Origin: Candidatus Laterigemmans baculatus
GTDB lineage: Bacteria > Planctomycetota > Planctomycetia > Pirellulales > Pirellulaceae
DNA length: 64,000 bases
Reading direction: 5' to 3'
Assembly: GCF_010367455.1 (NCBI RefSeq)
Contig: NZ_WRPR01000037.1
Coordinates: forward strand, 1 to 64,000
The notes beneath the pieces are model-generated. The model searched no databases. It saw nothing but the letters and a program-made list of their open reading frames with translations, and was not told the origin of the DNA. The position numbers were made by a program, and so were the translations under genes. Every line of letters starts with the position of its first letter. The stretch's first letter is position 1. Below are positions 1 to 64,000 of this stretch, in pieces.

Positions 1-36
1 CCCGCCCGCCCGCCTCTTCTCGTAAAATCCAACCGC

Positions 37-104
37 ATCAGCCGCCCCGAGCCTAAAATCCATCAGCGGATGAAATATCCGGGCTAGCCCCCGGCGGCTG
101 ATGA
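37..104. repeat. Family B dispersed palindromic repeat, degenerate copy
   Basis: A decayed inverted repeat whose ends read ATCAGCCGCC and GGCGGCTGAT, with a GGGCTAGCCCCCGG core. The same ends and the same GCTAGC core recur in many intergenic spaces of this window. It lies just upstream of the QueD-type gene. No coding signal is seen in the first 213 bases. Confidence 0.6.
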
Positions 105-213
105 TCGCAGCGCTCCTATGTTTCGCTGCAAGGGGTTTTGTCGGTTACTGGGAGATCGGTCAAACTGGACTCGCCCCAAACCCCACGCCTCGATTCGCAG
201 GAATTTCGCCGTC

Positions 214-645
214 ATGGCTTTGACAATCATGCGTCGCATCCGCTTCTGTGCCGGCCATCGCCTGCGGATGCATGGTGGACGCTGTGAAAATTTCCACGGG
301 CACAACTACGTCGCCGACTTCTATGTGACTGGCGAAGAGCAGGACGCGGTCGGTCGATTGATCGATTTCTCGGACCTCAAAGCGCGCTGCAAGGGCTGGC
401 TCGACGAGCACTGGGATCACGCGTTCTTGCTGTGGGATCAGGACGAGAACGGAATCGCCGCGCTCCGCCAGGTCGAGCCGCATCGGCTGTTCGTGATGCC
501 CTACAACCCGACCGCCGAGAACATGGCTCGCTACCTGCTCGAAGAGGTCTGTCCCAAAATCCTCGAAGGCACGGGGGCTCGAGCCTCGAAGGTCGTGATC
601 TGGGAAACCGACGAAAGCTTTGCCGAAGTCTCGGCCGAACCGTAG
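214..645 (+). CDS. queD: 6-pyruvoyl-tetrahydropterin / 6-carboxytetrahydropterin synthase family protein
   Basis: A 143-residue protein of the PTPS/QueD fold, which acts on dihydroneopterin triphosphate in queuosine or pterin synthesis in the cytoplasm. The zinc ligands His15, His28 and His30 are visible. The catalytic Cys24 sits in the C-x3-HGH motif (CENFHGH). The WDH motif and a C-terminal WETDE glutamate complete the active site. The length matches the family (about 120-150). The ATG at 214 is preferred over an in-frame ATG at 118, because the upstream extension overlaps a repeat and has no family resemblance. No queC, queE or folE is adjacent, so queuosine synthesis is inferred from the family, not from context. 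The stop lies one base from the stop of the convergent arsM. Confidence 0.8.
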   Translation: MALTIMRRIRFCAGHRLRMHGGRCENFHGHNYVADFYVTGEEQDAVGRLIDFSDLKARCKGWLDEHWDHAFLLWDQDENGIAALRQVEPHRLFVMPYNPTAENMARYLLEEVCPKILEGTGARASKVVIWETDESFAEVSAEP

Positions 646-646
646 C

Positions 647-1555
647 CTACGGCTTGACTGCAAAGATCCGCACTGCGGCGGCATAGGCGTTGACATCGTG
701 GTCGCTGAACAGTTTGGCCAGGTCGCTGTGCAGCGTCTCGGTCTGGCAGCAGCCTCCCGCGTCGACGACCGCCAGTCCCGCGTTCGCCACTGACGCGGGT
801 TTCGCGTCGGCCGCCGGAGCGGGTGGAGGCGTGCAGCAGCCCGCTTGACCGTCGACCAACGCGTAGCTGGTCAGATCGGATCCCGTGTCGACGATCGCGA
901 CGTGTTCGAAGCCGGCCCTGCGCAGTCCGCCGTCGTAGTCGTCGATCAGGATGGCTCCGGCGATGCAGCCGACCAAAGCGGCGATGTTGTCAGCCAGCGC
1001 CGACGGGAGGGGCTGTTTAAGGGCGATGTCCGAGACGGCGACCCGTCCGCCCGGTTTGAGCACGCGGAACATCTCGCGAAAAACCGCGTCCTTGTCGGCT
1101 GCCAGATTGATCACGCAGTTGGAGATGATCACGTCGGCCGAAGCATCGGGAAGGGGCAATTTTTCGATCTCGCCGAGCAGGAACTCGACGTTCTCGAACG
1201 GTTTGCCGTCGGGACCTCGCTGAGCATTCTTGCGGGCCAGTTCGATCATGTCGGGCGTCATGTCGACGCCGATCGCCCGTCCCGTAAGGCCGACTTTGCG
1301 AGCCGCGAGAAAGACATCCAACCCCCCGCCGCTGCCGAGGTCGACGACCGTCTCCCCTTCGCGGAGATTCGCCGTCGCCAGCGGATTGCCGCACGAGAGT
1401 CCCATGTTGGCTTCCGCAGGAATTGCCGCCAACTCCTCGGCGGAGTAGCCGAATGCCTTGGCGACTGCTTCGACCCCCTGGTCACGGCTGGACAACCCGC
1501 TCCGCGCCGTCTGAGCGTACTTTTCTCGAACTATCGAAGTCGTTTTTTCGGACAT
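647..1555 (-). CDS. arsM: Arsenite S-adenosylmethionine methyltransferase ArsM
   Basis: A 302-residue SAM-dependent methyltransferase that would methylate trivalent arsenic in the cytoplasm to volatile or exportable species. The SAM-binding motif [10 protein letters not shown] lies near residues 71-80. The three cysteines that bind As(III) in characterised ArsM proteins are matched by Cys55, Cys147 (ISNCVIN) and Cys197 (ALVGCIAG). The C-terminus carries two extra CC pairs (GCC near residue 240 and GGCC near 269) and ends in a typical ArsM tail. An AGGAAAAGGAG ribosome-binding sequence precedes the ATG at 1555. It is divergent from an arsR-type regulator, with 104 nt between the two starts, so arsenic-controlled expression is likely. 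Confidence 0.9.
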
Positions 1556-1645
1556 GGCTTGGCTCCTTTTCCTGTTACGATTGAGTCGGACATCCTGGGG
1601 CGATCACTCCTCAGCGATCACCTCGCCCCTGTTGCCGACTGTTTT

Positions 1646-1661
1646 ATATTTCTAAAAATAT
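1646..1661. promoter_or_regulatory. Candidate ArsR operator palindrome
   Basis: A perfect AT-rich inverted repeat, ATATTT-CTAA-AAATAT, in the otherwise GC-rich arsM/arsR spacer. It overlaps the first possible arsR start codon at 1660. ArsR/SmtB repressors bind AT-rich inverted repeats near the start of their own gene, so this is the natural operator candidate. The assignment is inference from position and symmetry. Confidence 0.45.
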
Positions 1662-2028
1662 GGAAATGTCACGCGCTGTCAAGGCGCTTTCCGCACTGGC
1701 TCACGAATCGCGTCTGGCGATTTTTCGGTTAGTAATCGCGGCCGGTCCGCGGGGAGTTGCGGCTGGAGAAATCGCCGAGCGGTTGGAGGTGCCGCGGCCG
1801 ACGCTCTCGTTCCACCTCAGTCAGCTCACGGGAGCCGGACTGCTGGAGGATCGCAAGGAGGGGAGGTCGGTGATCTATGCCGCCCGGTTGAAGGGCATTA
1901 GCGAGCTGCTGGAATATCTAATTGAAGACTGCTGCCAAGGCGAGGTGGGCGGCTGCGCGGTCCCCGATCTTGTGGTCCTGAAAAACTGCAAGCCGCTCGG
2001 CTCGGACGCGACGGGCGAGCAGAAATAG
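1660..2028 (+). CDS. arsR: ArsR/SmtB-family metalloregulator with C-terminal cysteine site
   Basis: A 122-residue winged-helix regulator. The ArsR recognition region (RPTLSFHLSQL, residues 46-56) and the wing (EDRKEGRSVIYAA) are clear. Arsenic sensing is suggested by Cys91-Cys92-x6-Cys99, plus Cys110, at the C-terminal end. This resembles the C-terminal CC-x5-C site of Acidithiobacillus ArsR rather than the CVC site in the DNA-binding helix of plasmid R773 ArsR. The start could be ATG 1660 or ATG 1666. Neither has a good Shine-Dalgarno sequence and both lie in or beside the AT-rich palindrome. It should repress itself and the divergent arsM. Confidence 0.85.
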   Translation: MEMSRAVKALSALAHESRLAIFRLVIAAGPRGVAAGEIAERLEVPRPTLSFHLSQLTGAGLLEDRKEGRSVIYAARLKGISELLEYLIEDCCQGEVGGCAVPDLVVLKNCKPLGSDATGEQK

Positions 2029-2061
2029 GCGGAGCCCGCGAGATCGTCGCGGGCGTCTGGC

Positions 2062-3708
2062 TCAATCGGCGGAGGAACCGTCGGTCAGCACGGAGGGGGA
2101 CTCTTGCTTGAGACCTCGAGCCTCTTCAAAACGCACTCCCGGATTTTCTCGCTGGGCATACTCGGTATCCCAGAGCGACTGGAACAGTACGGCGGGACTT
2201 CCGTCTTGGTCTTTGACGACCCGTGAGGAATAGGGGAGCGTGAGGCGACGCGCGTCCTCCACGTCGCCTTCGATCCAGCGGGCCATCTTGAACGGCAGCC
2301 ACTGGATGTCGGTCTGCGTATTGTATTCGCTCTCGAGGCGGAACCGCACGACGTCGAACTGCAGCTCACCGACTGCTGCCAGGATTGGCTCGCTGCGGGC
2401 GGCGCGAGAGTCGGTAAACATCTGAATCGCCCCCTCCTCGAGCAACTGTTCGAGCCCACGGCTGAACTGTTTGCGGCGAAGCGTTTCCCGGCAGCGAAGG
2501 ATGGCGAAAAACTCGGGAGAGAACTGCGGCAGCGGCTCGAAGTTGATCGGTTCGCCGGTGCAGATCGTATCCCCCAAGCGGAATTCGCCGGGATTTACCA
2601 GACCGATGATGTCTCCCGGAAAGGCCTCGTCCATCGTCTCCCGCTCTTGACCGAACACGCGGTGAGCTCGGCGGAGCCGCAGCTTCTTTTCGGTGCGGGA
2701 GTGCATCACTTCCATCTCCCGCTCAAAGCGTCCGGCGCAGATTCGGACGAAGGCGACCCGGTCGCGGTGGCGGGGGTCGAGGTTGGCCTGGATCTTGAAC
2801 ACGAAGCCGGCAAACTCAGCCCGCGATGGCTCGATCGCTCCGCGGTCGCTCTGGCGGGCGCGGGGGGGCGGACAGAGCTCGAGGAAGCCGCGGAGGAAGT
2901 GCTCGACGCCCCAATTCGTCAGGGCGCTGCCAAAAAACACGGGTGAGATTTCGCCTGCCAAGAACCGCTCGCGGTCGAGCGTCGTGCCGGCGGTCGCCAG
3001 CAATTCGACTTCCTCGCGGGCCTGAGACAAGATGCTCGCTTGCAGCGCGTTCTCGTCCTGGTCGCTCAGCTCGGCAAGGTCGATCGTTTGCGTCTCGCCC
3101 CGCCGGTCCCGCGTCTGCTCTCCGAACAGATGCACCCGCTCGGTGGCCAAGTCGACCAAGCCGCGGAAGTCGGGACCAAAGCCGAGCGGCCAGTTCTGGG
3201 GGACCGGCTCGATCCCCAGCTTGCTCTCGATCTCGGCCAAAATCTGCAGCGGTTCCTGCCCCGGGCGGTCGACTTTGTTGACGAACGTCAGCACCGGGAT
3301 CCGCCGCATCGCGCAGACGCGGAACAGTTTCTCCGTCTGCGCTTCGACCCCTTTGGCAAGGTCGATCACCATCACCGCGCAATCGGCGGCCATCAACGTC
3401 CGATAGGTGTCTTCGCTGAAGTCATGGTGCCCGGGCGTGTCGAGCAGATTGACCCGCTTGCCTTCGAATTCGAACGTCAGCACGGTCGAGCTGACCGAGA
3501 TCCCCCGCTGCTTTTCGAGCTCCATCCAGTCCGAGGTGGCCGACCGCTGCGTCTTGCGGCCGCGGACTGCCCCGGCAACGTCGATGCAGCCGCCGAACAG
3601 CAGCATCTTTTCGGTGAGCGTCGTTTTTCCGGCGTCGGGGTGAGAGATGATAGCAAACGTCCGCCGCCGCAGCACCTCGCGTTGGACCTGGGGATCGATC
3701 GAATTCAC
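2062..3708 (-). CDS. prfC: Peptide chain release factor 3 (RF3)
   Basis: A 548-residue translational GTPase that recycles RF1/RF2 from the ribosome after termination. G1 (SHPDAGKTT), G3 (DTPGHHDFSEDTYRTL) and G4 (NKVD) are all present. The switch region EKQRGISVSS and the C-terminal sequence GAIQMFTD...VGELQFDVVRFRLESEY are characteristic of RF3 rather than EF-G. The length is close to the usual 525-550. The ATG at 3708 directly precedes the conserved N-terminus. It stands alone, with a repeat-rich space upstream. Its stop is 33 nt from the convergent arsR stop. Confidence 0.95.
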   Translation of the reverse strand: MNSIDPQVQREVLRRRTFAIISHPDAGKTTLTEKMLLFGGCIDVAGAVRGRKTQRSATSDWMELEKQRGISVSSTVLTFEFEGKRVNLLDTPGHHDFSEDTYRTLMAADCAVMVIDLAKGVEAQTEKLFRVCAMRRIPVLTFVNKVDRPGQEPLQILAEIESKLGIEPVPQNWPLGFGPDFRGLVDLATERVHLFGEQTRDRRGETQTIDLAELSDQDENALQASILSQAREEVELLATAGTTLDRERFLAGEISPVFFGSALTNWGVEHFLRGFLELCPPPRARQSDRGAIEPSRAEFAGFVFKIQANLDPRHRDRVAFVRICAGRFEREMEVMHSRTEKKLRLRRAHRVFGQERETMDEAFPGDIIGLVNPGEFRLGDTICTGEPINFEPLPQFSPEFFAILRCRETLRRKQFSRGLEQLLEEGAIQMFTDSRAARSEPILAAVGELQFDVVRFRLESEYNTQTDIQWLPFKMARWIEGDVEDARRLTLPYSSRVVKDQDGSPAVLFQSLWDTEYAQRENPGVRFEEARGLKQESPSVLTDGSSAD

Positions 3709-3837
3709 GTTTCGCTTCGGTGTAGGAAGCCACAGCTCCGGGAGTCCGAAGCGGCTTAAGAGGGGTACAGACGCAGAGAATCGACGATAGCAACCGCCCT
3801 ACAGCCCCACAACCCGCGACCAACTCGGACTCGTTTT

Positions 3838-3968
3838 CGTACTCGTACTCAGCGCAGCGGTACTCGTACTCAGCGCAGCGGTACTCGTACTCAGCGCATC
3901 GATTGGCCGGTGCAGAGGACAGCGAGCGAATCGAGTACGAGTACGAGTACCGCTGCGCTGAGTACGAG
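3838..3968. repeat. Family D repeat: inverted GTACTCGTACTCAGCGCAGCG units
   Basis: Three direct units of about 22 bp (GTACTCGTACTCAGCGCAGCG) on the left face the reverse complement (CGCTGCGCTGAGTACGAG, preceded by repeated GAGTAC) on the right. About 35 bp of unique sequence lies between them. The RNA would form a long hairpin. A second copy with the same architecture lies at 40138-40295. This and the adjacent heptamer array occupy most of the 340-nt gap between the prfC start and the kinase stop. Confidence 0.85.
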
Positions 3969-3973
3969 CGAAT

Positions 3974-4029
3974 ACCTGCCACCTGCCACCTGCCACCTGC
4001 CACCTGCCACCTGCCACCTGCCACCTGCC
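3974..4029. repeat. Tandem heptamer array (ACCTGCC)8
   Basis: Eight uninterrupted copies of ACCTGCC, followed by degenerate CCCGGCC and CCCGGCTA units up to about 4068. It sits immediately downstream of the kinase stop codon. It is likely variable in length by replication slippage. Confidence 0.9.
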
Positions 4030-4048
4030 CCCGGCCCCCGGCCCCCGG

Positions 4049-5689
4049 CTACCGGCCCCCGGCTACCGGTTCCCCGTATTCCTCGGTCACGTCGCGGGCG
4101 ACGGCGAAGATGATGTTCTCAGCGGGGATCGATTTCGCGGTCCACTCGAACCAGCGATACTCGCCATGGATGTCGCGATACCGGTTGCGGAACCGCGAGA
4201 TCGGTTTGCCGATTGCCAGTCCAACCATGACCTGTTTGGTCGCCTCGAGATCGTCGGGATGGATGAAGTCGAGGAAAGGGTGGGTGACGAGTTGAGGCGA
4301 GGAGTAGCCGAGGACGCGATAGAAGTTGGGGTTCACGCGTTTGAAGTACCCGTCCAGGCTGGCGATGCAGAACAGGTCGCCGCTGAGTTCGAAGAATCGT
4401 CCTAGATCGCTCTCAGCTTGCTCGAGGGCCGATTCGAGATAACTCGTTAGCTCCTGGGCGACTACGCCGGCATCGGCGGGCCGATCGGCGGGTTTGGGAG
4501 CCAAGCACCATTTGGCCAGCGAGACCAGGGTGTCGTCGGTATCGCTGGCCTCCAATCCGCTGATCGCTTCATGCAGCGCCGCGTTGGCCGCTCGACCGTA
4601 CACTTGCCGGACGTCCTCGCCGCGATAGGGAGGCCGGCCAGTCAGGATTTCGCAGAGGACCGCGCCGAGCCCGAACACATCGGAGCGGGCATCGACCCGA
4701 TCGCCGCGGGCTTGCTCGGGGGCCATGTAGGCGGGGGTGCCGGTGATACGAGTCGTGGGCTGGTCGCTCCGCCGCGAGGATCCACGGCCGCGATCTGTCT
4801 CGGGCGCGGTTTGCCCGCGGCTCTGGGAAGGAACCTTGCGTCCTGGGCCGACCGATCCGGAGCGGGTAAAGACCGGGCCCTGTTGGACCCGGGACAGGCC
4901 CCAGTCCATCACATGCACTTCGCCGAACGTGCCGACCATCACGTTGGCGGGCTTGAGATCCAGATGGATCACCCCGCGGGAGTGGGCATACGCTAACGTT
5001 TGGCTCACCTGCTCGAGGATTTTAATGAACCGCGAGCGTTCCCAAGCCGACCCCGAGGCGTCGGCCAGCATCCGCGCCAGCGTTTGGCCTTGAACCAGCT
5101 TCATGGCAAAAAATGGCCGTCCATCCGGAGCTTGCCCCATCTCGTAAATCGGCACGATCCCGGGATGCTGCAGTTGGCCGGTGACTCGCGCTTCTTCGAT
5201 GAAGCGGCTCCGCAGGTCGGCCTTGTCTTGGTGGCTCCTGAGGATCAGCTTGATCGCTACCTTCCGCCCCAGTTCCTCGTCCTGCGCCAGCAGGATCACG
5301 CCCATGCCACCGCGGGCAATTTCCCGCTCCACCTCGTACCGCCCGAGCGTCCCAAAGTATTCCTCCTCCGGCTGCACGACTTCAAAGTCGGTGGCGTCAC
5401 GGTCCGTCGAGCCCGCGTCGAGACTCGTCGCGGTCGGACCCAAGGGGATTCGAGCTCCCGTCCCTTCGCGGGCACCCGTCCCCTCGCGCGATAAGTCCGC
5501 AGAGGTCGCGCTGTTCGGGGGCGGAGTGAGGTAGTTGCCGGAGGTCTCCCGCAGGTGGTCGGCGATGAACGAGGCTTGCGGTGGATCCGCTACGGGTGCG
5601 TCCGGGACGTCCTGCGGGTCGACTGCGGGCCCGAGTTTCGGGCGTGCGAGGGGTGAAGGCTCATCGGTCTTGGCACGGTTGCGAGTCAT
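4049..5689 (-). CDS. Serine/threonine protein kinase fused to a C-terminal PAS domain
   Basis: A 546-residue cytoplasmic protein. After a low-complexity N-terminus of about 115 residues comes a Hanks-type kinase domain. The glycine loop is ARGGMGV, the ATP-binding lysine is Lys147 (VAIKL), the catalytic loop is HLDLKPAN (242-249) and the metal-binding motif is DWG (262-264). DWG for DFG is common in planctomycete kinases. HLD for HRD makes it a non-RD kinase. Residues about 430-540 form a PAS domain (FCIASLDGYFKRVNPNFYRV... FAVARDVTEE), suggesting a sensed ligand or redox signal. No membrane segment is seen. The ATG at 5689 is chosen over an in-frame ATG at 5810-5812 because CAGGGA stands 7 nt before it and the extension looks non-coding. 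Confidence 0.85.
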   Translation of the reverse strand: MTRNRAKTDEPSPLARPKLGPAVDPQDVPDAPVADPPQASFIADHLRETSGNYLTPPPNSATSADLSREGTGAREGTGARIPLGPTATSLDAGSTDRDATDFEVVQPEEEYFGTLGRYEVEREIARGGMGVILLAQDEELGRKVAIKLILRSHQDKADLRSRFIEEARVTGQLQHPGIVPIYEMGQAPDGRPFFAMKLVQGQTLARMLADASGSAWERSRFIKILEQVSQTLAYAHSRGVIHLDLKPANVMVGTFGEVHVMDWGLSRVQQGPVFTRSGSVGPGRKVPSQSRGQTAPETDRGRGSSRRSDQPTTRITGTPAYMAPEQARGDRVDARSDVFGLGAVLCEILTGRPPYRGEDVRQVYGRAANAALHEAISGLEASDTDDTLVSLAKWCLAPKPADRPADAGVVAQELTSYLESALEQAESDLGRFFELSGDLFCIASLDGYFKRVNPNFYRVLGYSSPQLVTHPFLDFIHPDDLEATKQVMVGLAIGKPISRFRNRYRDIHGEYRWFEWTAKSIPAENIIFAVARDVTEEYGEPVAGGR

Positions 5690-5924
5690 CGCATTCCCTG
5701 TGCATGATCGCGCGGAATTGCGGGAACACCTCGTGGCCGCAGCGATGGAGGCGGCTCGGCCGACTTTCAGAAAGTGCACAACCCGCGCCGGACTGAACAA
5801 AAACACTGGCATTTCCGGGGGCTAGGCTCGCCCAGCGGGAGCCAAAATCCCGTCACCGTGCTTGCACAACTCCGGGGGGTTTGGCAGGCTGTCGCAGCCT
5901 CCGTTGGAGGATCGACCTTTGGCC

Positions 5925-6047
5925 CTGTCAGAAAACCCGCTGGATTCGACCTTTTGAGCCGTAGGCGCTAGCCTCGGGCGGCGCAGCCCAAGGGGTTGCC
6001 CCTGCAGAACCCGCGGCTAGCGCCGTCGGCTCAAGGTCTTCTGACAG
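5925..6047. repeat. Family A palindromic element, copy 1 (MITE-like)
   Basis: Bounded by CTGTCAGAAAACCC on the left and CTGACAG on the right. Inside are a GAGCCGTAGGCGCTAGCC arm and its imperfect inverse GGCTAGCGCCGTCGGCTC. The left end is identical to an end of the copy at 12241-12368. It has no coding capacity. The rest of the 398-nt gap between the kinase and the RidA gene shows nothing else recognisable. Confidence 0.75.
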
Positions 6048-6087
6048 ACCCCAACTGCCAACCACGATTTAAACAAGGAGCCTGAAG

Positions 6088-6525
6088 ATGGGGGCGGATC
6101 AAAAAGCGCAGGACCTGGGACTGACGTTTCCGACTCAGGAGCCGGGATACCTGAATCTCTGTGTGCAAACCGGTAACCTGCTGATCACCTCCGGGCACAC
6201 CAGCGACCTCAAGGGCGTGCTCGGCAAGGACGTGACGGTCGAGCAAGGCTACCAGGCCGCCCGCGACTGCATCATCAAAGTCCTCCGTTCGGTCCGGCAG
6301 GCCCACGGCACGCTCGACAACCTCCGCGTCCTCAAGCTGCTCGGCTGCGTCTACTCGGCTGGCGACTTCACCGATCACCACTTGGTCATCAACGGCGCCT
6401 CGGACTTGCTGCACGAAATCTACGGCAAAGAGGGAGACGGCTATCACGCCCGCAGCGCCCTCGGCTTTGCCGCCCTGCCCACCGGCGCGGCCGTCGAAAT
6501 CGAAGCCATCTTCGAGATCAAGTGA
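6088..6525 (+). CDS. RidA family protein (YjgF/YER057c/UK114)
   Basis: A 145-residue protein of the RidA superfamily. RidA enzymes hydrolyse reactive enamine/imine intermediates released by PLP enzymes, but several subfamilies lack the catalytic arginine and have other roles. The pattern GYLNLCVQTGNLLITSGHTS and the C-terminal GAAVEIEAIFEIK match the larger subgroup related to UK114_like_1. The usual RidA NYRVAR-type arginine region is here AARDCIIKVLRSV, so canonical deaminase activity is not assured. AAGGAG lies 6-11 nt before the ATG. The gene is monocistronic and convergent with the PqaA-like gene. Confidence 0.85.
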   Translation: MGADQKAQDLGLTFPTQEPGYLNLCVQTGNLLITSGHTSDLKGVLGKDVTVEQGYQAARDCIIKVLRSVRQAHGTLDNLRVLKLLGCVYSAGDFTDHHLVINGASDLLHEIYGKEGDGYHARSALGFAALPTGAAVEIEAIFEIK

Positions 6526-6612
6526 TCCGGCCGGTGCTCATTTTCACGGTCTCGACGATATGATTCGGCCCGCTTCGCACCATTGAGGAAGTAGTCTGGC
6601 AACAACGGACCG

Positions 6613-8061
6613 TCACTCCGCTTCGATGACCGGGGCGGGGGTATCGGCGTGGGGGAGGCCTTCGGGAACGACGCGAACGGGAGTTGAAATCCGCAGCGGC
6701 GTTGGCGCGTCGACATCGAATTCGAACTGCACAAAAAAGGCTGCCCAGCCGGCCTCAGGTGTGGGAACCGTGGCTGTATAAACGCCTTCGGCATCGGGAG
6801 TGAGCGGCTCACTCTCATAAGCTCGGCCGATCGTGTCGGTGCGGAAATCTCGACTCTCGCCGTTGGTTGCTTTCCAGAGAGTGACTTTCGTCGGAGAGTC
6901 GCTAGCGGAGACGCGGATGGTGTTGGCGTCCGGAAACTCCCACTTCAGCCGCGGGCGCTCGATCCCATGAACCACCGTGTAATGGAAGGCGGCCAGCGTA
7001 TCGATCGCGTTCGTCCCGCGGAGTGAATGTTCGCTGTTGGGGACATAGCACAAGTGTTTTTCGCCGGGCAGTTCTTTGAAATAAAACTGGGACGAGTCGG
7101 GCAGGAAGAATTGGTCGCCGCTGGCGTTGATGATGCATTTGGGCATCGTCAAACGATCGCGATAAGCGAACGGGTCGACGATCTGGAGCAATTCGCGGTA
7201 CCGCGGCTCGAACCGCCGATGGGGAATCTGATGGTGGACGTAGTCACCGATTGCCGGCGCCCAGAACCCGTAGGCGGCGAAGTGATGGTTCATCGAAACG
7301 TTGACATTCAATACGTCGATCACGATCGGGGCAATCGCGACCACGCGGCGGTCGACCGCACCGGTGAGCCACGTGGTCCAGCCCCGCTTCGAAGCACCGG
7401 TGACCACAAATTTCTCGACCTCGAAGTTCCCCCCTTCGTCGCTAGCTAAGAACTCCTGGATCGTGTCCATCGCCCGGACCGCCGACTTGGTCATCGGGAG
7501 CTGAGCGGGCCACTGCTCGTCCCCGGTTTCGAGGAACTGGTCCCAGGAGTAGCCGATCAGGTCGTCTTCTTTTCGGGGCGTGCCGTCGCCATGAAAGACG
7601 AGCGGTTGATTGGGGACCATCTTCAGTTCGGCGATGACCGAGCGAGTCGCCCCCGCCAGCAGCAGCGCTTCGCGGCTGGTCGACTCGGGCAGCTCGCCGC
7701 CGTTGGCCCCGCCCGTGATGAACAGCATCGCGGTGTCGGCGGTGACTCCATTGGGCTTGGCGATCGTCAGCCAGTGCCGCCACTCGGTGCGGTTGACGTC
7801 GTCGGACGCGCGCCACTTTTGCGAGACCATCTCCAGGACGTAAACGGTCGATCCGATCTCCTTCCGCGAGGACCGCAGCTTCCACTCGTACGCCGGATCT
7901 TCGGCGGCCACATAGCGGTCGAGTGCGGTGGGAGCCGTGTTGGCCTCGGTGCTCACCACAGGCCGCGGATCGGCGACCGCCGCTTCCTCCGCCACCGCCA
8001 ACGCCGAAGACCAGCCGAGCACCCCCAACAGGCCTGCCGCAACAAAGAGTCGATGCATCAT
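6613..8061 (-). CDS. PhoPQ-activated pathogenicity-related (PqaA-like) secreted alpha/beta hydrolase
   Basis: A 482-residue protein with an N-terminal signal peptide (residues 1-24, ending ALAVAEE), so probably periplasmic. It matches the PhoPQ_related family: the WRHWLTIAKP region, the nucleophile elbow VTGASKRGW, a downstream Asp in INASGDQFFLPDSSQ, and the late histidine in VPNSEHSLRGT. These are the expected Ser/Asp/His triad positions of an alpha/beta hydrolase. A beta-sandwich tail follows. The family is frequent in planctomycetes. Despite its name, the substrate is unknown and no PhoPQ system is seen here. Confidence 0.85.
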   Translation of the reverse strand: MMHRLFVAAGLLGVLGWSSALAVAEEAAVADPRPVVSTEANTAPTALDRYVAAEDPAYEWKLRSSRKEIGSTVYVLEMVSQKWRASDDVNRTEWRHWLTIAKPNGVTADTAMLFITGGANGGELPESTSREALLLAGATRSVIAELKMVPNQPLVFHGDGTPRKEDDLIGYSWDQFLETGDEQWPAQLPMTKSAVRAMDTIQEFLASDEGGNFEVEKFVVTGASKRGWTTWLTGAVDRRVVAIAPIVIDVLNVNVSMNHHFAAYGFWAPAIGDYVHHQIPHRRFEPRYRELLQIVDPFAYRDRLTMPKCIINASGDQFFLPDSSQFYFKELPGEKHLCYVPNSEHSLRGTNAIDTLAAFHYTVVHGIERPRLKWEFPDANTIRVSASDSPTKVTLWKATNGESRDFRTDTIGRAYESEPLTPDAEGVYTATVPTPEAGWAAFFVQFEFDVDAPTPLRISTPVRVVPEGLPHADTPAPVIEAE

Positions 8062-8263
8062 CGGAAAGCTCGCCCCAAAACGTCTGGTGAAGAAATCGAA
8101 ACGTCCAGCGAAGTGGAGCCATCTTACACGCCGGCCGCCGAGATGGGGGGATCGATGCGTCCCTCAGCCGCCCGAAATAGGTGAGCGGTAACGTGAGCAA
8201 TCGGGACGCTTTTTTGTGCTTTGACTTCCCCGCTCTAACCCGGAGAAGGTTGAGTCGGGGCAC

Positions 8264-8287
8264 AAAAAAACCCCGGAAAAACCGGGG
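8264..8287 (-). terminator. Rho-independent terminator of the tRNA
   Basis: Read on the minus strand: stem CCCCGG, loop TTTTT, stem CCGGGG, then a run of seven T. It lies 32 nt beyond the tRNA 3' end and clearly terminates that transcript. Confidence 0.85.
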
Positions 8288-8318
8288 TCAAACGCTGTTT
8301 TGCGGCTGTTCTCTGCAG

Positions 8319-8392
8319 TAGCGGAAGAGGGACTCGAACCCCCGACACGCGGATTATGATTCCGCTGCTCTAACCAGCTGAGCTATTCCGCC
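8319..8392 (-). tRNA. tRNA with CAU anticodon (Met, or Ile2)
   Basis: A 74-nt cloverleaf beginning GGCGGAATAGCTCAGC. The anticodon stem GCGGA/TCCGC encloses the loop ATCATAA, giving anticodon CAT. The T arm contains GGTTCGAGTCC. The acceptor stem pairs GGCGGAA with TTCCGCT, leaving a G1-U72 wobble, with discriminator A and no encoded CCA. The CAU anticodon could be elongator Met or the lysidine-modified Ile2, which the sequence alone does not separate. The initiator tRNA is excluded by the paired first base. Confidence 0.93.
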
Positions 8393-8539
8393 AAGTTGTT
8401 GCTGGGTCTTACTTTAGGATTCTCGCCGAGGGGTGTCAAAGGGGGCTCGTCGAGAGCCCGCTCCGCTACGCCTCAGGCGGTGACCGCAGCACCGAAAAAA
8501 GTATCCCAGCCCGCCGCTCCGGGCAAGCCCAAGTTCTCC

Positions 8540-8738
8540 TCAGACCTCTTCCGCTTCGTCCGCGGCCGGTTCCGGGTGCCGCTTCGCCCGCAGGTATCGG
8601 CGGGTCTGCTGGTAGAGAATCGCGATCGACAGGCTGAGCATGAGCAGAAAGCCGGCGGTCGAGAGAACCTTGCCCACCACGTCGGTCGGACAACGGAATG
8701 TACTCGCGCTCCTCGACTGTCACCTTTTCTCCAGCCAT
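8540..8738 (-). pseudogene. Small membrane protein, frameshifted by a 4-bp duplication
   Basis: The ATG at 8738 directly abuts the stop of the PhoD-like gene and opens a frame reading MAGEKVTVEEREYIPLSD. A tandem GTCGGTCG (plus strand 8681-8688) then shifts the frame. In the next frame the sequence continues as VVGKVLSTAGFLL and a transmembrane helix (LLMLSLSIAILY), then a basic/acidic tail ending DEAEEV and a TGA at 8540-8542. Removing one GTCG copy would restore one 64-residue reading frame, SDVVGKVL. It is therefore a recent frameshift, a sequencing error, or a real phase-variable tract. The function of the restored single-pass membrane protein is unknown. Confidence 0.6.
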
Positions 8739-10337
8739 CTAAGTCGTCCTTCCATCGGTCGTGGGAACGTGTGGACTCGTCGACCGGCGATTCGCTGGCG
8801 GCTGGCCTGTGACAGATGCGACTGGCGCGGCGACGCGGGACAGCTCGAGCGGCGGAGTCGCTCCGCTGTGCTCCAGCTCCCACCACGCCGACCAGCGTCC
8901 TTGGCGGCGCTCGAGCATCAAGTAATTCCGCTCGGCAGCGTAAATGCCACGCTGTCCCGGGAGCGGGTGGAGCTGGATTGGATGTGCTGGCAGCGGCGCT
9001 TCGCCCATCCGGGCTAGCCCGCCGAGAACTCGAGCGTACCACCGCGAGGGAGCGGGGTGAGTGATCCCCGAGGCGATCAGCTGATGCAGCGGGCCGCAGC
9101 CGGCGACCATCGTCGCGCGGGCGGCTAAGTGGATCTCTCCCGAGAGAAGCGTGACTGGAGAGACGCGGCGCTCGTGGAGCTCCAAGAAGTCGCGAAGGAC
9201 TCGCCGCCATTCCTCGCGGTGGGCGTGACTTTGCCACTGGTCGCGCAGATCGTCCTCGTACTTTTGAGCTCCCGGAATCCAGCGCAGCACTGCTTCGACC
9301 CACGACAGTCGCGGGCCGAGGACCGGGACGCTCGATAGAACGAACACGTGGTGCTCTTCGTGGCTCGGTTCCTCGGAGGCGGTGAGGCAGTCTTCCAGGG
9401 CTGCCCAGCCTGCAGGCCCCAGGATCCGCTCCGGGCGGCGTTCGGAGCGGAGGTCGGGAGCGATCAGGTGCACGCCGGGCAGCACCGCCATCCAGGTCAG
9501 CGTCGCTCCGCTCGGATCCTGACAGATCCGCGGCAAGTGATTCGACGTGGCGCCCAACTGGAACAGGAGAAAGTATTCCCGCGCCGCTTCGAACACCGCT
9601 CGGCCGATCGGTGAATCCATCCGCTCGGCCGACAGCGAGCCCCAGCCGTCGCAAATATCGTGGTCGTCCCACATGCACAGCGAGGGGACGCGAGCCAACA
9701 GCCAAGCCAGCGCCGGCTGGTTGTACAGCTGCATGTAACTCTTGAGCAGGTAACTGCGGAGTTGCTCGGGCACCGCAGCGGGGAGCGGAAGCGCCGCGGC
9801 ATCGTCGCTCGAACCTTCCCGCCACTCCCGGACATCCGGGTGCACGTCGAGCATCTCGTCGGCGTAAAGCTGGTCGCCACCCTGCAGAAGCAGGCTCAGC
9901 GGGTCGGCCACGTGTTGCTGCACCAGCCGTCGCCACATCGTGTTGCGCTCCGAAAGGGAACGTTGCTGGTCGCCGCTTTCCTGCCCGTTGCACGAGAGGT
10001 AAGCGATCCGCAATCCGTCCTCGGGAACGCCCGCCACATTGAACCGCTCTTTGCCGACCGTATAGCTGCCGCCGGTGGCAAGCGGCAGCGAGAACTCGTA
10101 CCGCAGCCCCACGTACCCGTCGTGGCGAAGCAGGACTTCCGGCTCGATCGCTTGCTCCTCGACGGTGACCGGCGGGGGTTCGAGCTGTTCAGGCCGGACC
10201 AGCACCGCAGCTAGCTTCAGCCGCCCGCGATCGCAGCCGCGGAAGTACAGCAGCGGACCGACGCGCACAGGCTCCTCGACCCGATCGACTCTCTTTAACA
10301 GCTGAGCGGGATCGGCGGAAGCATTCGGTGAAGGCAT
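8739..10337 (-). CDS. PhoD-like metallophosphatase (alkaline phosphatase D superfamily)
   Basis: A 532-residue protein of the PhoD/MPP superfamily. Visible metal-binding motifs are QGGDQLYADE, MWDDHDICDGWG and LSGEIHLAA. The region YLSCNGQES fits the first metal ligand position. Unlike classical PhoD it has no N-terminal signal peptide or Tat motif, so a cytoplasmic enzyme acting on phosphate mono- or diesters is more likely than secreted phosphate scavenging. The last 30 or so residues are low-complexity. The stop TAG is immediately followed by the ATG of the small membrane protein, suggesting a two-gene operon. Confidence 0.8.
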   Translation of the reverse strand: MPSPNASADPAQLLKRVDRVEEPVRVGPLLYFRGCDRGRLKLAAVLVRPEQLEPPPVTVEEQAIEPEVLLRHDGYVGLRYEFSLPLATGGSYTVGKERFNVAGVPEDGLRIAYLSCNGQESGDQQRSLSERNTMWRRLVQQHVADPLSLLLQGGDQLYADEMLDVHPDVREWREGSSDDAAALPLPAAVPEQLRSYLLKSYMQLYNQPALAWLLARVPSLCMWDDHDICDGWGSLSAERMDSPIGRAVFEAAREYFLLFQLGATSNHLPRICQDPSGATLTWMAVLPGVHLIAPDLRSERRPERILGPAGWAALEDCLTASEEPSHEEHHVFVLSSVPVLGPRLSWVEAVLRWIPGAQKYEDDLRDQWQSHAHREEWRRVLRDFLELHERRVSPVTLLSGEIHLAARATMVAGCGPLHQLIASGITHPAPSRWYARVLGGLARMGEAPLPAHPIQLHPLPGQRGIYAAERNYLMLERRQGRWSAWWELEHSGATPPLELSRVAAPVASVTGQPPANRRSTSPHVPTTDGRTT

Positions 10338-10382
10338 GCGCGGGAGGCGATTGCGGGAAAGCGTGGACGTTTAGTGGCGCAG

Positions 10383-10450
10383 TCGTTTAACGGCAAGCCG
10401 CAGGCGACTGCTTTTTAAAACACAGTCGCCTGGGGCTTGCCGTTAAACGA
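10383..10450. repeat. Family C 68-bp near-perfect palindrome, copy 1
   Basis: Begins TCGTTTAACGGCAAGCC and ends with its reverse complement GGCTTGCCGTTAAACGA. The inner arms are GCAGGCGACTG and CAGTCGCC around a TTTTTAAAA centre. It lies between the PhoD-like gene start and the DUF1559 gene stop. Two more copies, of the same size within one base, occur at 15502 and 62243. Confidence 0.9.
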
Positions 10451-10501
10451 TTTTCGCGCGAGCGGTTCCGCTGCGAACGAATTCGAAGTGGCGCTGTCCA
10501 G

Positions 10502-12178
10502 CTAACGGAGCTCCTCGAAGTTTAACGGATTGCCGTCGCTCTTGCGGAACAGTCGCCGCAGTTGCTCCGGCGAGGCGGCGCCGCGAAACCGCTGCACGCT
10601 GCCGTCTCCGTTGCCGGCTAAAAACGTTCCGTCGTCGCTGAGCTGCAGGCCGGCCGCCGGTAATTCGGGGTCGAAGGCGTAATCTTGGGGAGCCGTCCAC
10701 GGAACGGCCCGTTCTTGCTGCACTTCGACCAGGACGACGGTGTTGCTCGTCCCGTCGGTCATGTCCTGAAACCGCGTCGGCTCGGCGCCGCCAAAGACCG
10801 TGTCTTCACCAACTGGAGCGAGAAACGTCGTCTCGCCCGGCTCGGTCACCAGCCGAGATCGATAAATCTCAGGCATCTTGGCGACTAGCTGCGAGTTGTG
10901 GGGGCTGTCCCAAGGCTCGTTTAAGCGAAACTGCTCGAACAACTCTTGCTCATCGAGATACGGCAGCAGGTGGACGCGCCAGCTGAGGTAGGGCTTGCCC
11001 TCCTCGTCGCGAAACTCGGCCTTCACCGGAAAGCTGCCATGCACGTCGTGATGGTTGTGCATCGCCAACAGGATTTGCTTGAATTTGTCCAAGTGATCGC
11101 TCTGCCGAACCCGGCTTTGGAGTTCGCCAATGGCTCGAGCGAGCAGCGGCAAAGCGGCGGTCACTGCCCCCTGCTCCTCCAGCCGCAAGACCACGCGAGC
11201 GTCCTGGCGGCGGATTTCTACCAGAGGGCGAACGCCAGCGAGCCAGGCATCGAAAGCCTCCGGTTCCGACGCCGCGTCGATCCCAAACGCTGCTTCGAGG
11301 CCCTTTCGCAGCAGCGTCCCCGGCTTCAGTAGCTCTGGCAGATGGTTTCGCAGTCGCTCAGCCGCGTCTTCGCTGCTCGACTGGCAAACAACCATCGCGC
11401 GAAGCTCCGCGGGATCGACCCCCACTGCCGCCCAGCGGACGCCCTCGGTAAAGATCTCGCTCGGTCCCCCGCCCCACTCCTCGGGCAACCGCGGAACCAA
11501 CTCCTCAATCGTTCGACGGAGATAATCGGGCGGCAGGACCAGCAACTGAATCGGGTAGGAGGAGACCGATTCGAACGCTGCCGCAAGCTCTTCACGAGGC
11601 ACCGGCTGCAAGCTGTCGAGCACGGCATCGATGCGGTCTTCTTTGACTGGAGCGACGATCAGTTTGCCGTCGCGGACGTCCGCAGCGATCTCGGGGGCGG
11701 CGATTCGCAATTGATCGAGGAGTGCTGCACGGTCGACCTTGGAAGAGTGCTCGAGGACGAAGAACAGCGGGCGATCGGTAGGAGATTGTGGAATGCCCAT
11801 GGTGGCGTAGATCGGTTGGCCTCCGCTGGCCGCTCGCAGCGCGTCGACTGCTTTGCGTAGCTCTGCGGTTTGTCGCTCGATCTGTCGAGCAATCTCATTA
11901 TCACTGACGAGCTCTGGCGGGAGGACCGTGGCAAGCTCGGGCGGATCTAACTTTGTGGGATCGAACTTAGCAACTAGCACCGTTCGATCCAGGATCAACG
12001 GTTGCACCAGTGCCGCATCGTGGGATGCCGCATCGCTCTTTGCCGTGGTGGGGTCGTCGGCTCGAGCACATTTCTTTGAGCCACTAAAAACGATGAGAGA
12101 TCCCAACAACAAACCGGCGAGTAGTGGTAAGAGCCGAGCGGAGCAGGTGTGGTGAGAGAAAAGGGTTCGGCGCGACAT
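10502..12178 (-). CDS. DUF1559 domain-containing secreted protein
   Basis: A 558-residue protein with a signal peptide (a hydrophobic stretch at about residues 16-33, then a mature start rich in D/T/S). The first 350 residues have no family I recognise. The C-terminal third matches the planctomycete DUF1559 domain: LKF-type start KFKQILLAMHNHHDVHGSFP, then LSWRVHLLPYLDEQELFEQF, NEPWDSPHN, and a late GNGDGSVQRFRG in place of the common H-x9-DG motif. It lacks the N-terminal type IV pilin-like methylation helix that most DUF1559 proteins carry, which is a departure from the family. The function is unknown. A GAGG sequence precedes the ATG. Confidence 0.8.
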   Translation of the reverse strand: MSRRTLFSHHTCSARLLPLLAGLLLGSLIVFSGSKKCARADDPTTAKSDAASHDAALVQPLILDRTVLVAKFDPTKLDPPELATVLPPELVSDNEIARQIERQTAELRKAVDALRAASGGQPIYATMGIPQSPTDRPLFFVLEHSSKVDRAALLDQLRIAAPEIAADVRDGKLIVAPVKEDRIDAVLDSLQPVPREELAAAFESVSSYPIQLLVLPPDYLRRTIEELVPRLPEEWGGGPSEIFTEGVRWAAVGVDPAELRAMVVCQSSSEDAAERLRNHLPELLKPGTLLRKGLEAAFGIDAASEPEAFDAWLAGVRPLVEIRRQDARVVLRLEEQGAVTAALPLLARAIGELQSRVRQSDHLDKFKQILLAMHNHHDVHGSFPVKAEFRDEEGKPYLSWRVHLLPYLDEQELFEQFRLNEPWDSPHNSQLVAKMPEIYRSRLVTEPGETTFLAPVGEDTVFGGAEPTRFQDMTDGTSNTVVLVEVQQERAVPWTAPQDYAFDPELPAAGLQLSDDGTFLAGNGDGSVQRFRGAASPEQLRRLFRKSDGNPLNFEELR

Positions 12179-12219
12179 TGGTAAGAACCTCGCAATAGAT
12201 TAGGTGGGGGGTGAGTTGG

Positions 12220-12426
12220 ATCAGCCGCCGCGGGCGCTAGGCCCTGTCAGGAAACCCTGAGCCGACGGCGCTAGCCGCGGGTGCTGCAGCGGAAATTCCG
12301 GGGCTGCGAGGCCCGAGGCTAGCGCCTACGGCTCAAAAGAGTAAAATCGCCGGGTTTTCTGACAGGGCCTAGCCCCCGGTTCCTGGGAGTGCCGTGAGAA
12401 CCGGACGCTAGCGCGTGGCGGCTGAT
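12220..12426. repeat. Family B repeat interrupted by a family A element
   Basis: The left half (12220-12240, GATCAGCCGCC...GCGCTAG) and right half (12369-12426, CTAGCCCCCGG...GGCGGCTGAT) together make a full-length family B repeat like the one at 31008-31080. A 128-bp family A element lies between them. CTAG is present on both sides of the insert (12237-12240 and 12369-12372). Confidence 0.85.
12241..12368. mobile_element. Family A MITE-like element, copy 2, with 4-bp target duplication
   Basis: A 128-bp non-coding element with terminal inverted repeats GCCCTGTCAG(G/A)AAACCC (one mismatch between ends). Inside are GAGCCGACGGCGCTAGCC and its inverse. It is flanked by a direct CTAG duplication inside a family B repeat. 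A CTAG target with 4-bp duplication is typical of part of the IS5 family, so mobilisation in trans by such a transposase is a reasonable inference. No transposase is encoded here. Confidence 0.8.
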
Positions 12427-13985
12427 GAATCTTCGGGATCGAACCGAAGCACGAACCGGTATTGCAGATGCGGATGTGCGGCACCGCTGAGCACGGCGTG
12501 CGACCCCAGGTGTTGGTAGTCGAAAGGCCGGCCTGTGAAGGGATCAACTGGCGCGGGAAGCGGTAGGTCCTCCAATCTCTGAGGCAGCTTGCCCCCATTC
12601 ACGGCACCGGCCATGCGAATCGCTTCGATGGTTTGCATGAGAGCGATCTGCTGCTGCATGCGAGCGACAGCTTGCAGGACACTAACGATGGGGACGGATA
12701 TCAATTCCGTTGGCAACGCAGTCCACCCAATTTGCTCCTCTTGCGCTCTCACCGTTTCCGCGAAGTCGTCCAAGTGCGGCTTGGCTTGCCAGTAGGGAAG
12801 GTGCGCCCACTTGATGGCTTCTTGCTGGCGCTCTTCGTGGTAACGGAGCAGCGCCAGAAAGAAAACCTGCGCGGTCGGATACTCCTCGATCCGTTCACGG
12901 TCTAGCTGTCCCCGATCGATTAGGTATTGCTTGGCGCCGGGATAAGCTGCAGCGATCAGACCGGCGAACGTGGCTCGGGCTGCAACTGGATCGTCCGGGA
13001 GCCGCACGCCAAATTTCGCCAGTTCCGCTTCCAGGCTACCGAGCTGCGGGATCAAGCGGTCGATGAAGCCTTGCCAGTAGCCCGCTTGGCGAGGCGTCTC
13101 GTCGACCTCTCGCAGTACCTTGACCCCGATTGGCAGCCATTCAGCCTCTGTGTCGAGCTCGTGCTGGATATCCACCACGGGTCGCGGCAGTGCCGCGAAT
13201 GCCCAGTACAGATTCGGCGCGTTGGGTTGGCGGATCAAATGCAAGGCGTCTTCCCAAGCCACACCTCCCACTGAAACTCCCACCAAAGCGGAGATCACAA
13301 ACTCGTCCTGCCCCAGGTGCCGGGCCATCGCATACTGTTGGCCGAGAATCTTTAATGCCTGCTCGGTATCGCCTTCAGCAATTGCGACGCGGCATCGAAG
13401 CCGTTGGAGGCGAGCGAGCTCGCGCATCGACTGGATTTCTGGGATCAGATAAGCCCAGATCTCGTCCTGTTCTTGGAGTTGCCGGTCGAAATCGGCTCGC
13501 CGTCGTTGTGCGGCTTCTTCGAGTGGCCAAAGCTGGAAGCTGGTCAGCTTCAGAAACTCTTTGACTTCCTCTAGCGGCAGCTCTTCGGGTCTCGTCGATT
13601 GCCAGGAATAAGGAGGGACTTCATCGATATCTTTCCGTTCTTGACGGACGCGTTCCATCGACTCCGTGATGATTTCTTGAAGCCTCTTTTGGGCCGCTTG
13701 TTGTTCAAGAAAACCCATCGCTTTGAGGTAATGGATGGCCGCGTTTCCGTCGAGCATTTGAGATTCGCGCGGGAGCAGTCGGTACTTGAGGGGCGGCTGC
13801 GGCTCGGCTTGAGGGTGTAACGTCAACCGCATCGTCTGCGTGATGGGGCCTCCTGGGGGTCGTTCTTCGATCCAAACACCCTCAAGCTCCGGTTCCTGGG
13901 CGGCGGCCGGTGAATGGAGATGTAGTAGAGCGGTGGCGATGAGAATCGCGAAGAGTCGAGGGTAGAAGGTTGGCGGGCGTCGCAT
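12408..13985 (-). CDS. Hypothetical secreted protein, planctomycete-specific
   Basis: A 525-residue protein with a clear signal peptide (residues 1-29, ending SPAAAQE) and no membrane helix after it. The mature part is mostly helical and charged, with many Q/E/R residues, and reads like a scaffold of short helices (for example LEEAAQRRRADFDRQLQEQ). I recognise no catalytic motif. A strong AGGAGAGG lies 7 nt before the ATG. The last codons and the TAG stop lie inside a family B repeat, so the natural C-terminus has been replaced or extended by the repeat. No operon partner is evident. Confidence 0.7.
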   Translation of the reverse strand: MRRPPTFYPRLFAILIATALLHLHSPAAAQEPELEGVWIEERPPGGPITQTMRLTLHPQAEPQPPLKYRLLPRESQMLDGNAAIHYLKAMGFLEQQAAQKRLQEIITESMERVRQERKDIDEVPPYSWQSTRPEELPLEEVKEFLKLTSFQLWPLEEAAQRRRADFDRQLQEQDEIWAYLIPEIQSMRELARLQRLRCRVAIAEGDTEQALKILGQQYAMARHLGQDEFVISALVGVSVGGVAWEDALHLIRQPNAPNLYWAFAALPRPVVDIQHELDTEAEWLPIGVKVLREVDETPRQAGYWQGFIDRLIPQLGSLEAELAKFGVRLPDDPVAARATFAGLIAAAYPGAKQYLIDRGQLDRERIEEYPTAQVFFLALLRYHEERQQEAIKWAHLPYWQAKPHLDDFAETVRAQEEQIGWTALPTELISVPIVSVLQAVARMQQQIALMQTIEAIRMAGAVNGGKLPQRLEDLPLPAPVDPFTGRPFDYQHLGSHAVLSGAAHPHLQYRFVLRFDPEDSSAATR

Positions 13986-14019
13986 GTGTGGACCTCTCCT
14001 GGGGCGATGCGGATTGGTG

Positions 14020-14134
14020 TTTCGCCCTTACAGGGCTCGGGGACGTACGGGGGTGGCTTGACCCAGGGCGTCGCTCTGCGGCGTTGCCGCGGCGCTTTGC
14101 CCTGGGCTGATTTGTCGGGGCCCCTTCAGGGCTT
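14020..14134. repeat. Inverted repeat of the CCCAGGGCG...GCCCTGGGCT type
   Basis: Contains TTCGCCCTTACAGGGCT, then CCCAGGGCG facing TTTGCCCTGGGCT across GC-rich inner arms, and ends with CCCCTTCAGGGCT. Repeats of this general form are scattered through planctomycete genomes. It fills the space between the preceding secreted-protein gene start and the anti-sigma gene stop. Confidence 0.65.
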
Positions 14135-14141
14135 CCGGTAC

Positions 14142-14849
14142 CTACAGGGGCTGACCGATGGTGATTCCGTCCGATATCAGATCTTCCAAGATTCGCTGGG
14201 GCGTTGCCTTCGGCGGAGGCACAAACGTGCTCGCGAGTTGACGCTGCGATTCACTTTGCTCGAGCCGCACTCGGGAGCGTGACGGTGGACTCGTCGAATC
14301 GGTGAGAGACACGACGGACAAGGGAGCTTCCATCCACTCGTGGCCGAATGGTCGCAGCGGAGTTTGCATACCTAGCACCGGGCCGCTCGACCAACCCTTG
14401 TTGAGAGGATCAGGCGTCTGCCGCAATGTCCCCTTCTCGGCCTCGGTACTCTTTGGAACAACGGTTTCGGAAACGATTAATTCGGGAGCGTCTGCCTTGC
14501 GCTCAACTGCCTCAGGGGCCATCGTGACCCGAGGCTGCCGATCGTCTTTCGCGGCGATCTCCGGCTCACGATCCATCACGAAAAACATCACACTCGAGCC
14601 AACCACGACGCCGCTGAGCCAGATCGCGGCGATGGTTCCCGCAGCCAAGCCGAGCCAGCGTTGTCGCTGGGGCTGGGGCTGCATGACGGTTTCGGAGGGT
14701 GTTGCGAGGGGAGTTTGAGAAGCGGCGATGATCCGACTCCAGGCAGCCTCGTCGAGCGACGGGGGCGTCGGCCGGACGGATTGAAGTTGTCGCTCGATTT
14801 CTCGCAACCGCTCGTCGCGGGTGTTCGGCGATTGACCGTTCCAATTCAT
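14142..14849 (-). CDS. Putative anti-sigma factor, single-pass membrane protein
   Basis: A 235-residue protein. About 85 cytoplasmic residues (RDERLREIERQL...) precede one transmembrane helix (LGLAAGTIAAIWLSGVVVG, continuing SSVMFFV), followed by a probable periplasmic tail without a recognised fold. It overlaps the upstream ECF sigma gene by 4 nt (ATGA), the usual arrangement for a sigma factor and its membrane anti-sigma factor. AGAGGAA precedes the ATG at 14849. No zinc-finger ZAS motif (H-x3-C-x2-C) is present, so the anti-sigma role rests on topology and gene order. Confidence 0.6.
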   Translation of the reverse strand: MNWNGQSPNTRDERLREIERQLQSVRPTPPSLDEAAWSRIIAASQTPLATPSETVMQPQPQRQRWLGLAAGTIAAIWLSGVVVGSSVMFFVMDREPEIAAKDDRQPRVTMAPEAVERKADAPELIVSETVVPKSTEAEKGTLRQTPDPLNKGWSSGPVLGMQTPLRPFGHEWMEAPLSVVSLTDSTSPPSRSRVRLEQSESQRQLASTFVPPPKATPQRILEDLISDGITIGQPL

Positions 14850-15373
14850 GATTGGTTCCTCTGTGGTTCCGACGACGGTTTTGGCGAGGAATCTGCGGGG
14901 GCGTCTATCATCTCTGCGAGCTGTTCGAGAGCTCGCTGGTACCGCCGATGGGCGGCGCTGCAGGAAATGTCGACGAGCTCGGCGATGCGGGCGAATGGCA
15001 ATTCTCCCCAGACCCGCGCGACCACAATCTCTCGTTCCAGCGATGGCAGGTGCGCGAGCATCCCGGCCAACTCCTCTGCTGAGACTTCGAGATCGCCGTT
15101 GCTGGTGAACCATGCCTGCCGTAGCTCGCCTGCACGGCGGTGGTGCTGCATCCGGCAGAACTCACCTCGGGCAAGGTTTTGAGCGCGGCGGCGAACGGTC
15201 TTGAACAGCCAGGCGAGCGGATGGTCGGGAGCGGGATCTTGTCGCAGCAGCTCGATCAGCGCTTCTTGCAAGGCATCTTCCGGAGCCCAGCACCACTGGC
15301 GGGCATAGAGCGTCAGTGCCGCTCCATGGGCATCGATCAACTCGCGGAGGCGGTCTGGGCTGATCCGATCCAC
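14846..15373 (-). CDS. ECF-type RNA polymerase sigma factor
   Basis: A 175-residue sigma-70-family protein with region 2 (LTLYARQWCWAPEDALQEALIELL, ending PLAWLFKTVRRRAQNLAR) and region 4 (LEREIVVARVWGELPFARIAEL...SAAHRRYQRALEQL). No region 3 or 1.1 is present, as expected for the extracytoplasmic-function group. The start is a GTG at 15373, with AGGAG about 14 nt upstream. It is co-transcribed with the overlapping membrane protein. The 276 nt upstream contain a family C palindrome; I cannot assign an autoregulated promoter with confidence. Confidence 0.85.
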   Translation of the reverse strand: MDRISPDRLRELIDAHGAALTLYARQWCWAPEDALQEALIELLRQDPAPDHPLAWLFKTVRRRAQNLARGEFCRMQHHRRAGELRQAWFTSNGDLEVSAEELAGMLAHLPSLEREIVVARVWGELPFARIAELVDISCSAAHRRYQRALEQLAEMIDAPADSSPKPSSEPQRNQS

Positions 15374-15501
15374 GTCCGCTGATTCTCCTGAGGTCCTGGT
15401 ACGACTGGAGCGGCATTCGGCCGATCCGTTGCGACTTCCCGTCCGTTATGCATGAGTCACGGCTGAAAAGCGAATTTCCCACCTGGGGAGAAAAAAATTT
15501 C

Positions 15502-15569
15502 TCGTTTAACGGCAAGCCGAAGGCGATTGTGTTTTGAAAAGCAGTCGCCTTCGGCTTGCCGTTAAACGA
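15502..15569. repeat. Family C 68-bp near-perfect palindrome, copy 2
   Basis: Same ends as the copy at 10383 (TCGTTTAACGGCAAGCC... and its inverse). The centre is TGTGTTTTGAAAAGCAG. It lies in the divergent space between the ECF sigma gene and the CorA-like gene. Confidence 0.9.
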
Positions 15570-15649
15570 TTCAGGCAGCCAACCCGGTTCCCGGCACTGG
15601 CTAGAATGGCGGCCCGAGAGAGGGCAACTGGGTTTGTGGGAGATAATTT

Positions 15650-16390
15650 ATGGAGCGATCGATTCTGCCTCCCATGTGGGACGTGCCGAAGGTGTTTCGT
15701 GAGCGTCTGGGAGAGCGGCCGGGGCGGCAGCGGGTCATGGCTGCCGACGGCCATTTGCTGCTGGTGCTGCACTTGCCACCCACGGCCGATGAAGTGCAGC
15801 GCCGCGGGCGATTTTTCTGGCGGAAGCCCGATGGCAGTTGGACTTCCAACGATGTGGGGGGTGGAGTCGCTGGGCTTTCGAAGCACTTGGCGGAATACGC
15901 CGATGCGGTACAGAAGTTCGACGTGATGGAAGAGCGGGCGACGAGTGCGGCCGATTACTTTGAGGTGCTCGAAGGCCTCGCCCCCCTGCACCGCGCCGCC
16001 TCGCATCTGCACCTCGTGCTGCAAGAAGCTCGCAAAACCATCCCTGAAGACCGCAACCTGATCAACTTCCGCGACCTCAGTTATGAGATCGAGCGGACGG
16101 CCGATTTGTTATACGCGAACGCCAAGAACGCCCTCGACTTTCAGGTGGCTCGGCGGGCCGAGGAGGAGTCGCGTTCGAGCCGTCAAATGGCCGTCTCCGC
16201 TTTTCGGCTCAATACGCTCGCCGCGTTTTTCTTTCCGCTGGTGACGCTCTGTGCGGTGCTGGGAGTCAACATGCGAACCGGCGTGGAGGATCTCCCTCCG
16301 CCGCTACCGATCGCCACGCTCGTCGTGGCCGGACTCGTCCTCGGCGCGACGCTAGCCTTCGCCATCAACCGGCCCGATCGAAGGTGTTAG
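15650..16390 (+). CDS. CorA-like membrane protein lacking the GMN motif
   Basis: A 246-residue protein with a soluble N-terminal part including a long helical stretch (about residues 90-185). Two C-terminal membrane segments follow (LAAFFFPLVTLCAVLGV and PIATLVVAGLVLGATLAFAI). This is the topology of CorA Mg2+ channels. The loop after the first helix reads GVNMRTG where CorA has the signature GMN, and the soluble domain is much shorter than in CorA (about 316 residues). Ion transport is therefore uncertain. An SD is weak (GGGAGATAATTT region). The gene is monocistronic. Confidence 0.6.
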   Translation: MERSILPPMWDVPKVFRERLGERPGRQRVMAADGHLLLVLHLPPTADEVQRRGRFFWRKPDGSWTSNDVGGGVAGLSKHLAEYADAVQKFDVMEERATSAADYFEVLEGLAPLHRAASHLHLVLQEARKTIPEDRNLINFRDLSYEIERTADLLYANAKNALDFQVARRAEEESRSSRQMAVSAFRLNTLAAFFFPLVTLCAVLGVNMRTGVEDLPPPLPIATLVVAGLVLGATLAFAINRPDRRC

Positions 16391-16397
16391 CGGGGAT

Positions 16398-16604
16398 CTG
16401 TCAGAACATCCTGAGCCGACGGCGCTAGCCGCGGGTTCTTCTGCGCTGCCGAACGGATCGAGCTCGTGTTTAACCGCCGCTGCAGCGCAACGTTTTGCTA
16501 CGGCGCGGACCGGGTTGGGCCCGAGGCTAGCGCCTGCGGCTCAAGGGCCCGTTTAATTTTCCGCGGCGCTCGTGAGAACCGGACGCTAGCGCGTGGCGGC
16601 TGAT
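16398..16604. repeat. Family A copy 3 (right end lost) joined to a family B half
   Basis: Starts CTGTCAGAACATCCTGAGCCGACGG and contains the inverse arm GAGGCTAGCGCCTGCGGCTC, but lacks the right terminal CTGACAG. From 16572 it continues as the right half of a family B repeat, GAGAACCGGACGCTAGCG...GGCGGCTGAT. It appears to be a decayed version of the nested arrangement seen at 12220. Confidence 0.7.
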
Positions 16605-16619
16605 ATTGCATTAAGCAAT

Positions 16620-17162
16620 TCACTCCGCGCGGATTCGGGAGACGGCGGGCGATAGGGGGAGCTCGTCTTGCCAGGCGATGCTGGTGACGAAGCGGGTGGC
16701 AAAGGCCTTCCGCTTCACCTCATCGATTCCATACGTGACGAGAAAATAATTCTCACCCACGCTCACGACCGTGCACAGCAAAGTCTCTCGGGAGACGTAC
16801 AATTCGACTCGCGGTTCTCCGTATTTCACCCCCGGTGGCAGATCGGGTTCTCGTTTCTTGAGCGACTCGCTGAACCGCTTCAGCTCAGCGTCTCTCGCCG
16901 CTGCGAACTCCGGATGCTTGGCCGCTAACTCCTCCTCATCCATAATTTTCGCATCTTGTAAGATCTCAAAATGCTTGTCCGAAAAGATCAGCAATTCCAG
17001 GTGCTGTGAATCTCCCTTCGGTGTAACGCCGAGTCGGACTCCGGGTTGCAGAAAGCCGGAGAGCGTGGAGGGCAGCGTTTCGGGCGAACTGGAGTTTTGG
17101 GCGATCGTGGCGGAGGTTGAAGCCCCGCACACAAGGAGCAGAAGGAGGAGGCGGTACAGCAT
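16620..17162 (-). CDS. Hypothetical secreted protein
   Basis: A 180-residue protein starting at ATG 17162, with a short signal peptide (MLYRLLLLLLVCGASTSATIAQ). The cysteine at position 12 is not in a good lipobox, so it is probably secreted rather than lipidated. The mature part alternates short strands and a charged helix (EEELAAKHPEFAAARDAELKRF). No family is recognised. Longer upstream starts would run into the gene on its 5' side and add arginine-rich, non-native sequence. It lies downstream of the YfhO-like gene on the same strand and may be co-transcribed with it. Confidence 0.65.
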   Translation of the reverse strand: MLYRLLLLLLVCGASTSATIAQNSSSPETLPSTLSGFLQPGVRLGVTPKGDSQHLELLIFSDKHFEILQDAKIMDEEELAAKHPEFAAARDAELKRFSESLKKREPDLPPGVKYGEPRVELYVSRETLLCTVVSVGENYFLVTYGIDEVKRKAFATRFVTSIAWQDELPLSPAVSRIRAE

Positions 17163-17226
17163 CTCTGAACCTCGCTGAAGTGCAGGGATCAAGCGGGCCG
17201 ATTGGACTCCATTGTAACAGCGGCAG

Positions 17227-19947
17227 TCACTGTGGGGGGTGGATTCGGTATCCGCAGAAAAGGAGTCCAACAATAGTCGAAGCGGTGATGAAGATTCCTG
17301 GAACGAGCCAAGCCGGACGGTAGTAGATCTCCAGCACGTGGCGACCCGGCGGGACGAGCACCCCTTGCGCGATCGCGTCGACGCGGTGGACCCGGCGCTG
17401 TTCCCACCGCGGTTCGTCGCGAGAGTCGACTCGCGCGGCTGCACCCTCGCGAGTCGGCACGGGGGCTGGTCGGATGCGAGCTTTCCAGAAACCGTCTTGA
17501 AGTTGCTGGACTGTCACGAGTCCGGCGGCAGGGGCGTCGACGAGGATTTGGAGTCGCTCAGGGCGCCACGAGAGGAGCCTGACGCGAGCCGCATGGGCTG
17601 AGCCCGCAGGCGATTCGCCGGGGTCGCCACTCTGTGAATTCTCCGTGGCAAGTTCACTTCCTTCGATCCGGGGACTCGCCGCTCCTTCTCGAGCGAGAAT
17701 TTCCCCGAACAGCGCGTGCAGCTCGCTGCGAATCTGTTCGGTGGAGCTGAGCCGCTGCTGGTCGTTGGTGACGCTCCAAGTGGAGTGCCAGCGGACCAGC
17801 GGCAGCGGGTCGCGGACAGGTGTGAAGTGAGGGCGGACGGTGAGCTCGGCCAGAGCTGGTAGCGGTGGCGGCACCAGAGCTGGTTCTCGGCGGTCGACCG
17901 TCGCGGCGATACCCAGGTAACGGTGCAGTGATTCGACGAACCGGCCGCGGTCTGCGGCGGGGAGCTCGAACGCGTACTGTCGAGCCTCATGCCAAAAAAG
18001 CGTTGAACGAACCGAGGCGATCGAGACAGCCGAATTGGTGACTGCCGCGGAGTCGGCCAAATGCCAACGCAGGAACCACAGCTGGCGCTGCGCGACTTCG
18101 ACTTCCCGCAGCCGATCAGCCGAGTGCGTTCGCTGCCAATGCGACGGCCAATCTTGGGAATTGACTCGTGAAAGGAACCGTCGGGGCGGCTCGTTGGCTG
18201 TCGGCTCGGCGGACGCGACCGTGAAGCGAGGAACCGTCGCAAGCTGCCACGAGACGGAGCACCCCAAATCGACTAACAGAATCGCTAGCGCAATGGGTAC
18301 ACAATGAGCACGAGCAAGACGACGCGCCGCACCGTGCGAGCGGAGCCTCGGCGGCACCATGCGCTGCGGACGACTCCGCTGCTGTCCACCTCGCCGCAAC
18401 AGCCATCCGTAGCTGGCGGCGAGCATGATCGTCAGCCACAGCGACCACCGCAGGCGATGGAGCCCGGTGGCCAGGCTGAGTGGGCCCCAGAGGCGGTCGG
18501 CATAATCGCCTTCCGCGATGCGGGCCTCTAGGACGGCGCGGAACCCGGGGAGCCAGCTGATTGCGAATGCGGCGACGGCAGCCAAGCAAATTCCCCAGGC
18601 GACGCATCCGCCGCGGCGCCACGAGTGCCGCATCGACGGGCTGAGGAACAGGGCGGTCCAAACCGCCGCGCCGAGAGCCGCGAAGGGGAGCCACTTGGCT
18701 GGATAGCGAAACTGGCCATAGCCTGGCACGAACGTCACCAGCCACCAGTAACTGCCCCCGGCCGCGTCCGATAGGTCGGCCGGCATCGGCAGACCCACCG
18801 CTTGCAAGCCAACACGCAGCAGACGACCGACGCCAAAATCTCCGAGCGAGAGCAACAAGCCGGCTACCACCAAACCTTGCCAGACCGTCCAGCGGCGGGG
18901 AGCGAGCGGCCCGGCGAGTAGGCCGATGAGCGGCAACAGGCCAGCGTACAACGTCAGCGTCCACATCCGCGGTTCGCCCGGAATCAATCGCGTCAGCCGG
19001 CCGTTCACCGGAAACAGCTCTCCGGAAACAAAAGGCGAAGCGAACTCCGCCCAGTGCCAGGGAGCGATGCTGTAGTCGTAGACGTCGGTCGCGTGACGCA
19101 CGCTGGCCCGCTGAGCCGGAGTCGTCTTTTCGGCCGGAGCAGAGCGTGTGGGGTGTGGGGCTTCTGCGGGTGCCGCTGGAGCGTCGATGGCGGAAGCCAT
19201 CCGGCTGTAGATGCTCGGTGGGGCCGTTGCCCGGCGCCAACTCTGGAGCGACCAGGCAGCCCCGGGGAGGATTTGCAGCGAAGCGAGTCCGGCGGCGAGC
19301 AGCACACAGGCGAGCAAGGGCACCAGTTGCGGTTTCGGCACAACCGCCTCGTTTTGCTGGCTCAGACGCTTCCAGTAGGCTCGGCCGCGGAGCGTCGCCC
19401 AGTACAGGCCACAAAACAAGGCAGCATGGAAAGCGGTCTGCGGATCGCCACCGAGAATGGCCATCGCGAGCCCCAACGACCCGACGGTGACGACGCCGAG
19501 GGAGGGACGGTGGATTGCGCGGAGCATTGCCCCGACCGCCCAGGGGAGCCACGCGGCTCCGACTAGGAATGGCGGATTGGTGTAGAGGAAGAAGACGGGA
19601 CCAGCGGCTGGGTAGATCACCGCGGCGGCCAGTGAGGCGAGGTCGGCTCGTCGTATGCTTCCGCTGGTACCCGAAGGCTGCGCCGAAAGCCGTTCATGCT
19701 GCGAAGCCCAGCGGGCCACCCAGAACGCGCCGCTGCCGGCGATCAAGAGATGGCCGACGACATACAGCGTCATCGCGTCATCGGCCGGCAACCACGCAAA
19801 CAGTAGTCGCGGCGGATAGAAAATTGCGGTCGTCGTTTCCCCGGCCACGGGAACCCCAAAGCGATCCCAAGGGTTCCAGAGCGGCAGCCCGCCGGCAGCC
19901 ATCCGCTCCCCGAGCTGGCCGTAGAGCGGGAGATAGAACTGGCTCAC
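17227..19947 (-). CDS. YfhO-like polytopic membrane protein
   Basis: A protein of 906 residues or more with many transmembrane helices and a conserved early motif, YLPLYGQLGERMAAGGLPLWNPWDRFG. This is typical of the YfhO/GT-C-related membrane proteins of planctomycetes, thought to use lipid-linked sugars. The C-terminal 300 residues form a soluble domain ending in a final helix (GIFITASTIVGLLFCGY). The given start is the GTG at 19947. The open frame extends upstream to about 20085 and encodes RFWIAAILLWVAWLFAPCLL, a helix that belongs to the family N-terminus, but no ATG/GTG/TTG exists there. The true start may be a rare codon, or the 5' end was damaged. It follows atpC on the same strand. 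Confidence 0.75.
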   Translation of the reverse strand: MSQFYLPLYGQLGERMAAGGLPLWNPWDRFGVPVAGETTTAIFYPPRLLFAWLPADDAMTLYVVGHLLIAGSGAFWVARWASQHERLSAQPSGTSGSIRRADLASLAAAVIYPAAGPVFFLYTNPPFLVGAAWLPWAVGAMLRAIHRPSLGVVTVGSLGLAMAILGGDPQTAFHAALFCGLYWATLRGRAYWKRLSQQNEAVVPKPQLVPLLACVLLAAGLASLQILPGAAWSLQSWRRATAPPSIYSRMASAIDAPAAPAEAPHPTRSAPAEKTTPAQRASVRHATDVYDYSIAPWHWAEFASPFVSGELFPVNGRLTRLIPGEPRMWTLTLYAGLLPLIGLLAGPLAPRRWTVWQGLVVAGLLLSLGDFGVGRLLRVGLQAVGLPMPADLSDAAGGSYWWLVTFVPGYGQFRYPAKWLPFAALGAAVWTALFLSPSMRHSWRRGGCVAWGICLAAVAAFAISWLPGFRAVLEARIAEGDYADRLWGPLSLATGLHRLRWSLWLTIMLAASYGWLLRRGGQQRSRPQRMVPPRLRSHGAARRLARAHCVPIALAILLVDLGCSVSWQLATVPRFTVASAEPTANEPPRRFLSRVNSQDWPSHWQRTHSADRLREVEVAQRQLWFLRWHLADSAAVTNSAVSIASVRSTLFWHEARQYAFELPAADRGRFVESLHRYLGIAATVDRREPALVPPPLPALAELTVRPHFTPVRDPLPLVRWHSTWSVTNDQQRLSSTEQIRSELHALFGEILAREGAASPRIEGSELATENSQSGDPGESPAGSAHAARVRLLSWRPERLQILVDAPAAGLVTVQQLQDGFWKARIRPAPVPTREGAAARVDSRDEPRWEQRRVHRVDAIAQGVLVPPGRHVLEIYYRPAWLVPGIFITASTIVGLLFCGYRIHPPQ

Positions 19948-20116
19948 GTCGCGGAAGGCGAGCCGTTCGAAGCCGAGCAGACAGGGGGCGAAGAGCCACG
20001 CGACCCAAAGCAGAATCGCGGCGATCCAGAACCGCGGCCGGTGGAGGAGAGTTAGCCGGGGGAGGATGAGATGTCCGGCAATGGTTCAAGTGGCGGCGAG
20101 AGGGATAAACCTTCGT

Positions 20117-20140
20117 CACCCTCCCGCTCGCGGGAGGGTG
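20117..20140. repeat. Family E hairpin CACCCTCCCG-CTCG-CGGGAGGGTG
   Basis: A perfect 10-bp stem with a 4-nt loop between atpC and the YfhO-like frame. The same hairpin motif occurs at 32453 and 51345. It could attenuate readthrough from the atp operon, but no T-run follows on either strand. Confidence 0.7.
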
Positions 20141-20182
20141 GTGGTTGGGCATCGCAGCGAGACTCTATCTCAGTGCGGCATC

Positions 20183-20578
20183 TCAGTGCGGTGCGCGGGC
20201 GGCTCGCAATTGGCCGCGGGCGCGGAGCTGGGCCGCGTCGCGGATGTATCGCAGCTCGGGGGTATTGCCGGGCATCGCCAGGGCTTCGCTGAGCGATCGC
20301 TCGGCCGCCGCCGCATCGATCTGCTCGGCCGGGATCGCCCGGCTGGTCAGCACCGAGACGACGTCGTTTTCGACTTGAGCGAAGCCGCCGTCGATGAACA
20401 GCTGCTGCGTCCCCGTTTCGGTTTGCAGTTTCAGCAGACCGTAGCCGAGCCGCCCGATCAGCGGCGCTCGGCCTGCTGCCACACCGAGCTCGCCGTCGTA
20501 CATCGGAAGCGTCACGTACGACGCTTCGCGATCGATCTCGGTCCGCTCCGGGGTTACCACTACACAGCGAATCGCCAT
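20183..20578 (-). CDS. atpC: F1Fo ATP synthase subunit epsilon
   Basis: A 131-residue subunit of the F1 central stalk. The N-terminal beta-sandwich is clear (VVVTPERTEIDREASYVTLPMYDGELGV...GRLGYGLLKL), with the FIDGGFAQVENDVVSVLTSRA segment. The C-terminal helical pair is present (AAAERSLSEAL...). It is the last atp gene, 3 nt downstream of atpD. Confidence 0.93.
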   Translation of the reverse strand: MAIRCVVVTPERTEIDREASYVTLPMYDGELGVAAGRAPLIGRLGYGLLKLQTETGTQQLFIDGGFAQVENDVVSVLTSRAIPAEQIDAAAAERSLSEALAMPGNTPELRYIRDAAQLRARGQLRAARAPH

Positions 20579-20581
20579 CGG

Positions 20582-22060
<1,479 letters not shown>

Positions 22061-22091
22061 TTATGAGTTTTTTAAATCGGTGAGCGGAAAA

Positions 22092-22988
22092 TCAGTTGGC
22101 GAGCGCTTCGACGCCGCCGATGATCTCCATGATTTCGCCAGTGATCTGAGCTTGGCGGGCGCGGTTGTAAGTCATCGAGAGTTGTTTGATGATCTCGCCC
22201 GCGTTCTCGGTCGCGCTCTTCATCGCCACCATCCGTGCGACCTGTTCGCTCACCGCGGCGTCGAGGAAGCATTTGAAGAGGCGGATCTTGAAGCTGGTCG
22301 GGACGACCTCTTCGAGCACGCTCACGGCCGAGGGGTGGAACTCGTAGTCGACCGTGGCCGAACCACCCGGGCCAGCCCCGTTCGCTTCGTCCGCCGCACT
22401 CTCCAGATTGCCGAGCGGGAGCAGGGTCTCGACGACCGCCTCCTGCTTGCTGGTGCTGATGAAGCGGGTGTAGGCAACGTCGAGCCGGTCGATCTGGCCG
22501 GTGACGAACTGTTCCAGATAGCGATTGGCGATCTGCTCGACGTCAGCGTAGGAGGGCTGGTCCTCGAATTGGGTGTAGCTGGTGTCGACGTTGATGCCGC
22601 GGAATTTGAAGGAGCCAATGCCTCGCTTGCCGCTGACCTCAAGGCGGACGTTGGGGATGCTTTCCCGCAGCGTCTGCAGCCGCGGGTTGGCGATCCGCAG
22701 GACCGAACTGTTGTAACCGCCGCACAGCCCGCGGTTGCTGGTCAGCACCAGCAAGGTGGCGGCTCGCGTCTCCTCTCGCGGCTCGAGCAACGGGTGCTCG
22801 ACTTCGGCCCCGGCGGCCGCCAAGCGGGAGACGATCTGCGTGATGCGATCGGTGTAAGCGGTGGCGGCTGCGGCGCGATCCATGGCTTTGCGGTAGCGAG
22901 CCGTGGCGATCAATTCCATGGTCCGCGTGATCTTGCGGATGTTGCGAATTGACTTGCGTCGTTTATCAAGACTACGAGCGTTGGCCAT
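22092..22988 (-). CDS. atpG: F1Fo ATP synthase subunit gamma
   Basis: A 298-residue rotor subunit. The N-terminal helix (RRKSIRNIRKITRTMELIATARYRKA), the central GLCGGYNSSVLR motif and the C-terminal helix (MVAMKSATENAGEIIKQLSMTYNRARQAQITGEI, given in parts) are all canonical. It lies between the inserted DUF4870 gene and atpD. Confidence 0.96.
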   Translation of the reverse strand: MANARSLDKRRKSIRNIRKITRTMELIATARYRKAMDRAAAATAYTDRITQIVSRLAAAGAEVEHPLLEPREETRAATLLVLTSNRGLCGGYNSSVLRIANPRLQTLRESIPNVRLEVSGKRGIGSFKFRGINVDTSYTQFEDQPSYADVEQIANRYLEQFVTGQIDRLDVAYTRFISTSKQEAVVETLLPLGNLESAADEANGAGPGGSATVDYEFHPSAVSVLEEVVPTSFKIRLFKCFLDAAVSEQVARMVAMKSATENAGEIIKQLSMTYNRARQAQITGEIMEIIGGVEALAN

Positions 22989-23016
22989 GAAGATTAATTC
23001 GAACGCGTGAGCGGAT

Positions 23017-23475
23017 TTAGAGCAATCGCAACGTGAAAGGGTATCGGTAGGGTCGTCCCTCCTGAACCGACTTCGCCGCCAGCACCATCATGATGATGTC
23101 GTAAAGAATCAGAGCGATGCTGAGGAAGATTCCAATCACAAAGAACACCAGGACAAAACACACAATTCCAGCGATCAGGATCGTGATCTGGAAATTCAGC
23201 GACTCTTTGGCCTGATCATCAACCAGTGGCATCGACTCCCGCTGGAGAAACCACACCAGGGCAGGAGCAATAATATTGAAAAACGGAATCGGCACCGCGA
23301 ACCCCGCCAGGGGAACGAGGTGGGCGGCCATCGCCCAGTTCTTCTCCGCCGTGCTGTAGGGAGCCAAGTCGCCTCCCTTCGCAGGACTCACGCCGGAGGA
23401 GGCAGAGCTCGGCGTGCGGTACGGTTCGGTCGGTCCGGGGGTGCCGGTCGGTCCGGTTGGGGGCGAGACATTCAT
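23017..23475 (-). CDS. DUF4870 domain-containing membrane protein inside the atp operon
   Basis: A 152-residue protein. A Pro/Thr/Ser-rich N-terminus of about 45 residues precedes the DUF4870 (Tic20-like) domain: EKNWAMAAHLVPLAGFAVP, a second hydrophobic segment, LVDDQAKESLNFQITI, and two or three more membrane helices. It interrupts the usual atpA-atpG junction and is on the same strand, so it should be co-transcribed with the ATP synthase. A role in Fo assembly is only a guess. The start is set at ATG 23475. A GTG at 23502 is also possible and adds nine residues. Neither has a strong SD. Confidence 0.75.
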   Translation of the reverse strand: MNVSPPTGPTGTPGPTEPYRTPSSASSGVSPAKGGDLAPYSTAEKNWAMAAHLVPLAGFAVPIPFFNIIAPALVWFLQRESMPLVDDQAKESLNFQITILIAGIVCFVLVFFVIGIFLSIALILYDIIMMVLAAKSVQEGRPYRYPFTLRLL

Positions 23476-23587
23476 GGCAAGCACTCGGCTCGATGCAACC
23501 ACGGGCCGCCGCCGGGGCGGCCCGATTCGTCAATCCTGCCCGCTCCACGACGAAGACCGGGCGTCCGGCTCGGAGGGGCCGACTCGA

Positions 23588-25117
23588 TTAGACCACACTC
23601 GTCTCGGCGGAGCTTCGGAATCCTTTGTTGAAGTCGCTGATCGTCGACTGCAGCAGGGCCTCGATCTCGCTGGTCAGGTCCCCCTGGTCGCTGATCGACT
23701 GCAGCAAGCCCGGGTGCTTGTCGCGAACGAACTGCAGGAATTCCGATTCCCACCGCTGGACCTCGCTGACCGGGATTTTGTCCAAGTAGCCGCGGGTACC
23801 GGCGTAGATGCTGATCACCTGCTCGGCGACCGGCAGCGGCTGGTACTGGGGCTGCTTGAGCAATTCGACCATGCGGTAACCGCGGTCGAGCTGGCGCTGG
23901 GTGTCCGGGTCGAGGTCGGTGCCGAGTTGGGCAAACGCTTCGAGGGCCCGGAAGGCGGCCAAGTCGAGTCGCAACCCGCCGGCAACTTTCTTCATCGCCT
24001 TGATCTGAGCCGCCCCACCGACGCGGGAGACCGAGATCCCGGCGTTCATCGCGGGGCGAATCCCAGAGAAGAACAAGTCGGGCTGGAGATAGATCTGACC
24101 GTCGGTGATCGAGATCACGTTGGTGGGGATGTAAGCTGAAACTTCCCCTTCGAGCGTCTCGATGATCGGCAGGCTGGTCAGCGAGCCGCCGCCGAGTTCG
24201 TCCGACAGTTTGGCCGAACGCTCGAGCAGCCGGCTGTGGCAGTAGAACACGTCCCCCGGGTAGGCCTCGCGACCCGGCGGGCGACGCATCAGAAGACTCA
24301 TCTGGCGGTAGGCCACCGCCTGCTTGGACAAGTCATCGTAGACGATCAAGGCGTGCCCGCCGTTGAACATGAAGTGCTCGGCCATCGCCGTTCCGGCGTA
24401 GGGAGCGACGTACTGCAGCGGAGCGGGGCTGCTCGCTCCGGCGGCGATGACGGTGGTGTACTCCATCGCCCCGTTGCGTTCGAGCACGTCGACGACCGCG
24501 GCGACCGCCGAGTCCTTCTGGCCGATGGCGACGTAAAAGCACTTCACGCCGGTGTGTTTCTGGTTCAGGATCGCATCGATCGCGATCGCCGTCTTCCCGG
24601 TCTTGCGGTCACCGATGATCAGCTCGCGCTGTCCGCGTCCGATCGGCGTCATCGCGTCGACCGCTTTGATCCCGGTCTGCATCGGCTCCTTGACCGGCTG
24701 CCGCTCGGCCACGCCGGCGGCGATGATCTCGACCGGGCGGCTGAGGTCGGTCTGCAGCGGACCTTTGCCGTCGATCGGATTGCCGAGCGGGTCGAGCACG
24801 CGGCCGACGACTGCGTCGCCGACTGGAACGCTCAGCAGCGCCCCGGTCGCCCGGACCTCGTCCCCTTCCTCGATCGTCAGGTAGTCGCCGAGGATGATCA
24901 CGCCGACGCTGTTTTCCTCGAGGTTGAACGCCAACCCGATCGCGCCGTTGGGGAACTCGACCATTTCACCGGCCATGACGCCGGACAAGCCGTAGACGCG
25001 AGCGATCCCGTCACCGACTTCCAGCACGGTGCCGACTTCGCGGACGTCGATCTTATTCTCGAAATGCTCGATCTCGGCTTGCAGAACCGATGCGATTTCG
25101 TCGGAGTTGAATTTCAT
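23588..25117 (-). CDS. atpA: F1Fo ATP synthase subunit alpha
   Basis: A 509-residue non-catalytic nucleotide-binding subunit. Walker A is [13 protein letters not shown]. The conserved [20 protein letters not shown] and [10 protein letters not shown] segments and the arginine-finger region [18 protein letters not shown] are intact. The length is normal. A 470-nt distance to atpG on the 3' side is filled by the DUF4870 gene. Confidence 0.97.
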
Positions 25118-25228
25118 CCGTCGTACTTCCTCAGATGGCCACCGTTCGCTCGATTGAAACCGTTTCCCATGCTGGGATCAGCGGTGCGACCAAGCCGGTT
25201 ATGGATGAGTTGAAAGTTGTAAGGTTGT

Positions 25229-25861
25229 TCAGCCGGCGGTCCCGACGGCGAACCGATCCGCATTCTCGAGCATCTGGCGGGCAAACGTCTGTCGAGTCTT
25301 GCGAGCCATGCGTGAGAGCCGATTCGAAACGCTCGAATCGAACACGGTGTCGCCGATGCGAACGACCAGCCCACCGATCAACTGCGGGTCGACCGTTTCG
25401 CGGAGCACGATCTCCTGCCCCATCGTCTCGGCCAGCCGCGCGCGAACCGCCTGCCGCAATTCCTCCGACAACGGGACCGCCGAGCGGACTTCCGCGACCA
25501 ACCGCCCGGCCCGCTCGTCGCGAATCGCGACCGCCGACGCGGCGATTTGCTTGAGGTAGCCGAGCCGTTCGCGGCGAGCGACGATCTTGAGGAAATGGAG
25601 CAGCGTCGGATGGACCTGCGAAGCGAACAGCCGATCGAGGATCCGCTGCTTCTCTTCGGGGTCGACCCGGGGCGAGGCGAACGCCGCGGCCAAGGTCGGG
25701 TGCTGGTCGAGGACGTCGCTGACCAGCGACTCGAACTGGTCGACGATCGCGTCGGCCGCGCCACTCTTCTGAGCCGCCGCGAGCAAGGCCTCGGCGTAGA
25801 CGCGACCGAGATGCTCGGCCCCGGTGTCAAACACCGTTTCGTGTCGGACTTGTTCGTCCAC
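25229..25861 (-). CDS. atpH: F1Fo ATP synthase subunit delta
   Basis: A 210-residue peripheral-stalk subunit. The N-terminal helical domain begins LGRVYAEALLAAAQKSGAAD. The C-terminal conserved stretch contains the typical GGLVVRIGDTVFDSSVSNRLSRM signature (in parts). It lies between atpF and atpA, the standard order. It is slightly longer than the usual ~180 residues because of N- and C-terminal extensions. Confidence 0.93.
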   Translation of the reverse strand: MDEQVRHETVFDTGAEHLGRVYAEALLAAAQKSGAADAIVDQFESLVSDVLDQHPTLAAAFASPRVDPEEKQRILDRLFASQVHPTLLHFLKIVARRERLGYLKQIAASAVAIRDERAGRLVAEVRSAVPLSEELRQAVRARLAETMGQEIVLRETVDPQLIGGLVVRIGDTVFDSSVSNRLSRMARKTRQTFARQMLENADRFAVGTAG

Positions 25862-25912
25862 GTGCTAAACTCTGCGGAGATGTGACTGGGGAAAAGTAAC
25901 CGCCAACAGCGC

Positions 25913-26605
25913 TCAGTTCCGGCTGGGGATGCGTTCGAGCGATTGGCGGATCAGCTCGGCGTGGTCGCTCGGATTGAGCTCCCGGCCAACCACCTGACGC
26001 GCCAGGGCGATCGCCAATTCCGACGTCTGGTCGGCCAGTTCGGTGATCGCCACCGTCTTGGCCGCTTCGATGTCGGCCACCGCCCGCTGCCGCTGGCGGT
26101 CGGCATCTCCCTTGGCTTCCTCGACGATCCGGGCGCCGGTCCGTTCGGCGTCGCGACGCGCTTCGGCCAACATCTCCTGCACCTTCACCTGAGCCTCGTC
26201 CAGCTGGGTCTGGTACTGGGCGAGCAGCTGCTTGGCTTCCCGGTTGGCCCGCTCGGCGTCCTGCAGATCGGTGTGAATCTTGTTCTCACGCGCCTGCAGG
26301 CCGGCGAGGATCTGGGGCCAGACGAACTTGCCCAAGATGGCCAACACGACCAAGAAGATCAGCAGGTTCCAAACCGCCGAGCCGAAATCGATGTTCAGCA
26401 GCGGCGGGGCCTCGGCATGCGCGGCATGCTCATCGTGCGCGAGATGCTCGTCATGCACCTCGACGTCGACGGCCTCGGCAGGCACTTCCCCGGGGGTCGC
26501 TTGGGCCGAACAGACCGCCGGCGAGATCACAACCGCCAGCACCATCAGCAGCGACGCCAGGAGGCGGCGAAGGGTGATGCAAGAAAACGGAGTTCGAAAG
26601 TCCAT
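25913..26605 (-). CDS. atpF: F1Fo ATP synthase subunit b with an extra N-terminal hydrophobic segment
   Basis: A 230-residue peripheral-stalk subunit. The anchoring helix (SAVWNLLIFLVVLAILGKFVW) and the long coiled coil (QARENKIHTDLQDAERANREAKQLL...) are typical. Unusually, about 65 residues come first: a signal-peptide-like helix ending CSAQATP, then an acidic/histidine-rich stretch with DEHLAHDEHAAHAE. Planctomycete b subunits with such leaders exist, but most bacterial b subunits start at the anchor. Whether the leader is cleaved is unknown. The start is ATG 26605; an in-frame TTG at 26617 is possible. Confidence 0.9.
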   Translation of the reverse strand: MDFRTPFSCITLRRLLASLLMVLAVVISPAVCSAQATPGEVPAEAVDVEVHDEHLAHDEHAAHAEAPPLLNIDFGSAVWNLLIFLVVLAILGKFVWPQILAGLQARENKIHTDLQDAERANREAKQLLAQYQTQLDEAQVKVQEMLAEARRDAERTGARIVEEAKGDADRQRQRAVADIEAAKTVAITELADQTSELAIALARQVVGRELNPSDHAELIRQSLERIPSRN

Positions 26606-26643
26606 CGGCTTTACCAACCGCCCAAAGGAGAAGAGGAGACAGA

Positions 26644-26889
26644 TTAAAGGATGTAGGCCAGAATCAGACCGATCACCGTCACACCTTCGATCAGAGCGGC
26701 GGCGATCAGCATGTTCGTGCCGATCCGGCCAGCCGCTTCGGGCTGACGAGCGATCGCGTCGACGGCGCTGCCCCCGATGCGGCCGATGCCCCAGCCCGCG
26801 CCGAGGATGATCAGGCCCATGCCCAGACCAACGCCGAACTTGTAAAAGGTCTCGTCCACCTGGGCCAACATCAAAGCAAATTCCAACAT
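26644..26889 (-). CDS. atpE: F1Fo ATP synthase subunit c
   Basis: An 81-residue two-helix proteolipid of the rotor ring. The polar loop ARQPEA joins the helices. The ion-binding carboxylate is the Glu in AALIEGVTVIGLIL. The residues after this Glu are Gly-Val, not the Ser-Thr of sodium-type rings, so proton coupling is favoured. It follows atpB and precedes atpF. Confidence 0.96.
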   Translation of the reverse strand: MLEFALMLAQVDETFYKFGVGLGMGLIILGAGWGIGRIGGSAVDAIARQPEAAGRIGTNMLIAAALIEGVTVIGLILAYIL

Positions 26890-26971
26890 CTTCTCGATGC
26901 TCCTAACTCGTAACCAAAGATGGTCCGTAAACGGGGGCGGAAAGGTAAGAAATCAGATCTAGCGGGATAGC

Positions 26972-27988
26972 TTAAGCCGGCGGAGTGGCCAGCGAAGCCG
27001 GGTGCGTCAGTTTGTCAACATCCATCTGCGATTCGTCGCTCATCGCTTCATGCGGTTCGTGCTCATGCTCGTGGACCGCACCGGAGGAAATGAACAGAAC
27101 CGTCAAGAAGGTAAAGATGAATGCCTGCAGTAAGCAGATGAAAAGCTCGAGCAACATCAGCAACGTGCCGCCGAGAACGACCGCGACACCCGTTCCGTAG
27201 CCGAGCACATCGCTCACGCTCGCAGCTGAGAAAATGAGCATGACGAACGCGGCGATCACCAAGTGCCCCGCCATCATGGTTCCAAATAAACGCATTGCCA
27301 AGACGGTGCATTTGATAATTAGACCCATCCATTCGAGCACGAATAGCATCGCGCCGATCGGGATCATGATAAAACGATCCGCACCGGTGTGGGTCCAGCC
27401 CACCGGGTTGAAGTGGCCCAGAAACGGGCCGATCCCCGACTCGCGGACGCCGATCACCACAATTGCAATGAACGATGCGATCGCCAGCACAATATTCAGT
27501 GCCAGGTTGCTCGTGGCCGTGCCGCCCCAGTGCGAAAAATGCACGTCGCCGGTGACCAGTTGTAAGATATACCCGATGGGCAATAAGCCCATCAGATTGG
27601 CAAACAGGATGAAAAAGAAAATCGTCCAGATATAGGGAATGTATTTATCGGTTAGATGCCCCAGGTTGGGCCGGGCCACTTCGTCGCGGACGAACACCGC
27701 CATCGTCTCGAATAGCTGCGTGAAGCGGCCTCGTCGCTCGGGGACCAGGTCCCCGTGAGCCGCCGGGCGGAGTTTGCGAGCGAGCCACCAGAACACCAAG
27801 ATCGTGAGGACGCCGGCGACCGCCGTCATCATCATGTGGTTGGTGAAGTAAAAGCTGTAATGCCCGTCGCGGATGCCGAGCAGCGGGATGTCGGTCCCCT
27901 CGCCGCCGACCGGAATCCGGAAGAGCGGTTCCGCGTGCAGCGCGTGGGGGAGGACGTGGTCGACCGGGTTTGCCGCGCCGAAAATCAT
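26972..27988 (-). CDS. atpB: F1Fo ATP synthase subunit a
   Basis: A 338-residue proton-channel subunit with about six membrane helices. The key arginine lies in MRLFGTMMAGHLVIAAF. The LMGLLPIGYIL and LQAFIFTFLTVLFI segments are typical. A His/Glu-rich C-terminal tail (HEHEHEPHEAMSDESQ) and a long periplasmic loop lengthen it beyond the usual ~270 residues. The start is ATG 27988, with AGGA 9 nt upstream. Earlier in-frame starts would overlap the upstream atpI-like gene. Confidence 0.93.
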   Translation of the reverse strand: MIFGAANPVDHVLPHALHAEPLFRIPVGGEGTDIPLLGIRDGHYSFYFTNHMMMTAVAGVLTILVFWWLARKLRPAAHGDLVPERRGRFTQLFETMAVFVRDEVARPNLGHLTDKYIPYIWTIFFFILFANLMGLLPIGYILQLVTGDVHFSHWGGTATSNLALNIVLAIASFIAIVVIGVRESGIGPFLGHFNPVGWTHTGADRFIMIPIGAMLFVLEWMGLIIKCTVLAMRLFGTMMAGHLVIAAFVMLIFSAASVSDVLGYGTGVAVVLGGTLLMLLELFICLLQAFIFTFLTVLFISSGAVHEHEHEPHEAMSDESQMDVDKLTHPASLATPPA

Positions 27989-27996
27989 AGTGGGTC

Positions 27997-28518
27997 CTAG
28001 CATGTCGTCCGCTCCGAGCGTGTCAGCCGCTCCGAACAAGTGAGGCGTTCGGGACCGGGGCGTACAGAAAGGGGGAGTGCTTCAGAAAGGAACCGATTGA
28101 CCACGACCAAGTCGGTGATCAGAAACGCCATGTACCAGAGAACGATCGGCATCGCCACCGAGTCGCGCTCGAGCCAGCCGGCGGCCAGGGCGGCGATCAG
28201 CAGGCAGAGCGTCGTCCCTCCTCGGATCGCGATCGTTGCGAGCAACCCGAGGGGCAGCCCAGCCGGCGGGCCGCTGGCGAAGCCGCCGATCGGCAGCAGC
28301 GAGGCGAGTGTCGCCGCGTAGCAAATCGCGCCGACCGCCAGGAAGCTGCGTGCGCCAGCCTCGGCCGCGGCGCTCTCCGCAGTCAGCAGCCCCACCGCTC
28401 CGGCCGCGGTGCCGAGCAGCCACACGCCGGTCGGCCAGCGGAGCAGGCTCCCGCCGCCGGTGCGGTAGCCGCTGGCGGACGCTGGCGGCGTCGCGGTCGT
28501 CTCGGTCGGTGGGGTCAT
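27997..28518 (-). CDS. AtpI-like four-helix membrane protein
   Basis: A 173-residue protein with four predicted membrane helices (VWLLGTAAGAVGLLTAE, FLAVGAICYAATLASLL, LPLGLLATIAIRGGTTLCLLIAALAAGW in parts, and PIVLWYMAFLITDLVVVNRFL). Its size, topology and place between atpZ and atpB fit ATP synthase protein I, which assists assembly of the c-ring, though sequence identity to AtpI is weak. The C-terminal tail carries a short SERLT repeat. It overlaps atpZ by 4 nt (ATGA). Confidence 0.65.
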   Translation of the reverse strand: MTPPTETTATPPASASGYRTGGGSLLRWPTGVWLLGTAAGAVGLLTAESAAAEAGARSFLAVGAICYAATLASLLPIGGFASGPPAGLPLGLLATIAIRGGTTLCLLIAALAAGWLERDSVAMPIVLWYMAFLITDLVVVNRFLSEALPLSVRPGPERLTCSERLTRSERTTC

Positions 28519-28727
28519 TGGTTGAGTTTTTTTGCAAGCCGAAACAGGTTGCCCATGCCAATGGCAAAGCCGATCAAGCCGCCGAGGAGGAGTCCCCAGG
28601 GGCGGGTCGGATTCAGGTAGCGGTCGATCCCGTGCCCGATCAGGGCGAGGACGAGTACGGCTCCGGCCAATTCGATCCCCGCTCCGGCGAAACGCATCCG
28701 GTTGGGGCGATTGGCGGGTTCAGTCAC
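28515..28727 (-). CDS. atpZ: AtpZ/AtpI-family Fo-associated membrane protein
   Basis: A 70-residue protein with two membrane helices. The sequence GAGIELAGAVLVLALIGHGIDRYL and the end GGLIGFAIGMGNLFRLAKKLN (both in parts) match AtpZ, the small subunit that precedes atpI and atpB in many operons and is proposed to form an Mg2+/Ca2+ pathway with AtpI. The start is a GTG at 28727 (TEPANRPNRMRF...); an ATG at 28697 is the alternative. It is the first gene of the atp operon. Confidence 0.75.
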   Translation of the reverse strand: MTEPANRPNRMRFAGAGIELAGAVLVLALIGHGIDRYLNPTRPWGLLLGGLIGFAIGMGNLFRLAKKLNQ

Positions 28728-28906
28728 GGCCAGGCTCGCGGGGTGCCGGGAAGCGGGGATGCCGAAAAACCGGAGGTGCCGAAGGGCTGGCCGTGAACAA
28801 ACGTGTGCGGTCGGGGGAAAGCCAGGGCGGCCGCCCGAACCCATGTCGCCGCGCCGCAAGCCCAATCGGTGCCTGCTGGGGGGATGGCTTCGGCTGTGGT
28901 CGCGGT

Positions 28907-28935
28907 AGGCTAAAACGCCAGGATGCGAGTGTCAA
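28907..28935 (-). promoter_or_regulatory. Candidate sigma-70-type promoter of the atp operon
   Basis: On the minus strand a perfect -35 TTGACA (28930-28935) stands 17 bp before TAGCCT (28907-28912), a weak -10. The site is about 180 nt upstream of the atpZ start and reads toward it. The call rests on the -35 match and the ideal spacing. Confidence 0.4.
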
Positions 28936-29152
28936 CTACTTGGGGTCGATCCCCGGCAGCGGTCTCGTTCGCTTCCCTTCGCCCCTGAAGATACCCGCAA
29001 TCGGCCCGTCACGGAGATCCTGCGACCTGATGCCGCAGAGACAAAGGGGCAATCGCCGCGTAGGCGGCGCGGTCGCAGCGAACGGTTGGGATGGGCAGTT
29101 TGGGTAAAATGTGGCAGCGAGGATCGCCGGGGCCGCCTGTGTCATCTTTGGT

Positions 29153-29181
29153 CACTAAACGGCCGGAAAGGCCGTTTAGTG
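29153..29181. terminator. Strong hairpin CACTAAACGGCC/GGCCGTTTAGTG
   Basis: A perfect 12-bp stem with a GGAAA loop in the 706-nt divergent space between atpZ and the DUF4912 gene. No long T-run follows, so it may be a protein- or RNA-level structure rather than a simple terminator. Apart from this hairpin and the atp promoter candidate I see nothing else in the space. Confidence 0.45.
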
Positions 29182-29433
29182 GTGGATGAGCCGCCGTTGC
29201 GGTCTCTCCCCCCGCTAAAAAAGGGGCCTCGCTACTAGGAAAAATGGCGGCTCTCTGTCATACTAACGGGCCGTCAGGAGGATTTCCGCCGATGCTTTCG
29301 CTGCTTGAATGTCCACCGGCCGTGGATCCGAGTTGCAGGGAAGTCGGGCGGGGAAGAAGAAGGAGTGCCGGAGCGCGTCAGCCCCTGCTGCCGCCCATCG
29401 TTAGAGCTTTCGTACGATTCGAAAGGTGTCCAC

Positions 29434-30924
29434 TTGATTACAACTGCCGACCTGAAGACTCAGACGCGCCGGGACCTTGCGGAGACAGCTCGCGACCATG
29501 GGGTCGCGGGATGGCACTCCATGCGGAAGGACGAGTTGATCGAAGCGCTGCGGAAAATTCAGCGGCGGAGCCGGCGAAAAGCTGAAGCAGGCGAGGCAGC
29601 GGGCGGCGGCAAAACCGTGCGAGCTGGAAAAGCGGAGGCGGGTAAGTCAGAGGCGGGCAAGTCAGAGGCTGGGAAGCGGACCACTTCTGCCGGCCGCAAA
29701 GCCGGACAAGCGAAATCGGCACCCTCGAAAACGACCCCGGGGAAAACGACTTCGGGGAAAACGAGTCAATCGAAGGCGTTGCAGCCGAGCGGTAAGGGAA
29801 CCGCCGCAACGCGCTCCAGTGGATCCAAGTCCGAGGCGAATCGGTCGCGGGCCGGCAAACCTCAGGTTGGCAAATCGCAAGTGGGCAAAGCGCGGGCTGG
29901 CAAAGCCGTCGCCGCCAAAGCCGCCAGTGGCAAAGCGGCCGCGAGCAAGTCGGGGGGAACTGGGAAAGCGGCTGCCCGCACTGCCGAGCGTCCGGCGACG
30001 GCTCCCCGCGTCGTCCGCGCCCTTCGCAAGCAGCAAGCGGCGGCCGATCATCGCAAAGATCTTTCGGCCAGCGTGCTCGTCGGTGGTGTCGCTGCGAAGA
30101 AAGCCAGCGGTCAGGGGCAGTCGCGTCCCAATAAGGACCGGATCGTGTTGATCGTCCGCGACTCGTACTGGCTGCAGGCCTCCTGGGAGATCACCCGAGC
30201 TTCGGTCGAGCGGGCCCGCGCGGCGATGGGAGCCCACTGGCACACGGCTCAGCCCGTGCTGCGGCTCCTCGAAGTGGCTCACGGGGCGTCGGCCAATGCC
30301 GCCGAGCAAGTGATCCGCGACATTCCGATCCACGGCGGGGTCAGTAACTGGTATATCGATGTTGAGAATCCGCCGAGCCGCTTTCGCGTGCTGATCGGCT
30401 ACAAAGCGACCACCGGCAAGGTCTACACGCTCTGCCGCAGCAACGTCGTCCAGACTCCCGCCCCGGGAGCCTGCGATCCGATCGATGGGCACTGGCAAGA
30501 CATCGCCGAGGATTACGAGCGGATTTACGCCCTGAGCGACAATGAGAACGGAACCGGCTCGGGCGATCTCCGCGAGATGTTTGAGGAGCGGTTGCGGCGG
30601 CCGATGTCCGATCCGCTCAATGACAACTACGGTGCGGGGGCCGATCTCGCACTGCACCGCGAGCGGGAACTTCCCTTCCATGTCGATGCGGAGTTGATCG
30701 TCTACGGTTCGACCACTCCAGGAGCGACCGTGACGCTGGCCGGCGAGCCGGTGCGGCTCCGCTCCGACGGGACATTCACCGTCCGCATGGAGTTGCCCGA
30801 CCGTCGCCAGGTGCTGCCGGTCGTGGCTTGCTCCCGCGATGGACTCCGTCAGCGCACCACGGTGGTCGCCGTCGAGCGGAACACCAAGGTGATGGAGCCG
30901 GTCTCCCGCAATCAGATGGATTAG
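29434..30924 (+). CDS. Rho-N-type domain plus DUF4912 protein with histone-H1-like linker
   Basis: A 496-residue protein starting at TTG 29434, preceded by GAAAGGTG (29421-29428), a good SD five bases away. Residues about 5-40 (TADLKTQTRRDLAETARDHG...MRKDELIEALRK) resemble the Rho N-terminal/SAP helix-extended-loop-helix that binds nucleic acid. Residues about 45-230 are a Lys/Ala/Gly/Ser linker of GKxxxGK units like a bacterial histone H1. The rest is DUF4912 (DRIVLIVRDSYWLQASWEIT, HGGVSNWYIDVENPPSRFRVLIGY), ending in a beta-sandwich region. It is probably a nucleic-acid-associated or envelope-linked regulator; the function of DUF4912 is unknown. It is monocistronic. Confidence 0.8.
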   Translation: MITTADLKTQTRRDLAETARDHGVAGWHSMRKDELIEALRKIQRRSRRKAEAGEAAGGGKTVRAGKAEAGKSEAGKSEAGKRTTSAGRKAGQAKSAPSKTTPGKTTSGKTSQSKALQPSGKGTAATRSSGSKSEANRSRAGKPQVGKSQVGKARAGKAVAAKAASGKAAASKSGGTGKAAARTAERPATAPRVVRALRKQQAAADHRKDLSASVLVGGVAAKKASGQGQSRPNKDRIVLIVRDSYWLQASWEITRASVERARAAMGAHWHTAQPVLRLLEVAHGASANAAEQVIRDIPIHGGVSNWYIDVENPPSRFRVLIGYKATTGKVYTLCRSNVVQTPAPGACDPIDGHWQDIAEDYERIYALSDNENGTGSGDLREMFEERLRRPMSDPLNDNYGAGADLALHRERELPFHVDAELIVYGSTTPGATVTLAGEPVRLRSDGTFTVRMELPDRRQVLPVVACSRDGLRQRTTVVAVERNTKVMEPVSRNQMD

Positions 30925-30936
30925 GGGGGGCCGCCC

Positions 30937-31080
30937 GTCAGCCGCCGGACGCTAGCCCCCGGTTCCCCAAAAGCGCCGAGGCAACCGGACGCTAGCCCGG
31001 ATTATTCATCAGCCGCCGGGCGCTAGCCCCCGGTTCTCGAAAACGCCGTGAGAACCGGACGCTAGCGCGTGGCGGCTGAT
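30937..31080. repeat. Two adjacent family B repeats
   Basis: The first (30937-30999) runs GTCAGCCGCCGGACGCTAGC to CAACCGGACGCTAGCCCGG. The second (31008-31080) is a complete copy, ATCAGCCGCCGGGCGCTAGC to GCGTGGCGGCTGAT. The second serves as the reference for an uninterrupted family B element. Confidence 0.85.
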
Positions 31081-31112
31081 TGAGTACGTCAGGCGCAAGA
31101 GGCTTGACGTCA

Positions 31113-31145
31113 ATAAAAAACCGCTCGGAAAAATCCCGAGCGGTT
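31113..31145 (-). terminator. Rho-independent terminator of the 74-residue protein gene
   Basis: On the minus strand: AACCGCTCGG, loop GATTTTT, CCGAGCGGTT, then TTTTATTG. It has a 10-bp stem and a T-rich tail, 40 nt after the stop codon. Confidence 0.85.
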
Positions 31146-31185
31146 ACGTTGGGTCTGGAATGCTAGGGCCGGCGGCGGCTGCGGA

Positions 31186-31410
31186 TTACTCGCGGGGGCG
31201 GATGGCGCCGGTCAGGCCGGAGTAATCGACGCGGTCGGCGGTGTGCCACAGCGGGGCACCCAGCTCGACGCGGCGGCGGAGCACTTCAATCTTCTCAGGC
31301 GACCCGGCCGGAGCGTCGGTCGCATCGAAGCCGTCCTTGTCCTGCGGAACGAAGTCCTCGTCGTGGCCATAGCGGAGGATGGCTTCGAAAACGTTCTTGC
31401 AGACGTCCAT
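31186..31410 (-). CDS. Small conserved planctomycete protein, function unknown
   Basis: A 74-residue acidic protein (MDVCKNVFEAILRYGHDEDF... ending GLTGAIRPRE). It has no signal peptide or membrane helix and a single cysteine. AAAGGA lies about 9 nt before the ATG and a strong intrinsic terminator follows the stop, so it is an independent, probably well-expressed transcript. I recognise it only as a conserved hypothetical of Pirellulaceae-like genomes and do not know its function. Confidence 0.75.
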   Translation of the reverse strand: MDVCKNVFEAILRYGHDEDFVPQDKDGFDATDAPAGSPEKIEVLRRRVELGAPLWHTADRVDYSGLTGAIRPRE

Positions 31411-31993
31411 CTATAGGGTCCTTTCGGTAAGACAATTGTCGATCGCGGCTGATAGACAGGAGAGTCGGAAGCGTAATTAGGTTCAGTTCCGACAGAGAGG
31501 CCGCAGTCCAGTAACTTGAATGGTCCGCCCGCGAATGCAGGCGAACGCTGTGAAAGCCCGCGAAGCAGCAGGCGTGACGCGCGTTGTTCTTCCGCCAACA
31601 CCAATGATTATTCATGGGGATCGGCGGGGGTCAAGAAAATTGCCTGCGAGGCAACCACCGAACCCTTTCCGGCAAGTCTTGCGGATGGGTCGGGTAAGCG
31701 GTAAGGATCGGCAAAAGTCTGCCGCGGTGGCGAGGCGGTGCGGCGGCGAGACGCGCCTTCGGGAGCGAGGGAGCGTCGGGCAACTCGCCATTGGGAAAGC
31801 TGTAGCGGGATCGAAAGTTCCCTTGTGCAGCAGTCAAGGGGCCTCTGCCGGCGGCTCCTTCTCCCTTCTGGGGTCGTTCAGTGACAGCATGTCGCTGGGG
31901 AATTTGGGATCATACGCTCCCGCCGAAAGAAGGGCCAAGAATTTTTCAAGTTTTTTCGGAAGAAACTGACAATTTGATTGGAAAGTTACATTC
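31411..31993. other. 583-nt divergent intergenic region without a convincing gene
   Basis: Lies between the small conserved protein and YjbQ. A 149-codon open frame (31520-31969, plus strand) has arginine-rich, repeat-free composition unlike neighbouring proteins and no SD, and is not accepted. The last 60 nt before YjbQ are AT-rich and probably hold its promoter and the GGAAAG ribosome-binding site. Confidence 0.5.
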
Positions 31994-32425
31994 ATGTGGA
32001 TTCAGCACACCATTGAGCTGCCCCCGTTCCGCCGTGGATTCCATCTGATCACCGACCGCATCCGCGAAGCGGTTCCCGAGCTCGGCCGGTGCCGGGTGGG
32101 CATCCTGCATCTGTTCATCCAGCACACCAGTGCCTCGCTGACGATCAATGAAAATGCCGACGCGGACGTCCGCACCGATTTCGAAACGGCAATGAATCAC
32201 GCCGTTCCCGAGACGCTCCCCTACGTCCATACGCTCGAAGGGCCCGACGATATGCCGGCGCACGTGAAGAGTTCGATGATGGGCAGTAGCGTCAGTGTGC
32301 CGATCGGCGACGGCAGGCTGCTCGTCGGAACCTGGCAGGGCATTTACCTGGGCGAGCATCGCAACCAGGGAGGCCGGCGAAAGCTCGTCGCCACGCTCTG
32401 GGGAGAATCAGCCGCCCCTCGCTAG
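31994..32425 (+). CDS. YjbQ/UPF0047 family protein
   Basis: A 143-residue protein of the YjbQ family, some members of which show weak thiamine-phosphate synthase activity. All family signatures are present: FIQHTSASLTINENAD, HTLEGPDDMPAHVKSS and GTWQGIYLGEHR. The histidines and acidic residues of these motifs form the putative metal site. The last codons (ESAAPR) and the TAG stop come from a half family B repeat (ATCAGCCGCCCCTCGCTAG), so the C-terminus is repeat-derived. Monocistronic. Confidence 0.9.
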   Translation: MWIQHTIELPPFRRGFHLITDRIREAVPELGRCRVGILHLFIQHTSASLTINENADADVRTDFETAMNHAVPETLPYVHTLEGPDDMPAHVKSSMMGSSVSVPIGDGRLLVGTWQGIYLGEHRNQGGRRKLVATLWGESAAPR

Positions 32426-32539
32426 CGTCCGGTTTTCAAACCTTATTATTTCACCCTCCCGGGGGGAGGGTGAAGACGGGGCGTGAAACTGGTGGAGAGA
32501 CCAATGCCCGAGGGGAAGGTGCCGCCGGGCTCAACTCGC

Positions 32540-35026
32540 TTACTTGCCCTTGCGGGTCGGCGGTTTGCGGCGTTTCGACGGGGGGACGATCGCTTTGGGC
32601 TCTTCGCCTGGCATCCCGGCGGCGGTGCGGAGGCGATCGGCGAGCGACGGGCGGCCATTGTCGTTCGTCACCGAACTCTGGGTAACCGTTCCGTCGACGG
32701 TTGCCGGAAACGCTCCCTGCGGCGCCGCGGGAATCGTCTTCTTGACCATCTTCCGCTCGACAATTCCCCACAGGCTGCTGGTGATGAAGTAGATGCACAA
32801 GCCGCTGGGGACGCGGAAGAAGAACAGACCCATCATCATCGTCATGATCGTCATGACTTTCTGGGTCATCGCGGTCTGTTCGTCGGTCGCTGGCGGCATG
32901 AACATCTTTTGCTGGGCCAGGAACAGCGCGACGACGACGATCGGGAGGATGTTGAAGTACGGGCCGAGCCAGCCGGTCCCCCGCCCCGACAGGTAGTCCC
33001 ACAACCAGTCGCCCCAGTAATACAGCATGTCGGGGCCGGCCAGATTGCTGCACCACTGCAGGGCCGGATGGAGGGCCGCTTGGCGAAGTTCGATATCGAC
33101 GCTCAGGGCCCGGTAGAGACCGATGAAGATCGGCAGCTGGACGAACATTGGCAGGCAGCCGCTGAGCGGGTTGAAGCCAACTCGCTGCTGCAGTTCACGC
33201 TGGGCCTTGAGCCGTTTCTCGAAGTCATCCTTGTACTTCTCCGAGATCTTCTTCAGCTCGGGAGCCAATTCCTGCATCTTTTGGGCGTGAATGGCCGCGC
33301 GGCGACCGAGCGGGAACATGCAGCCGCGGACCAGCAAGGTCAGCAGGATGATCGCCAAAGCGTAGTTGCCGGCGATCGCGTAAAATCCGTGCAGCAGCCA
33401 AGAAAGCGGAGCTGCAATCCAGCCAAACCAGCCGTACTCGAGCGTTTCACCCATCCCGTAGGCGGCCAGCAGATCGGGCTGTTTGGGGCCAGCGAAGAGG
33501 CGAATCGACTGTTTGAGCGATTCGCCCGGGGCGACTTCGGCGGTCTGGCTGTCGAGGTAGAACGAGATGTTCGTGGCCCGCTCCTGATGGGCCGGGATCC
33601 GCTCGGCATCGGCGACGACGATTCCCGCACCGCGGACGAATTGATCGGTAATGGCCTCGCCCTCCGGGGGGACGTAGGCGGTGATGAAGTACTGGGCGTC
33701 GACACCCATGTACCGCAGCTGACGGCTGCCTTCGGGGCCGTCGGGCGTGAAGACCACTTCGACCGGGCTTTCGGGGGTGTCCTTGGCCCGCTCGAGCAGG
33801 TTGTAGGCGCTCAGCAATTCGTGGTTTTCGGCAACCGTGTTGTAGACCATGTCCCGGGCTGCGGCGCCGCTGAAGTTGGGGCTGATCTTGGTCGAGTACC
33901 ACCACCCTTCGAGGGTGACGCCGTTGGGACCTTCGAGCCGATAGCCGAGTTGCTGGTTCTCCTCGGCATGGTTGATGACCTCCATCTCCATGTCGATCGC
34001 GTAGGAACCGGGAGCCAGCGAGTAGCGCCGGACCAGTTCCACCGCTCCGCTCCCCCCGACTTCCCGGACAGCCGCGGCGGCCAACGGCAAGCGAAACTCA
34101 TAACCGGTCCCGTCGCCGATCCGCTGCAGATCCCAGACGGTGCTGTGCTGCGACGTGAGCCCTGAAATTTCGGATTGCCCCGTGCGAATGCTCTTCCGCC
34201 CGACCTGCGTGAGGGTCATCAGGCACGAGGCCCGGCTGAGATTGCCGCGGATCTGCTCGGCGCCAGCCGTGTCGGCGAGCCGCACCAAATCGAGCGGATG
34301 CTCGCTGAGGGTCGCTTGGAACCGCAGTGGAGTGGGAGCGGGCGGTTCAGCGGCGTCTGCGGCCGACTCGGCGTCTTCAGCGTCATCAGCCGGGGCGGCT
34401 GCGGGCCGCAGGACTTCCACGACCAACTCGTCGCCGGGATCGGTCTTTTCCAGCACTTCGGCCAGATCGAGGGCGGTCGTGATCGGCCGCTCGTTGGCCG
34501 CGACGATCAGGTCGCCCGGCCGCAGGCCCGCCGGGGCGTTGTCGAGCGACGGGGCGAGGGCAGCCGGGGTTCCGGGGCCGACGACCCGGACGAGCGCTCC
34601 ATCAGCCGTCAGCGAGGGGGCAAGGGCGAGGTAGCCGAGGTAGCCGCTGCGGACGTCGACCCGCCGATACTTGAGCCGCCCGTTCTCTTTGCGTTCGGTC
34701 AGCTCGATGCGGTCGATGCTCCCGCCGCGGGAGTCGAACGTGACCAGCATGTTGTAGCCGCTCGCCGGATCCATCGACCCGAGCGTAACCCACTCGGCTT
34801 TCGGCCGGCGGACCGGCTCGGGCGTTTCGTCGAGCGCCGCGACGTCGTCCTCATCGGTGCCAGCGGTGACGGCGTCGGCCTCCGCGGCCCGTTCCGCTTC
34901 CTCTTGTTCGGCCACCGCCGGCGGCTCTGGCTGTCTGGGCGGGGGGCCAAACAGCACGTTCAGCGCGAGATAGACGGTGATGAAAACAGCGGAAGCTAAT
35001 AGGAAAGTAGGAAAACGACGTTCCAC
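32540..35026 (-). CDS. yidC: Membrane protein insertase YidC with a PDZ-like periplasmic insert
   Basis: An 828-residue YidC/Oxa1 insertase, far longer than the ~540 residues of E. coli YidC. Residue order: an N-terminal anchor (7-27), an acidic linker (30-75), the start of the periplasmic beta domain (80-140), a PDZ-like segment (about 145-208, with GLRPGDLIVAANERPITT), a second acidic linker, the rest of the periplasmic domain, and the five-helix insertase core from about 545. The core has VRGCMFPLG with the groove arginine, NPLSGCLPMFVQLPIFIGLY and FFFRVPSGLCIYFI. The tail is basic (RRKPPTRKGK), as needed for ribosome contact. rnpA and rpmH are not adjacent. The 116 nt before yjbQ hold only a family E hairpin. 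Confidence 0.95.
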   Translation of the reverse strand: MERRFPTFLLASAVFITVYLALNVLFGPPPRQPEPPAVAEQEEAERAAEADAVTAGTDEDDVAALDETPEPVRRPKAEWVTLGSMDPASGYNMLVTFDSRGGSIDRIELTERKENGRLKYRRVDVRSGYLGYLALAPSLTADGALVRVVGPGTPAALAPSLDNAPAGLRPGDLIVAANERPITTALDLAEVLEKTDPGDELVVEVLRPAAAPADDAEDAESAADAAEPPAPTPLRFQATLSEHPLDLVRLADTAGAEQIRGNLSRASCLMTLTQVGRKSIRTGQSEISGLTSQHSTVWDLQRIGDGTGYEFRLPLAAAAVREVGGSGAVELVRRYSLAPGSYAIDMEMEVINHAEENQQLGYRLEGPNGVTLEGWWYSTKISPNFSGAAARDMVYNTVAENHELLSAYNLLERAKDTPESPVEVVFTPDGPEGSRQLRYMGVDAQYFITAYVPPEGEAITDQFVRGAGIVVADAERIPAHQERATNISFYLDSQTAEVAPGESLKQSIRLFAGPKQPDLLAAYGMGETLEYGWFGWIAAPLSWLLHGFYAIAGNYALAIILLTLLVRGCMFPLGRRAAIHAQKMQELAPELKKISEKYKDDFEKRLKAQRELQQRVGFNPLSGCLPMFVQLPIFIGLYRALSVDIELRQAALHPALQWCSNLAGPDMLYYWGDWLWDYLSGRGTGWLGPYFNILPIVVVALFLAQQKMFMPPATDEQTAMTQKVMTIMTMMMGLFFFRVPSGLCIYFITSSLWGIVERKMVKKTIPAAPQGAFPATVDGTVTQSSVTNDNGRPSLADRLRTAAGMPGEEPKAIVPPSKRRKPPTRKGK

Positions 35027-35158
35027 GGTTGGATCGGCTGGGGCAAGACGGAAGGACTGAAAAAGGATGAACGGTCCGCAGCGATCGACAACCGTCCCCG
35101 AGCTGTATTCTGGCGGTGCGGGCCCATATTGGGAACCCGAATGTCCGGCGGCCGAGGT

Positions 35159-36979
35159 TCAGAACTTCCAGCGAAACTCGGCTCGCATCCCGTACAGATC
35201 ACGGTCTCGCTCGCGCCATCCGTACATCGCATCGAGTCGCACCAGCGTGCGGTGCGAGAGCGGGAACTGATACCGCGTTCCCAGCCCGTACTGGTCGCCC
35301 GCGGCCAGCCGTCCGGCGGACGAGCCGTAGGCGTTCAAGTAGGCCGCTTCGACGACGATCTGGCGGTCGAGCGACGCGCCGAGCAGGTTCAGCCCCACCG
35401 CCCCGCCCCACGTGTTGTTGGCCGAATCGTCGAGCGTCGGATAGCCGTTGAGCCCGTCGGTTTCATAGAGAATCCCCACGTTTCGCAGGATGCCTCCGGA
35501 CAACGCCGCTCGGGCGACCGACTGCGGCCGGCCCCAACCGTAAAATAAGTTCGCATACGGGACGACCGTGAGCGGGGCGGCGGTGATCAGGCTGTTCTCC
35601 AGAATCAACAATCCGCCGTCGGCGGTGCGATCCTCCTCAGCCCGCGATTGCCCGGTGTTGACGATCACTCGCACGCTGTTGTTGATCCGGTCGAAGTACC
35701 GTCGCGTGAAAGCCGCTGTCGCGTTGTGATAGCTCCGTCCCAACTCGTGCCGGTCGTGAACATACGCCCAGCCAGTCTCGATGTGCCCCCCGTAGGCGTC
35801 GATAAACCAAGCGGTCCCAAAAGCCTGAGCCGCGTGTTCGTCGCTGCCGAAGGCGGGGCTGTTGATCTGATCGAAAACCGCAAACGCCGTGGCGTCAAAG
35901 TTCGACCAGTTGAGCAGCCGGCTGTGCCGCGCCGGCAGGGCGACCGAAACACCCGTGACCGCATCCTCCATCCAGATCCCGTTCTGATACAGCAGCGGCA
36001 CCAAGCCGGCGGCGATCGGCAGCTCGAACTCGGCCGGAGTCCCCGAGAAACCGCCCAGGATCGAACCGAGATCCCCTTCGAAAAAGCCGGTCACCAAGTT
36101 GGGATTGAACACCGTTTCCAGATCGGCACGCCCATCGACGAGACGCAGCTGCGTGAACTGCACGCCGTCGTTGAGCGGCCCCACGAACGCGTGCACCCGC
36201 TCGGTCGCCGTCCACTGCCAATCGAGGTCGAGATTCAGCCGGTGGGCCCAGTTGTCAAAGCGATCGACCGCGTTGCGACCAGTCCCAATCCCGGTGCGGT
36301 AATCGCCGTACACGTAGAACGACGGGTGGAGCAGATTCGTCTCGCCGAAAAACGTCCCTCCCGGCGGCAGCATCCCGTCACCATAAAACGGCTTGAACCA
36401 CTCGACCCACGGACGCTCGGTCGGCACCGGATAGCGGTGGTCGTAGGCCGAAGCAGGATCGGACGCGGCCAGGCTGCCGGAGCCGAGCACCGGCGGCTGG
36501 GAAAAACCGAGCGGCGGAGCGAAGGCATGCGGCGGCGGAGCGAAGGCATGCGGCGGTGGAGCGAAGGCGTGCGGCGGTGCAGCCAAGGCGTGCGGCGGTT
36601 GAGCGAAGGCGTGCGGCGGTAGTGCAACCGCGTGCGGCTGAGGGGCGTGCAGCTGGGCGACCGTCGCCGATTCCGCAGTCGCAGGGGCGGCTGGCTCAGC
36701 AGGGGCTGCCGATTCGGTGCTTGGGCGAGGCAAACGCCGCGGACGAAGCTGCTCGGCAGCGCTCGAGGATGCCAGGAGTGCCGCCATCGCCCCGACGGCT
36801 GCCAGGTTGTGGAGCACGGTTCCCCAGGCCCCGAGTCCGCGGCCAGGGTTGGGCTCGCGGCCCAGGCTGGCGCGTGCGCAGCGGCCGCGGCAAGCCACGG
36901 TCGAAACGGGGCCATTCAGCTGGCGGGGACCGTTCGGCTGGCGAGGGCCATTCGGCTGGCGGGGAAAAGCGGAGCTCAT
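35159..36979 (-). CDS. Outer-membrane beta-barrel protein with His/Pro repeat region
   Basis: A 606-residue protein starting at ATG 36979. It has an N-terminal PRQPNG repeat, a hydrophobic export segment (VLHNLAAVGAMAALLASSSAA), a Pro/Ala/His-rich stretch with repeated PPHAFAP units (eight histidines), and then about 430 residues of alternating strands ending in RAEFRWKF. A terminal Phe closing a barrel strand is typical of outer-membrane proteins. Motifs such as GDYRTGIGTGRN and WAHRLNLDLDWQWTATERVHAF recall planctomycete porin-like barrels. It lies 32 nt after the five-heme cytochrome gene on the same strand, so the two are likely co-expressed. No SD is evident. Confidence 0.7.
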   Translation of the reverse strand: MSSAFPRQPNGPRQPNGPRQLNGPVSTVACRGRCARASLGREPNPGRGLGAWGTVLHNLAAVGAMAALLASSSAAEQLRPRRLPRPSTESAAPAEPAAPATAESATVAQLHAPQPHAVALPPHAFAQPPHALAAPPHAFAPPPHAFAPPPHAFAPPLGFSQPPVLGSGSLAASDPASAYDHRYPVPTERPWVEWFKPFYGDGMLPPGGTFFGETNLLHPSFYVYGDYRTGIGTGRNAVDRFDNWAHRLNLDLDWQWTATERVHAFVGPLNDGVQFTQLRLVDGRADLETVFNPNLVTGFFEGDLGSILGGFSGTPAEFELPIAAGLVPLLYQNGIWMEDAVTGVSVALPARHSRLLNWSNFDATAFAVFDQINSPAFGSDEHAAQAFGTAWFIDAYGGHIETGWAYVHDRHELGRSYHNATAAFTRRYFDRINNSVRVIVNTGQSRAEEDRTADGGLLILENSLITAAPLTVVPYANLFYGWGRPQSVARAALSGGILRNVGILYETDGLNGYPTLDDSANNTWGGAVGLNLLGASLDRQIVVEAAYLNAYGSSAGRLAAGDQYGLGTRYQFPLSHRTLVRLDAMYGWRERDRDLYGMRAEFRWKF

Positions 36980-37011
36980 GGGCACAGTGCAGCTTCGGCG
37001 GACGGGCCGCG

Positions 37012-39318
37012 CTACTCGACGTAGAACGGGTACGACTGGGTGTGGATATCCAGGATCTGGTGGTTCATGCGGTCGATCTCCGCGGGGCTCATTCCGACGA
37101 ACCGCATGAAGTAGGCCGGCTCGACGCGGCTCCGCAGCCGCACGTCCAGGCGGTACAGCCCGCGAGCCTGGATCCGATCGGCTGGCACGCGGTAGTGGAC
37201 GGTGCGCGAATCGAGCGGCGGGATCGAGCGAGCTTCCATGCGGATCAGCGGCGGATGGTTCAGCACGCTCACCGGTACCGCTCCGGGGCGAAGGAACGGC
37301 AAGGGATCGAGGTCGACGTTGACCGGCAGCGCCGTTTCCCGCTCGGTCCCCTTCAAGTTGGTGATCAAGAATTTGGTCTGCAGGTTGAACAACTGGGCAT
37401 CGCGGGGGAGCCGTCCGCTGGCAACGTCTTCGGAATGCAGGTCGGCCAAATCGCCTTGGCTGTCGAGGTACCCGGTCTCCCAGACCGTGCGGCCATCGGG
37501 AGCGACCAGCGCCACATTCAGCCAAACTTGCGGCTGCGCCCCAAGCGACCCGGTCGGCAGGTTATGCCCTTCGCTGGCGTTGCGAACGATGTACTTGAAC
37601 CGCAGCGGCTGGCCGGCTCGCGGCCGCGCCTCGACCAGCGGACCGCGGATTTCCGAGCCAGCTTCCATCGTGGCGATCGAACCCTGCCGGGCGAGTGCGA
37701 GGGCTTGGAGGTTGGCGTCCAGGACGCGGCGCGCGTCGCGGCGCTCGTCGGCGTTGTCCCAGGGGGGCGGAAACGGTGAGCCCGCAGCGACCAACTGGTA
37801 CGCCTGCTCAAACTCCTCCGTTCCCCAGCCTTGTTGCCAGTCGAACTCCAGCCACTGCCGCGGGCTCCACCGTTCGGCCTTTTCGTTCTGCGGATAGATC
37901 CCGGGGTGGGCGATCGAAAACCCGGGCCCCCAGAACATGTGGCTCGAGTGCGGCTGCGGTTCGCCGTACGGTTTTCCGGCCAGCTCGGCGACCGGTGCGC
38001 AGTCGTATCCATGGGGTTTGCCCGGAACGGCCCCCATGTGGCACTGCTGGCACGTGATTCCCTTGGCCGCGGCCGGTCCGGCTCGGTACTGCGAGTAGAC
38101 GACTTCCAGAGCGATCCCCGGATGCACCGCCACTTGATGGCAGGTCAAGCAGAAGTCGCTGCGCGTCAGCGGTTCGAAAAAAACTCCCTCGCGGTGAATC
38201 GGCTGACCCGGCCCGCGATCGCTCGGGTCGAGCTTCAGTTTGTGCTGCTCGCGCTCCGCGATCGCCCGCCGCAGCCCCTCACCGCCCCGATTGCCGTAGA
38301 CCGGTTGGTAGATGTCACCCGGCTCGATGCGGCGTCCGCCGTTGGTTTCCCCATACGATTCGCGGACGCGGTGGCACGCGATGCAGGTGATGCCCTCGCG
38401 GATCACCGGGGGCGCGTCGAGCACCGACGCGTGCCGCGGAATCTGCAGCTGCGTGGCGACCGGCGAGTGGCAGCGCATGCAGAAATGCCCGACCGTCCCT
38501 TTGGTCAGTTCGGTCATTTTTTGCTCGAACCGCTGGAACATCGGCGAGATGACCGCATAAGCGTGCGCGCTGACCCGCCACTCGTCGTAGTGCCGCGGGT
38601 GGCACTTGGCGCAGGTCATCGCCGACGGGTAGCGGTCCTCGAGAAACAGGCTGCGGTGGGGATCTTCCTCCCCGGCTCCCCCTGCCCCCTCAGCCGCCCC
38701 GCCTGCATCCCCGTCTGCCGCCGCCGGTCCGAGCAGGCTGAGAGGATCCGCGGTGAGCGGGTCCCCGGCCTGGGGGTCGGGGGGCGTGGGGCCGAGGTTT
38801 GAAAGGGGATCGGCGCCGAGCAACTCCTCACCGCCCGAGTTTCCACCGAGCAGGTCGCCACCACCGAGCAGATCGCCATCATCGAGCAGGTCGCCACCAC
38901 CGAGCAGGTCGCCACCACCGAGCAGGTCGCCCACTCCCGTGGGACCGTCGGGCGTCGCAGAGCGGCGGTCGGAGACGGGGCGAGCGAGTGTCGGCGCGGT
39001 GGGCGTCTCCCAGGCTTCGAGACATCCCGGCGGGAGCAGCGCCCGGGCTTCGGCGGGAATCGCAGGGGGGGATGTCGGCGGCGGGAGCCGTCGCGGACGC
39101 TCGGGCTCGACTTGCGTAGCCAGCGCCCGGGGGATCCCGAGTTGGGAGCTAGCAACTCGACCGGCCGGGCTTCGCGAGCCGGGGGGATCGGCGTGGCTGC
39201 GCGGAGCGAGCAACCCCCCGAGAGCCGCGGCCCCCAAGCAGGCGAGTGCCGCCCAGAAAGGCTGTGACCCCTTACCGGCGGAGCGGCGTGGGACGATTCG
39301 ACGACAGGGAATCCGCAT
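37012..39318 (-). CDS. Pentaheme c-type cytochrome, secreted
   Basis: A 768-residue exported protein with a basic start and a hydrophobic signal segment (FWAALACLGAAALGGLLA). A low-complexity region follows, with five GGGDLL-type units encoded by 18-bp tandem repeats (about 38860-38930). Five heme-attachment motifs lie between residues 236 and 427: CAKCH, CMRCH, CIACH, CLTCH and CQQCH. The domain resembles cytochrome c554-type multiheme proteins. The C-terminal 200 residues are a beta-rich domain (LRFKYIVRNASEGHNLPTGS). The start at ATG 39318 places the signal peptide correctly; an upstream start at 39447 adds 43 non-conserved residues. The electron partner is unknown; the adjacent barrel is a candidate. 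Confidence 0.85.
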   Translation of the reverse strand: MRIPCRRIVPRRSAGKGSQPFWAALACLGAAALGGLLAPRSHADPPGSRSPAGRVASSQLGIPRALATQVEPERPRRLPPPTSPPAIPAEARALLPPGCLEAWETPTAPTLARPVSDRRSATPDGPTGVGDLLGGGDLLGGGDLLDDGDLLGGGDLLGGNSGGEELLGADPLSNLGPTPPDPQAGDPLTADPLSLLGPAAADGDAGGAAEGAGGAGEEDPHRSLFLEDRYPSAMTCAKCHPRHYDEWRVSAHAYAVISPMFQRFEQKMTELTKGTVGHFCMRCHSPVATQLQIPRHASVLDAPPVIREGITCIACHRVRESYGETNGGRRIEPGDIYQPVYGNRGGEGLRRAIAEREQHKLKLDPSDRGPGQPIHREGVFFEPLTRSDFCLTCHQVAVHPGIALEVVYSQYRAGPAAAKGITCQQCHMGAVPGKPHGYDCAPVAELAGKPYGEPQPHSSHMFWGPGFSIAHPGIYPQNEKAERWSPRQWLEFDWQQGWGTEEFEQAYQLVAAGSPFPPPWDNADERRDARRVLDANLQALALARQGSIATMEAGSEIRGPLVEARPRAGQPLRFKYIVRNASEGHNLPTGSLGAQPQVWLNVALVAPDGRTVWETGYLDSQGDLADLHSEDVASGRLPRDAQLFNLQTKFLITNLKGTERETALPVNVDLDPLPFLRPGAVPVSVLNHPPLIRMEARSIPPLDSRTVHYRVPADRIQARGLYRLDVRLRSRVEPAYFMRFVGMSPAEIDRMNHQILDIHTQSYPFYVE

Positions 39319-39621
39319 CGCTCCAGGCCTGGCTAGAGGAAGTGAGGCTGCCGCGGCGGCGGCAAGACCCGGGGGCCGCACCTCTGAGATCGACCGACAG
39401 GGCGGGAATTTCCAGAGCGATGGGCACGACCGAAACAAGCGTTGCAATCGTTAAAACCGCGTTCGCTCGGAGCCGCGGCGAGGGAAAGCGGCCAAAAAAC
39501 TCGCCACTCACCGACTTGCGGCAATGGCGTGGCCTACGGTTCACTCAGCCCTCCCTGTGCTCGGAGTTCAGCGCCGAGAAGGGACCTTTTCATCGTCGCG
39601 ATCTCGCGGAGAACTGTTGGC

Positions 39622-40128
39622 ATGAGCGATACGGACCGCGCGAGCGGTTTCTTCCGCTGCCCCGTGCAAAATGATCAGTCGCGGGCCGTGATCTACATCG
39701 GTTGCGGACGGATTCCCGCGGTGTTGCAGGAGACGTCGATCGATGGGTTCACGCTGACGGTGGCTCCCAAGCACGCCAGCAGAGTCCGCCTCGGCCGACC
39801 GTGGTTGCTTAAGACCCGCGCCGAAAAAGTCGAGGTGCACGCCGAGTGGCTGTTCCACGCGCCGAAAGGGCAAGTCCAACTGGGGGTCCGCCGGCTCCGT
39901 GATCTGACCCCCGCCCCGGCGGAAAAAAGCGGCTGGAGTCTCTTCGGGAGTCGCCGAGCGAGCCAAGGCAACACGGCCGAGCTGGTTTTCGCGGGACTCG
40001 TCCTAGTGATCTTCTTGATCATGAGCCTCCCGGGCATCGGAGAACAGCTCGGCACCGCCCCGCGAATTCGGGCCGCGGTCGAAAGCGTGGTTCAGACCCT
40101 GACGGTGATCGTCCGAGGGGTGATCTAG
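39622..40128 (+). CDS. Hypothetical protein with PilZ-like N-terminal fold and one membrane helix
   Basis: A 168-residue protein starting at ATG 39622 (GGAGA about 13 nt upstream). The first 100 residues are a compact beta domain (RIPAVLQETSIDGFTLTVAP...EVHAEWLFHAPKGQVQLGVRRL) whose strand order recalls PilZ. The RxxxR and D/NxSxxG residues that bind cyclic di-GMP are not clearly present. One membrane helix follows (AELVFAGLVLVIFLIMSL). It is divergent from the cytochrome gene across a 303-nt space that contains no other gene I can support. The function is unknown. Confidence 0.6.
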   Translation: MSDTDRASGFFRCPVQNDQSRAVIYIGCGRIPAVLQETSIDGFTLTVAPKHASRVRLGRPWLLKTRAEKVEVHAEWLFHAPKGQVQLGVRRLRDLTPAPAEKSGWSLFGSRRASQGNTAELVFAGLVLVIFLIMSLPGIGEQLGTAPRIRAAVESVVQTLTVIVRGVI

Positions 40129-40137
40129 GGTCGCGCT

Positions 40138-40295
40138 AGTACTCAGTACTCTTATTCGTACTCGTACTCAGCAGAGCGGTACTCGTACTCGTACTCGATT
40201 CAGACGCAGCGGGAAAAACGAGCGCTGTCCCAGCCCGGAATCGAGTACGAGTACCGCTTCGCTGAGTACGAGTACCGCTTCGCTGAGTACGAGAG
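40138..40295. repeat. Family D repeat, second copy
   Basis: The left half has AGTACTCAGTACTC and GTACTCGTACTCAGCAGAGCG units. The right half has the inverse, GAGTACGAGTACCGCTTCGCT, twice. The middle (about 40200-40240) is unique. It has the same architecture as 3838-3968 but differs in the GCG(C/A)AGCG positions, so the copies are not a recent duplication of each other. The remaining 90 nt before apt hold its presumed promoter. Confidence 0.85.
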
Positions 40296-40387
40296 TAGGG
40301 CACGGTGCCGATTGGCATCTCGTGTGCTAATCTTCAGACTCGACTGCAAACCGCCAAAATTTCCTTATTGCAGGAGTCTGCTGCCGT

Positions 40388-40978
40388 ATGTCTGTCGCTC
40401 CCACGCCCGACCTCCGCCACTTGATCCGCGATATTCCTGATTTTCCCACCCCGGGAATTCTGTTTCGCGACATCACTCCGTTGCTGGCCGACAGTGCGGG
40501 GTTGCGACTAGCGTGCGACGCGATGGCCGAGCCGTTCTTAGATGCCAAGGTCGACGTGGTGGCCGCAGCGGAGGCTCGCGGATTCATTTTCGCCGCTCCG
40601 GTGGCGATGCGGTTGGGCGCCGGCTTTGTGCCGATCCGCAAACCGGGCAAGCTCCCCTTCGATCGCCACGCGTTCCATTACGACTTGGAATACGGCAGCG
40701 ATTCGCTGGAGCTGCACATCGACGGTGTGCGGCCGGGGCAGCGGGTGTTGATCGTCGACGATTTGCTGGCCACCGGCGGTACGGTCGAGGCTTGCTGCCG
40801 CTTGCTGGAGAACTGCGACGCAAAGATCGTGGGTTGCTCCTTCCTGATCCATCTGGTGACGCTCGGCGGGCATCTGCGGTTATCCCCCTACGACGTCCGT
40901 TCGGTGATCGGTTTCGAGGATCCCGATTCGGAGACCGATTTGAGCATTCAAAATCGCCAACCAGGGCCTTCGGTCTGA
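40388..40978 (+). CDS. apt: Adenine phosphoribosyltransferase
   Basis: A 196-residue purine-salvage enzyme converting adenine and PRPP to AMP. The N-terminal IRDIPDFPTPGILFRDITPLL, the EARGFIFAAPVA loop, the flexible loop after RKPGKLP, and the PRPP-binding motif VLIVDDLLATGGT are all canonical. It is slightly longer than usual (about 170-180) through a polar C-terminal tail. It sits 17 nt before uvrC and is likely co-transcribed with it. Confidence 0.95.
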   Translation: MSVAPTPDLRHLIRDIPDFPTPGILFRDITPLLADSAGLRLACDAMAEPFLDAKVDVVAAAEARGFIFAAPVAMRLGAGFVPIRKPGKLPFDRHAFHYDLEYGSDSLELHIDGVRPGQRVLIVDDLLATGGTVEACCRLLENCDAKIVGCSFLIHLVTLGGHLRLSPYDVRSVIGFEDPDSETDLSIQNRQPGPSV

Positions 40979-40994
40979 CGCCCTCTTCAACGGA

Positions 40995-42458
40995 GTGACT
41001 CCCACGAACGACCCTCAGCAACAACCGGCTGAAGACGCTTTCCCGCAGGAAGACGCAGCCCTCCCGCAGGAAAACGTAGCTCCCCCACAGGAAGACGCAG
41101 CGCCCCCGCAGAAAGACGCAGCGGCGGAAGCGTCGGCGAGCGATCCCCAGTTTGGCTTTCGCCGCGCTGCAGCCAAGGTTCGGGAATTCCCGCAGACGCC
41201 CGGCGTCTATTTGATGAAGGATTCGGCGGGTCGCGTGATCTACGTCGGCAAAGCCAAGAATCTCCGCAGCCGCGCGGGCAGTTATTTTCTCAAAGCGGCG
41301 GCCGAGGACGCGCGGACAGCGAGCTGGATTGGCGAGATCGCCGACATCGACTTCGTCCCTTGCGACAGCGAAGTCGACGCGCTGTTGATGGAATCGCGGT
41401 TGGTCAAGGATGTGCAGCCGAAGTTCAACAAGGATCTCAAGGACGATAAGAGTTTTCCCTACTTGATGATCACCACTCGCGAGGAGTTCCCGCGGGTCGA
41501 GGTGACGCGGACCCCTCGCGACCGGGGCGTGAAGCTCTACGGTCCATTCCCCAGCGCCGGAGCGCTGCGGGGGGCGATCCAGGTGATGCAGAAAATTTTC
41601 AAGTTCCGCACCTGCTCGCTCGACATCAGCGAGGACGAGGAACGCTGGAAGTGGTTCCGCCCCTGCTTGCTGGCCAGCATCAACCAGTGCACCGCGCCGT
41701 GCAACTTGAGGATCAGCAAGGAGGATTACCGCCGCGACATCCGCCGCCTGCAGACGTTCCTCGAAGGAGGCAAGACGCGGCTCCTGAGCGAACTGCGGAG
41801 CGAGATGAAGGAGGCCAGCAGCAAGCTGGAGTTTGAAAAGGCCGCGCGGCTTCGCGACGAAATTCGGATGCTCGAGCGGCTCGACGAACGGGGCGACTTG
41901 GAGACGCACGCCCAGCCGGAAGTGTTTTACGTCGACCCTAAAAAAGGACTCGTGGGACTCCGCAAAGTGCTCTCGCTGAGCGAAACGCCGCGGGTCATCG
42001 AAGGGGTCGACATCGCTCACCTCGGCGGCGGCGAAACGGTCGCCAGCGTGGTCCAGTTCATCGACGGGCTGCCGTTCAAACCAGGCTATCGCCGCTACCG
42101 GATCCGGGAGGTGAAAGGGGTCGACGACTTCCGCTCGATCCACGAAGTCGTCTCCCGCCGCTTCCGGAGTCTGAGCGACAACCAGGAAGCCTTTCCCGAT
42201 GTGCTCCTGATCGACGGTGGCAAAGGCCAGTTGAACGCCGCGCTGGCCGCGTTCCGCGACCAAGAGATCACGCCGCCGACCCTGATCTCGCTGGCCAAAC
42301 GGGATGAGGAGATTTATCGCCCCGGAGAGAGCGAACCGCTGCGGCTCTCGCGGCACGCCTTTGCGCTGCGGTTGCTGCAGTACGTCCGCGATGAAGCCCA
42401 CCGGTTTGCCCAACACTACCACCACATTCTGCGGAGCAAGTCGACCCTTGACCGCTGA
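40995..42458 (+). CDS. uvrC: Excinuclease ABC subunit C, short form without helix-hairpin-helix domain
   Basis: A 487-residue UvrC. A GTG start precedes a repeat-built acidic leader (PQEDAA/PQENVA units from 24-bp repeats). Then come the GIY-YIG nuclease (PGVYLMKDSAGRVIYVGKAKN), four cysteines of the iron-sulfur site (FRTC...RPC-x7-C-x3-C), the UVR motif that binds UvrB (LEFEKAARLRDEIRML), and the RNase H-like 5' nuclease (GVDIAHLGG, LLIDGGKGQ, DEAHRFA). It ends directly after the RNase H domain. The tandem HhH DNA-binding domain of E. coli UvrC (610 residues) is missing. Both incision active sites look intact. Confidence 0.9.
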   Translation: MTPTNDPQQQPAEDAFPQEDAALPQENVAPPQEDAAPPQKDAAAEASASDPQFGFRRAAAKVREFPQTPGVYLMKDSAGRVIYVGKAKNLRSRAGSYFLKAAAEDARTASWIGEIADIDFVPCDSEVDALLMESRLVKDVQPKFNKDLKDDKSFPYLMITTREEFPRVEVTRTPRDRGVKLYGPFPSAGALRGAIQVMQKIFKFRTCSLDISEDEERWKWFRPCLLASINQCTAPCNLRISKEDYRRDIRRLQTFLEGGKTRLLSELRSEMKEASSKLEFEKAARLRDEIRMLERLDERGDLETHAQPEVFYVDPKKGLVGLRKVLSLSETPRVIEGVDIAHLGGGETVASVVQFIDGLPFKPGYRRYRIREVKGVDDFRSIHEVVSRRFRSLSDNQEAFPDVLLIDGGKGQLNAALAAFRDQEITPPTLISLAKRDEEIYRPGESEPLRLSRHAFALRLLQYVRDEAHRFAQHYHHILRSKSTLDR

Positions 42459-42528
42459 GCAAAAATCGGTTATCCGCCGCGAACCCGGCCGGTGAAAGGA
42501 GTGTCCTCGGGGGTGTCAGCAAATTTGT

Positions 42529-42560
42529 TTGACACTCGACCGACTCACCTTTTCTATAAT
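42529..42560 (+). promoter_or_regulatory. Candidate promoter of hflX
   Basis: Perfect TTGACA (42529-42534) and TATAAT (42555-42560) hexamers, separated by 20 bp rather than the ideal 17. The -10 overlaps a possible ATG at 42559, which argues that translation starts further downstream. Between the promoter and the gene lies a CT-rich leader of short CACT/CCC repeats. Confidence 0.45.
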
Positions 42561-42675
42561 GGGGTCTGCCTGGCAAAGCGGGCAGCAATTCGATTTGACG
42601 ACGACTTCCACACTTCCCTCTTCCACACTGCCCTCTATCACACTACCCACTAGCAAACGGAGACCCCGCCGAATC

Positions 42676-44061
42676 GTGCGAGACGAACAACGCGTCGAAA
42701 GCGTGGCTAGCGAACGAAGCGTGCTGGTCCGCCTCCTGACCTCGGATCGGCCGCTCGAGGAGCACCCGCTCCGGGAGCTCGAAGGCCTGGCTACGACGGC
42801 GGGCACCGATGTCGTGGGAGGACTGACCCAGCGGCGAGACACGCCTGATCAATCGACTTTTCTCGGCAAGGGAAAGGTCCATGAGCTGCGGGAATTGGTC
42901 GAAGAGCAGGATGCGGACGTCGTCATCTTCGACAATGATCTGACTCCCGCTCAGACGCGGAATCTGGAGAAAGCGGTCCACACGAAGGTCATCGATCGGA
43001 CGGAACTAATCCTCGATATCTTCGCTTCGAACGCTCGGACCTACGAAGCCAAGCTGGCGGTCGAATTGGCCCAGCTCGAATACTCGTTGCCGCGGCTCAA
43101 ACGGATGTGGACTCACCTCTCCCGCCAAGGGATGGGCGTGGGGATGCGTGGCCCGGGGGAAAAGCAACTGGAGGTCGACCGGCGGTTGGTGGTCAAGCGA
43201 ATCCACGATCTGCGGACCGCGCTGACGAAAGTCGAGAAGCGACGGGAACGTCAGGTCGGCAGCCGCCGCGAGTGCCCGACCGTGTCGTTGGTCGGCTACA
43301 CCAACGCCGGCAAAAGCACGCTGATGAACGCTCTGACCGGGGCCAACGTCGAAGCGGTCAACAAGCTGTTCGCGACGCTCGACACCCGAACTCGCCGCTG
43401 GCACTTGAGCGGCTGGGGGCCGGTGCTGTTGAGCGACACGGTGGGTTTTATCCGCGACCTGCCGCACAAGTTGATCGCCAGCTTCAAGGCGACCCTCGAA
43501 GAGGCTCGGCAAGCCGACCTGTTGTTGCACGTGGCCGACGTCAGCAATCCAGCGGTGTTCGATCAGATCTCGGCGGTCTACACGGTGCTGCAGGAAATTG
43601 GCATCGAGGAAAAGGACACGCTGCTGATCTTGAACAAGGTCGACGCGGTGCAGTCAGCCGAGATGGTCGAACGCGTGCTCGATCGTTATCCGCACGCGAT
43701 TCCGGTCAGCGCCGTGCGAAAGGAAGGGTTTGACGCGCTCGCCCAAGCGATCGCGACCGCCCTGGCTGCCGAATTTTTTGATCTGCATGTCGATGTCGAT
43801 CCGGCCGATGGGCGGCTTTTGGCCTACATGGCCGCCAAAGGGGAAATCGTCGCTCAAGACGCCGACGAGCATCGGATTCGCGTCCACGTGCGGATGCCCG
43901 CTCAGGCGATGGGCGAAGTCCATCGCCGCGCTCTGGCAATCCATCCGGCCGGCGACGAACCGCTTCATCCCGCAGCTGCCGACGAAGCGGCTTCAGCCGA
44001 GCGGGGTTCCGGGGAAGAAGCCTCCGACGGCGGGGCCTCCGACATCAGCCACGTGGCCTGA
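42676..44061 (+). CDS. hflX: GTPase HflX
   Basis: A 461-residue ribosome-associated GTPase that rescues stalled or heat-damaged ribosomes. The N-terminal HflX domain contains GGLTQRRDTPDQSTFLGKGK and GVGMRGPGEKQLEVDRR. The G domain has G1 GYTNAGKST, G3 DTVGFIRDLPHKLI and G4 NKVD. A Glu/Ala-rich tail ends the protein. The start is uncertain. The GTG at 42676 is chosen because an ATG at 42559 falls in the -10 box and the sequence between is low-complexity. GGAGA lies about 13 nt before the GTG. Confidence 0.85.
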   Translation: MRDEQRVESVASERSVLVRLLTSDRPLEEHPLRELEGLATTAGTDVVGGLTQRRDTPDQSTFLGKGKVHELRELVEEQDADVVIFDNDLTPAQTRNLEKAVHTKVIDRTELILDIFASNARTYEAKLAVELAQLEYSLPRLKRMWTHLSRQGMGVGMRGPGEKQLEVDRRLVVKRIHDLRTALTKVEKRRERQVGSRRECPTVSLVGYTNAGKSTLMNALTGANVEAVNKLFATLDTRTRRWHLSGWGPVLLSDTVGFIRDLPHKLIASFKATLEEARQADLLLHVADVSNPAVFDQISAVYTVLQEIGIEEKDTLLILNKVDAVQSAEMVERVLDRYPHAIPVSAVRKEGFDALAQAIATALAAEFFDLHVDVDPADGRLLAYMAAKGEIVAQDADEHRIRVHVRMPAQAMGEVHRRALAIHPAGDEPLHPAAADEAASAERGSGEEASDGGASDISHVA

Positions 44062-44086
44062 GCCCCCAAACGGACGCGGGATAGCG

Positions 44087-44869
44087 ATGGTTCGCTGGAA
44101 AGCGCAGCAGTCGGTCGCGGTGGTCACCGGAGCCTCGAGCGGCATCGGTTACCATCTCAGCCGGCTGCTGGCCGAACGTGGCGCCCGCGTGGTGGCGGTG
44201 GCTCGCCGCCGCGAGCGGTTGGATCAGCTGCGGTCGGCCACGGCCGCTGCATCCGGGAGCGTGATCGCTTATCCGGGCGACGTGACCGACCCGGAGGTCC
44301 GGCGGGGGCTGCTAGCTCGGGCCGCCGAGATCGCCGAGGGGCGGTTGGATCTGCTGGTCAACAACGCGGGGATCGGAGCGCTCGGTCCCTTTGCGGAGGC
44401 TTCGCCCGAGCGTCTGCGGCGGATCATGGAAGTCAATTTCTTCGCTCCTGTGGAGCTCACGCGGCTGGCGCTGCCGATGCTGCGGCTCGGTCGCCAGCCA
44501 GTGCTGTGCAATCTGGGGAGCGTTTTGGGGCACCGCGCGGTGCCCGACAAGAGCGAGTACTGCGCGAGTAAATTTGCGCTGCACGGTTGGTCCGACTCGC
44601 TCCGCGCCGAGCTCCGTGAGAGTGGCATTCAGGTCACGCTGGTCAGTCCCAGCACGACCGAGAGCGAATTCTTCGACGCCGTGATCGAAACGCCCGAGGG
44701 ACAGGTGAGCCGGAGTCTGGGGAGCTGGCCCGCCGAGCGGGTCGCCCGCGCGACGCTCTCGGCCATCCTCGCGCGCCGCGCCGAAGTCATCCTCAGCCTC
44801 GGCGGCAAAGCGCTCGTCTACGCCGACCGCCTCTCACCCCCGCTGATGAATCGCCTGCTGGCGCGCTGA
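44087..44869 (+). CDS. Short-chain dehydrogenase/reductase
   Basis: A 260-residue classical SDR. The NAD(P)-binding TGASSGIG is at residues 14-21, followed by the NNAG motif (LLVNNAGIGALG), the catalytic serine in NLGSVLG, and the YCASK motif with Tyr and Lys. ARRRERL after the second strand suggests NADP(H) preference. The substrate is not predictable. CGGGA precedes the ATG. It starts 25 nt after hflX and is probably co-transcribed. Confidence 0.88.
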   Translation: MVRWKAQQSVAVVTGASSGIGYHLSRLLAERGARVVAVARRRERLDQLRSATAAASGSVIAYPGDVTDPEVRRGLLARAAEIAEGRLDLLVNNAGIGALGPFAEASPERLRRIMEVNFFAPVELTRLALPMLRLGRQPVLCNLGSVLGHRAVPDKSEYCASKFALHGWSDSLRAELRESGIQVTLVSPSTTESEFFDAVIETPEGQVSRSLGSWPAERVARATLSAILARRAEVILSLGGKALVYADRLSPPLMNRLLAR

Positions 44870-44896
44870 GCCAGGGGGTGCGGGCCGATTGTGCCC

Positions 44897-45035
44897 GATC
44901 AGCCGCAACGCGCTAGCGTCCGGTTGTGTGGGCTTTTTCGGGAACCGGGGGCTAGCGCCCGGCGGCTGATGATTAATCCTGGCTAGCGCCCGGCGGCTGA
45001 TGGATAATCCTGGCTAGCGCCCGGCGGCTGATGGA
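44897..45035. repeat. Family B repeat with three tandem half-units
   Basis: A full copy (GATCAGCCGC...GGCGGCTGATGA) is followed by two further AATCCTGGCTAGCGCCCGGCGGCTGATG units in tandem. It occupies the space between the converging SDR and fumarylacetoacetase-family genes. The half-unit amplification suggests local slippage or successive events. Confidence 0.85.
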
Positions 45036-45068
45036 TAATTCGGTGGCTAGTGACGGGTCCGCCGCGGG

Positions 45069-45962
45069 TTACGCCGTGGCCTTCCGCCACTGCTCCGCTT
45101 CGGCCGAATCGTGGGCGACGCATCGATTGCGGAGCGTGCCGAGCGATTCGATCGTGACTTGGCAGTGGTCTCCAGGCTGCAAAAAACGCGGCGGCGTGCG
45201 AGCCGCTCCCACTCCCGCCGGGGTCCCGGTAAAGATCAAATCGCCGGGCCTCAAGGTGACGATTTTTGAGAGGAAGCTGATCAGCGTCGGAATCGAGAAG
45301 ATCAGCTCATTTGTCCGCGACCGTTGCATCACTTCGTCGCCGATCCGCATCTCGATCGCGAGATTGCCGGGTTCGGGGACTAGGCTCTTGTGCACAACGT
45401 AAGGGCCGAGCGGGGCGAACGTATCGAACGATTTGCCCATCAGCCACTGGCCGCCACAGTGCTCCTTTTGCCAATCGCGAGCCGAAACGTCGTGGCCGCA
45501 GCAGTAACCGAACACGTGCTGCATCGCTTCGGCCTCTTCCACGTCGCGGCAGGTGCTGCCGAGGACCACGACCAACTCCGCTTCGAAATCGACGCGATCG
45601 CTCAGCTGAGGCAGGATGATCGGATCGTCGGGGCCCACGATCGTTGAGGAGAGCTTGGAGAAGATCACCGGTTCGGTCGGCGGCACCGCTCCGGTCTCGA
45701 TCGCGTGGTCGCGGTAGTTCAGTCCCACGCAGATGATCTTTTCGGGATGCGGTACCGGCGCCAACAACCGCACCGGCTCCTCGATCGCCGCAGCCGAATC
45801 GAGCTTCGCCAGCCGCTCGGGAAGCGCCTCACCGAGCGTCATCCAGTCGCGAAGGTGCGGCGGCAGCGTCGAGTCGAGCTGCTCGAGCGGAACGATCGAT
45901 CCGTCCCGCTCGATCCCCTCGCCGAGCTGACCATTCGCGCGGCGGTAGCGGCAAAAACGCAT
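45069..45962 (-). CDS. Fumarylacetoacetate hydrolase family protein
   Basis: A 297-residue metal-dependent C-C hydrolase/isomerase/decarboxylase of the FAH superfamily (relatives of 2-hydroxyhepta-2,4-diene-1,7-dioate isomerase). Motifs: KIICVGLNYRDHAIETG, EPVIFSKLSSTIVGPDDPI, the metal ligands in DFEAELVVVLG, GHDVSARDWQ, GKSFDTFAPLGP, and the C-terminal GDLIFTGTPAGVG. All expected acidic metal ligands are present. The start is ATG 45962 with GGGAG 8 nt upstream; an in-frame TTG at 45977 is less likely. The substrate is not deducible from neighbours. Confidence 0.88.
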   Translation of the reverse strand: MRFCRYRRANGQLGEGIERDGSIVPLEQLDSTLPPHLRDWMTLGEALPERLAKLDSAAAIEEPVRLLAPVPHPEKIICVGLNYRDHAIETGAVPPTEPVIFSKLSSTIVGPDDPIILPQLSDRVDFEAELVVVLGSTCRDVEEAEAMQHVFGYCCGHDVSARDWQKEHCGGQWLMGKSFDTFAPLGPYVVHKSLVPEPGNLAIEMRIGDEVMQRSRTNELIFSIPTLISFLSKIVTLRPGDLIFTGTPAGVGAARTPPRFLQPGDHCQVTIESLGTLRNRCVAHDSAEAEQWRKATA

Positions 45963-46036
45963 CGGTCGGACTCCCAAAGGTGAAGGTCAAAGGTGGGCAG
46001 CCATGAGTACTGAGTACTGAGTATTGCGTGCTGAGT

Positions 46037-49000
46037 TTAGGATTTTCGCCGCGAAGGATGGGGCACATCGGGGCGGAGGAGCTTGGGCGAAGCCGGTGAG
46101 GCCTTAGCCGTCGGCTCCGTCTTTCTCTTCGGACTCTCGCCGTTCTCGCTTTCCCTCAGTTCCCGCTCCGGAAGCGGCAAGGCCGTCTCAGTTGCGTCTG
46201 CGGCCTCAGTCGCCGGGGTGGGGGACTTCGCCGTGGGGGCCAAGTGGGGGCGCGGGCGGAAAACGCGGCCCAGCGGGCTGGCTAGCAGCGCAGGGAGGAA
46301 GATCAAGTCGCCCACCAAGGCGGCGGTCAGCAGGACCAGCATCAGCGTTCCGAACCGCTGCGTCGGCGTGAACGTGCTGAGGGCGAAGACATACAGCCCG
46401 AGTCCCCCCACAAACGTCGTCTGCGTCATCGCCGGACCGACGCGGCGGTAGGTGGCGATGATTGCTTCGTGACGGCTGAGTCCGCTGTCGAGTCCTCGCC
46501 GCAGCCAGGAGAGGAAGTGGATCGTATCGTCGACGGCAATTCCCATCGCCACGCTGGCCGTCATCATCGTGCCGATATCGACGAGCCATTCGGCGTGTCC
46601 CATCGAACCGAAAATCATCACCACCGGGAACAGGTTCGGCAGCATCGCGAGCATCCCGGCGGCGATTCCGAAGAACAGCGCCTTGGGATGCAGGATGCCC
46701 AGCGGCGGTCGGCCGGGGTTGAGCAGGATCGTCATCACCGCAGCGATCAACACGAATGCCCAGATCGTGCTTTCAACAAGGCTTGTGAGCAGCGTTCGCT
46801 GGGCTTTGTAGACGACCGGAATCACGCCGGTGTAAACGACCTCCAGCGGGCCGCTGTCATCGACGAGCGGAATCCCTTCGACGACCTGCGGCACACCGCG
46901 ATCGCTGGGGATGTTGCGGGCGTCGACAAACTGCCGGGCATGCTCGCGAATGAAATCGACGTCGTAGTTCGGGCTGTCGTCGACGAGCACCACCGCGGAG
47001 GCAGCGGCGAGCAGCTTGCCCCATGCTTCCGTCCGCTGCTTGCCCGCGAAGGCTTGGCTGTTGGGCTCGTGCCACAGTGTCCGCCGCAGCGGTTCGTTGT
47101 CGAGCAATTCACTCAGCGTCGAAGCAAAGATCGTTTGAGTGTCGATGACCTCCGCAGCGGTCACATCCGCCTCTGACTCTCCGGCTGGGGGAGGGAGCAA
47201 CAGCGGAGCCGCACCGACTGGCCGCGGTTTGCCACGGCCGAGGACAATCACGTCGCCAAAGCGAATCGAGGGATCTTCGGCTTTGGCCGCGTCGACCGCG
47301 TCAAGGACTTCGCCCCGGTAACGATAGGCTTCGAGGACGGGACCGACGGCCACCCGCAGCTCGTTGATGAAGCGGCCGTAGTCGACGTCGCTCAGGGCGC
47401 CCACGCGGAGGCTGATCCGCCACAGCTCGCTCCCGGCGAGAGGCCCGTCCTCCTCGATCCGCAAGTAATCCGAATCGATCAGCGCGTCGACCGAATCGCC
47501 CAGGCGGCGGTTGAACTCCGATCGCTCGAGCGACATCGACGACGATGGAGGAGGTAGCGGCGGCGCGAGCGACGCAGCGCTCATCGCTTGCCCGACAATC
47601 TCCTGCCCCGCGTCGCCAAAGACGCGCGCGATCGTCCGCTGTATGTGGTCGACCGCTTCGAGCCGCTCGAGTCGGCGAAGCGGGTGCACCGAAGCCTCGT
47701 CGGTATCCGCACCGGCTCCAGCATTGGCAGCGGCTACAGCACCGGCGGGCTCCTCAGCCCCGTTGGCCTCCGCGGCCTCGACCCTTTCCTGCTGCATCTC
47801 TGGAGGAACTCGCAGCACGAGCTCCATTGGGACGAGTTTGGCGTAGTTGGTTTCGAGCCAGGTGTAATCGCGAATGATCCGCGAGTCCTCGTCGAACATC
47901 TTCAGCAGGTGGACCGACGTGCGGATCTTCGGCACCCCGAACGCCGCGGCGATGAACATCAGCAAACATCCGGCAGCGACCCAGCGGTGATGGGCCACCA
48001 CCCAGCGTCCAAAGATTTCCCAGTAGTCAGCCAATTTGCCGACGCCCGGCTGCGCGCTGTCCGCCGCCGCCTTGCCCGGTCGTTTTTTCTTGCGGGGAGC
48101 ATCTTTGGCTGGGCTAAAGGTCTCCAAGGCTGCCGGCAAATAAGCGAACAGCAGAACCAGCGTGGCGATGACACCGACGGCCGAGAACCAGCCGAACTTG
48201 CGAATCGGCACGATGTTGCTCGTGTACAACGACAGCAGACCGATTGCCGTCGTGATGCTCGCCAGCGTGCACGGGCCCCAGCCATGCCGGAGAGCCCGCT
48301 CGGGAGCCCCCACGACTCCCTCGCTTTCTACTTCCTCGCGGTAGTAGTTGACGATGTGGATCGCCGACGAAAGCCCGAGCACGTACACCAGTGCCGGCAT
48401 GCTCATCAGGATCGCGTCGACGCTCGCCCCGCTCCACCACACGATGCTCAGGCTGATCACCGCCGCGGTGCCGCCGACGAAGAAGATCATGAACGTGATC
48501 TTCAGGCTGCGGAAACTGATGTAGCTCAGCAGCAACCCCAGGGCGGCGCAGTAGCCGACCAGGCGCACGAGCGTGATCGTTCCTTCCTCGTCGATCGACA
48601 CGTTGTCGATCGGCGGTCCGCCGAGGTGCATCTCCGGACCCGGCGGAGGTAGCTCGGCAACGAAGTAATTGAACGGCGGCGGAGCGGCGACTGGCGACGG
48701 AGGCGGGGAGAGCCCTGATTGTTCGGCTAACTGGTAGAGCCGGCCCCGGGGGCCGCCGAGGACGCCCCGGCCAACGACGAACGGCAGGTTCTCTTGGCCG
48801 ATCTTGGTCAGCGTCACCAGGATTCCGGTCAGCCGCGGGGGCGGAGCGACGCCGGCCGCATCGAAGACCTCGTACCACACCTCCGTCTGCTCTTCGTCGG
48901 GAGCCGCGACGAGTGCCGAGATGTAACCCTCGTACCGCTCGTCGATCACTCGCTCGAGCGTCTCGCCGACGGTCGCGTCAAAATCTTCGGGCAACTCGCC

Positions 49001-49870
49001 TCGCCGATCCTCCGGAACCGCTTCGCGGAAGGCGGCGGGCGTCCAGACAAAATCTTCCGGGACCGCCGAGGCGAACAGCGTCCCGGTCAACTGCTTGATC
49101 GCTCTGCGGCGTGCGACAACCGGCTTGAATTCCGCGTCGGTCAGGTCGACCGGATAGAACGCGCCGCCTGGCTGCGAAAGCTCGTCGGCCACGTGCGGCC
49201 CGGTCTGAACATTCGAGAACAGCGGCGCGGTCAGCCACGCGGGGTAATTGTAGTAGGGATTGATCGCGTCCGGGTCATCCTCCTGCCCCGACTCGCCCAA
49301 GGCAGTGATGAACGTGCCTTCGACTTGCGGCCCCGAGATGAGCCGACGGACGACGCGACTGATCCCGCCGATCGTGTCGCTGCGACCTTCCCAGCGAAAG
49401 AGCTGCCCTGCGGGAGTGAAGTAGTACCACTGGCCGGAGTCGCTCGTCAGCCAGATCTCGTCCAGTCCGCCCCAGTTGCGGTGCAGGTCCGACGGCAGGA
49501 GCAGGCCGAGCTCGACTGCCAGGGCTTGGGCCCGCTCGAAATCGGGGATCTCCCCGTGCTTGCCGCGGCCGCGCTCCGATTCCGCTTGCAGCTTGGTCGC
49601 CAGAATCTCGAGCCGCTGATCTTCCTCGGTGGCGCCTTCCCAAGTGGCAAGAATGAACTGCTCGCCTGCGAAGTACCGGCCAAACCAGGCCAGCTCCGAG
49701 GTTTCCCGGAAATCCGCTGGCAGCCAGTCTTTGACGTTATTCTCGGTCTTCTCCAAGCTCAGCCGGGCTCCGCGGAGCCCGAACGGGACGAGAAAGAAGA
49801 CGACCAGAAGAATCAACAGCGCGTTCGGTACGCCGAAGATGCTGCGTCGCGATAGAAAGGAAGAGGTCAT
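46037..49870 (-). CDS. MMPL/RND-family transporter, large
   Basis: A 1277-residue inner-membrane protein with duplicated RND topology. One helix (ALLILLVVFFLVPFGL) precedes a 350-residue periplasmic domain, then a five-helix block (LVGYCAALGLLLSYISF ... FAYLPAAL). A second helix after a KKKRPGK loop, a second periplasmic domain with Pro/Ala linkers, and a final five-helix block (GMLAMLPNLFPVVMIFG, AVDDTIHFLSWLRRGL) follow. The MMPL signature of proton-relay acidic residues in GIAVDDTIHF is present. It probably exports lipids or hydrophobic compounds. The start is ATG 49870; an upstream ATG at 49906 is possible. No MFP partner gene is adjacent. Confidence 0.85.
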   Translation of the reverse strand: MTSSFLSRRSIFGVPNALLILLVVFFLVPFGLRGARLSLEKTENNVKDWLPADFRETSELAWFGRYFAGEQFILATWEGATEEDQRLEILATKLQAESERGRGKHGEIPDFERAQALAVELGLLLPSDLHRNWGGLDEIWLTSDSGQWYYFTPAGQLFRWEGRSDTIGGISRVVRRLISGPQVEGTFITALGESGQEDDPDAINPYYNYPAWLTAPLFSNVQTGPHVADELSQPGGAFYPVDLTDAEFKPVVARRRAIKQLTGTLFASAVPEDFVWTPAAFREAVPEDRRGELPEDFDATVGETLERVIDERYEGYISALVAAPDEEQTEVWYEVFDAAGVAPPPRLTGILVTLTKIGQENLPFVVGRGVLGGPRGRLYQLAEQSGLSPPPSPVAAPPPFNYFVAELPPPGPEMHLGGPPIDNVSIDEEGTITLVRLVGYCAALGLLLSYISFRSLKITFMIFFVGGTAAVISLSIVWWSGASVDAILMSMPALVYVLGLSSAIHIVNYYREEVESEGVVGAPERALRHGWGPCTLASITTAIGLLSLYTSNIVPIRKFGWFSAVGVIATLVLLFAYLPAALETFSPAKDAPRKKKRPGKAAADSAQPGVGKLADYWEIFGRWVVAHHRWVAAGCLLMFIAAAFGVPKIRTSVHLLKMFDEDSRIIRDYTWLETNYAKLVPMELVLRVPPEMQQERVEAAEANGAEEPAGAVAAANAGAGADTDEASVHPLRRLERLEAVDHIQRTIARVFGDAGQEIVGQAMSAASLAPPLPPPSSSMSLERSEFNRRLGDSVDALIDSDYLRIEEDGPLAGSELWRISLRVGALSDVDYGRFINELRVAVGPVLEAYRYRGEVLDAVDAAKAEDPSIRFGDVIVLGRGKPRPVGAAPLLLPPPAGESEADVTAAEVIDTQTIFASTLSELLDNEPLRRTLWHEPNSQAFAGKQRTEAWGKLLAAASAVVLVDDSPNYDVDFIREHARQFVDARNIPSDRGVPQVVEGIPLVDDSGPLEVVYTGVIPVVYKAQRTLLTSLVESTIWAFVLIAAVMTILLNPGRPPLGILHPKALFFGIAAGMLAMLPNLFPVVMIFGSMGHAEWLVDIGTMMTASVAMGIAVDDTIHFLSWLRRGLDSGLSRHEAIIATYRRVGPAMTQTTFVGGLGLYVFALSTFTPTQRFGTLMLVLLTAALVGDLIFLPALLASPLGRVFRPRPHLAPTAKSPTPATEAADATETALPLPERELRESENGESPKRKTEPTAKASPASPKLLRPDVPHPSRRKS

Positions 49871-50241
49871 CGTGTGCAGGGATCCGAGCCGTGACGGTCC
49901 GACCATAAGGTCTCCACGGCCAGCGACCAGCAGGTGTCTGAGCAACCCCGCCGGCAGGAAGACCGAGAATGGCTGAACAACTACGTGTTGACCAGCCTAG
50001 CGACGGGGCCCGTTGCGGTCCACGGTAAGCGCGGCCGCTGCGGGACTTCCCCCCGAAAAGAGCGCCTGTGGTATGGTCTCCAGGAGCTCCGGGGTTTGGA
50101 GCAGCGGCACGCATTATGCGTTTTAAGGGGAAGCTGCAAAGGAGCAGGCCTCGCTGACTTGCCCTTACATCTTGCCTGCGCTGCCCATTGTTGTGTCGAA
50201 ACCCGTTCCGTGTCGAAAACCGCTAGCCAGGAACTTCCACC
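49871..50241. other. 371-nt divergent promoter region
   Basis: Lies between the RND-type transporter and transaldolase genes. It contains no repeat of the families seen elsewhere and no credible ORF. An AGGAA about 9 nt before the transaldolase GTG serves that gene. No clear -35/-10 pair could be assigned. Confidence 0.5.
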
Positions 50242-51318
50242 GTGACCGAATCTACCTCCGCCCCCGCTTCGCTACGCTCGCTGGTTCAAACTGGAACCAA
50301 ACTTTTTTTGGATTCGGTGGCTCCAGAAGAGTTGGAAAAAAATCTCCGCTGGGGGGCCGTCGGTGCCACGTCCAACCCCTCGATCATCTCCGAGATCGTC
50401 GCGGACGGCAGTCTCGATGATCGCATCGAATCGCTTCTCGAAGAGGGACGCGACGATGAAGAAATCGCCTGGGAATTGACCGACCAGCTCGTCTCCGACG
50501 CCGAACAACGGTTCCTGCCGATCTGGGAGAAGAGCGAAGGAAACACCGGTTGGGTCAGCTTCGAGCTCGATCCGCTGCTCGAAGATCCCGAGGAATCGAT
50601 TTCGGAGGCGGACCGCACCGCCCGCTATATCGAGCTCGGCAAACGTTGGAGCCATGGGCACCGCAACCGGATGATCAAAGTCCCCGCGACCGACGCCGGA
50701 ATCGCGGCGCTCGAAGAGTTGGCGGCGGCCGGGGTGACGCTAAACGTGACGTTGATGTTCACCGCAGATCAGTACCAGCGGGCCCGAGACGCGATTTGGC
50801 GGGGAGCCCAGCGCCGCGACTCGCTGGACAACTTTAAAAGCGTTTACAGCATCTTTATTTCGCGCATCGACGTGTACACCGACGAGCACGTCCCGCAGCT
50901 CTCCGCCGAAGCTCAGGGGCAAGTCGGGATCGTCAACGCCAAGCAGATCTGGGCGCAGAACCAGGAGTTCTGGAGCTCCCGCCCCACCCGGCTGGAGCAA
51001 GAGATCATCTTTGCTAGCACCGGAACGAAGAAACCCGAGGACGAGCCTTGGAAGTACGTCCAGGCGCTCGCTGGCAGCGGGATCCAGACCAACCCGCCGC
51101 AGACCAATGAGGCGGTTGCGAAGGCAGAGATGACTTTTGATCGACAGGTCGACCGCCTGCCACCCAAGAGCGTCCTGGATGAAATCGCCTCCAAAGTCGA
51201 CGTCCCCCAGATGCATAAAGTGCTGATGGAAGAGGGAGCCGCCAAGTTCGTCAAGCCGCAGCGGGCGCTGCTGAAGCTGATCGCGGAGAAACGCAAAGCA
51301 CTCTCCGCAGCCAAGTAA
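50242..51318 (+). CDS. tal: Transaldolase
   Basis: A 358-residue transaldolase of the long type. It transfers a dihydroxyacetone unit between sugar phosphates in the pentose phosphate pathway. The N-terminal [20 protein letters not shown], the Schiff-base lysine in RMIKVPAT, the [12 protein letters not shown] strand and the [11 protein letters not shown] segment are diagnostic. The second half ([11 protein letters not shown]...[12 protein letters not shown]) fits the actinobacterial/planctomycete form. The start is GTG. A CT-rich C-terminus ends [16 protein letters not shown]. Monocistronic. Confidence 0.93.
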
Positions 51319-51344
51319 AACTTCCGAAAGTTCGTATCCACTCT

Positions 51345-51532
51345 CACCCTCCCGCTTGCGGGAGGGTCGGGCTCTCAGGCCCGGGGAGGGCCGGCAAGCC
51401 TGAACGATAAGCTTCCAGTGAAACTCACTGTTGCGGTGACCCTCCCCGCTCGTTCCTCGCGACCCTCCCGGGGGGAGGGTGAGGATTTCACCGCGTTTTC
51501 GAGAACCGGGGGCTAGCGCCCGGCGGCTGATG
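51345..51532. repeat. Family E hairpins and a family B half
   Basis: CACCCTCCCGCTTGCGGGAGGGT (in parts, 51345-51367) and GACCCTCCCGGGGGGAGGGTGAG (51461-51483, in parts) enclose a unique middle. GAACCGGGGGCTAGCGCCCGGCGGCTGATG follows (51501-51531). The first hairpin lies 27 nt after the transaldolase stop and could help end that transcript. Confidence 0.75.
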
Positions 51533-51640
51533 AACCATCCGGACTAGCTTCCCCAAAAACTCGGGTTGTCGGCAGGGGCTCTGAAAGGCTAGTAACCTGC
51601 CGAGTTGGCGAACGTGCGCGGCGAAGGAAAGGAGTCCTCA

Positions 51641-53026
51641 ATGCCGAAGCCGCGGTTGATATTCTTCTGGTGCCTGTTGCTCGCTTCACCGGCGGCCGCC
51701 CAATTTGGCGGCGGTGCGGGAGGTGCAGGTGCCGGTGCGCCCGCGGCGGTCGAAAAACCCCGCTTCCGCGATCACGTGATGGAGCAGGGAGGATTGTCGG
51801 TTCGCCGTGAGGTGGGGGATAAAGTCGTCCGCGGCGTCCGCATCGTGGGCAATCGCCAGATCGGCACCGAACGGATTCAACAGCTGCTCCGCACGCGTGT
51901 CGACCGCGTCTTCGACCAGCAGGCGGTGTTGGCCGACGTCCGCCGGCTGTATGAGTTCCGAGCGTTTCGCTCGGTGCAAGACTCCGTCGTCGACGACGGC
52001 CAAGGGGGCGTCACCGTCACCTTTACCGTCGAGGAGTACCCGCTGATCTCGCAGGTCATCTTCCATGGCAATCGAGCGATGGGGGACCGCGAGCTCCGCG
52101 GTCGCGCTGGATTGGCCAAGGACGATCCGGTCAACGACGCGGCCATCGAATCGACCCGCCGCCGCTTGCTCGACTACTACCACGGCGAGGGATTCAGTTT
52201 GGCGACGATCGAGAGCGTCGTCGGTTTGCCGGACGATCCCAACGCAGTCGTGTACCGAATTAACGAAGGTCCGAAAGAGCGGATCGCTGCAATCCATATC
52301 ATTGGCAACTCGATCGTCAGCGAAGCGCGGCTGAAAAAGGTCATCGCCTCCCGCGGTCCAATGTTCGGACTCGGTTATTACATCGGCAATGCGGCCGACA
52401 TGGAAAAAATCGACGGCGATGTCGAAGTCCTGACCGCTTACTACCGCAACCTCGGCTACCTCACGGCCAAGGTCGATCGACTGATCGAGTATGACAAAAG
52501 CGGCAAATGGCTGACCGTCACTTTTGTGATCGAAGAAGGACCCCAATTCACGGTCAATGAGATCCGCATCGCCGGCAATCGGTTCATCGATGAATCTTCC
52601 TTGCGAGCCGGACTGCTGCTCACCGCGGGCGAACCATTCAACGGCACGCGGATGAACACCGACGTCAATGACATTACCTACTCCTACGGCTCTCTCGGCT
52701 TTATCTATGCCGAAGTCGAAGCCGAGATCCGCTGGATTGACAGTGAGAACAGCGTTGACGTGGTCTATAAGATCGAGGAAGGAGACCGCTGGAAAGTCGG
52801 GCACATCTACGTTGAGATCGACGGCGAGCCCAACTTGATGCGCGAGTACACCATGCTGAACTACTTGGATTTGGTCGAAGGTCAATTCATCGACCGACGC
52901 ATGTTGGAGATGAATCGCCGTCGGCTGCTCCGATCCGAGTTATTAGAAACCAATCCCGCGGTCGCCGATCCCCCGGATTTGCGCGTGGTGCCCCAGGACG
53001 AAGAAGATTTCGGGGGTGCCTTGTGA
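51641..53026 (+). CDS. POTRA-domain protein: periplasmic half of a split BamA-like Omp85
   Basis: A 461-residue protein starting at ATG 51641, after AAAGGAG. It has a signal peptide (LIFFWCLLLASPAAAQ), a short Gly/Ala linker, and then consecutive POTRA repeats. Repeat starts are VVRGVRIVGNRQI, ISQVIFHGNRAM, IAAIHIIGNSIV, FTVNEIRIAGNRFI and KVGHIYVEIDGEPN. The first four are full-length and the fifth is cut before its last strand. Five POTRA domains is the BamA number. No beta-barrel follows in this polypeptide. The stop overlaps the next gene, which encodes the barrel, by GTGA, so the two are translationally coupled. It should sit in the periplasm and bind the barrel partner. Confidence 0.85.
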   Translation: MPKPRLIFFWCLLLASPAAAQFGGGAGGAGAGAPAAVEKPRFRDHVMEQGGLSVRREVGDKVVRGVRIVGNRQIGTERIQQLLRTRVDRVFDQQAVLADVRRLYEFRAFRSVQDSVVDDGQGGVTVTFTVEEYPLISQVIFHGNRAMGDRELRGRAGLAKDDPVNDAAIESTRRRLLDYYHGEGFSLATIESVVGLPDDPNAVVYRINEGPKERIAAIHIIGNSIVSEARLKKVIASRGPMFGLGYYIGNAADMEKIDGDVEVLTAYYRNLGYLTAKVDRLIEYDKSGKWLTVTFVIEEGPQFTVNEIRIAGNRFIDESSLRAGLLLTAGEPFNGTRMNTDVNDITYSYGSLGFIYAEVEAEIRWIDSENSVDVVYKIEEGDRWKVGHIYVEIDGEPNLMREYTMLNYLDLVEGQFIDRRMLEMNRRRLLRSELLETNPAVADPPDLRVVPQDEEDFGGAL

Positions 53027-54867
53027 AAATCCGTCGACAGGAAAACAGCAGCCCGATGATCGCCCGCCTTCGGCAATCCCGCTCGCTCGTCCCGCATCTC
53101 GCAGCTCCCGCAGCCCGAGGTGCTTGGAATGTGATTGCGATCGCAGCGATGGTTGGACTGACCGCGGGCGGTTGCCAGTGGCTGCGGCCGACCCCGATTC
53201 ATCCCCTGCCCCCCTCCCCGGCTGAGACGCTTTCTTCGGCCGGCCCCTCCGCTTCAGCCGACGCCTCTTCGATCGATTCGCAAGGCAGCGGCGAGGCGCA
53301 GGTGAGCGAGTACGTGGGCGATCTGGACGCTCCGACTTCGCTGCGTCGCCCGCCGCTGGCGAGTCCGCCCGCCGACACCAATCAGCCGGCTCCGCCGCGG
53401 ACGATCGTCCGCGGTCAGGGGGGCGGCTTTGCCATTCCTCCCACCTTCGAGCAGGCAGCCGACGGTGGCCGTCACAGTCGCGGACCGCTGCCGGTCGGCG
53501 GCCAACCAACAAGCGTCGCGGCAGCTCCTCCCTCGCAGGGGACCAGTTCCAACGGAACCACAGCCAATCGCCCGCCAGCAGTTGCTCCGGCGCAGTACAC
53601 TTCGCCCCCCGGCTACGGTGCCCAACCCGGGTACGCACCTTTGCCGCAGCCCAGCCCTGCGCCACCAGCGGGAGTCGCTCCCTACGTGGGCCAGCCGGTC
53701 CCCGGCGCGCTGCCGGAGATCACCGGCGAGGACATGCTGCCCGGAACGGGGCTCGGCCAGCCGCTCCCCTATACTCCGCTGACGCGGACGGCCGACATCA
53801 TCGTCAACGGGTATCCGGCTCGCACTGGGCGGATCATGTTCGGTGGTGCGGTCAACAGCGATGCGGGTGTGACGGGGCAGGTCACGATCGAAGAGCGAAA
53901 CTTTGACATCACTCGCTTTCCTCGCTCCTTCCAAGATTTGGTCGGGGGTACGGCCTTCCGCGGAGCGGGGCAAACCTTCCGTGTCGAAGCGGTGCCGGGA
54001 AGTGATTTCAAACGGTACAGCGTCAACTTCACCGAACCTTATATCTTCGGTTACATGCCGATCAGCATGTCGGTCTCTGGATTTCTCTTCGACCGCCGTT
54101 ATCAGGACTGGGACGAAGAGCGGCTCGGGGGCCGTCTGAGTTTCGGTTATCGAATCACACCCGACCTGTCGATTTCCGCGGCCATCCGCGGTGAAAACGT
54201 CGAGGTGACCGATCCCCGCATCGCCGGTGTGCCGCAGTTGGACGAAGTGCTCGGCGACAATGAGATCTACTCGGGACAAGTGCAATTGACGCACGATACT
54301 CGCAACAGCCCATTCGCACCGAGCGAGGGGCATTATCTCACGATGAGTTATGAGCAAGCTTTTGGGGATTTTGACTATCCTCGCGGCGAGATTGCCCTTA
54401 GCAAGTATTTCCTCGTCCGCGAGCGGGCCGACGGTTCCGGAAAGCAAACTTTGACGACCGGTTGGAGCCTCGGCTTTAGCGGTGAAGACACGCCGATTTT
54501 TGAAAACTATTTCGCTGGCGGCTACTCGACCATGCGTGGCTTCGAGTTCCGCGGGGCCAGCCCGACGGTCGGTGGCGTGCAGGTCGGTGGTCGATTCCAG
54601 TTTCTGGGGACGGTCGAGTACATGTTCCCGCTGACCGCCGACGACATGCTTCGGGGCGTGGCCTTCGTCGACTACGGCACCGTCGAGCAGGACATCGAGA
54701 TCAACAGTGAGAACTTCCGCGTCGCCCCCGGGGTTGGGTTGCGAGTGGCAGTTCCCGCCCTCGGCCCCGCTCCGTTGGCGTTCGACTTTGCTTTCCCGGT
54801 TGCGGAAGCCGATACCGACGACAAGCAAACCTTCAGCTTCTACATGGGCCTGAACCGCCGCTTCTAA
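53023..54867 (+). CDS. Omp85-type beta-barrel, probable lipoprotein: barrel half of a split BamA
   Basis: A 614-residue protein starting at GTG 53023. It opens with a basic leader and a hydrophobic segment (NVIAIAAMVGLTAGGC) ending in a lipobox-like AGGC. About 200 residues of Pro/Gln/Ser-rich linker follow. Then TRTADIIVNGYPARTGR, which looks like the last strand of POTRA5, leads into an Omp85 barrel: GQVTIEERNFDI, FRVEAVPGSDFKRYSVNFTEPY, TLTTGWSLGFS. The loop-6 signature is MRGFEFRG. The final residue is Phe, as expected for the closing strand. It is probably anchored and inserted in the outer membrane and assembled with the upstream POTRA protein. Confidence 0.85.
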   Translation: MKIRRQENSSPMIARLRQSRSLVPHLAAPAARGAWNVIAIAAMVGLTAGGCQWLRPTPIHPLPPSPAETLSSAGPSASADASSIDSQGSGEAQVSEYVGDLDAPTSLRRPPLASPPADTNQPAPPRTIVRGQGGGFAIPPTFEQAADGGRHSRGPLPVGGQPTSVAAAPPSQGTSSNGTTANRPPAVAPAQYTSPPGYGAQPGYAPLPQPSPAPPAGVAPYVGQPVPGALPEITGEDMLPGTGLGQPLPYTPLTRTADIIVNGYPARTGRIMFGGAVNSDAGVTGQVTIEERNFDITRFPRSFQDLVGGTAFRGAGQTFRVEAVPGSDFKRYSVNFTEPYIFGYMPISMSVSGFLFDRRYQDWDEERLGGRLSFGYRITPDLSISAAIRGENVEVTDPRIAGVPQLDEVLGDNEIYSGQVQLTHDTRNSPFAPSEGHYLTMSYEQAFGDFDYPRGEIALSKYFLVRERADGSGKQTLTTGWSLGFSGEDTPIFENYFAGGYSTMRGFEFRGASPTVGGVQVGGRFQFLGTVEYMFPLTADDMLRGVAFVDYGTVEQDIEINSENFRVAPGVGLRVAVPALGPAPLAFDFAFPVAEADTDDKQTFSFYMGLNRRF

Positions 54868-54898
54868 CATTGCACGGCAGGCGTGTGGGGCTCCGCTT

Positions 54899-55148
54899 CA
54901 TCAGCCGCCACACGCTAGCCCGGATTATTCATCAGCCGCCGGGCGCTAGCCCCCGGTTCCCGAAGACGCCGTGACAACCGGACGCTAGCGCGAGGCGGCT
55001 GATTTAACACACTGTTTTCTGACGTTCTGCCGCAACTTCCGAACGCATACGGACTTACTGCCTTTTTATCTGCACGCGTGAATTATCCGGGCTAGCGTCT
55101 GGTCGTTGGGAGTTGTCAGAACCCGGCGGCCGGCACCCCGCGGCTGAT
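54899..55148. repeat. Cluster of family B repeats
   Basis: A half element (54899-54925), a full copy (54930-55003) and a degenerate copy (55087-55147, GGGCTAGCGTCTGG...CGCGGCTGAT) fill the space between the BamA barrel stop and the glycosyltransferase stop. The GT stop codon TAA directly abuts the last repeat. Nothing else is seen in this 280-nt gap. Confidence 0.8.
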
Positions 55149-56266
55149 TAAGTGGCGTCGATGCGGCCTTTCCAGGCAACCCGTTTGCCGAAGCACTGCT
55201 GGACGAGCGCTTGCCACTGGAGAGCGACGAACAGGAGCACAGCGATCGGATGCAACGCGGCTCCGAGTTTCGATTGGGAAAATCGTACCGCGCACCGCCA
55301 GCGCGGAAGGTAGGCCAGCAGGCAAGCCGCCCCCGTGAGAAGAATTGCTGTGGCGCTTCCGCTGACAACCGCTACTGGCAGCCATACAAACGGGAGCACG
55401 CTCCCACCGATCAGCAGGAGCGTGAAGGGAACGATCCGGGCGGGATGTGCGATGCCCTCGGTGGCATTTTTGAGCAAGCCGCGGATGACTTCGCTGGCGC
55501 TGTGGTACATCCGGCAGGAGGCGACATGGGTGCCATCGCAGACATCGGTCGAGAGCCCGGCGCGGCGGTACGCCTTGGGCAGCATCAGGCCATCATGCCG
55601 CGTCCGGCGAATCGCCGCGTGGCTCCCCGCGCGGTCGTACGCCCGTTGCGACGTCAGGAACAGCTGGCCGCAGCCGGCTGCGTAGGCGGGATGGGTACTG
55701 CGCCGCATCCGCTCGATCGGCAGAAATCCCAGCAGGATGTAATGCATCATCGGGATCAGCAATCGTTCGAGCCACGTCTGCGTCTCTTGATGTGGGAACG
55801 GGCTCAGCAAATCCACGCCCGTTCGCCGCATCTCCGCGACCAGCCGGGCGAGCCCGTCGGAAGCCAGTCGTACGTCGGCGTCGAGGAATACGAGCAGCGG
55901 ATACTGGGCGGTCGCTGCGAGTTGCCAGCACGCGTGTTGCTTCCCGTTCCAACCCTCGGGTAAGGGTTTTCCTTGGACCAAGCGGACTCGCGTGTCGCGG
56001 CCCCGCACCGCTTGGACGACGTCGGCCGTCGCGTCGCTCGAGTGGTCATCGAGCACGACCACTTCCACCTCCACTCCTTCGGAACGCAGCGCCGCGTTCA
56101 TGCACTGGCTGATCGTTGCCGCTTCATCGCGAGCCGGAATGAGGACCGAAATCCGCGGTTTGGGCTGATCGCCCGAAGGCTGGGCGGGCGGAAGAAATAG
56201 TGCAAGATTGCGCAGCACCATCAGCGCCGGCAGCGCCGCCAAGAGAAAAGCAATGACCGCGATCAA
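55148..56266 (-). CDS. Family 2 glycosyltransferase (CrtQ/HpnB-like)
   Basis: A 372-residue membrane-associated GT2. An N-terminal helix precedes the GT-A domain: SVLIPARDEAATI, VVLDDHSSDATADV, the GWNGKQHACW motif shared by CrtQ- and HpnB-type enzymes, FLDADVRL with the DxD metal site, and HDGLMLPKAYRRAG. Three C-terminal helices follow. CrtQ glycosylates a C30 carotenoid acid in staphyloxanthin synthesis. The neighbouring carotenoid-type oxidoreductases support a similar role. The start is TTG 56266, coupled to the upstream acyltransferase by a TTGA overlap. Confidence 0.8.
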   Translation of the reverse strand: MIAVIAFLLAALPALMVLRNLALFLPPAQPSGDQPKPRISVLIPARDEAATISQCMNAALRSEGVEVEVVVLDDHSSDATADVVQAVRGRDTRVRLVQGKPLPEGWNGKQHACWQLAATAQYPLLVFLDADVRLASDGLARLVAEMRRTGVDLLSPFPHQETQTWLERLLIPMMHYILLGFLPIERMRRSTHPAYAAGCGQLFLTSQRAYDRAGSHAAIRRTRHDGLMLPKAYRRAGLSTDVCDGTHVASCRMYHSASEVIRGLLKNATEGIAHPARIVPFTLLLIGGSVLPFVWLPVAVVSGSATAILLTGAACLLAYLPRWRCAVRFSQSKLGAALHPIAVLLFVALQWQALVQQCFGKRVAWKGRIDAT

Positions 56267-57021
56267 TTGAATTTCTCTCCATGTTCGGCGCGGAACCGCG
56301 CCCCCCGCAAGGCTTGTCGCGAACGACGGAAAATATCATACAGCCCGGTCCCCTTCTTGCCACTGAGCAACGGTTCAAACGGCTGTGGATCTCGAGCGAT
56401 CGAAGCGGCCGCTAGCTGGCCTTGAGTCTCACGGAGGGCGGCGAACAATTTGCCTTGCCAGCCGGCTTTGTCGAGATTTCCAAACTGGCCGCAGTGAATC
56501 GGTTCGCCGAAGCGGATCAAGCATTCCGGTAGCCGCTCTTCCCAAAACACATACTCGACGGCCATCGGCAAGACGACCGCGTGGTTGGGGAGACGGGTGC
56601 AAAGGTGTGCAATTCCCGGCTGGAATCGTGCCGAGGTATCGCGGGCATCGGCAAAGCGTCCCTCGGGAGTCAGCCACAGCGAGCCGCCGGGGGAACGAAG
56701 GATCGCCAAACTGGTCCGCAGGAACGTGCTCGCGCCGCGGCGGTGCTTGAGATCGACGCCAAAGAATCCGAGCTTCGCAAAGACCCGATACTGCTCGAGC
56801 GCCGCGGCATCGATTGGCGCGTAGAACTGGCGACCTTCGAAGTAATGGCGGCAGACGTAATGAGCCACCAGCGGATCCCACCAGGAGGGATGGTTGCCAA
56901 ACACCAAGAGCGGAGCATCGCCGAGCGACCGCAAGACCGCAAGCGATGCGCGATCCGCGGCGATCGTATGGAAGTGACGCTGCAAGAACGGCCGGATAAA
57001 CGCATGAAAGCCGCGCTGCAA
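56263..57021 (-). CDS. PlsC-type acyltransferase
   Basis: A 252-residue protein of the lysophospholipid/glycerolipid acyltransferase family. The catalytic HX4D motif is NHPSWWDP, and the second motif (LTPEGRFAD) matches the acyl-acceptor binding EGTR-like site. No signal peptide is seen. In this position it may acylate the glucosylated carotenoid, as CrtO does in Staphylococcus, although CrtO belongs to a different family. The start is a TTG at 57021. The conserved sequence seems to continue upstream (SEWLQRGFH), and a CTG at about 57060 after AGGAAAC is an alternative. Confidence 0.75.
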   Translation of the reverse strand: MQRGFHAFIRPFLQRHFHTIAADRASLAVLRSLGDAPLLVFGNHPSWWDPLVAHYVCRHYFEGRQFYAPIDAAALEQYRVFAKLGFFGVDLKHRRGASTFLRTSLAILRSPGGSLWLTPEGRFADARDTSARFQPGIAHLCTRLPNHAVVLPMAVEYVFWEERLPECLIRFGEPIHCGQFGNLDKAGWQGKLFAALRETQGQLAAASIARDPQPFEPLLSGKKGTGLYDIFRRSRQALRGARFRAEHGEKFN

Positions 57022-57065
57022 CCACTCGCTAACCGGAGGAGGAGAAGAAGGTTTCAGGTTTCCTG

Positions 57066-57349
57066 ACTCTAACGGGTTCTATGTGAGCACCTGACCGGAG
57101 AAACAACCACGAATGACACGAATTAAACGAATGGTGGCCACGGATGGACACGAAAAGGGGGAGAACCGCAGATAGCACGGAGAACGCGGGTAAAGGGGAG
57201 TTCGGATTCCTTCGTGCTCTTCGTGTCTTTGGTGGTTTTCCAGCGTCTCGAATCCATGGGCATAGGCTCGGGCCCGTAGAAGCCCATAGATTCCGTTAGG
57301 GTCAGGGGATTTGGGGTTTGGGGTTTGGGGTTTGGGGTTTGGGGGCTGC
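57066..57349. other. Repeat-bearing intergenic region between carotenoid genes
   Basis: Contains ACCACGAATGACACGAAT... and GCCACGGATGGACACGAA, a diffuse repeat type common between genes of planctomycetes and related phyla, and GTGCTCTTCGTGTCTTTGG facing it. The (GGGGTTT) array and a short CAGTACT array end it. It separates acyltransferase/glycosyltransferase from the desaturase gene by 328 nt, so they may form two transcripts. Confidence 0.55.
57305..57345. repeat. G-rich tandem array (GGGGTTT)n
   Basis: Five GGGG runs separated by ATTT or TTT and ending GGGGG. It fits a G-quadruplex on the plus strand. It lies a few bases after the desaturase stop codon (minus strand gene), so the transcript would carry the C-rich complement. 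Confidence 0.85.
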
Positions 57350-58900
57350 TCAGTACTCAGTACTCAGTACTCTTCCGGCTTGGGCGTCGGCGTCTAGGCA
57401 ATCCGCGGCGATCCAGCCGCTCATCATCACCATCGGCATTCCAGGTCCGGGATGAGCGGCGCCGCCAGCCAAATACAACCCGCCCACATCGGTCCGGCGA
57501 TTCCCTGGCTTGAACGCTCCCAAAAATTTTCCGTGGCTGGCCAGACCGTAGATCGCTCCATTGAGGACGCGATAGCGATTGTGGATGCCCTCGGGGGTGA
57601 GTGCGGCTTCAAACCGAATCGCATCCCGCAGTCCGCTCATCCCCGCGGTTTGCTCCAGTTTGTCGAGGATGACTTCCCGATACTCCGGGAGCATCTGCGT
57701 CCAGTCGTGTCCCGGGCGGATGTAGGGCGTATGGACCAGCACGTACAGCGCTTCGCCTCCCTCGGGGGCGACCGACGCGTCGCTCGTCGCCGGAGCACAG
57801 ACGTACGCCGTCGGATCCGGGGCCGGCCGACCTTGGCGATAGATCGCGTCAAACTCTTCTTCCGGGTCGCGGGAGAAGACGAAGTTGTGGTGCAGCAGTT
57901 GGTCGTAGCGGCGATCGAGTCCCAGATACAGCACGACGCCCGAACAGGCCGGTTCGTAGGAGGTCTTTTTACGGAAGCGGGCTGCCGGGCGGCCACCGAT
58001 CAATTCCTGATAGGTGCGGACCGCGTCACAGTTGCTGATCACCGCTTCGCATTCGATCAATTCGTCGGCGGTGGTTTCGACGGCGGCCACGCGGCGACCG
58101 ACAATATCGATCCGGCGGGCGTCGACCCCGGTGCGAATCTCGACGCCTAATTCTTCAGCCAGTTTTCCGAGCGCTACCGGAATGGTGCGGGTTCCACCGA
58201 GCGGATACCAAATTCCTTCGCCCGTCTGCATGTGGGCGATTCCGCAGAGCACCGCCGGCGAGGCATCCGGGGCCGAGCCGACGTACTGGGTAAAGTGGTC
58301 GAGCATCTGAGCGACGCGGGGATCATCGGCATACGACCGCACGACGCCCGAGACCGAACGGCCCATCCGCAGGGCAAGCACGTCCTTAAGCGTGGCGGGC
58401 GAAAAAGTACTGCCCGCGTTGAACATGTCCGAGAGCCCACCGACCGATCGCCAAAAGAAAAACCGATCGCTGATTTCGTGCAGCTGCTTCGAGAGCGTGA
58501 GGAACTGTTCGTAGCCCTCTCCGGCCGCCGAGCCCCCCGTGTAACGCTCGAGATTCTGCTGCATCGCCGCGGTGTCGGAGGTCAGATCGAGCACCGTCTG
58601 ATCGTCGTAAAAGCAACGCCACTGGGGATCGAGCGGAAGCAGACGAAGGTAGTCGTCCATCTCTCGCCCCGCTTCGCTGAAGATCCGTTTCAGCACATTG
58701 GGGAGCGTCAGGATTGTCGGCCCCATGTCGAAGCGGTAGCCGTCCCCTTCCAGCGTCGCCGCCTTGCCGCCAATCCAATCGTTCTTGTCGAGCAGCGTCA
58801 CCTGATGCCCGCGGGCGGCAGCGACGCAGGCGGCCGACAATCCGGCTAAACCACCGCCAATGACCACGGTCTTCAAAGAATGCTTTTCCGAGGCGATCAC
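57350..58900 (-). CDS. CrtN/CrtP-type carotenoid oxidoreductase (CrtP-like)
   Basis: A 516-residue flavoprotein of the phytoene desaturase family. The N-terminal FAD-binding motif is VVIGGGLAGLSAACVAAARGH, then GGKAATLEGDGYRFDMGPTI, a GTRTIP motif, and the C-terminal GLYLAGGAAHPGPGMPMVMMSGWIAAD. In C30 pathways CrtN desaturates diapophytoene and CrtP oxidises the terminal methyl. The end motif PMVMMSG differs from the desaturase VxxES, so CrtP is preferred, weakly. The start is GTG 58900, overlapping the aldehyde dehydrogenase stop (GTGA). The last codons and TGA come from an AGTACTGAGTACTGA repeat. Confidence 0.78.
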   Translation of the reverse strand: MIASEKHSLKTVVIGGGLAGLSAACVAAARGHQVTLLDKNDWIGGKAATLEGDGYRFDMGPTILTLPNVLKRIFSEAGREMDDYLRLLPLDPQWRCFYDDQTVLDLTSDTAAMQQNLERYTGGSAAGEGYEQFLTLSKQLHEISDRFFFWRSVGGLSDMFNAGSTFSPATLKDVLALRMGRSVSGVVRSYADDPRVAQMLDHFTQYVGSAPDASPAVLCGIAHMQTGEGIWYPLGGTRTIPVALGKLAEELGVEIRTGVDARRIDIVGRRVAAVETTADELIECEAVISNCDAVRTYQELIGGRPAARFRKKTSYEPACSGVVLYLGLDRRYDQLLHHNFVFSRDPEEEFDAIYRQGRPAPDPTAYVCAPATSDASVAPEGGEALYVLVHTPYIRPGHDWTQMLPEYREVILDKLEQTAGMSGLRDAIRFEAALTPEGIHNRYRVLNGAIYGLASHGKFLGAFKPGNRRTDVGGLYLAGGAAHPGPGMPMVMMSGWIAADCLDADAQAGRVLSTEY

Positions 58901-60471
58901 GAGCGTGGATTCTCCGGTCGGGGGGCGGGGGCGGTGCGGGGCGAAGGCTCGCCCCGAGATGGTTTGGCGCTGCGAGAGGTTCTGTCGCTTTGGGAGATTC
59001 CCGCCCCCCGGGTCGATCGAGCTGACTGGGCCAATCTGACTCCCTCGGTCAAGCGACGCAACCCGGACCACTTTGCTCCCCAGCGGCGGCTGTACTGCAT
59101 CTGAAAGGCCCCAAGAAGAAATTGGAAGTTGGCCGGGGTCGAACGCTGCAGATGCAGGAGCGGTCCGCGGCGGCGGACGCTGAGCACTCGCGGCACGGTC
59201 ATCTCCAGCAACCCTTCGGCCCCCCGCGTCACCCCAAATCCACTCTCGCGGCGACCACCGAAGGGGAGCCTCGGATCGGCCGTCGGTGCGATCAGATCGT
59301 TCAGCGTCACGCAGCCGACTTCCAATTGCCGAGCCACCCGCAGGGCTGCCTCGTGCGGCCCAAAAACCGAGGCGGCCAAGCCATAGCGGCAGCGATTGAC
59401 AACGTCGATCGCTTGGGCCGCATCACCGACGGCTTGCATCGCGGCGACGGGCCCAAAAACGTCCGAATGCATCAAACGCATTGCTTCGGTCGCCTCGCCA
59501 ATCACCAGCGGACGCATTTTTCCGGTGGCCGTAAAACGATCGCGGTCCCAGTGGTTCAGCAAGTCGACTCCGCCGAGCTGCAGCGCATCCTCGACCGCTG
59601 CCAGAACTCCCTCCCGCGCCGCCGGATGCACTTCGAACTCTTCACCGGTTTCGGCAGGGCGGAACTCGCCGTGGAGGTGTTCGACGAGCGGTGCCAGCAT
59701 CGACTTTTCCGCCAGCACTCGGCGAGGTCCGATACAGGTCGCTCCTCCTCGCAGCCCCAGTCCGAAGCGGAGGGCCGCGGCGACTCGCTGGAGGTCGGCG
59801 CCCTCGAGCACGAGCATCGCATCGCAGCCGCTCAGCTCGAGCGTACTCGGCGTGAGCTGTTCGGCGGTCTGGGCGAGCACCCGTCGCCCGGTCGCCGCGG
59901 ATCCGGTCAGCACCACGAAATCGACTCCCGCGGCGATCGCGTCGCTCGCCTCGCTGGCTTCGCTGCCGAGCACCCGCAAGCACTCCGGCGGCACTCCAGC
60001 GGCCCAGAAACACGCGGCCAATCGCTCGCTCGACGCTTCACATCTCGGGGCCGGTTTCCAGAGCACCGCATTGCCAGCGGCCAGGGCCTGAGCGACTTGC
60101 ACGCCGGCCAGCAGCAGCGGGTAGTTCCAAGCTCCGATCACGAGCACGACACCCCGCGGAACGCGTTCGACGTAGCCGGTGACGCCGAACAACCACGACG
60201 GTCGTCCCCGGCCGCCCACCCGCCGCGTCGCCAGGACCCGCGGCCCTCGGCGGCCAATGAACCGCAAGGCGTCGCACAGCGGGATCAGCTCGGCGGCGAG
60301 CGTCTCGGTCGGGTCCGAGTGCTGGGGCGAAGCGACCATCGCGATCAACTCCTCCACCGCGGCGACGATCCGTTCGGCGGCCGCCGACACGATGCGGCAC
60401 CGCTCGGAAGTGCTCCGCGAAGCCCAGGTTCGCTGGGCGGCCGAGTCGAGCTGCGGATTCACAGGAGCCAT
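58897..60471 (-). CDS. Aldehyde dehydrogenase of the carotenoid cluster
   Basis: A 524-residue NAD(P)-dependent aldehyde dehydrogenase. Motifs: VTGYVERVPRGVVLVIGAWNYP, the Rossmann FVVLTGSAATGRRV, the general base Glu in LELSG, and the catalytic cysteine in RGGATCIGPRR, in place of the usual NxGQxC. PFGGRRESGFG near the C-terminus is conserved. A basic Pro/Ser/Arg tail ends the protein. In C30 carotenoid synthesis an aldehyde dehydrogenase converts diaponeurosporenal to the acid, and the flanking genes support that. The start is ATG 60471 with AGGTGA 6 nt upstream. Longer starts add Cys-rich residues. Confidence 0.82.
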   Translation of the reverse strand: MAPVNPQLDSAAQRTWASRSTSERCRIVSAAAERIVAAVEELIAMVASPQHSDPTETLAAELIPLCDALRFIGRRGPRVLATRRVGGRGRPSWLFGVTGYVERVPRGVVLVIGAWNYPLLLAGVQVAQALAAGNAVLWKPAPRCEASSERLAACFWAAGVPPECLRVLGSEASEASDAIAAGVDFVVLTGSAATGRRVLAQTAEQLTPSTLELSGCDAMLVLEGADLQRVAAALRFGLGLRGGATCIGPRRVLAEKSMLAPLVEHLHGEFRPAETGEEFEVHPAAREGVLAAVEDALQLGGVDLLNHWDRDRFTATGKMRPLVIGEATEAMRLMHSDVFGPVAAMQAVGDAAQAIDVVNRCRYGLAASVFGPHEAALRVARQLEVGCVTLNDLIAPTADPRLPFGGRRESGFGVTRGAEGLLEMTVPRVLSVRRRGPLLHLQRSTPANFQFLLGAFQMQYSRRWGAKWSGLRRLTEGVRLAQSARSTRGAGISQSDRTSRSAKPSRGEPSPRTAPAPRPENPRS

Positions 60472-60567
60472 GCAAGTCACCTTCGGCGGGCCAAGCTCAA
60501 GCCAGCAAGTACAGCCCGAAACAGCAAAAACAGCCCAAAACAGCCAGGAAGAACGAAGCACCGTCTC

Positions 60568-62091
60568 TCAGCAGCCGGCGAGCGCTGCCCGGTCGATGAA
60601 CTCGCTGGAAAGTCCGAGGTCGTTCAGGAGGAGACGGCTGGTGATCCGGCTCGACTCGAAAATCACCGGCAACCCGCTGCCCGGATGCGTCCCTCCCCCA
60701 ACCAAGTAGACGCCGTCGAGTTCTTCAAACCGGTTGCGAGGGCGGCGATGCAACATTTGACCGAGGTTGTGGGCCAGGTTGAAGGTCGCACCGCGGTAGA
60801 TGTGGTGATCGTCCTGCCAATCGGCCGGCGTGATCACCCGCTCGACTTCGATTCGCTCTCGCACATCGCCCAAGCCGATCGCTGCGAGCCGCTCGAGGGC
60901 CAGGTCGCGAAAGCGGTCTCGCTCGCTGGACCAATCGATGTGGTCGTGCATGTGCGAGACGGGGACCAGGACGTACAGCGTGCTCTTGCCCGCTGGGGCC
61001 AACGAAGGATCGGTGACGCAGGCGTTCTGGACGTAGAACGACGGATCGTCGCTGAGCCGATGCTCGACTTCGATCTCGCGGAGATTGCGTTCGTAATCCT
61101 CGGCGATGTGAATATTGTGATGCGGCAGTGCGTCGTAGATGCCGCGAATGCCGAGATACAGCATGAAGGTCGAGCAGGAGAATTTCTTTTTCCGTAACCG
61201 GGCGTTGCTCCACCGCCGCCGAAGCGCGTCGGGAACCAGCCGCTCCATGGCCGCGGCAAAGTCGGCACCGATCACGATCGCATCGGCCTCGTAGGTGCCT
61301 TGCTCGGTCTCGACCGCGGAAACGCGGCGGCCTTCGAACCTGAGCCCCGTGACCGCTTCGCCGAGCCGAACGTCGACCCCCGACTCGCGTGCGACATCGG
61401 CCATCACTTCGCTCACCCGGCTGCAGCCCCCGATCGGATGGAAGACGCCGAACTCGTACTCGAGAAAGCTCAGGATGCTGAACAAGCTGGGGCAGCGAAA
61501 TGGCGACATCCCCAGATACTTGGCCTGAAAGGAAAAAGCGATGGCCAGCCGCGGGTCGGAGAAGTATCGCTGCAACTCGCTGCCGAGAGAGCGGAGCGGA
61601 TGGAGGTGCCGAACCGCTCCGAGGAGCGACATCCGGAACAGGTCCAGCGGCGATCCGAAGGGGGATTCGAGGATCGGGCGAAACCGCTTTAGCTTTTCCC
61701 GGTTGTCCTCCAGGTAACGCCGCAGTTGACCGACGTCGGCCGGGGCGAAGCGAGCGATCTGAGCATCCATCGCGTCGAGATCGGGCGTGCAGTCGAGCTG
61801 GCCGCCGCCACCGAACGTCAGCCGGTACTGCGGATCGAGCCGCTCCATCGGGATTTCCTCCTCGAGGACGCGACCGATCGAGCGAAAAATCTCCGCCAGC
61901 ACGCGGGGGTAGAGAAAGAAGGTGGGTCCGCAATCAAAACGGAACCCGTCCACTTCGATTGCCGAGGTCCGACCACCGACCACCTCGCGGCGTTCGAGCA
62001 GCGTCACCTCCGCTCCCGCGTGGCCGAGCTGCATCGCGGCGGCCAAGCCTCCAGGGCCGGCGCCGATGACGATCACCTTAGGGGCGGCCAA
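60568..62091 (-). CDS. crtN: Phytoene desaturase-family protein (CrtN-like)
   Basis: A 507-residue FAD enzyme. VIVIGAGPGGLAAAMQLGHAGAEVT is the dinucleotide-binding region, followed by GGRTSAIEVDGFRFDCGPTFFLYP. The C-terminal GVYLVGGGTHPGSGLPVIFESSR is the classical CrtI/CrtN signature. It probably desaturates a C30 (diapophytoene) or C40 phytoene precursor; no crtM, crtB or hpnCDE is visible to decide. The start is TTG 62091, because GGAGG lies exactly 8 nt upstream (62100-62104); a GTG at 62154 is weaker. It is the first gene of the cluster. Confidence 0.8.
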   Translation of the reverse strand: MAAPKVIVIGAGPGGLAAAMQLGHAGAEVTLLERREVVGGRTSAIEVDGFRFDCGPTFFLYPRVLAEIFRSIGRVLEEEIPMERLDPQYRLTFGGGGQLDCTPDLDAMDAQIARFAPADVGQLRRYLEDNREKLKRFRPILESPFGSPLDLFRMSLLGAVRHLHPLRSLGSELQRYFSDPRLAIAFSFQAKYLGMSPFRCPSLFSILSFLEYEFGVFHPIGGCSRVSEVMADVARESGVDVRLGEAVTGLRFEGRRVSAVETEQGTYEADAIVIGADFAAAMERLVPDALRRRWSNARLRKKKFSCSTFMLYLGIRGIYDALPHHNIHIAEDYERNLREIEVEHRLSDDPSFYVQNACVTDPSLAPAGKSTLYVLVPVSHMHDHIDWSSERDRFRDLALERLAAIGLGDVRERIEVERVITPADWQDDHHIYRGATFNLAHNLGQMLHRRPRNRFEELDGVYLVGGGTHPGSGLPVIFESSRITSRLLLNDLGLSSEFIDRAALAGC

Positions 62092-62099
62092 CGCTGGAG

Positions 62100-62104
62100 C
62101 CTCC
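62100..62104 (-). promoter_or_regulatory. Shine-Dalgarno that decides the TTG start of the CrtN-like gene
   Basis: GGAGG on the minus strand with 8 nt to TTG 62091. It is the best ribosome-binding site in the cluster. Confidence 0.7.
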
Positions 62105-62242
62105 GCATTGCATCGCTCACGACTCCCAGCAGTGTACCCGCCACCACCGGTCACAGCTTGCCAATGTACGCGGTCGGGTCGCCGTGCCTAGGCGGCCAAA
62201 GCCGCAGTGGATTGGTGCGCAGCAGGACGGCTCGCGGAAAAA

Positions 62243-62309
62243 TCGTTTAACGGCAAGCCGCAGGCGACTGCTTTTAAAACACAGTCGCCTGCGGCTTGCC
62301 GTTAAACGA
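62243..62309. repeat. Family C 67-bp near-perfect palindrome, copy 3
   Basis: Starts TCGTTTAACGGCAAGCCGC and ends with its inverse. The centre is GCTTTTAAAACACAG. It is one base shorter than the copies at 10383 and 15502 and nearly identical to them. It is in the 508-nt divergent space upstream of the CrtN-like gene, where nothing else is recognised. Confidence 0.9.
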
Positions 62310-62599
62310 CTATGGAGCCAACGGCTGCGCACTGCTGACGTTATGGCAATGCCGCGCTACTTTCGCCGAGCGAAAGGCGACTATTTGGCTTGCGAGCGAC
62401 GATCACCGGCACCGCAGGACCCATGTGGGGAAGCTCCGGGCAGAAGCTCATGGGCCGATGCGGGCCGACACCCCTACTGAACCACCCATCGCGAGGAAGG
62501 TTTCGCTCGCCGGTCAAGGTTTCGCCGGTGGAGGAGAATCGTCATGCTAGAAGGCTCCCCTGGACTGTTCCCCCGGCTCGCTCGTCGGATTGCTGCGGC

Positions 62600-64000
62600 A
62601 TGCACACCTTCTTCTCTTGGTCGTTCGCCCACGCCTCTCGAACCCCGCATCGCGTTCCAGCGTCGCATCCCGTTCGAGTGGCGCGGGCTTCTCGGCTCCT
62701 CATGCTGCTCGCCGCGGGACTTCTCGCCGCCGCCGCCGGGTGCAGCGGTTCAGCGGAGCCAGCGGGTGAGCCAGCGGGTGAGCCAGCGGGTGAGCCAGCG
62801 GGTGAGCCAGCCAGTGACGGCGAGGGCTCGGCCTCCGACTCCTCGCCGCTCAACGACGCGCTGCTCGCCAACCGGCAGCGGCGTAGCGACGATGCGGCTT
62901 CCCCATCGCCGAGCGTTCCTCGGTTCGGCGGCGGCGACCGCTCGTCGCCGCCCCAGGTCGCCCCGCCCGTTCGCGTTCCGCAGCAGGAAGCCAGTGTGCT
63001 GCCGCAGGAGGCCAGTATGCTGCCGCAGGAGGCCGGTGTGGCGAGCGATGGGGAGTCGCCCGTTGCCAGCCGCGGCGAAGCGAGCGCCGCAGCGCCCCGC
63101 TCGGCTCGGGCTTCCGGATTGCAGCTGCCGCCGGGCGATGCTCCGGCGGATCTGAAGTCGTTTTTGGGGATCGTCGACCGCGAGATCGAGAGGCTCGGCA
63201 GTGGCCGCTCGGAGATTCAAGAGCGCGACGAACTGGTCGCCGAGATCCGGCGGGTGGCGGAACTCAAGCAGCAGGCGGCCGAGCGGTTGCTGGAGCAAGC
63301 AGTCGATGGGAGTGAGGACGAGGCGATCGGCATTCGCGCCCGCATGCAGGCGCTCAGCCACAAAGCGGCCCTCGGTGATCTGCCGGCAGCGCAGGCGCTG
63401 GAGCAATTCGCGATCGAGTTGCTCAACCATCCGGTCGACGATATCGCCCGCGACAGCCGCGCCGTGTTGATCGGGTTCGCGCTCGAGCGGCTGCAGGGAG
63501 GCGTGACCGAAGAGCCGGACGAGGTTCTCCAGTTCGTGTCGCAGTTGGCCTCGCGGCCCGAGTTGCTCGATCCGTCGGCGCTGATGGCCATGCAGCGGGC
63601 GATGATGGTGCTCACCCAGTACGGCTACGACGAAGCGGCGACGGCGGTCCACAATCAGATCGCCACGGCATTTGCTGGCGTCGACGATCCGCAGTTGTCA
63701 CAGCTGGCGGCGGAGGTTTTGGCGGCGGCCCGCTTCGACGAACTGGAAGCGATGCGGCGGGACTTGTCGGCGGCCGACGATACGACCCCCGAGGGTTGGG
63801 GAGCGAAGGCAGCGGAAGTCGCTTCGGAGCAGCCCGACATGCTTTCGCTGCGGTATCTGGCGAGTCTGGCGCTGCAAATGGAATCGATGGCGATGGATGA
63901 TTCGGCAGCGGCCATCTACGCAGCGATCGAGGAACACTTGGTCGCCGCTGCCAACCCGGAGGTGGCGGCCGCGGCGGGCGAGGCGATCGAGGCTTTTGAA
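62600..64000 (+). CDS. Lipoprotein with GEPA repeats, incomplete at the window edge
   Basis: An open frame of at least 467 codons that continues past the right end. The export signal is RLLMLLAAGLLAAAAGC, with a good lipobox, so it is an outer- or inner-membrane lipoprotein. Directly after the Cys come GEPA units (12-bp tandem repeats, about 62757-62815), then a Ser/Pro/Gln-rich linker with LPQEAS repeats, and a helical domain from about residue 190 (FLGIVDREIERLGSGRSEIQERDEL). Planctomycete thioredoxin-like TlpA proteins can begin this way, but no thioredoxin motif is inside the window. The start could be ATG 62600, GTG 62678 or ATG 62702; GTG 62678 gives the most typical signal length. Confidence 0.7.
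   Translation, partial: MHTFFSWSFAHASRTPHRVPASHPVRVARASRLLMLLAAGLLAAAAGCSGSAEPAGEPAGEPAGEPAGEPASDGEGSASDSSPLNDALLANRQRRSDDAASPSPSVPRFGGGDRSSPPQVAPPVRVPQQEASVLPQEASMLPQEAGVASDGESPVASRGEASAAAPRSARASGLQLPPGDAPADLKSFLGIVDREIERLGSGRSEIQERDELVAEIRRVAELKQQAAERLLEQAVDGSEDEAIGIRARMQALSHKAALGDLPAAQALEQFAIELLNHPVDDIARDSRAVLIGFALERLQGGVTEEPDEVLQFVSQLASRPELLDPSALMAMQRAMMVLTQYGYDEAATAVHNQIATAFAGVDDPQLSQLAAEVLAAARFDELEAMRRDLSAADDTTPEGWGAKAAEVASEQPDMLSLRYLASLALQMESMAMDDSAAAIYAAIEEHLVAAANPEVAAAAGEAIEAFE

Follow-up and report, generated by a model that had tools for sequence, protein, structure and literature searches.

The outer-membrane insertase BamA of Candidatus Laterigemmans baculatus, and of the planctomycete family to which it belongs, is probably (at roughly three chances in four) a natural two-subunit protein, its gene cut within an insertion in POTRA5 and its two exported chains acting jointly as BamA. 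BamA, the defining function of which is to catalyse outer-membrane protein insertion, is essential. Descriptions of outer-membrane assembly place it at the conserved core, and it is known as a single polypeptide with POTRA5 linked to the barrel. In the window, the whole 64,000-nucleotide stretch analysed here, these parts are encoded by two adjacent genes with the following features.

51641..53026, + strand: POTRA chain, 461 aa (signal peptide, POTRA1-4, POTRA5 minus its last strand); ATG start, TGA stop; TIGR03303 1-371
51641..51700, + strand: probable type I signal peptide MPKPRLIFFWCLLLASPAAA, read from the sequence without a predictor
51827..52783, + strand: POTRA1-POTRA4, four PF07244 matches (51827-52036, 52043-52270, 52280-52540, 52550-52783)
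52784..52993, + strand: POTRA5 strands 1-2 and both helices, strand 3 missing from the chain; TIGR03303 match ends at model 371 (profile end)
53023..54867, + strand: barrel chain, 614 aa if started at GTG 53023 (alternative starts ATG 53056, GTG 53131); PF01103, TIGR03303; TAA stop
53131..53175, + strand: hydrophobic segment and lipobox VIAIAAMVGLTAGGC, predicted lipid-acceptor Cys at 53173-53175; rule-based scan; helix 31-49 in the AlphaFold2 chain model
53176..53790, + strand: Pro/Gln/Gly/Ser-rich linker, about 205 residues, matching the POTRA5 insertion of fused relatives; 10-residue-block pLDDT mostly 26-55
53407..53418, + strand: VRGQ, local copy of the conserved linker motif [hydrophobic]R[GA]Q
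53791..53811, + strand: ADIIVNG, POTRA5 strand 3 borne by the barrel chain, at the POTRA5-barrel junction of TIGR03303 and of fused relatives
53812..54864, + strand: Omp85 barrel; PF01103 2e-49; TIGR03303 387-738; block pLDDT mostly 79-98
54532..54543, + strand: MRGF, loop L6 signature, read from the sequence; the profile aligns it with SVRGF of the solved BamA 9pxj

A profile search of both proteins gives consecutive coverage of TIGR03303, gene 1 matching model positions 1-371 and gene 2 positions 387-738, and supports reading 51641-53026 and 53023-54867 as consecutive parts of one BamA. The halves score 219 and 151 bits against a cut-off of 297, each spanning only its own part of the model; because whole-length BamA models score each half under the cut-off, family annotation may miss or mislabel both. 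The domain set of BamA (several, usually five, POTRA domains and then an Omp85 barrel, with RGF/Y in loop L6, here MRGF) is present, but across two genes, and the barrel chain ends in Phe. The order of domains and the L6 signature are those of the BamA of E. coli and Neisseria (TIGR03303); unlike in those proteins, there are two chains, cut inside POTRA5 with a linker of about 205 residues in the window, and the barrel half brings a separate signal, in most loci of lipoprotein type.

The first-pass annotation of this DNA had described a POTRA protein with a signal peptide and a fifth repeat cut short, beside a barrel gene with a lipobox site, a linker of some 200 residues, a strand resembling the end of POTRA5, the MRGF loop and a terminal Phe. 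The division is borne out by the consecutive TIGR03303 halves, with four PF07244 domains and a TIGR03303 match ending at model 371 in the first, and every element listed for the second gene is found there. The GTGA overlap that it also reported is possible only, because it presupposes a GTG start at 53023; starts at the in-frame ATG 53056 or GTG 53131 would keep a signal peptide too. A second intact BamA, which would have spoken against its reading, was looked for throughout the genome (96% complete, 153 contigs), and no second PF01103 barrel or PF07244 POTRA gene was found; BamD gave seven weak matches there, all under the cut-off.

Within the family of the window, the split is a fixed trait, present in 32 of 32 other genomes (27 by sequence, 5 by frame lengths). 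Among 18 other genomes of the same order outside the family, 3 are split and 15 fused, the split families other than the window's being f3, f4 and f9, and elsewhere in the phylum all 30 loci read are fused, so that the proposed planctomycete-wide check of conservation places fused genes in other families only. With separate open reading frames in the window and in all these family genomes, and no single polypeptide carrying a covalent POTRA5-barrel link, we class the protein as a two-chain variant and not as an ordinary BamA. The earlier suggestion that BamA is assembled here from two chains is supported by the consecutive profile halves, the sole PF01103 and PF07244 copies and the family-wide split. 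No match to TIGR03303 or PF01103 was found in G028 (same order, listed as 99% complete), and none to TIGR03303 in G075. A further genome, G159, has no TIGR03303 match and a weak one to PF01103.

In a genome of 153 contigs one might suspect gene decay, or a frameshift introduced by sequencing or assembly, and to this we give next to no credence. Frameshift and assembly error are ruled out because 57 unique loci are split, among them those of the isolates Blastopirellula marina and Rhodopirellula and of the single-contig genomes G011, G019 and G144; both halves are open and conserved, and the downstream half bears a signal peptide. The view that a simple frameshift was unlikely is strengthened by the split rows, which cover all three relative frames (21, 15 and 22 of 58 rows). 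Recoding, as programmed frameshifting or readthrough of a stop codon, might still yield a fused BamA that does the work, since both halves share one frame in those 21 rows, a single stop codon separates the two open frames at 12 loci, and the window's barrel frame stays open ahead of the stop. Against this stand the spread of relative frames, the use of TAA, TAG and TGA alike at the cut, and candidate barrel-gene starts that range from overlap to over 370 nt past the upstream stop; moreover, one would expect cleavage at a signal peptide lying inside a fused product. From the frames and stop codons, such recoding is judged unlikely as a general rule, and that it supplies the working protein is highly improbable.

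The position of the linker in the window's barrel chain is that of an insertion in fused relatives, placing the cut, by alignment, inside an older POTRA5 insertion, located in the loop that connects strand 2 to strand 3. This loop is short (9-26 residues) in the outgroups and in class families f68-f71, and other relatives carry an insertion of 50-439 residues at the same loop. The states can be read as an ordered series, from short loop to long insertion to split, with a direction that rests on the chosen outgroup. In a quick tree (LG+G4), 49 split rows group together as a clade (SH-aLRT 100), the split and fused states need at least three changes, and a single split clade is not rejected by the AU test (p 0.319). 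The fused planctomycete BamA of Fuerstiella and others shares with the split form the insertion site, the R[GA]Q motifs and the barrel junction, and differs in its uninterrupted chain and in an insertion devoid of lipoboxes (0/45).

The [hydrophobic]R[GA]Q motif is enriched both in the 45 fused insertions (71 copies vs 2.25 expected) and in the 57 split barrel linkers (47 vs 1.71), occurs on both sides of the cut in some species, and is disordered in an AlphaFold2 model of the pair from the relative L040. Six genomes were searched at the DNA level with a degenerate pattern encoding [hydrophobic]R[GA]QSPD, which gave five matches in three of them, vs two for a backwards control: two were BamA POTRA chains (G007, G019), one was SAQSPD in another protein, and the remaining two were short frames of 131 and 36 residues judged to be non-genes. 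The strict pattern had zero matches in the window's own genome and in two fused-gene genomes. The motif may serve to bind a partner.

By sequence, the downstream half carries an export signal of its own, usually of lipoprotein type. In the window its signal-like helix ends LTAGGC, a signal peptide closing on a lipobox Cys, and by the same rule, our own sequence rule and not a dedicated signal or lipoprotein predictor, 49 of the 57 barrel chains from split loci have a lipoprotein signal and none of the 45 uncut insertions does. The signal is also present in L143, L144 and L148, the three split loci that lie outside the window's family, and the genome holds Lgt and LspA homologues, with matches under the curated cut-offs. 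These signals point to a barrel chain that is probably lipidated. That its signal is instead cut by signal peptidase I or retained as a membrane anchor is a distinctly minor prospect, favoured by the 8 of 57 split barrels, the Rhodopirellula group among them, in which the rule finds no lipobox, and disfavoured by the contrast with the control insertions and by the three loci outside the family. Lipid is therefore not required, and the lipid anchor proposed earlier would be the usual condition, not a universal one. The parts available of two sources describe TamL of Bacteroidota as an Omp85 lipoprotein, modified by lipid at its N-terminus (PMC12045153, PMC4104836); according to one of them, its single chain carries the lipid ahead of POTRA1 and has three POTRA domains (PMC4104836). 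The window's barrel chain is likewise an Omp85 protein with a predicted lipid-modified N-terminus; unlike TamL, it has its lipobox downstream of the POTRA domains, which number four plus a truncated fifth and lie on a separate chain.

The missing strand of POTRA5 has its counterpart on the barrel chain, a strand-3 segment standing ahead of the barrel in all 51 split rows printed (by eye). The L040 pair was modelled with AlphaFold2 as one chain read through the stop codon, and the model is confident over POTRA1-5 and most of the barrel, strand 583-594 lying in blocks of pLDDT 95 and 83; because the pair was read as one chain, covalent linkage may help this strand to fold. In the window's barrel chain modelled alone, the ADIIVNG segment (residues 253-266) is unfolded, with no strand and a pLDDT under 50, and confidence in the barrel drops towards its two ends and over residues 501-510, the blocks of its first strand reaching 63 and 74. 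As predicted, then, the completing strand folds confidently with the POTRA half and not in the barrel chain alone, in a comparison of two proteins and two alignments. The L040 model superposes over the whole length of E. coli BamA (7nri_A: 692/785 residues, Z 26.6, rmsd 7.2), and its residues 337-939 superpose on the POTRA and barrel of mitochondrial Sam50 (9nk6_B: 388 residues, Z 27.1, rmsd 4.1 A). Sam50 has one POTRA on an Omp85 barrel; it is a single chain and is not known to have a separate POTRA-arm protein. These models suggest that the POTRA and barrel chains pair physically.

The split might be real and the chains nonetheless act apart, a soluble POTRA chaperone passing substrates to a barrel that inserts them without a docked arm. 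Each chain has its own signal, and some POTRA chains could be self-complete: a loose regular expression picks up another strand-3-like segment beyond the motif in 9 of the 16 tails that allow the test (1.65 expected), and POTRA5 might be self-completed there. The same expression finds such a segment in 11 of 42 fused insertions (5.1 expected), and the excess is suggestive only. In the window's lineage, however, the POTRA chain stops 10 residues past the point where the profile ends strand 2, and it lacks a spare segment, and both the segment before the barrel in the printed rows and its confident placement in the L040 model count against separate action, which we consider unlikely.

For the two-chain BamA that we prefer, the POTRA and barrel chains would separately cross the inner membrane. 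The barrel chain would be lipidated on Cys and pass to the outer membrane; the inner leaflet there would hold its N-terminal linker while the barrel folds into the membrane. The pre-barrel strand (ADIIVNG in the window) would then extend the soluble chain's unfinished POTRA5 at its edge, this strand addition docking the periplasmic arm on the barrel, and the assembled product would function as BamA. We lean, with less assurance than for the two-chain protein itself, towards a non-covalent machine of exactly this kind: a soluble arm, which bears no lipobox in the window, complemented in POTRA5 by a strand of the lipid-tethered barrel, with R[GA]Q binding a further partner.

No report of a two-chain BamA was found in the literature searched, which left aside preprints and most subscription papers, and none is described in the parts available of PMC3422733, PMC8567305, PMC10632474, PMC8871954, PMC4104836, PMC13067283, PMC11366764, PMC10945584 and PMC4950039. 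PMC10632474, as far as the available part goes, reports an essential bamA for the planctomycete Planctopirus limnophila. The passage from short loop to insertion, to cut, to new signal illustrates clearly the division of a core machine into subunits. Since the link is cut and the cut retained in a family, the need for a POTRA5-barrel link becomes directly testable, and this planctomycete family offers a natural test of how the two parts of BamA must connect. If the non-covalent machine is real, the arm could exchange, be regulated, or join once the barrel is in the membrane.

Two genes, with a flanking repeat and five scanned neighbours, make up the region considered here:

51641-53026: POTRA chain gene, encoding a signal peptide, four POTRA domains (Pfam) and a fifth ending after its second strand
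53023-54867: barrel chain gene, encoding a signal-like helix ending LTAGGC, a linker and the strand ADIIVNG, followed by a complete Omp85 barrel that has MRGF and ends in Phe
51476-51548 and 54914-54986: inverted repeat of 73 nt (85%), flanking the two-gene unit and intergenic here
46037-51318 and 55148-59071: MMPL-family transporter, transaldolase, glycosyltransferase, acyltransferase and FAD/amine-oxidase-type protein (Pfam)

The first-pass annotation had read the two genes as a divided BamA, and the parts it described are all present, from the signal peptide and five POTRA domains, the last incomplete, to the Pro/Gln-rich linker and complete barrel of the second protein. The POTRA chain, with a tail of just 10 residues, covers positions 1-371 of the BamA model TIGR03303, and the barrel chain, with a linker of about 205 residues rich in Pro, Gln, Gly and Ser, covers positions 387-738; at the level of sequence, the two are thus shown to be consecutive halves of one BamA. 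When the genome (5.76 Mb, 96% complete) was checked for a second intact BamA, one barrel (PF01103) was found, and POTRA domains (PF07244) were confined to one gene. The overlap of the genes by GTGA is possible with a GTG start, but it hinges on that codon, an ATG 33 bases downstream being an equally good start.

A search with one repeat arm gave at least 64 matches in the genome (40 scored of 334 first-look candidates), so the 73-nt element is a dispersed repeat and no special flank, and no known BAM partner was found among the five Pfam-scanned neighbours. In one relative, locus L198 (G004:C53:23000-27500, 276-2639, minus strand) encodes a protein of 787 residues whose N-terminus looks like a signal and which the BamA model matches in POTRA regions only, with similar weak matches in frames of approximately 800-877 aa in G013, G020 and G024; a PF07244 search found no such second POTRA gene in the window's genome.

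A locus was called split where its POTRA and barrel parts lay in different stop-to-stop frames; as a reported frame length may cross an in-frame stop (as in G019), a table alone can conceal a split. Of 40 genomes searched with TIGR03303, counting that of the window, 39 gave a match. The gene is split in 32/32 other genomes of the window's family, f1, 27 being called from sequence and five (G021, G121, G125, G129 and G148) from differing frame lengths in tables. Among 18 genomes of the same order outside f1, examined by sequence, three are split (G026, G027 and G032) and 15 fused, while all 11 genomes from elsewhere in the class (L160-L170) and 30/30 loci from the remaining phylum (L105-L134) are fused. 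Named genomes contributed 73 loci (43 split, 26 fused and four too short for a call), with split genes in Rhodopirellula, Neorhodopirellula, Aporhodopirellula, Blastopirellula and Mariniblastus records, fused genes in Fuerstiella and SH-PL62-labelled bins, and both states among records labelled only Planctomycetaceae. Fused genes were found only in other families, a simple frameshift is as unlikely as had been suggested, and the split is, judged on these comparisons, fixed in the window's family and no error. One genome of the same order, G028 (listed as 99% complete), gave no TIGR03303 or PF01103 match, and its BamA may be missing or very divergent.

The origin of the split can be approached through POTRA5, in which the distance between strands 2 and 3 was taken as the gap between the two profile matches. 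This gap is 10-26 residues in phylum loci (slightly negative in 4/30, where the profiles overlap) and 9-15 in class families f68-f71, and reaches 50-439 where the gene is fused within the order or in class families f17 and f67, as well as at the named fused loci. The cut of the split genes falls within this long insertion, which fused kin are thus shown by their sequences to carry at the cut site. In a tree of POTRA and barrel columns with the insertion left out (IQ-TREE quick, LG+G4; 106 rows, 738 columns), 49 split rows are recovered as a single clade (SH-aLRT 100) and three more (L143, and L144 with L148) are placed among fused rows, so that the split state needs at least three changes; an AU test does not reject a single origin (p 0.319), and one or several origins would both be compatible with these results. 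Because the long-insertion state needs five changes on the same tree, a single insertion event is not claimed.

The insertion bears a [hydrophobic]R[GA]Q motif, frequently VRGQSPD, at far above shuffled expectation: 71 copies against 2.25 in 45 fused insertions (at least two copies in 25 of them), 47 against 1.71 in 57 split barrel linkers and 18 against 0.61 in 47 POTRA tails, some split pairs having one copy on each chain. The copy in the window reads VRGQ and is located at 53407-53418, in the linker of the barrel chain.

Lipoprotein-type signals were identified with a rule of our own, requiring a hydrophobic stretch, a Cys preceded by a small residue and with no charged residue immediately ahead of it, and an upstream start codon; at a few loci (e.g. 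L047, L094) the scan chooses one of two adjacent Cys. The AGGC site noted in the window is of this type. Among 57 unique split barrel chains, 49 have such a signal, those of the three split rows beyond f1 among them, and the identical scan of 45 uncut insertions found none. The other eight chains, five of the Rhodopirellula group (L032-L035, L037), L055 and the pair L176 and L177, have N-termini judged by eye to be type I signals. By this rule, a lipid on the barrel chain would be common and dispensable, and the split is taken to accompany separate export of the barrel half. Lipobox-like signals also start the POTRA chain in 22/57 split loci, among them L038, L054, L059, L061, L064, L066 and L069, with the Mariniblastus group standing out, so both chains may be lipidated there; a few of the 22 look doubtful. 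Such signals occur in 8/43 fused loci with a long insertion and 3/34 with a short loop, and the scan detected none at the start of the POTRA chain in the window.

A natural split pair with genes in a shared frame, L040 (KatS3mg111), was modelled with AlphaFold2 as one chain, the stop being read as Gly. The model (mean pLDDT 77.7, pTM 0.69) is confident for POTRA1-5 and for most of the barrel, residues 415-575 (linker, signal and motif) are disordered (pLDDT <50), giving the R[GA]Q motif no fold, and the pre-barrel strand (583-594), encoded by the barrel gene, falls in blocks with pLDDT of 95 and 83. Superposition aligned the model with E. coli BamA over its whole length (7nri_A; 692/785 residues, Z 26.6, rmsd 7.2); with the POTRA-barrel unit of Sam50 (9nk6_B), 388 residues were aligned at Z 27.1 and rmsd 4.1. 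The window's barrel chain modelled alone (mean pLDDT 67.6, pTM 0.59) has a confident barrel and no strand assigned in the same pre-barrel segment (residues 253-266, pLDDT <50), which fits, without proving, a need of this strand for POTRA5, the two models differing in protein and alignment, the pair being one chain and the first barrel strand likewise being weaker in the model of the single chain. A second strand-3-like segment (e.g. WLDLDIYV, KIDLNVYA) follows the motif in the POTRA tails of L044, L050, L051, L056, L173 and L186, and such segments occur in 9/16 testable tails against 1.65 expected, so the arm may be self-complete in those lineages.

No description of a two-chain BamA was found in searches of an open-access library, and we therefore regard the arrangement as a new form of a known protein. 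Speth et al. give each planctomycete genome a single BamA accession, and neither split nor POTRA appears in their text (PMC3422733); a 2026 review uses split of a phylogenetic split only and does not name planctomycetes (PMC13067283). The Omp85 lipoproteins described by Heinz et al. have three POTRA domains and a lipid preceding POTRA1, the opposite of the arrangement seen here (PMC4104836). In ordinary BamA the interface of POTRA5 with the barrel goes further than the covalent link: POTRA5 of Neisseria makes extensive contacts with the periplasmic turns, and exchanged POTRA domains must match (PMC4950039).

Separate genes, separate signals and a conserved split are shown at sequence level. 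In the proposed mechanism, the two chains would be exported separately and the barrel chain lipidated, homologues of Lgt and LspA being found in the genome with scores below curated cut-offs; the strand supplied by the barrel chain would then be added to POTRA5, through which the arm may dock onto the barrel.
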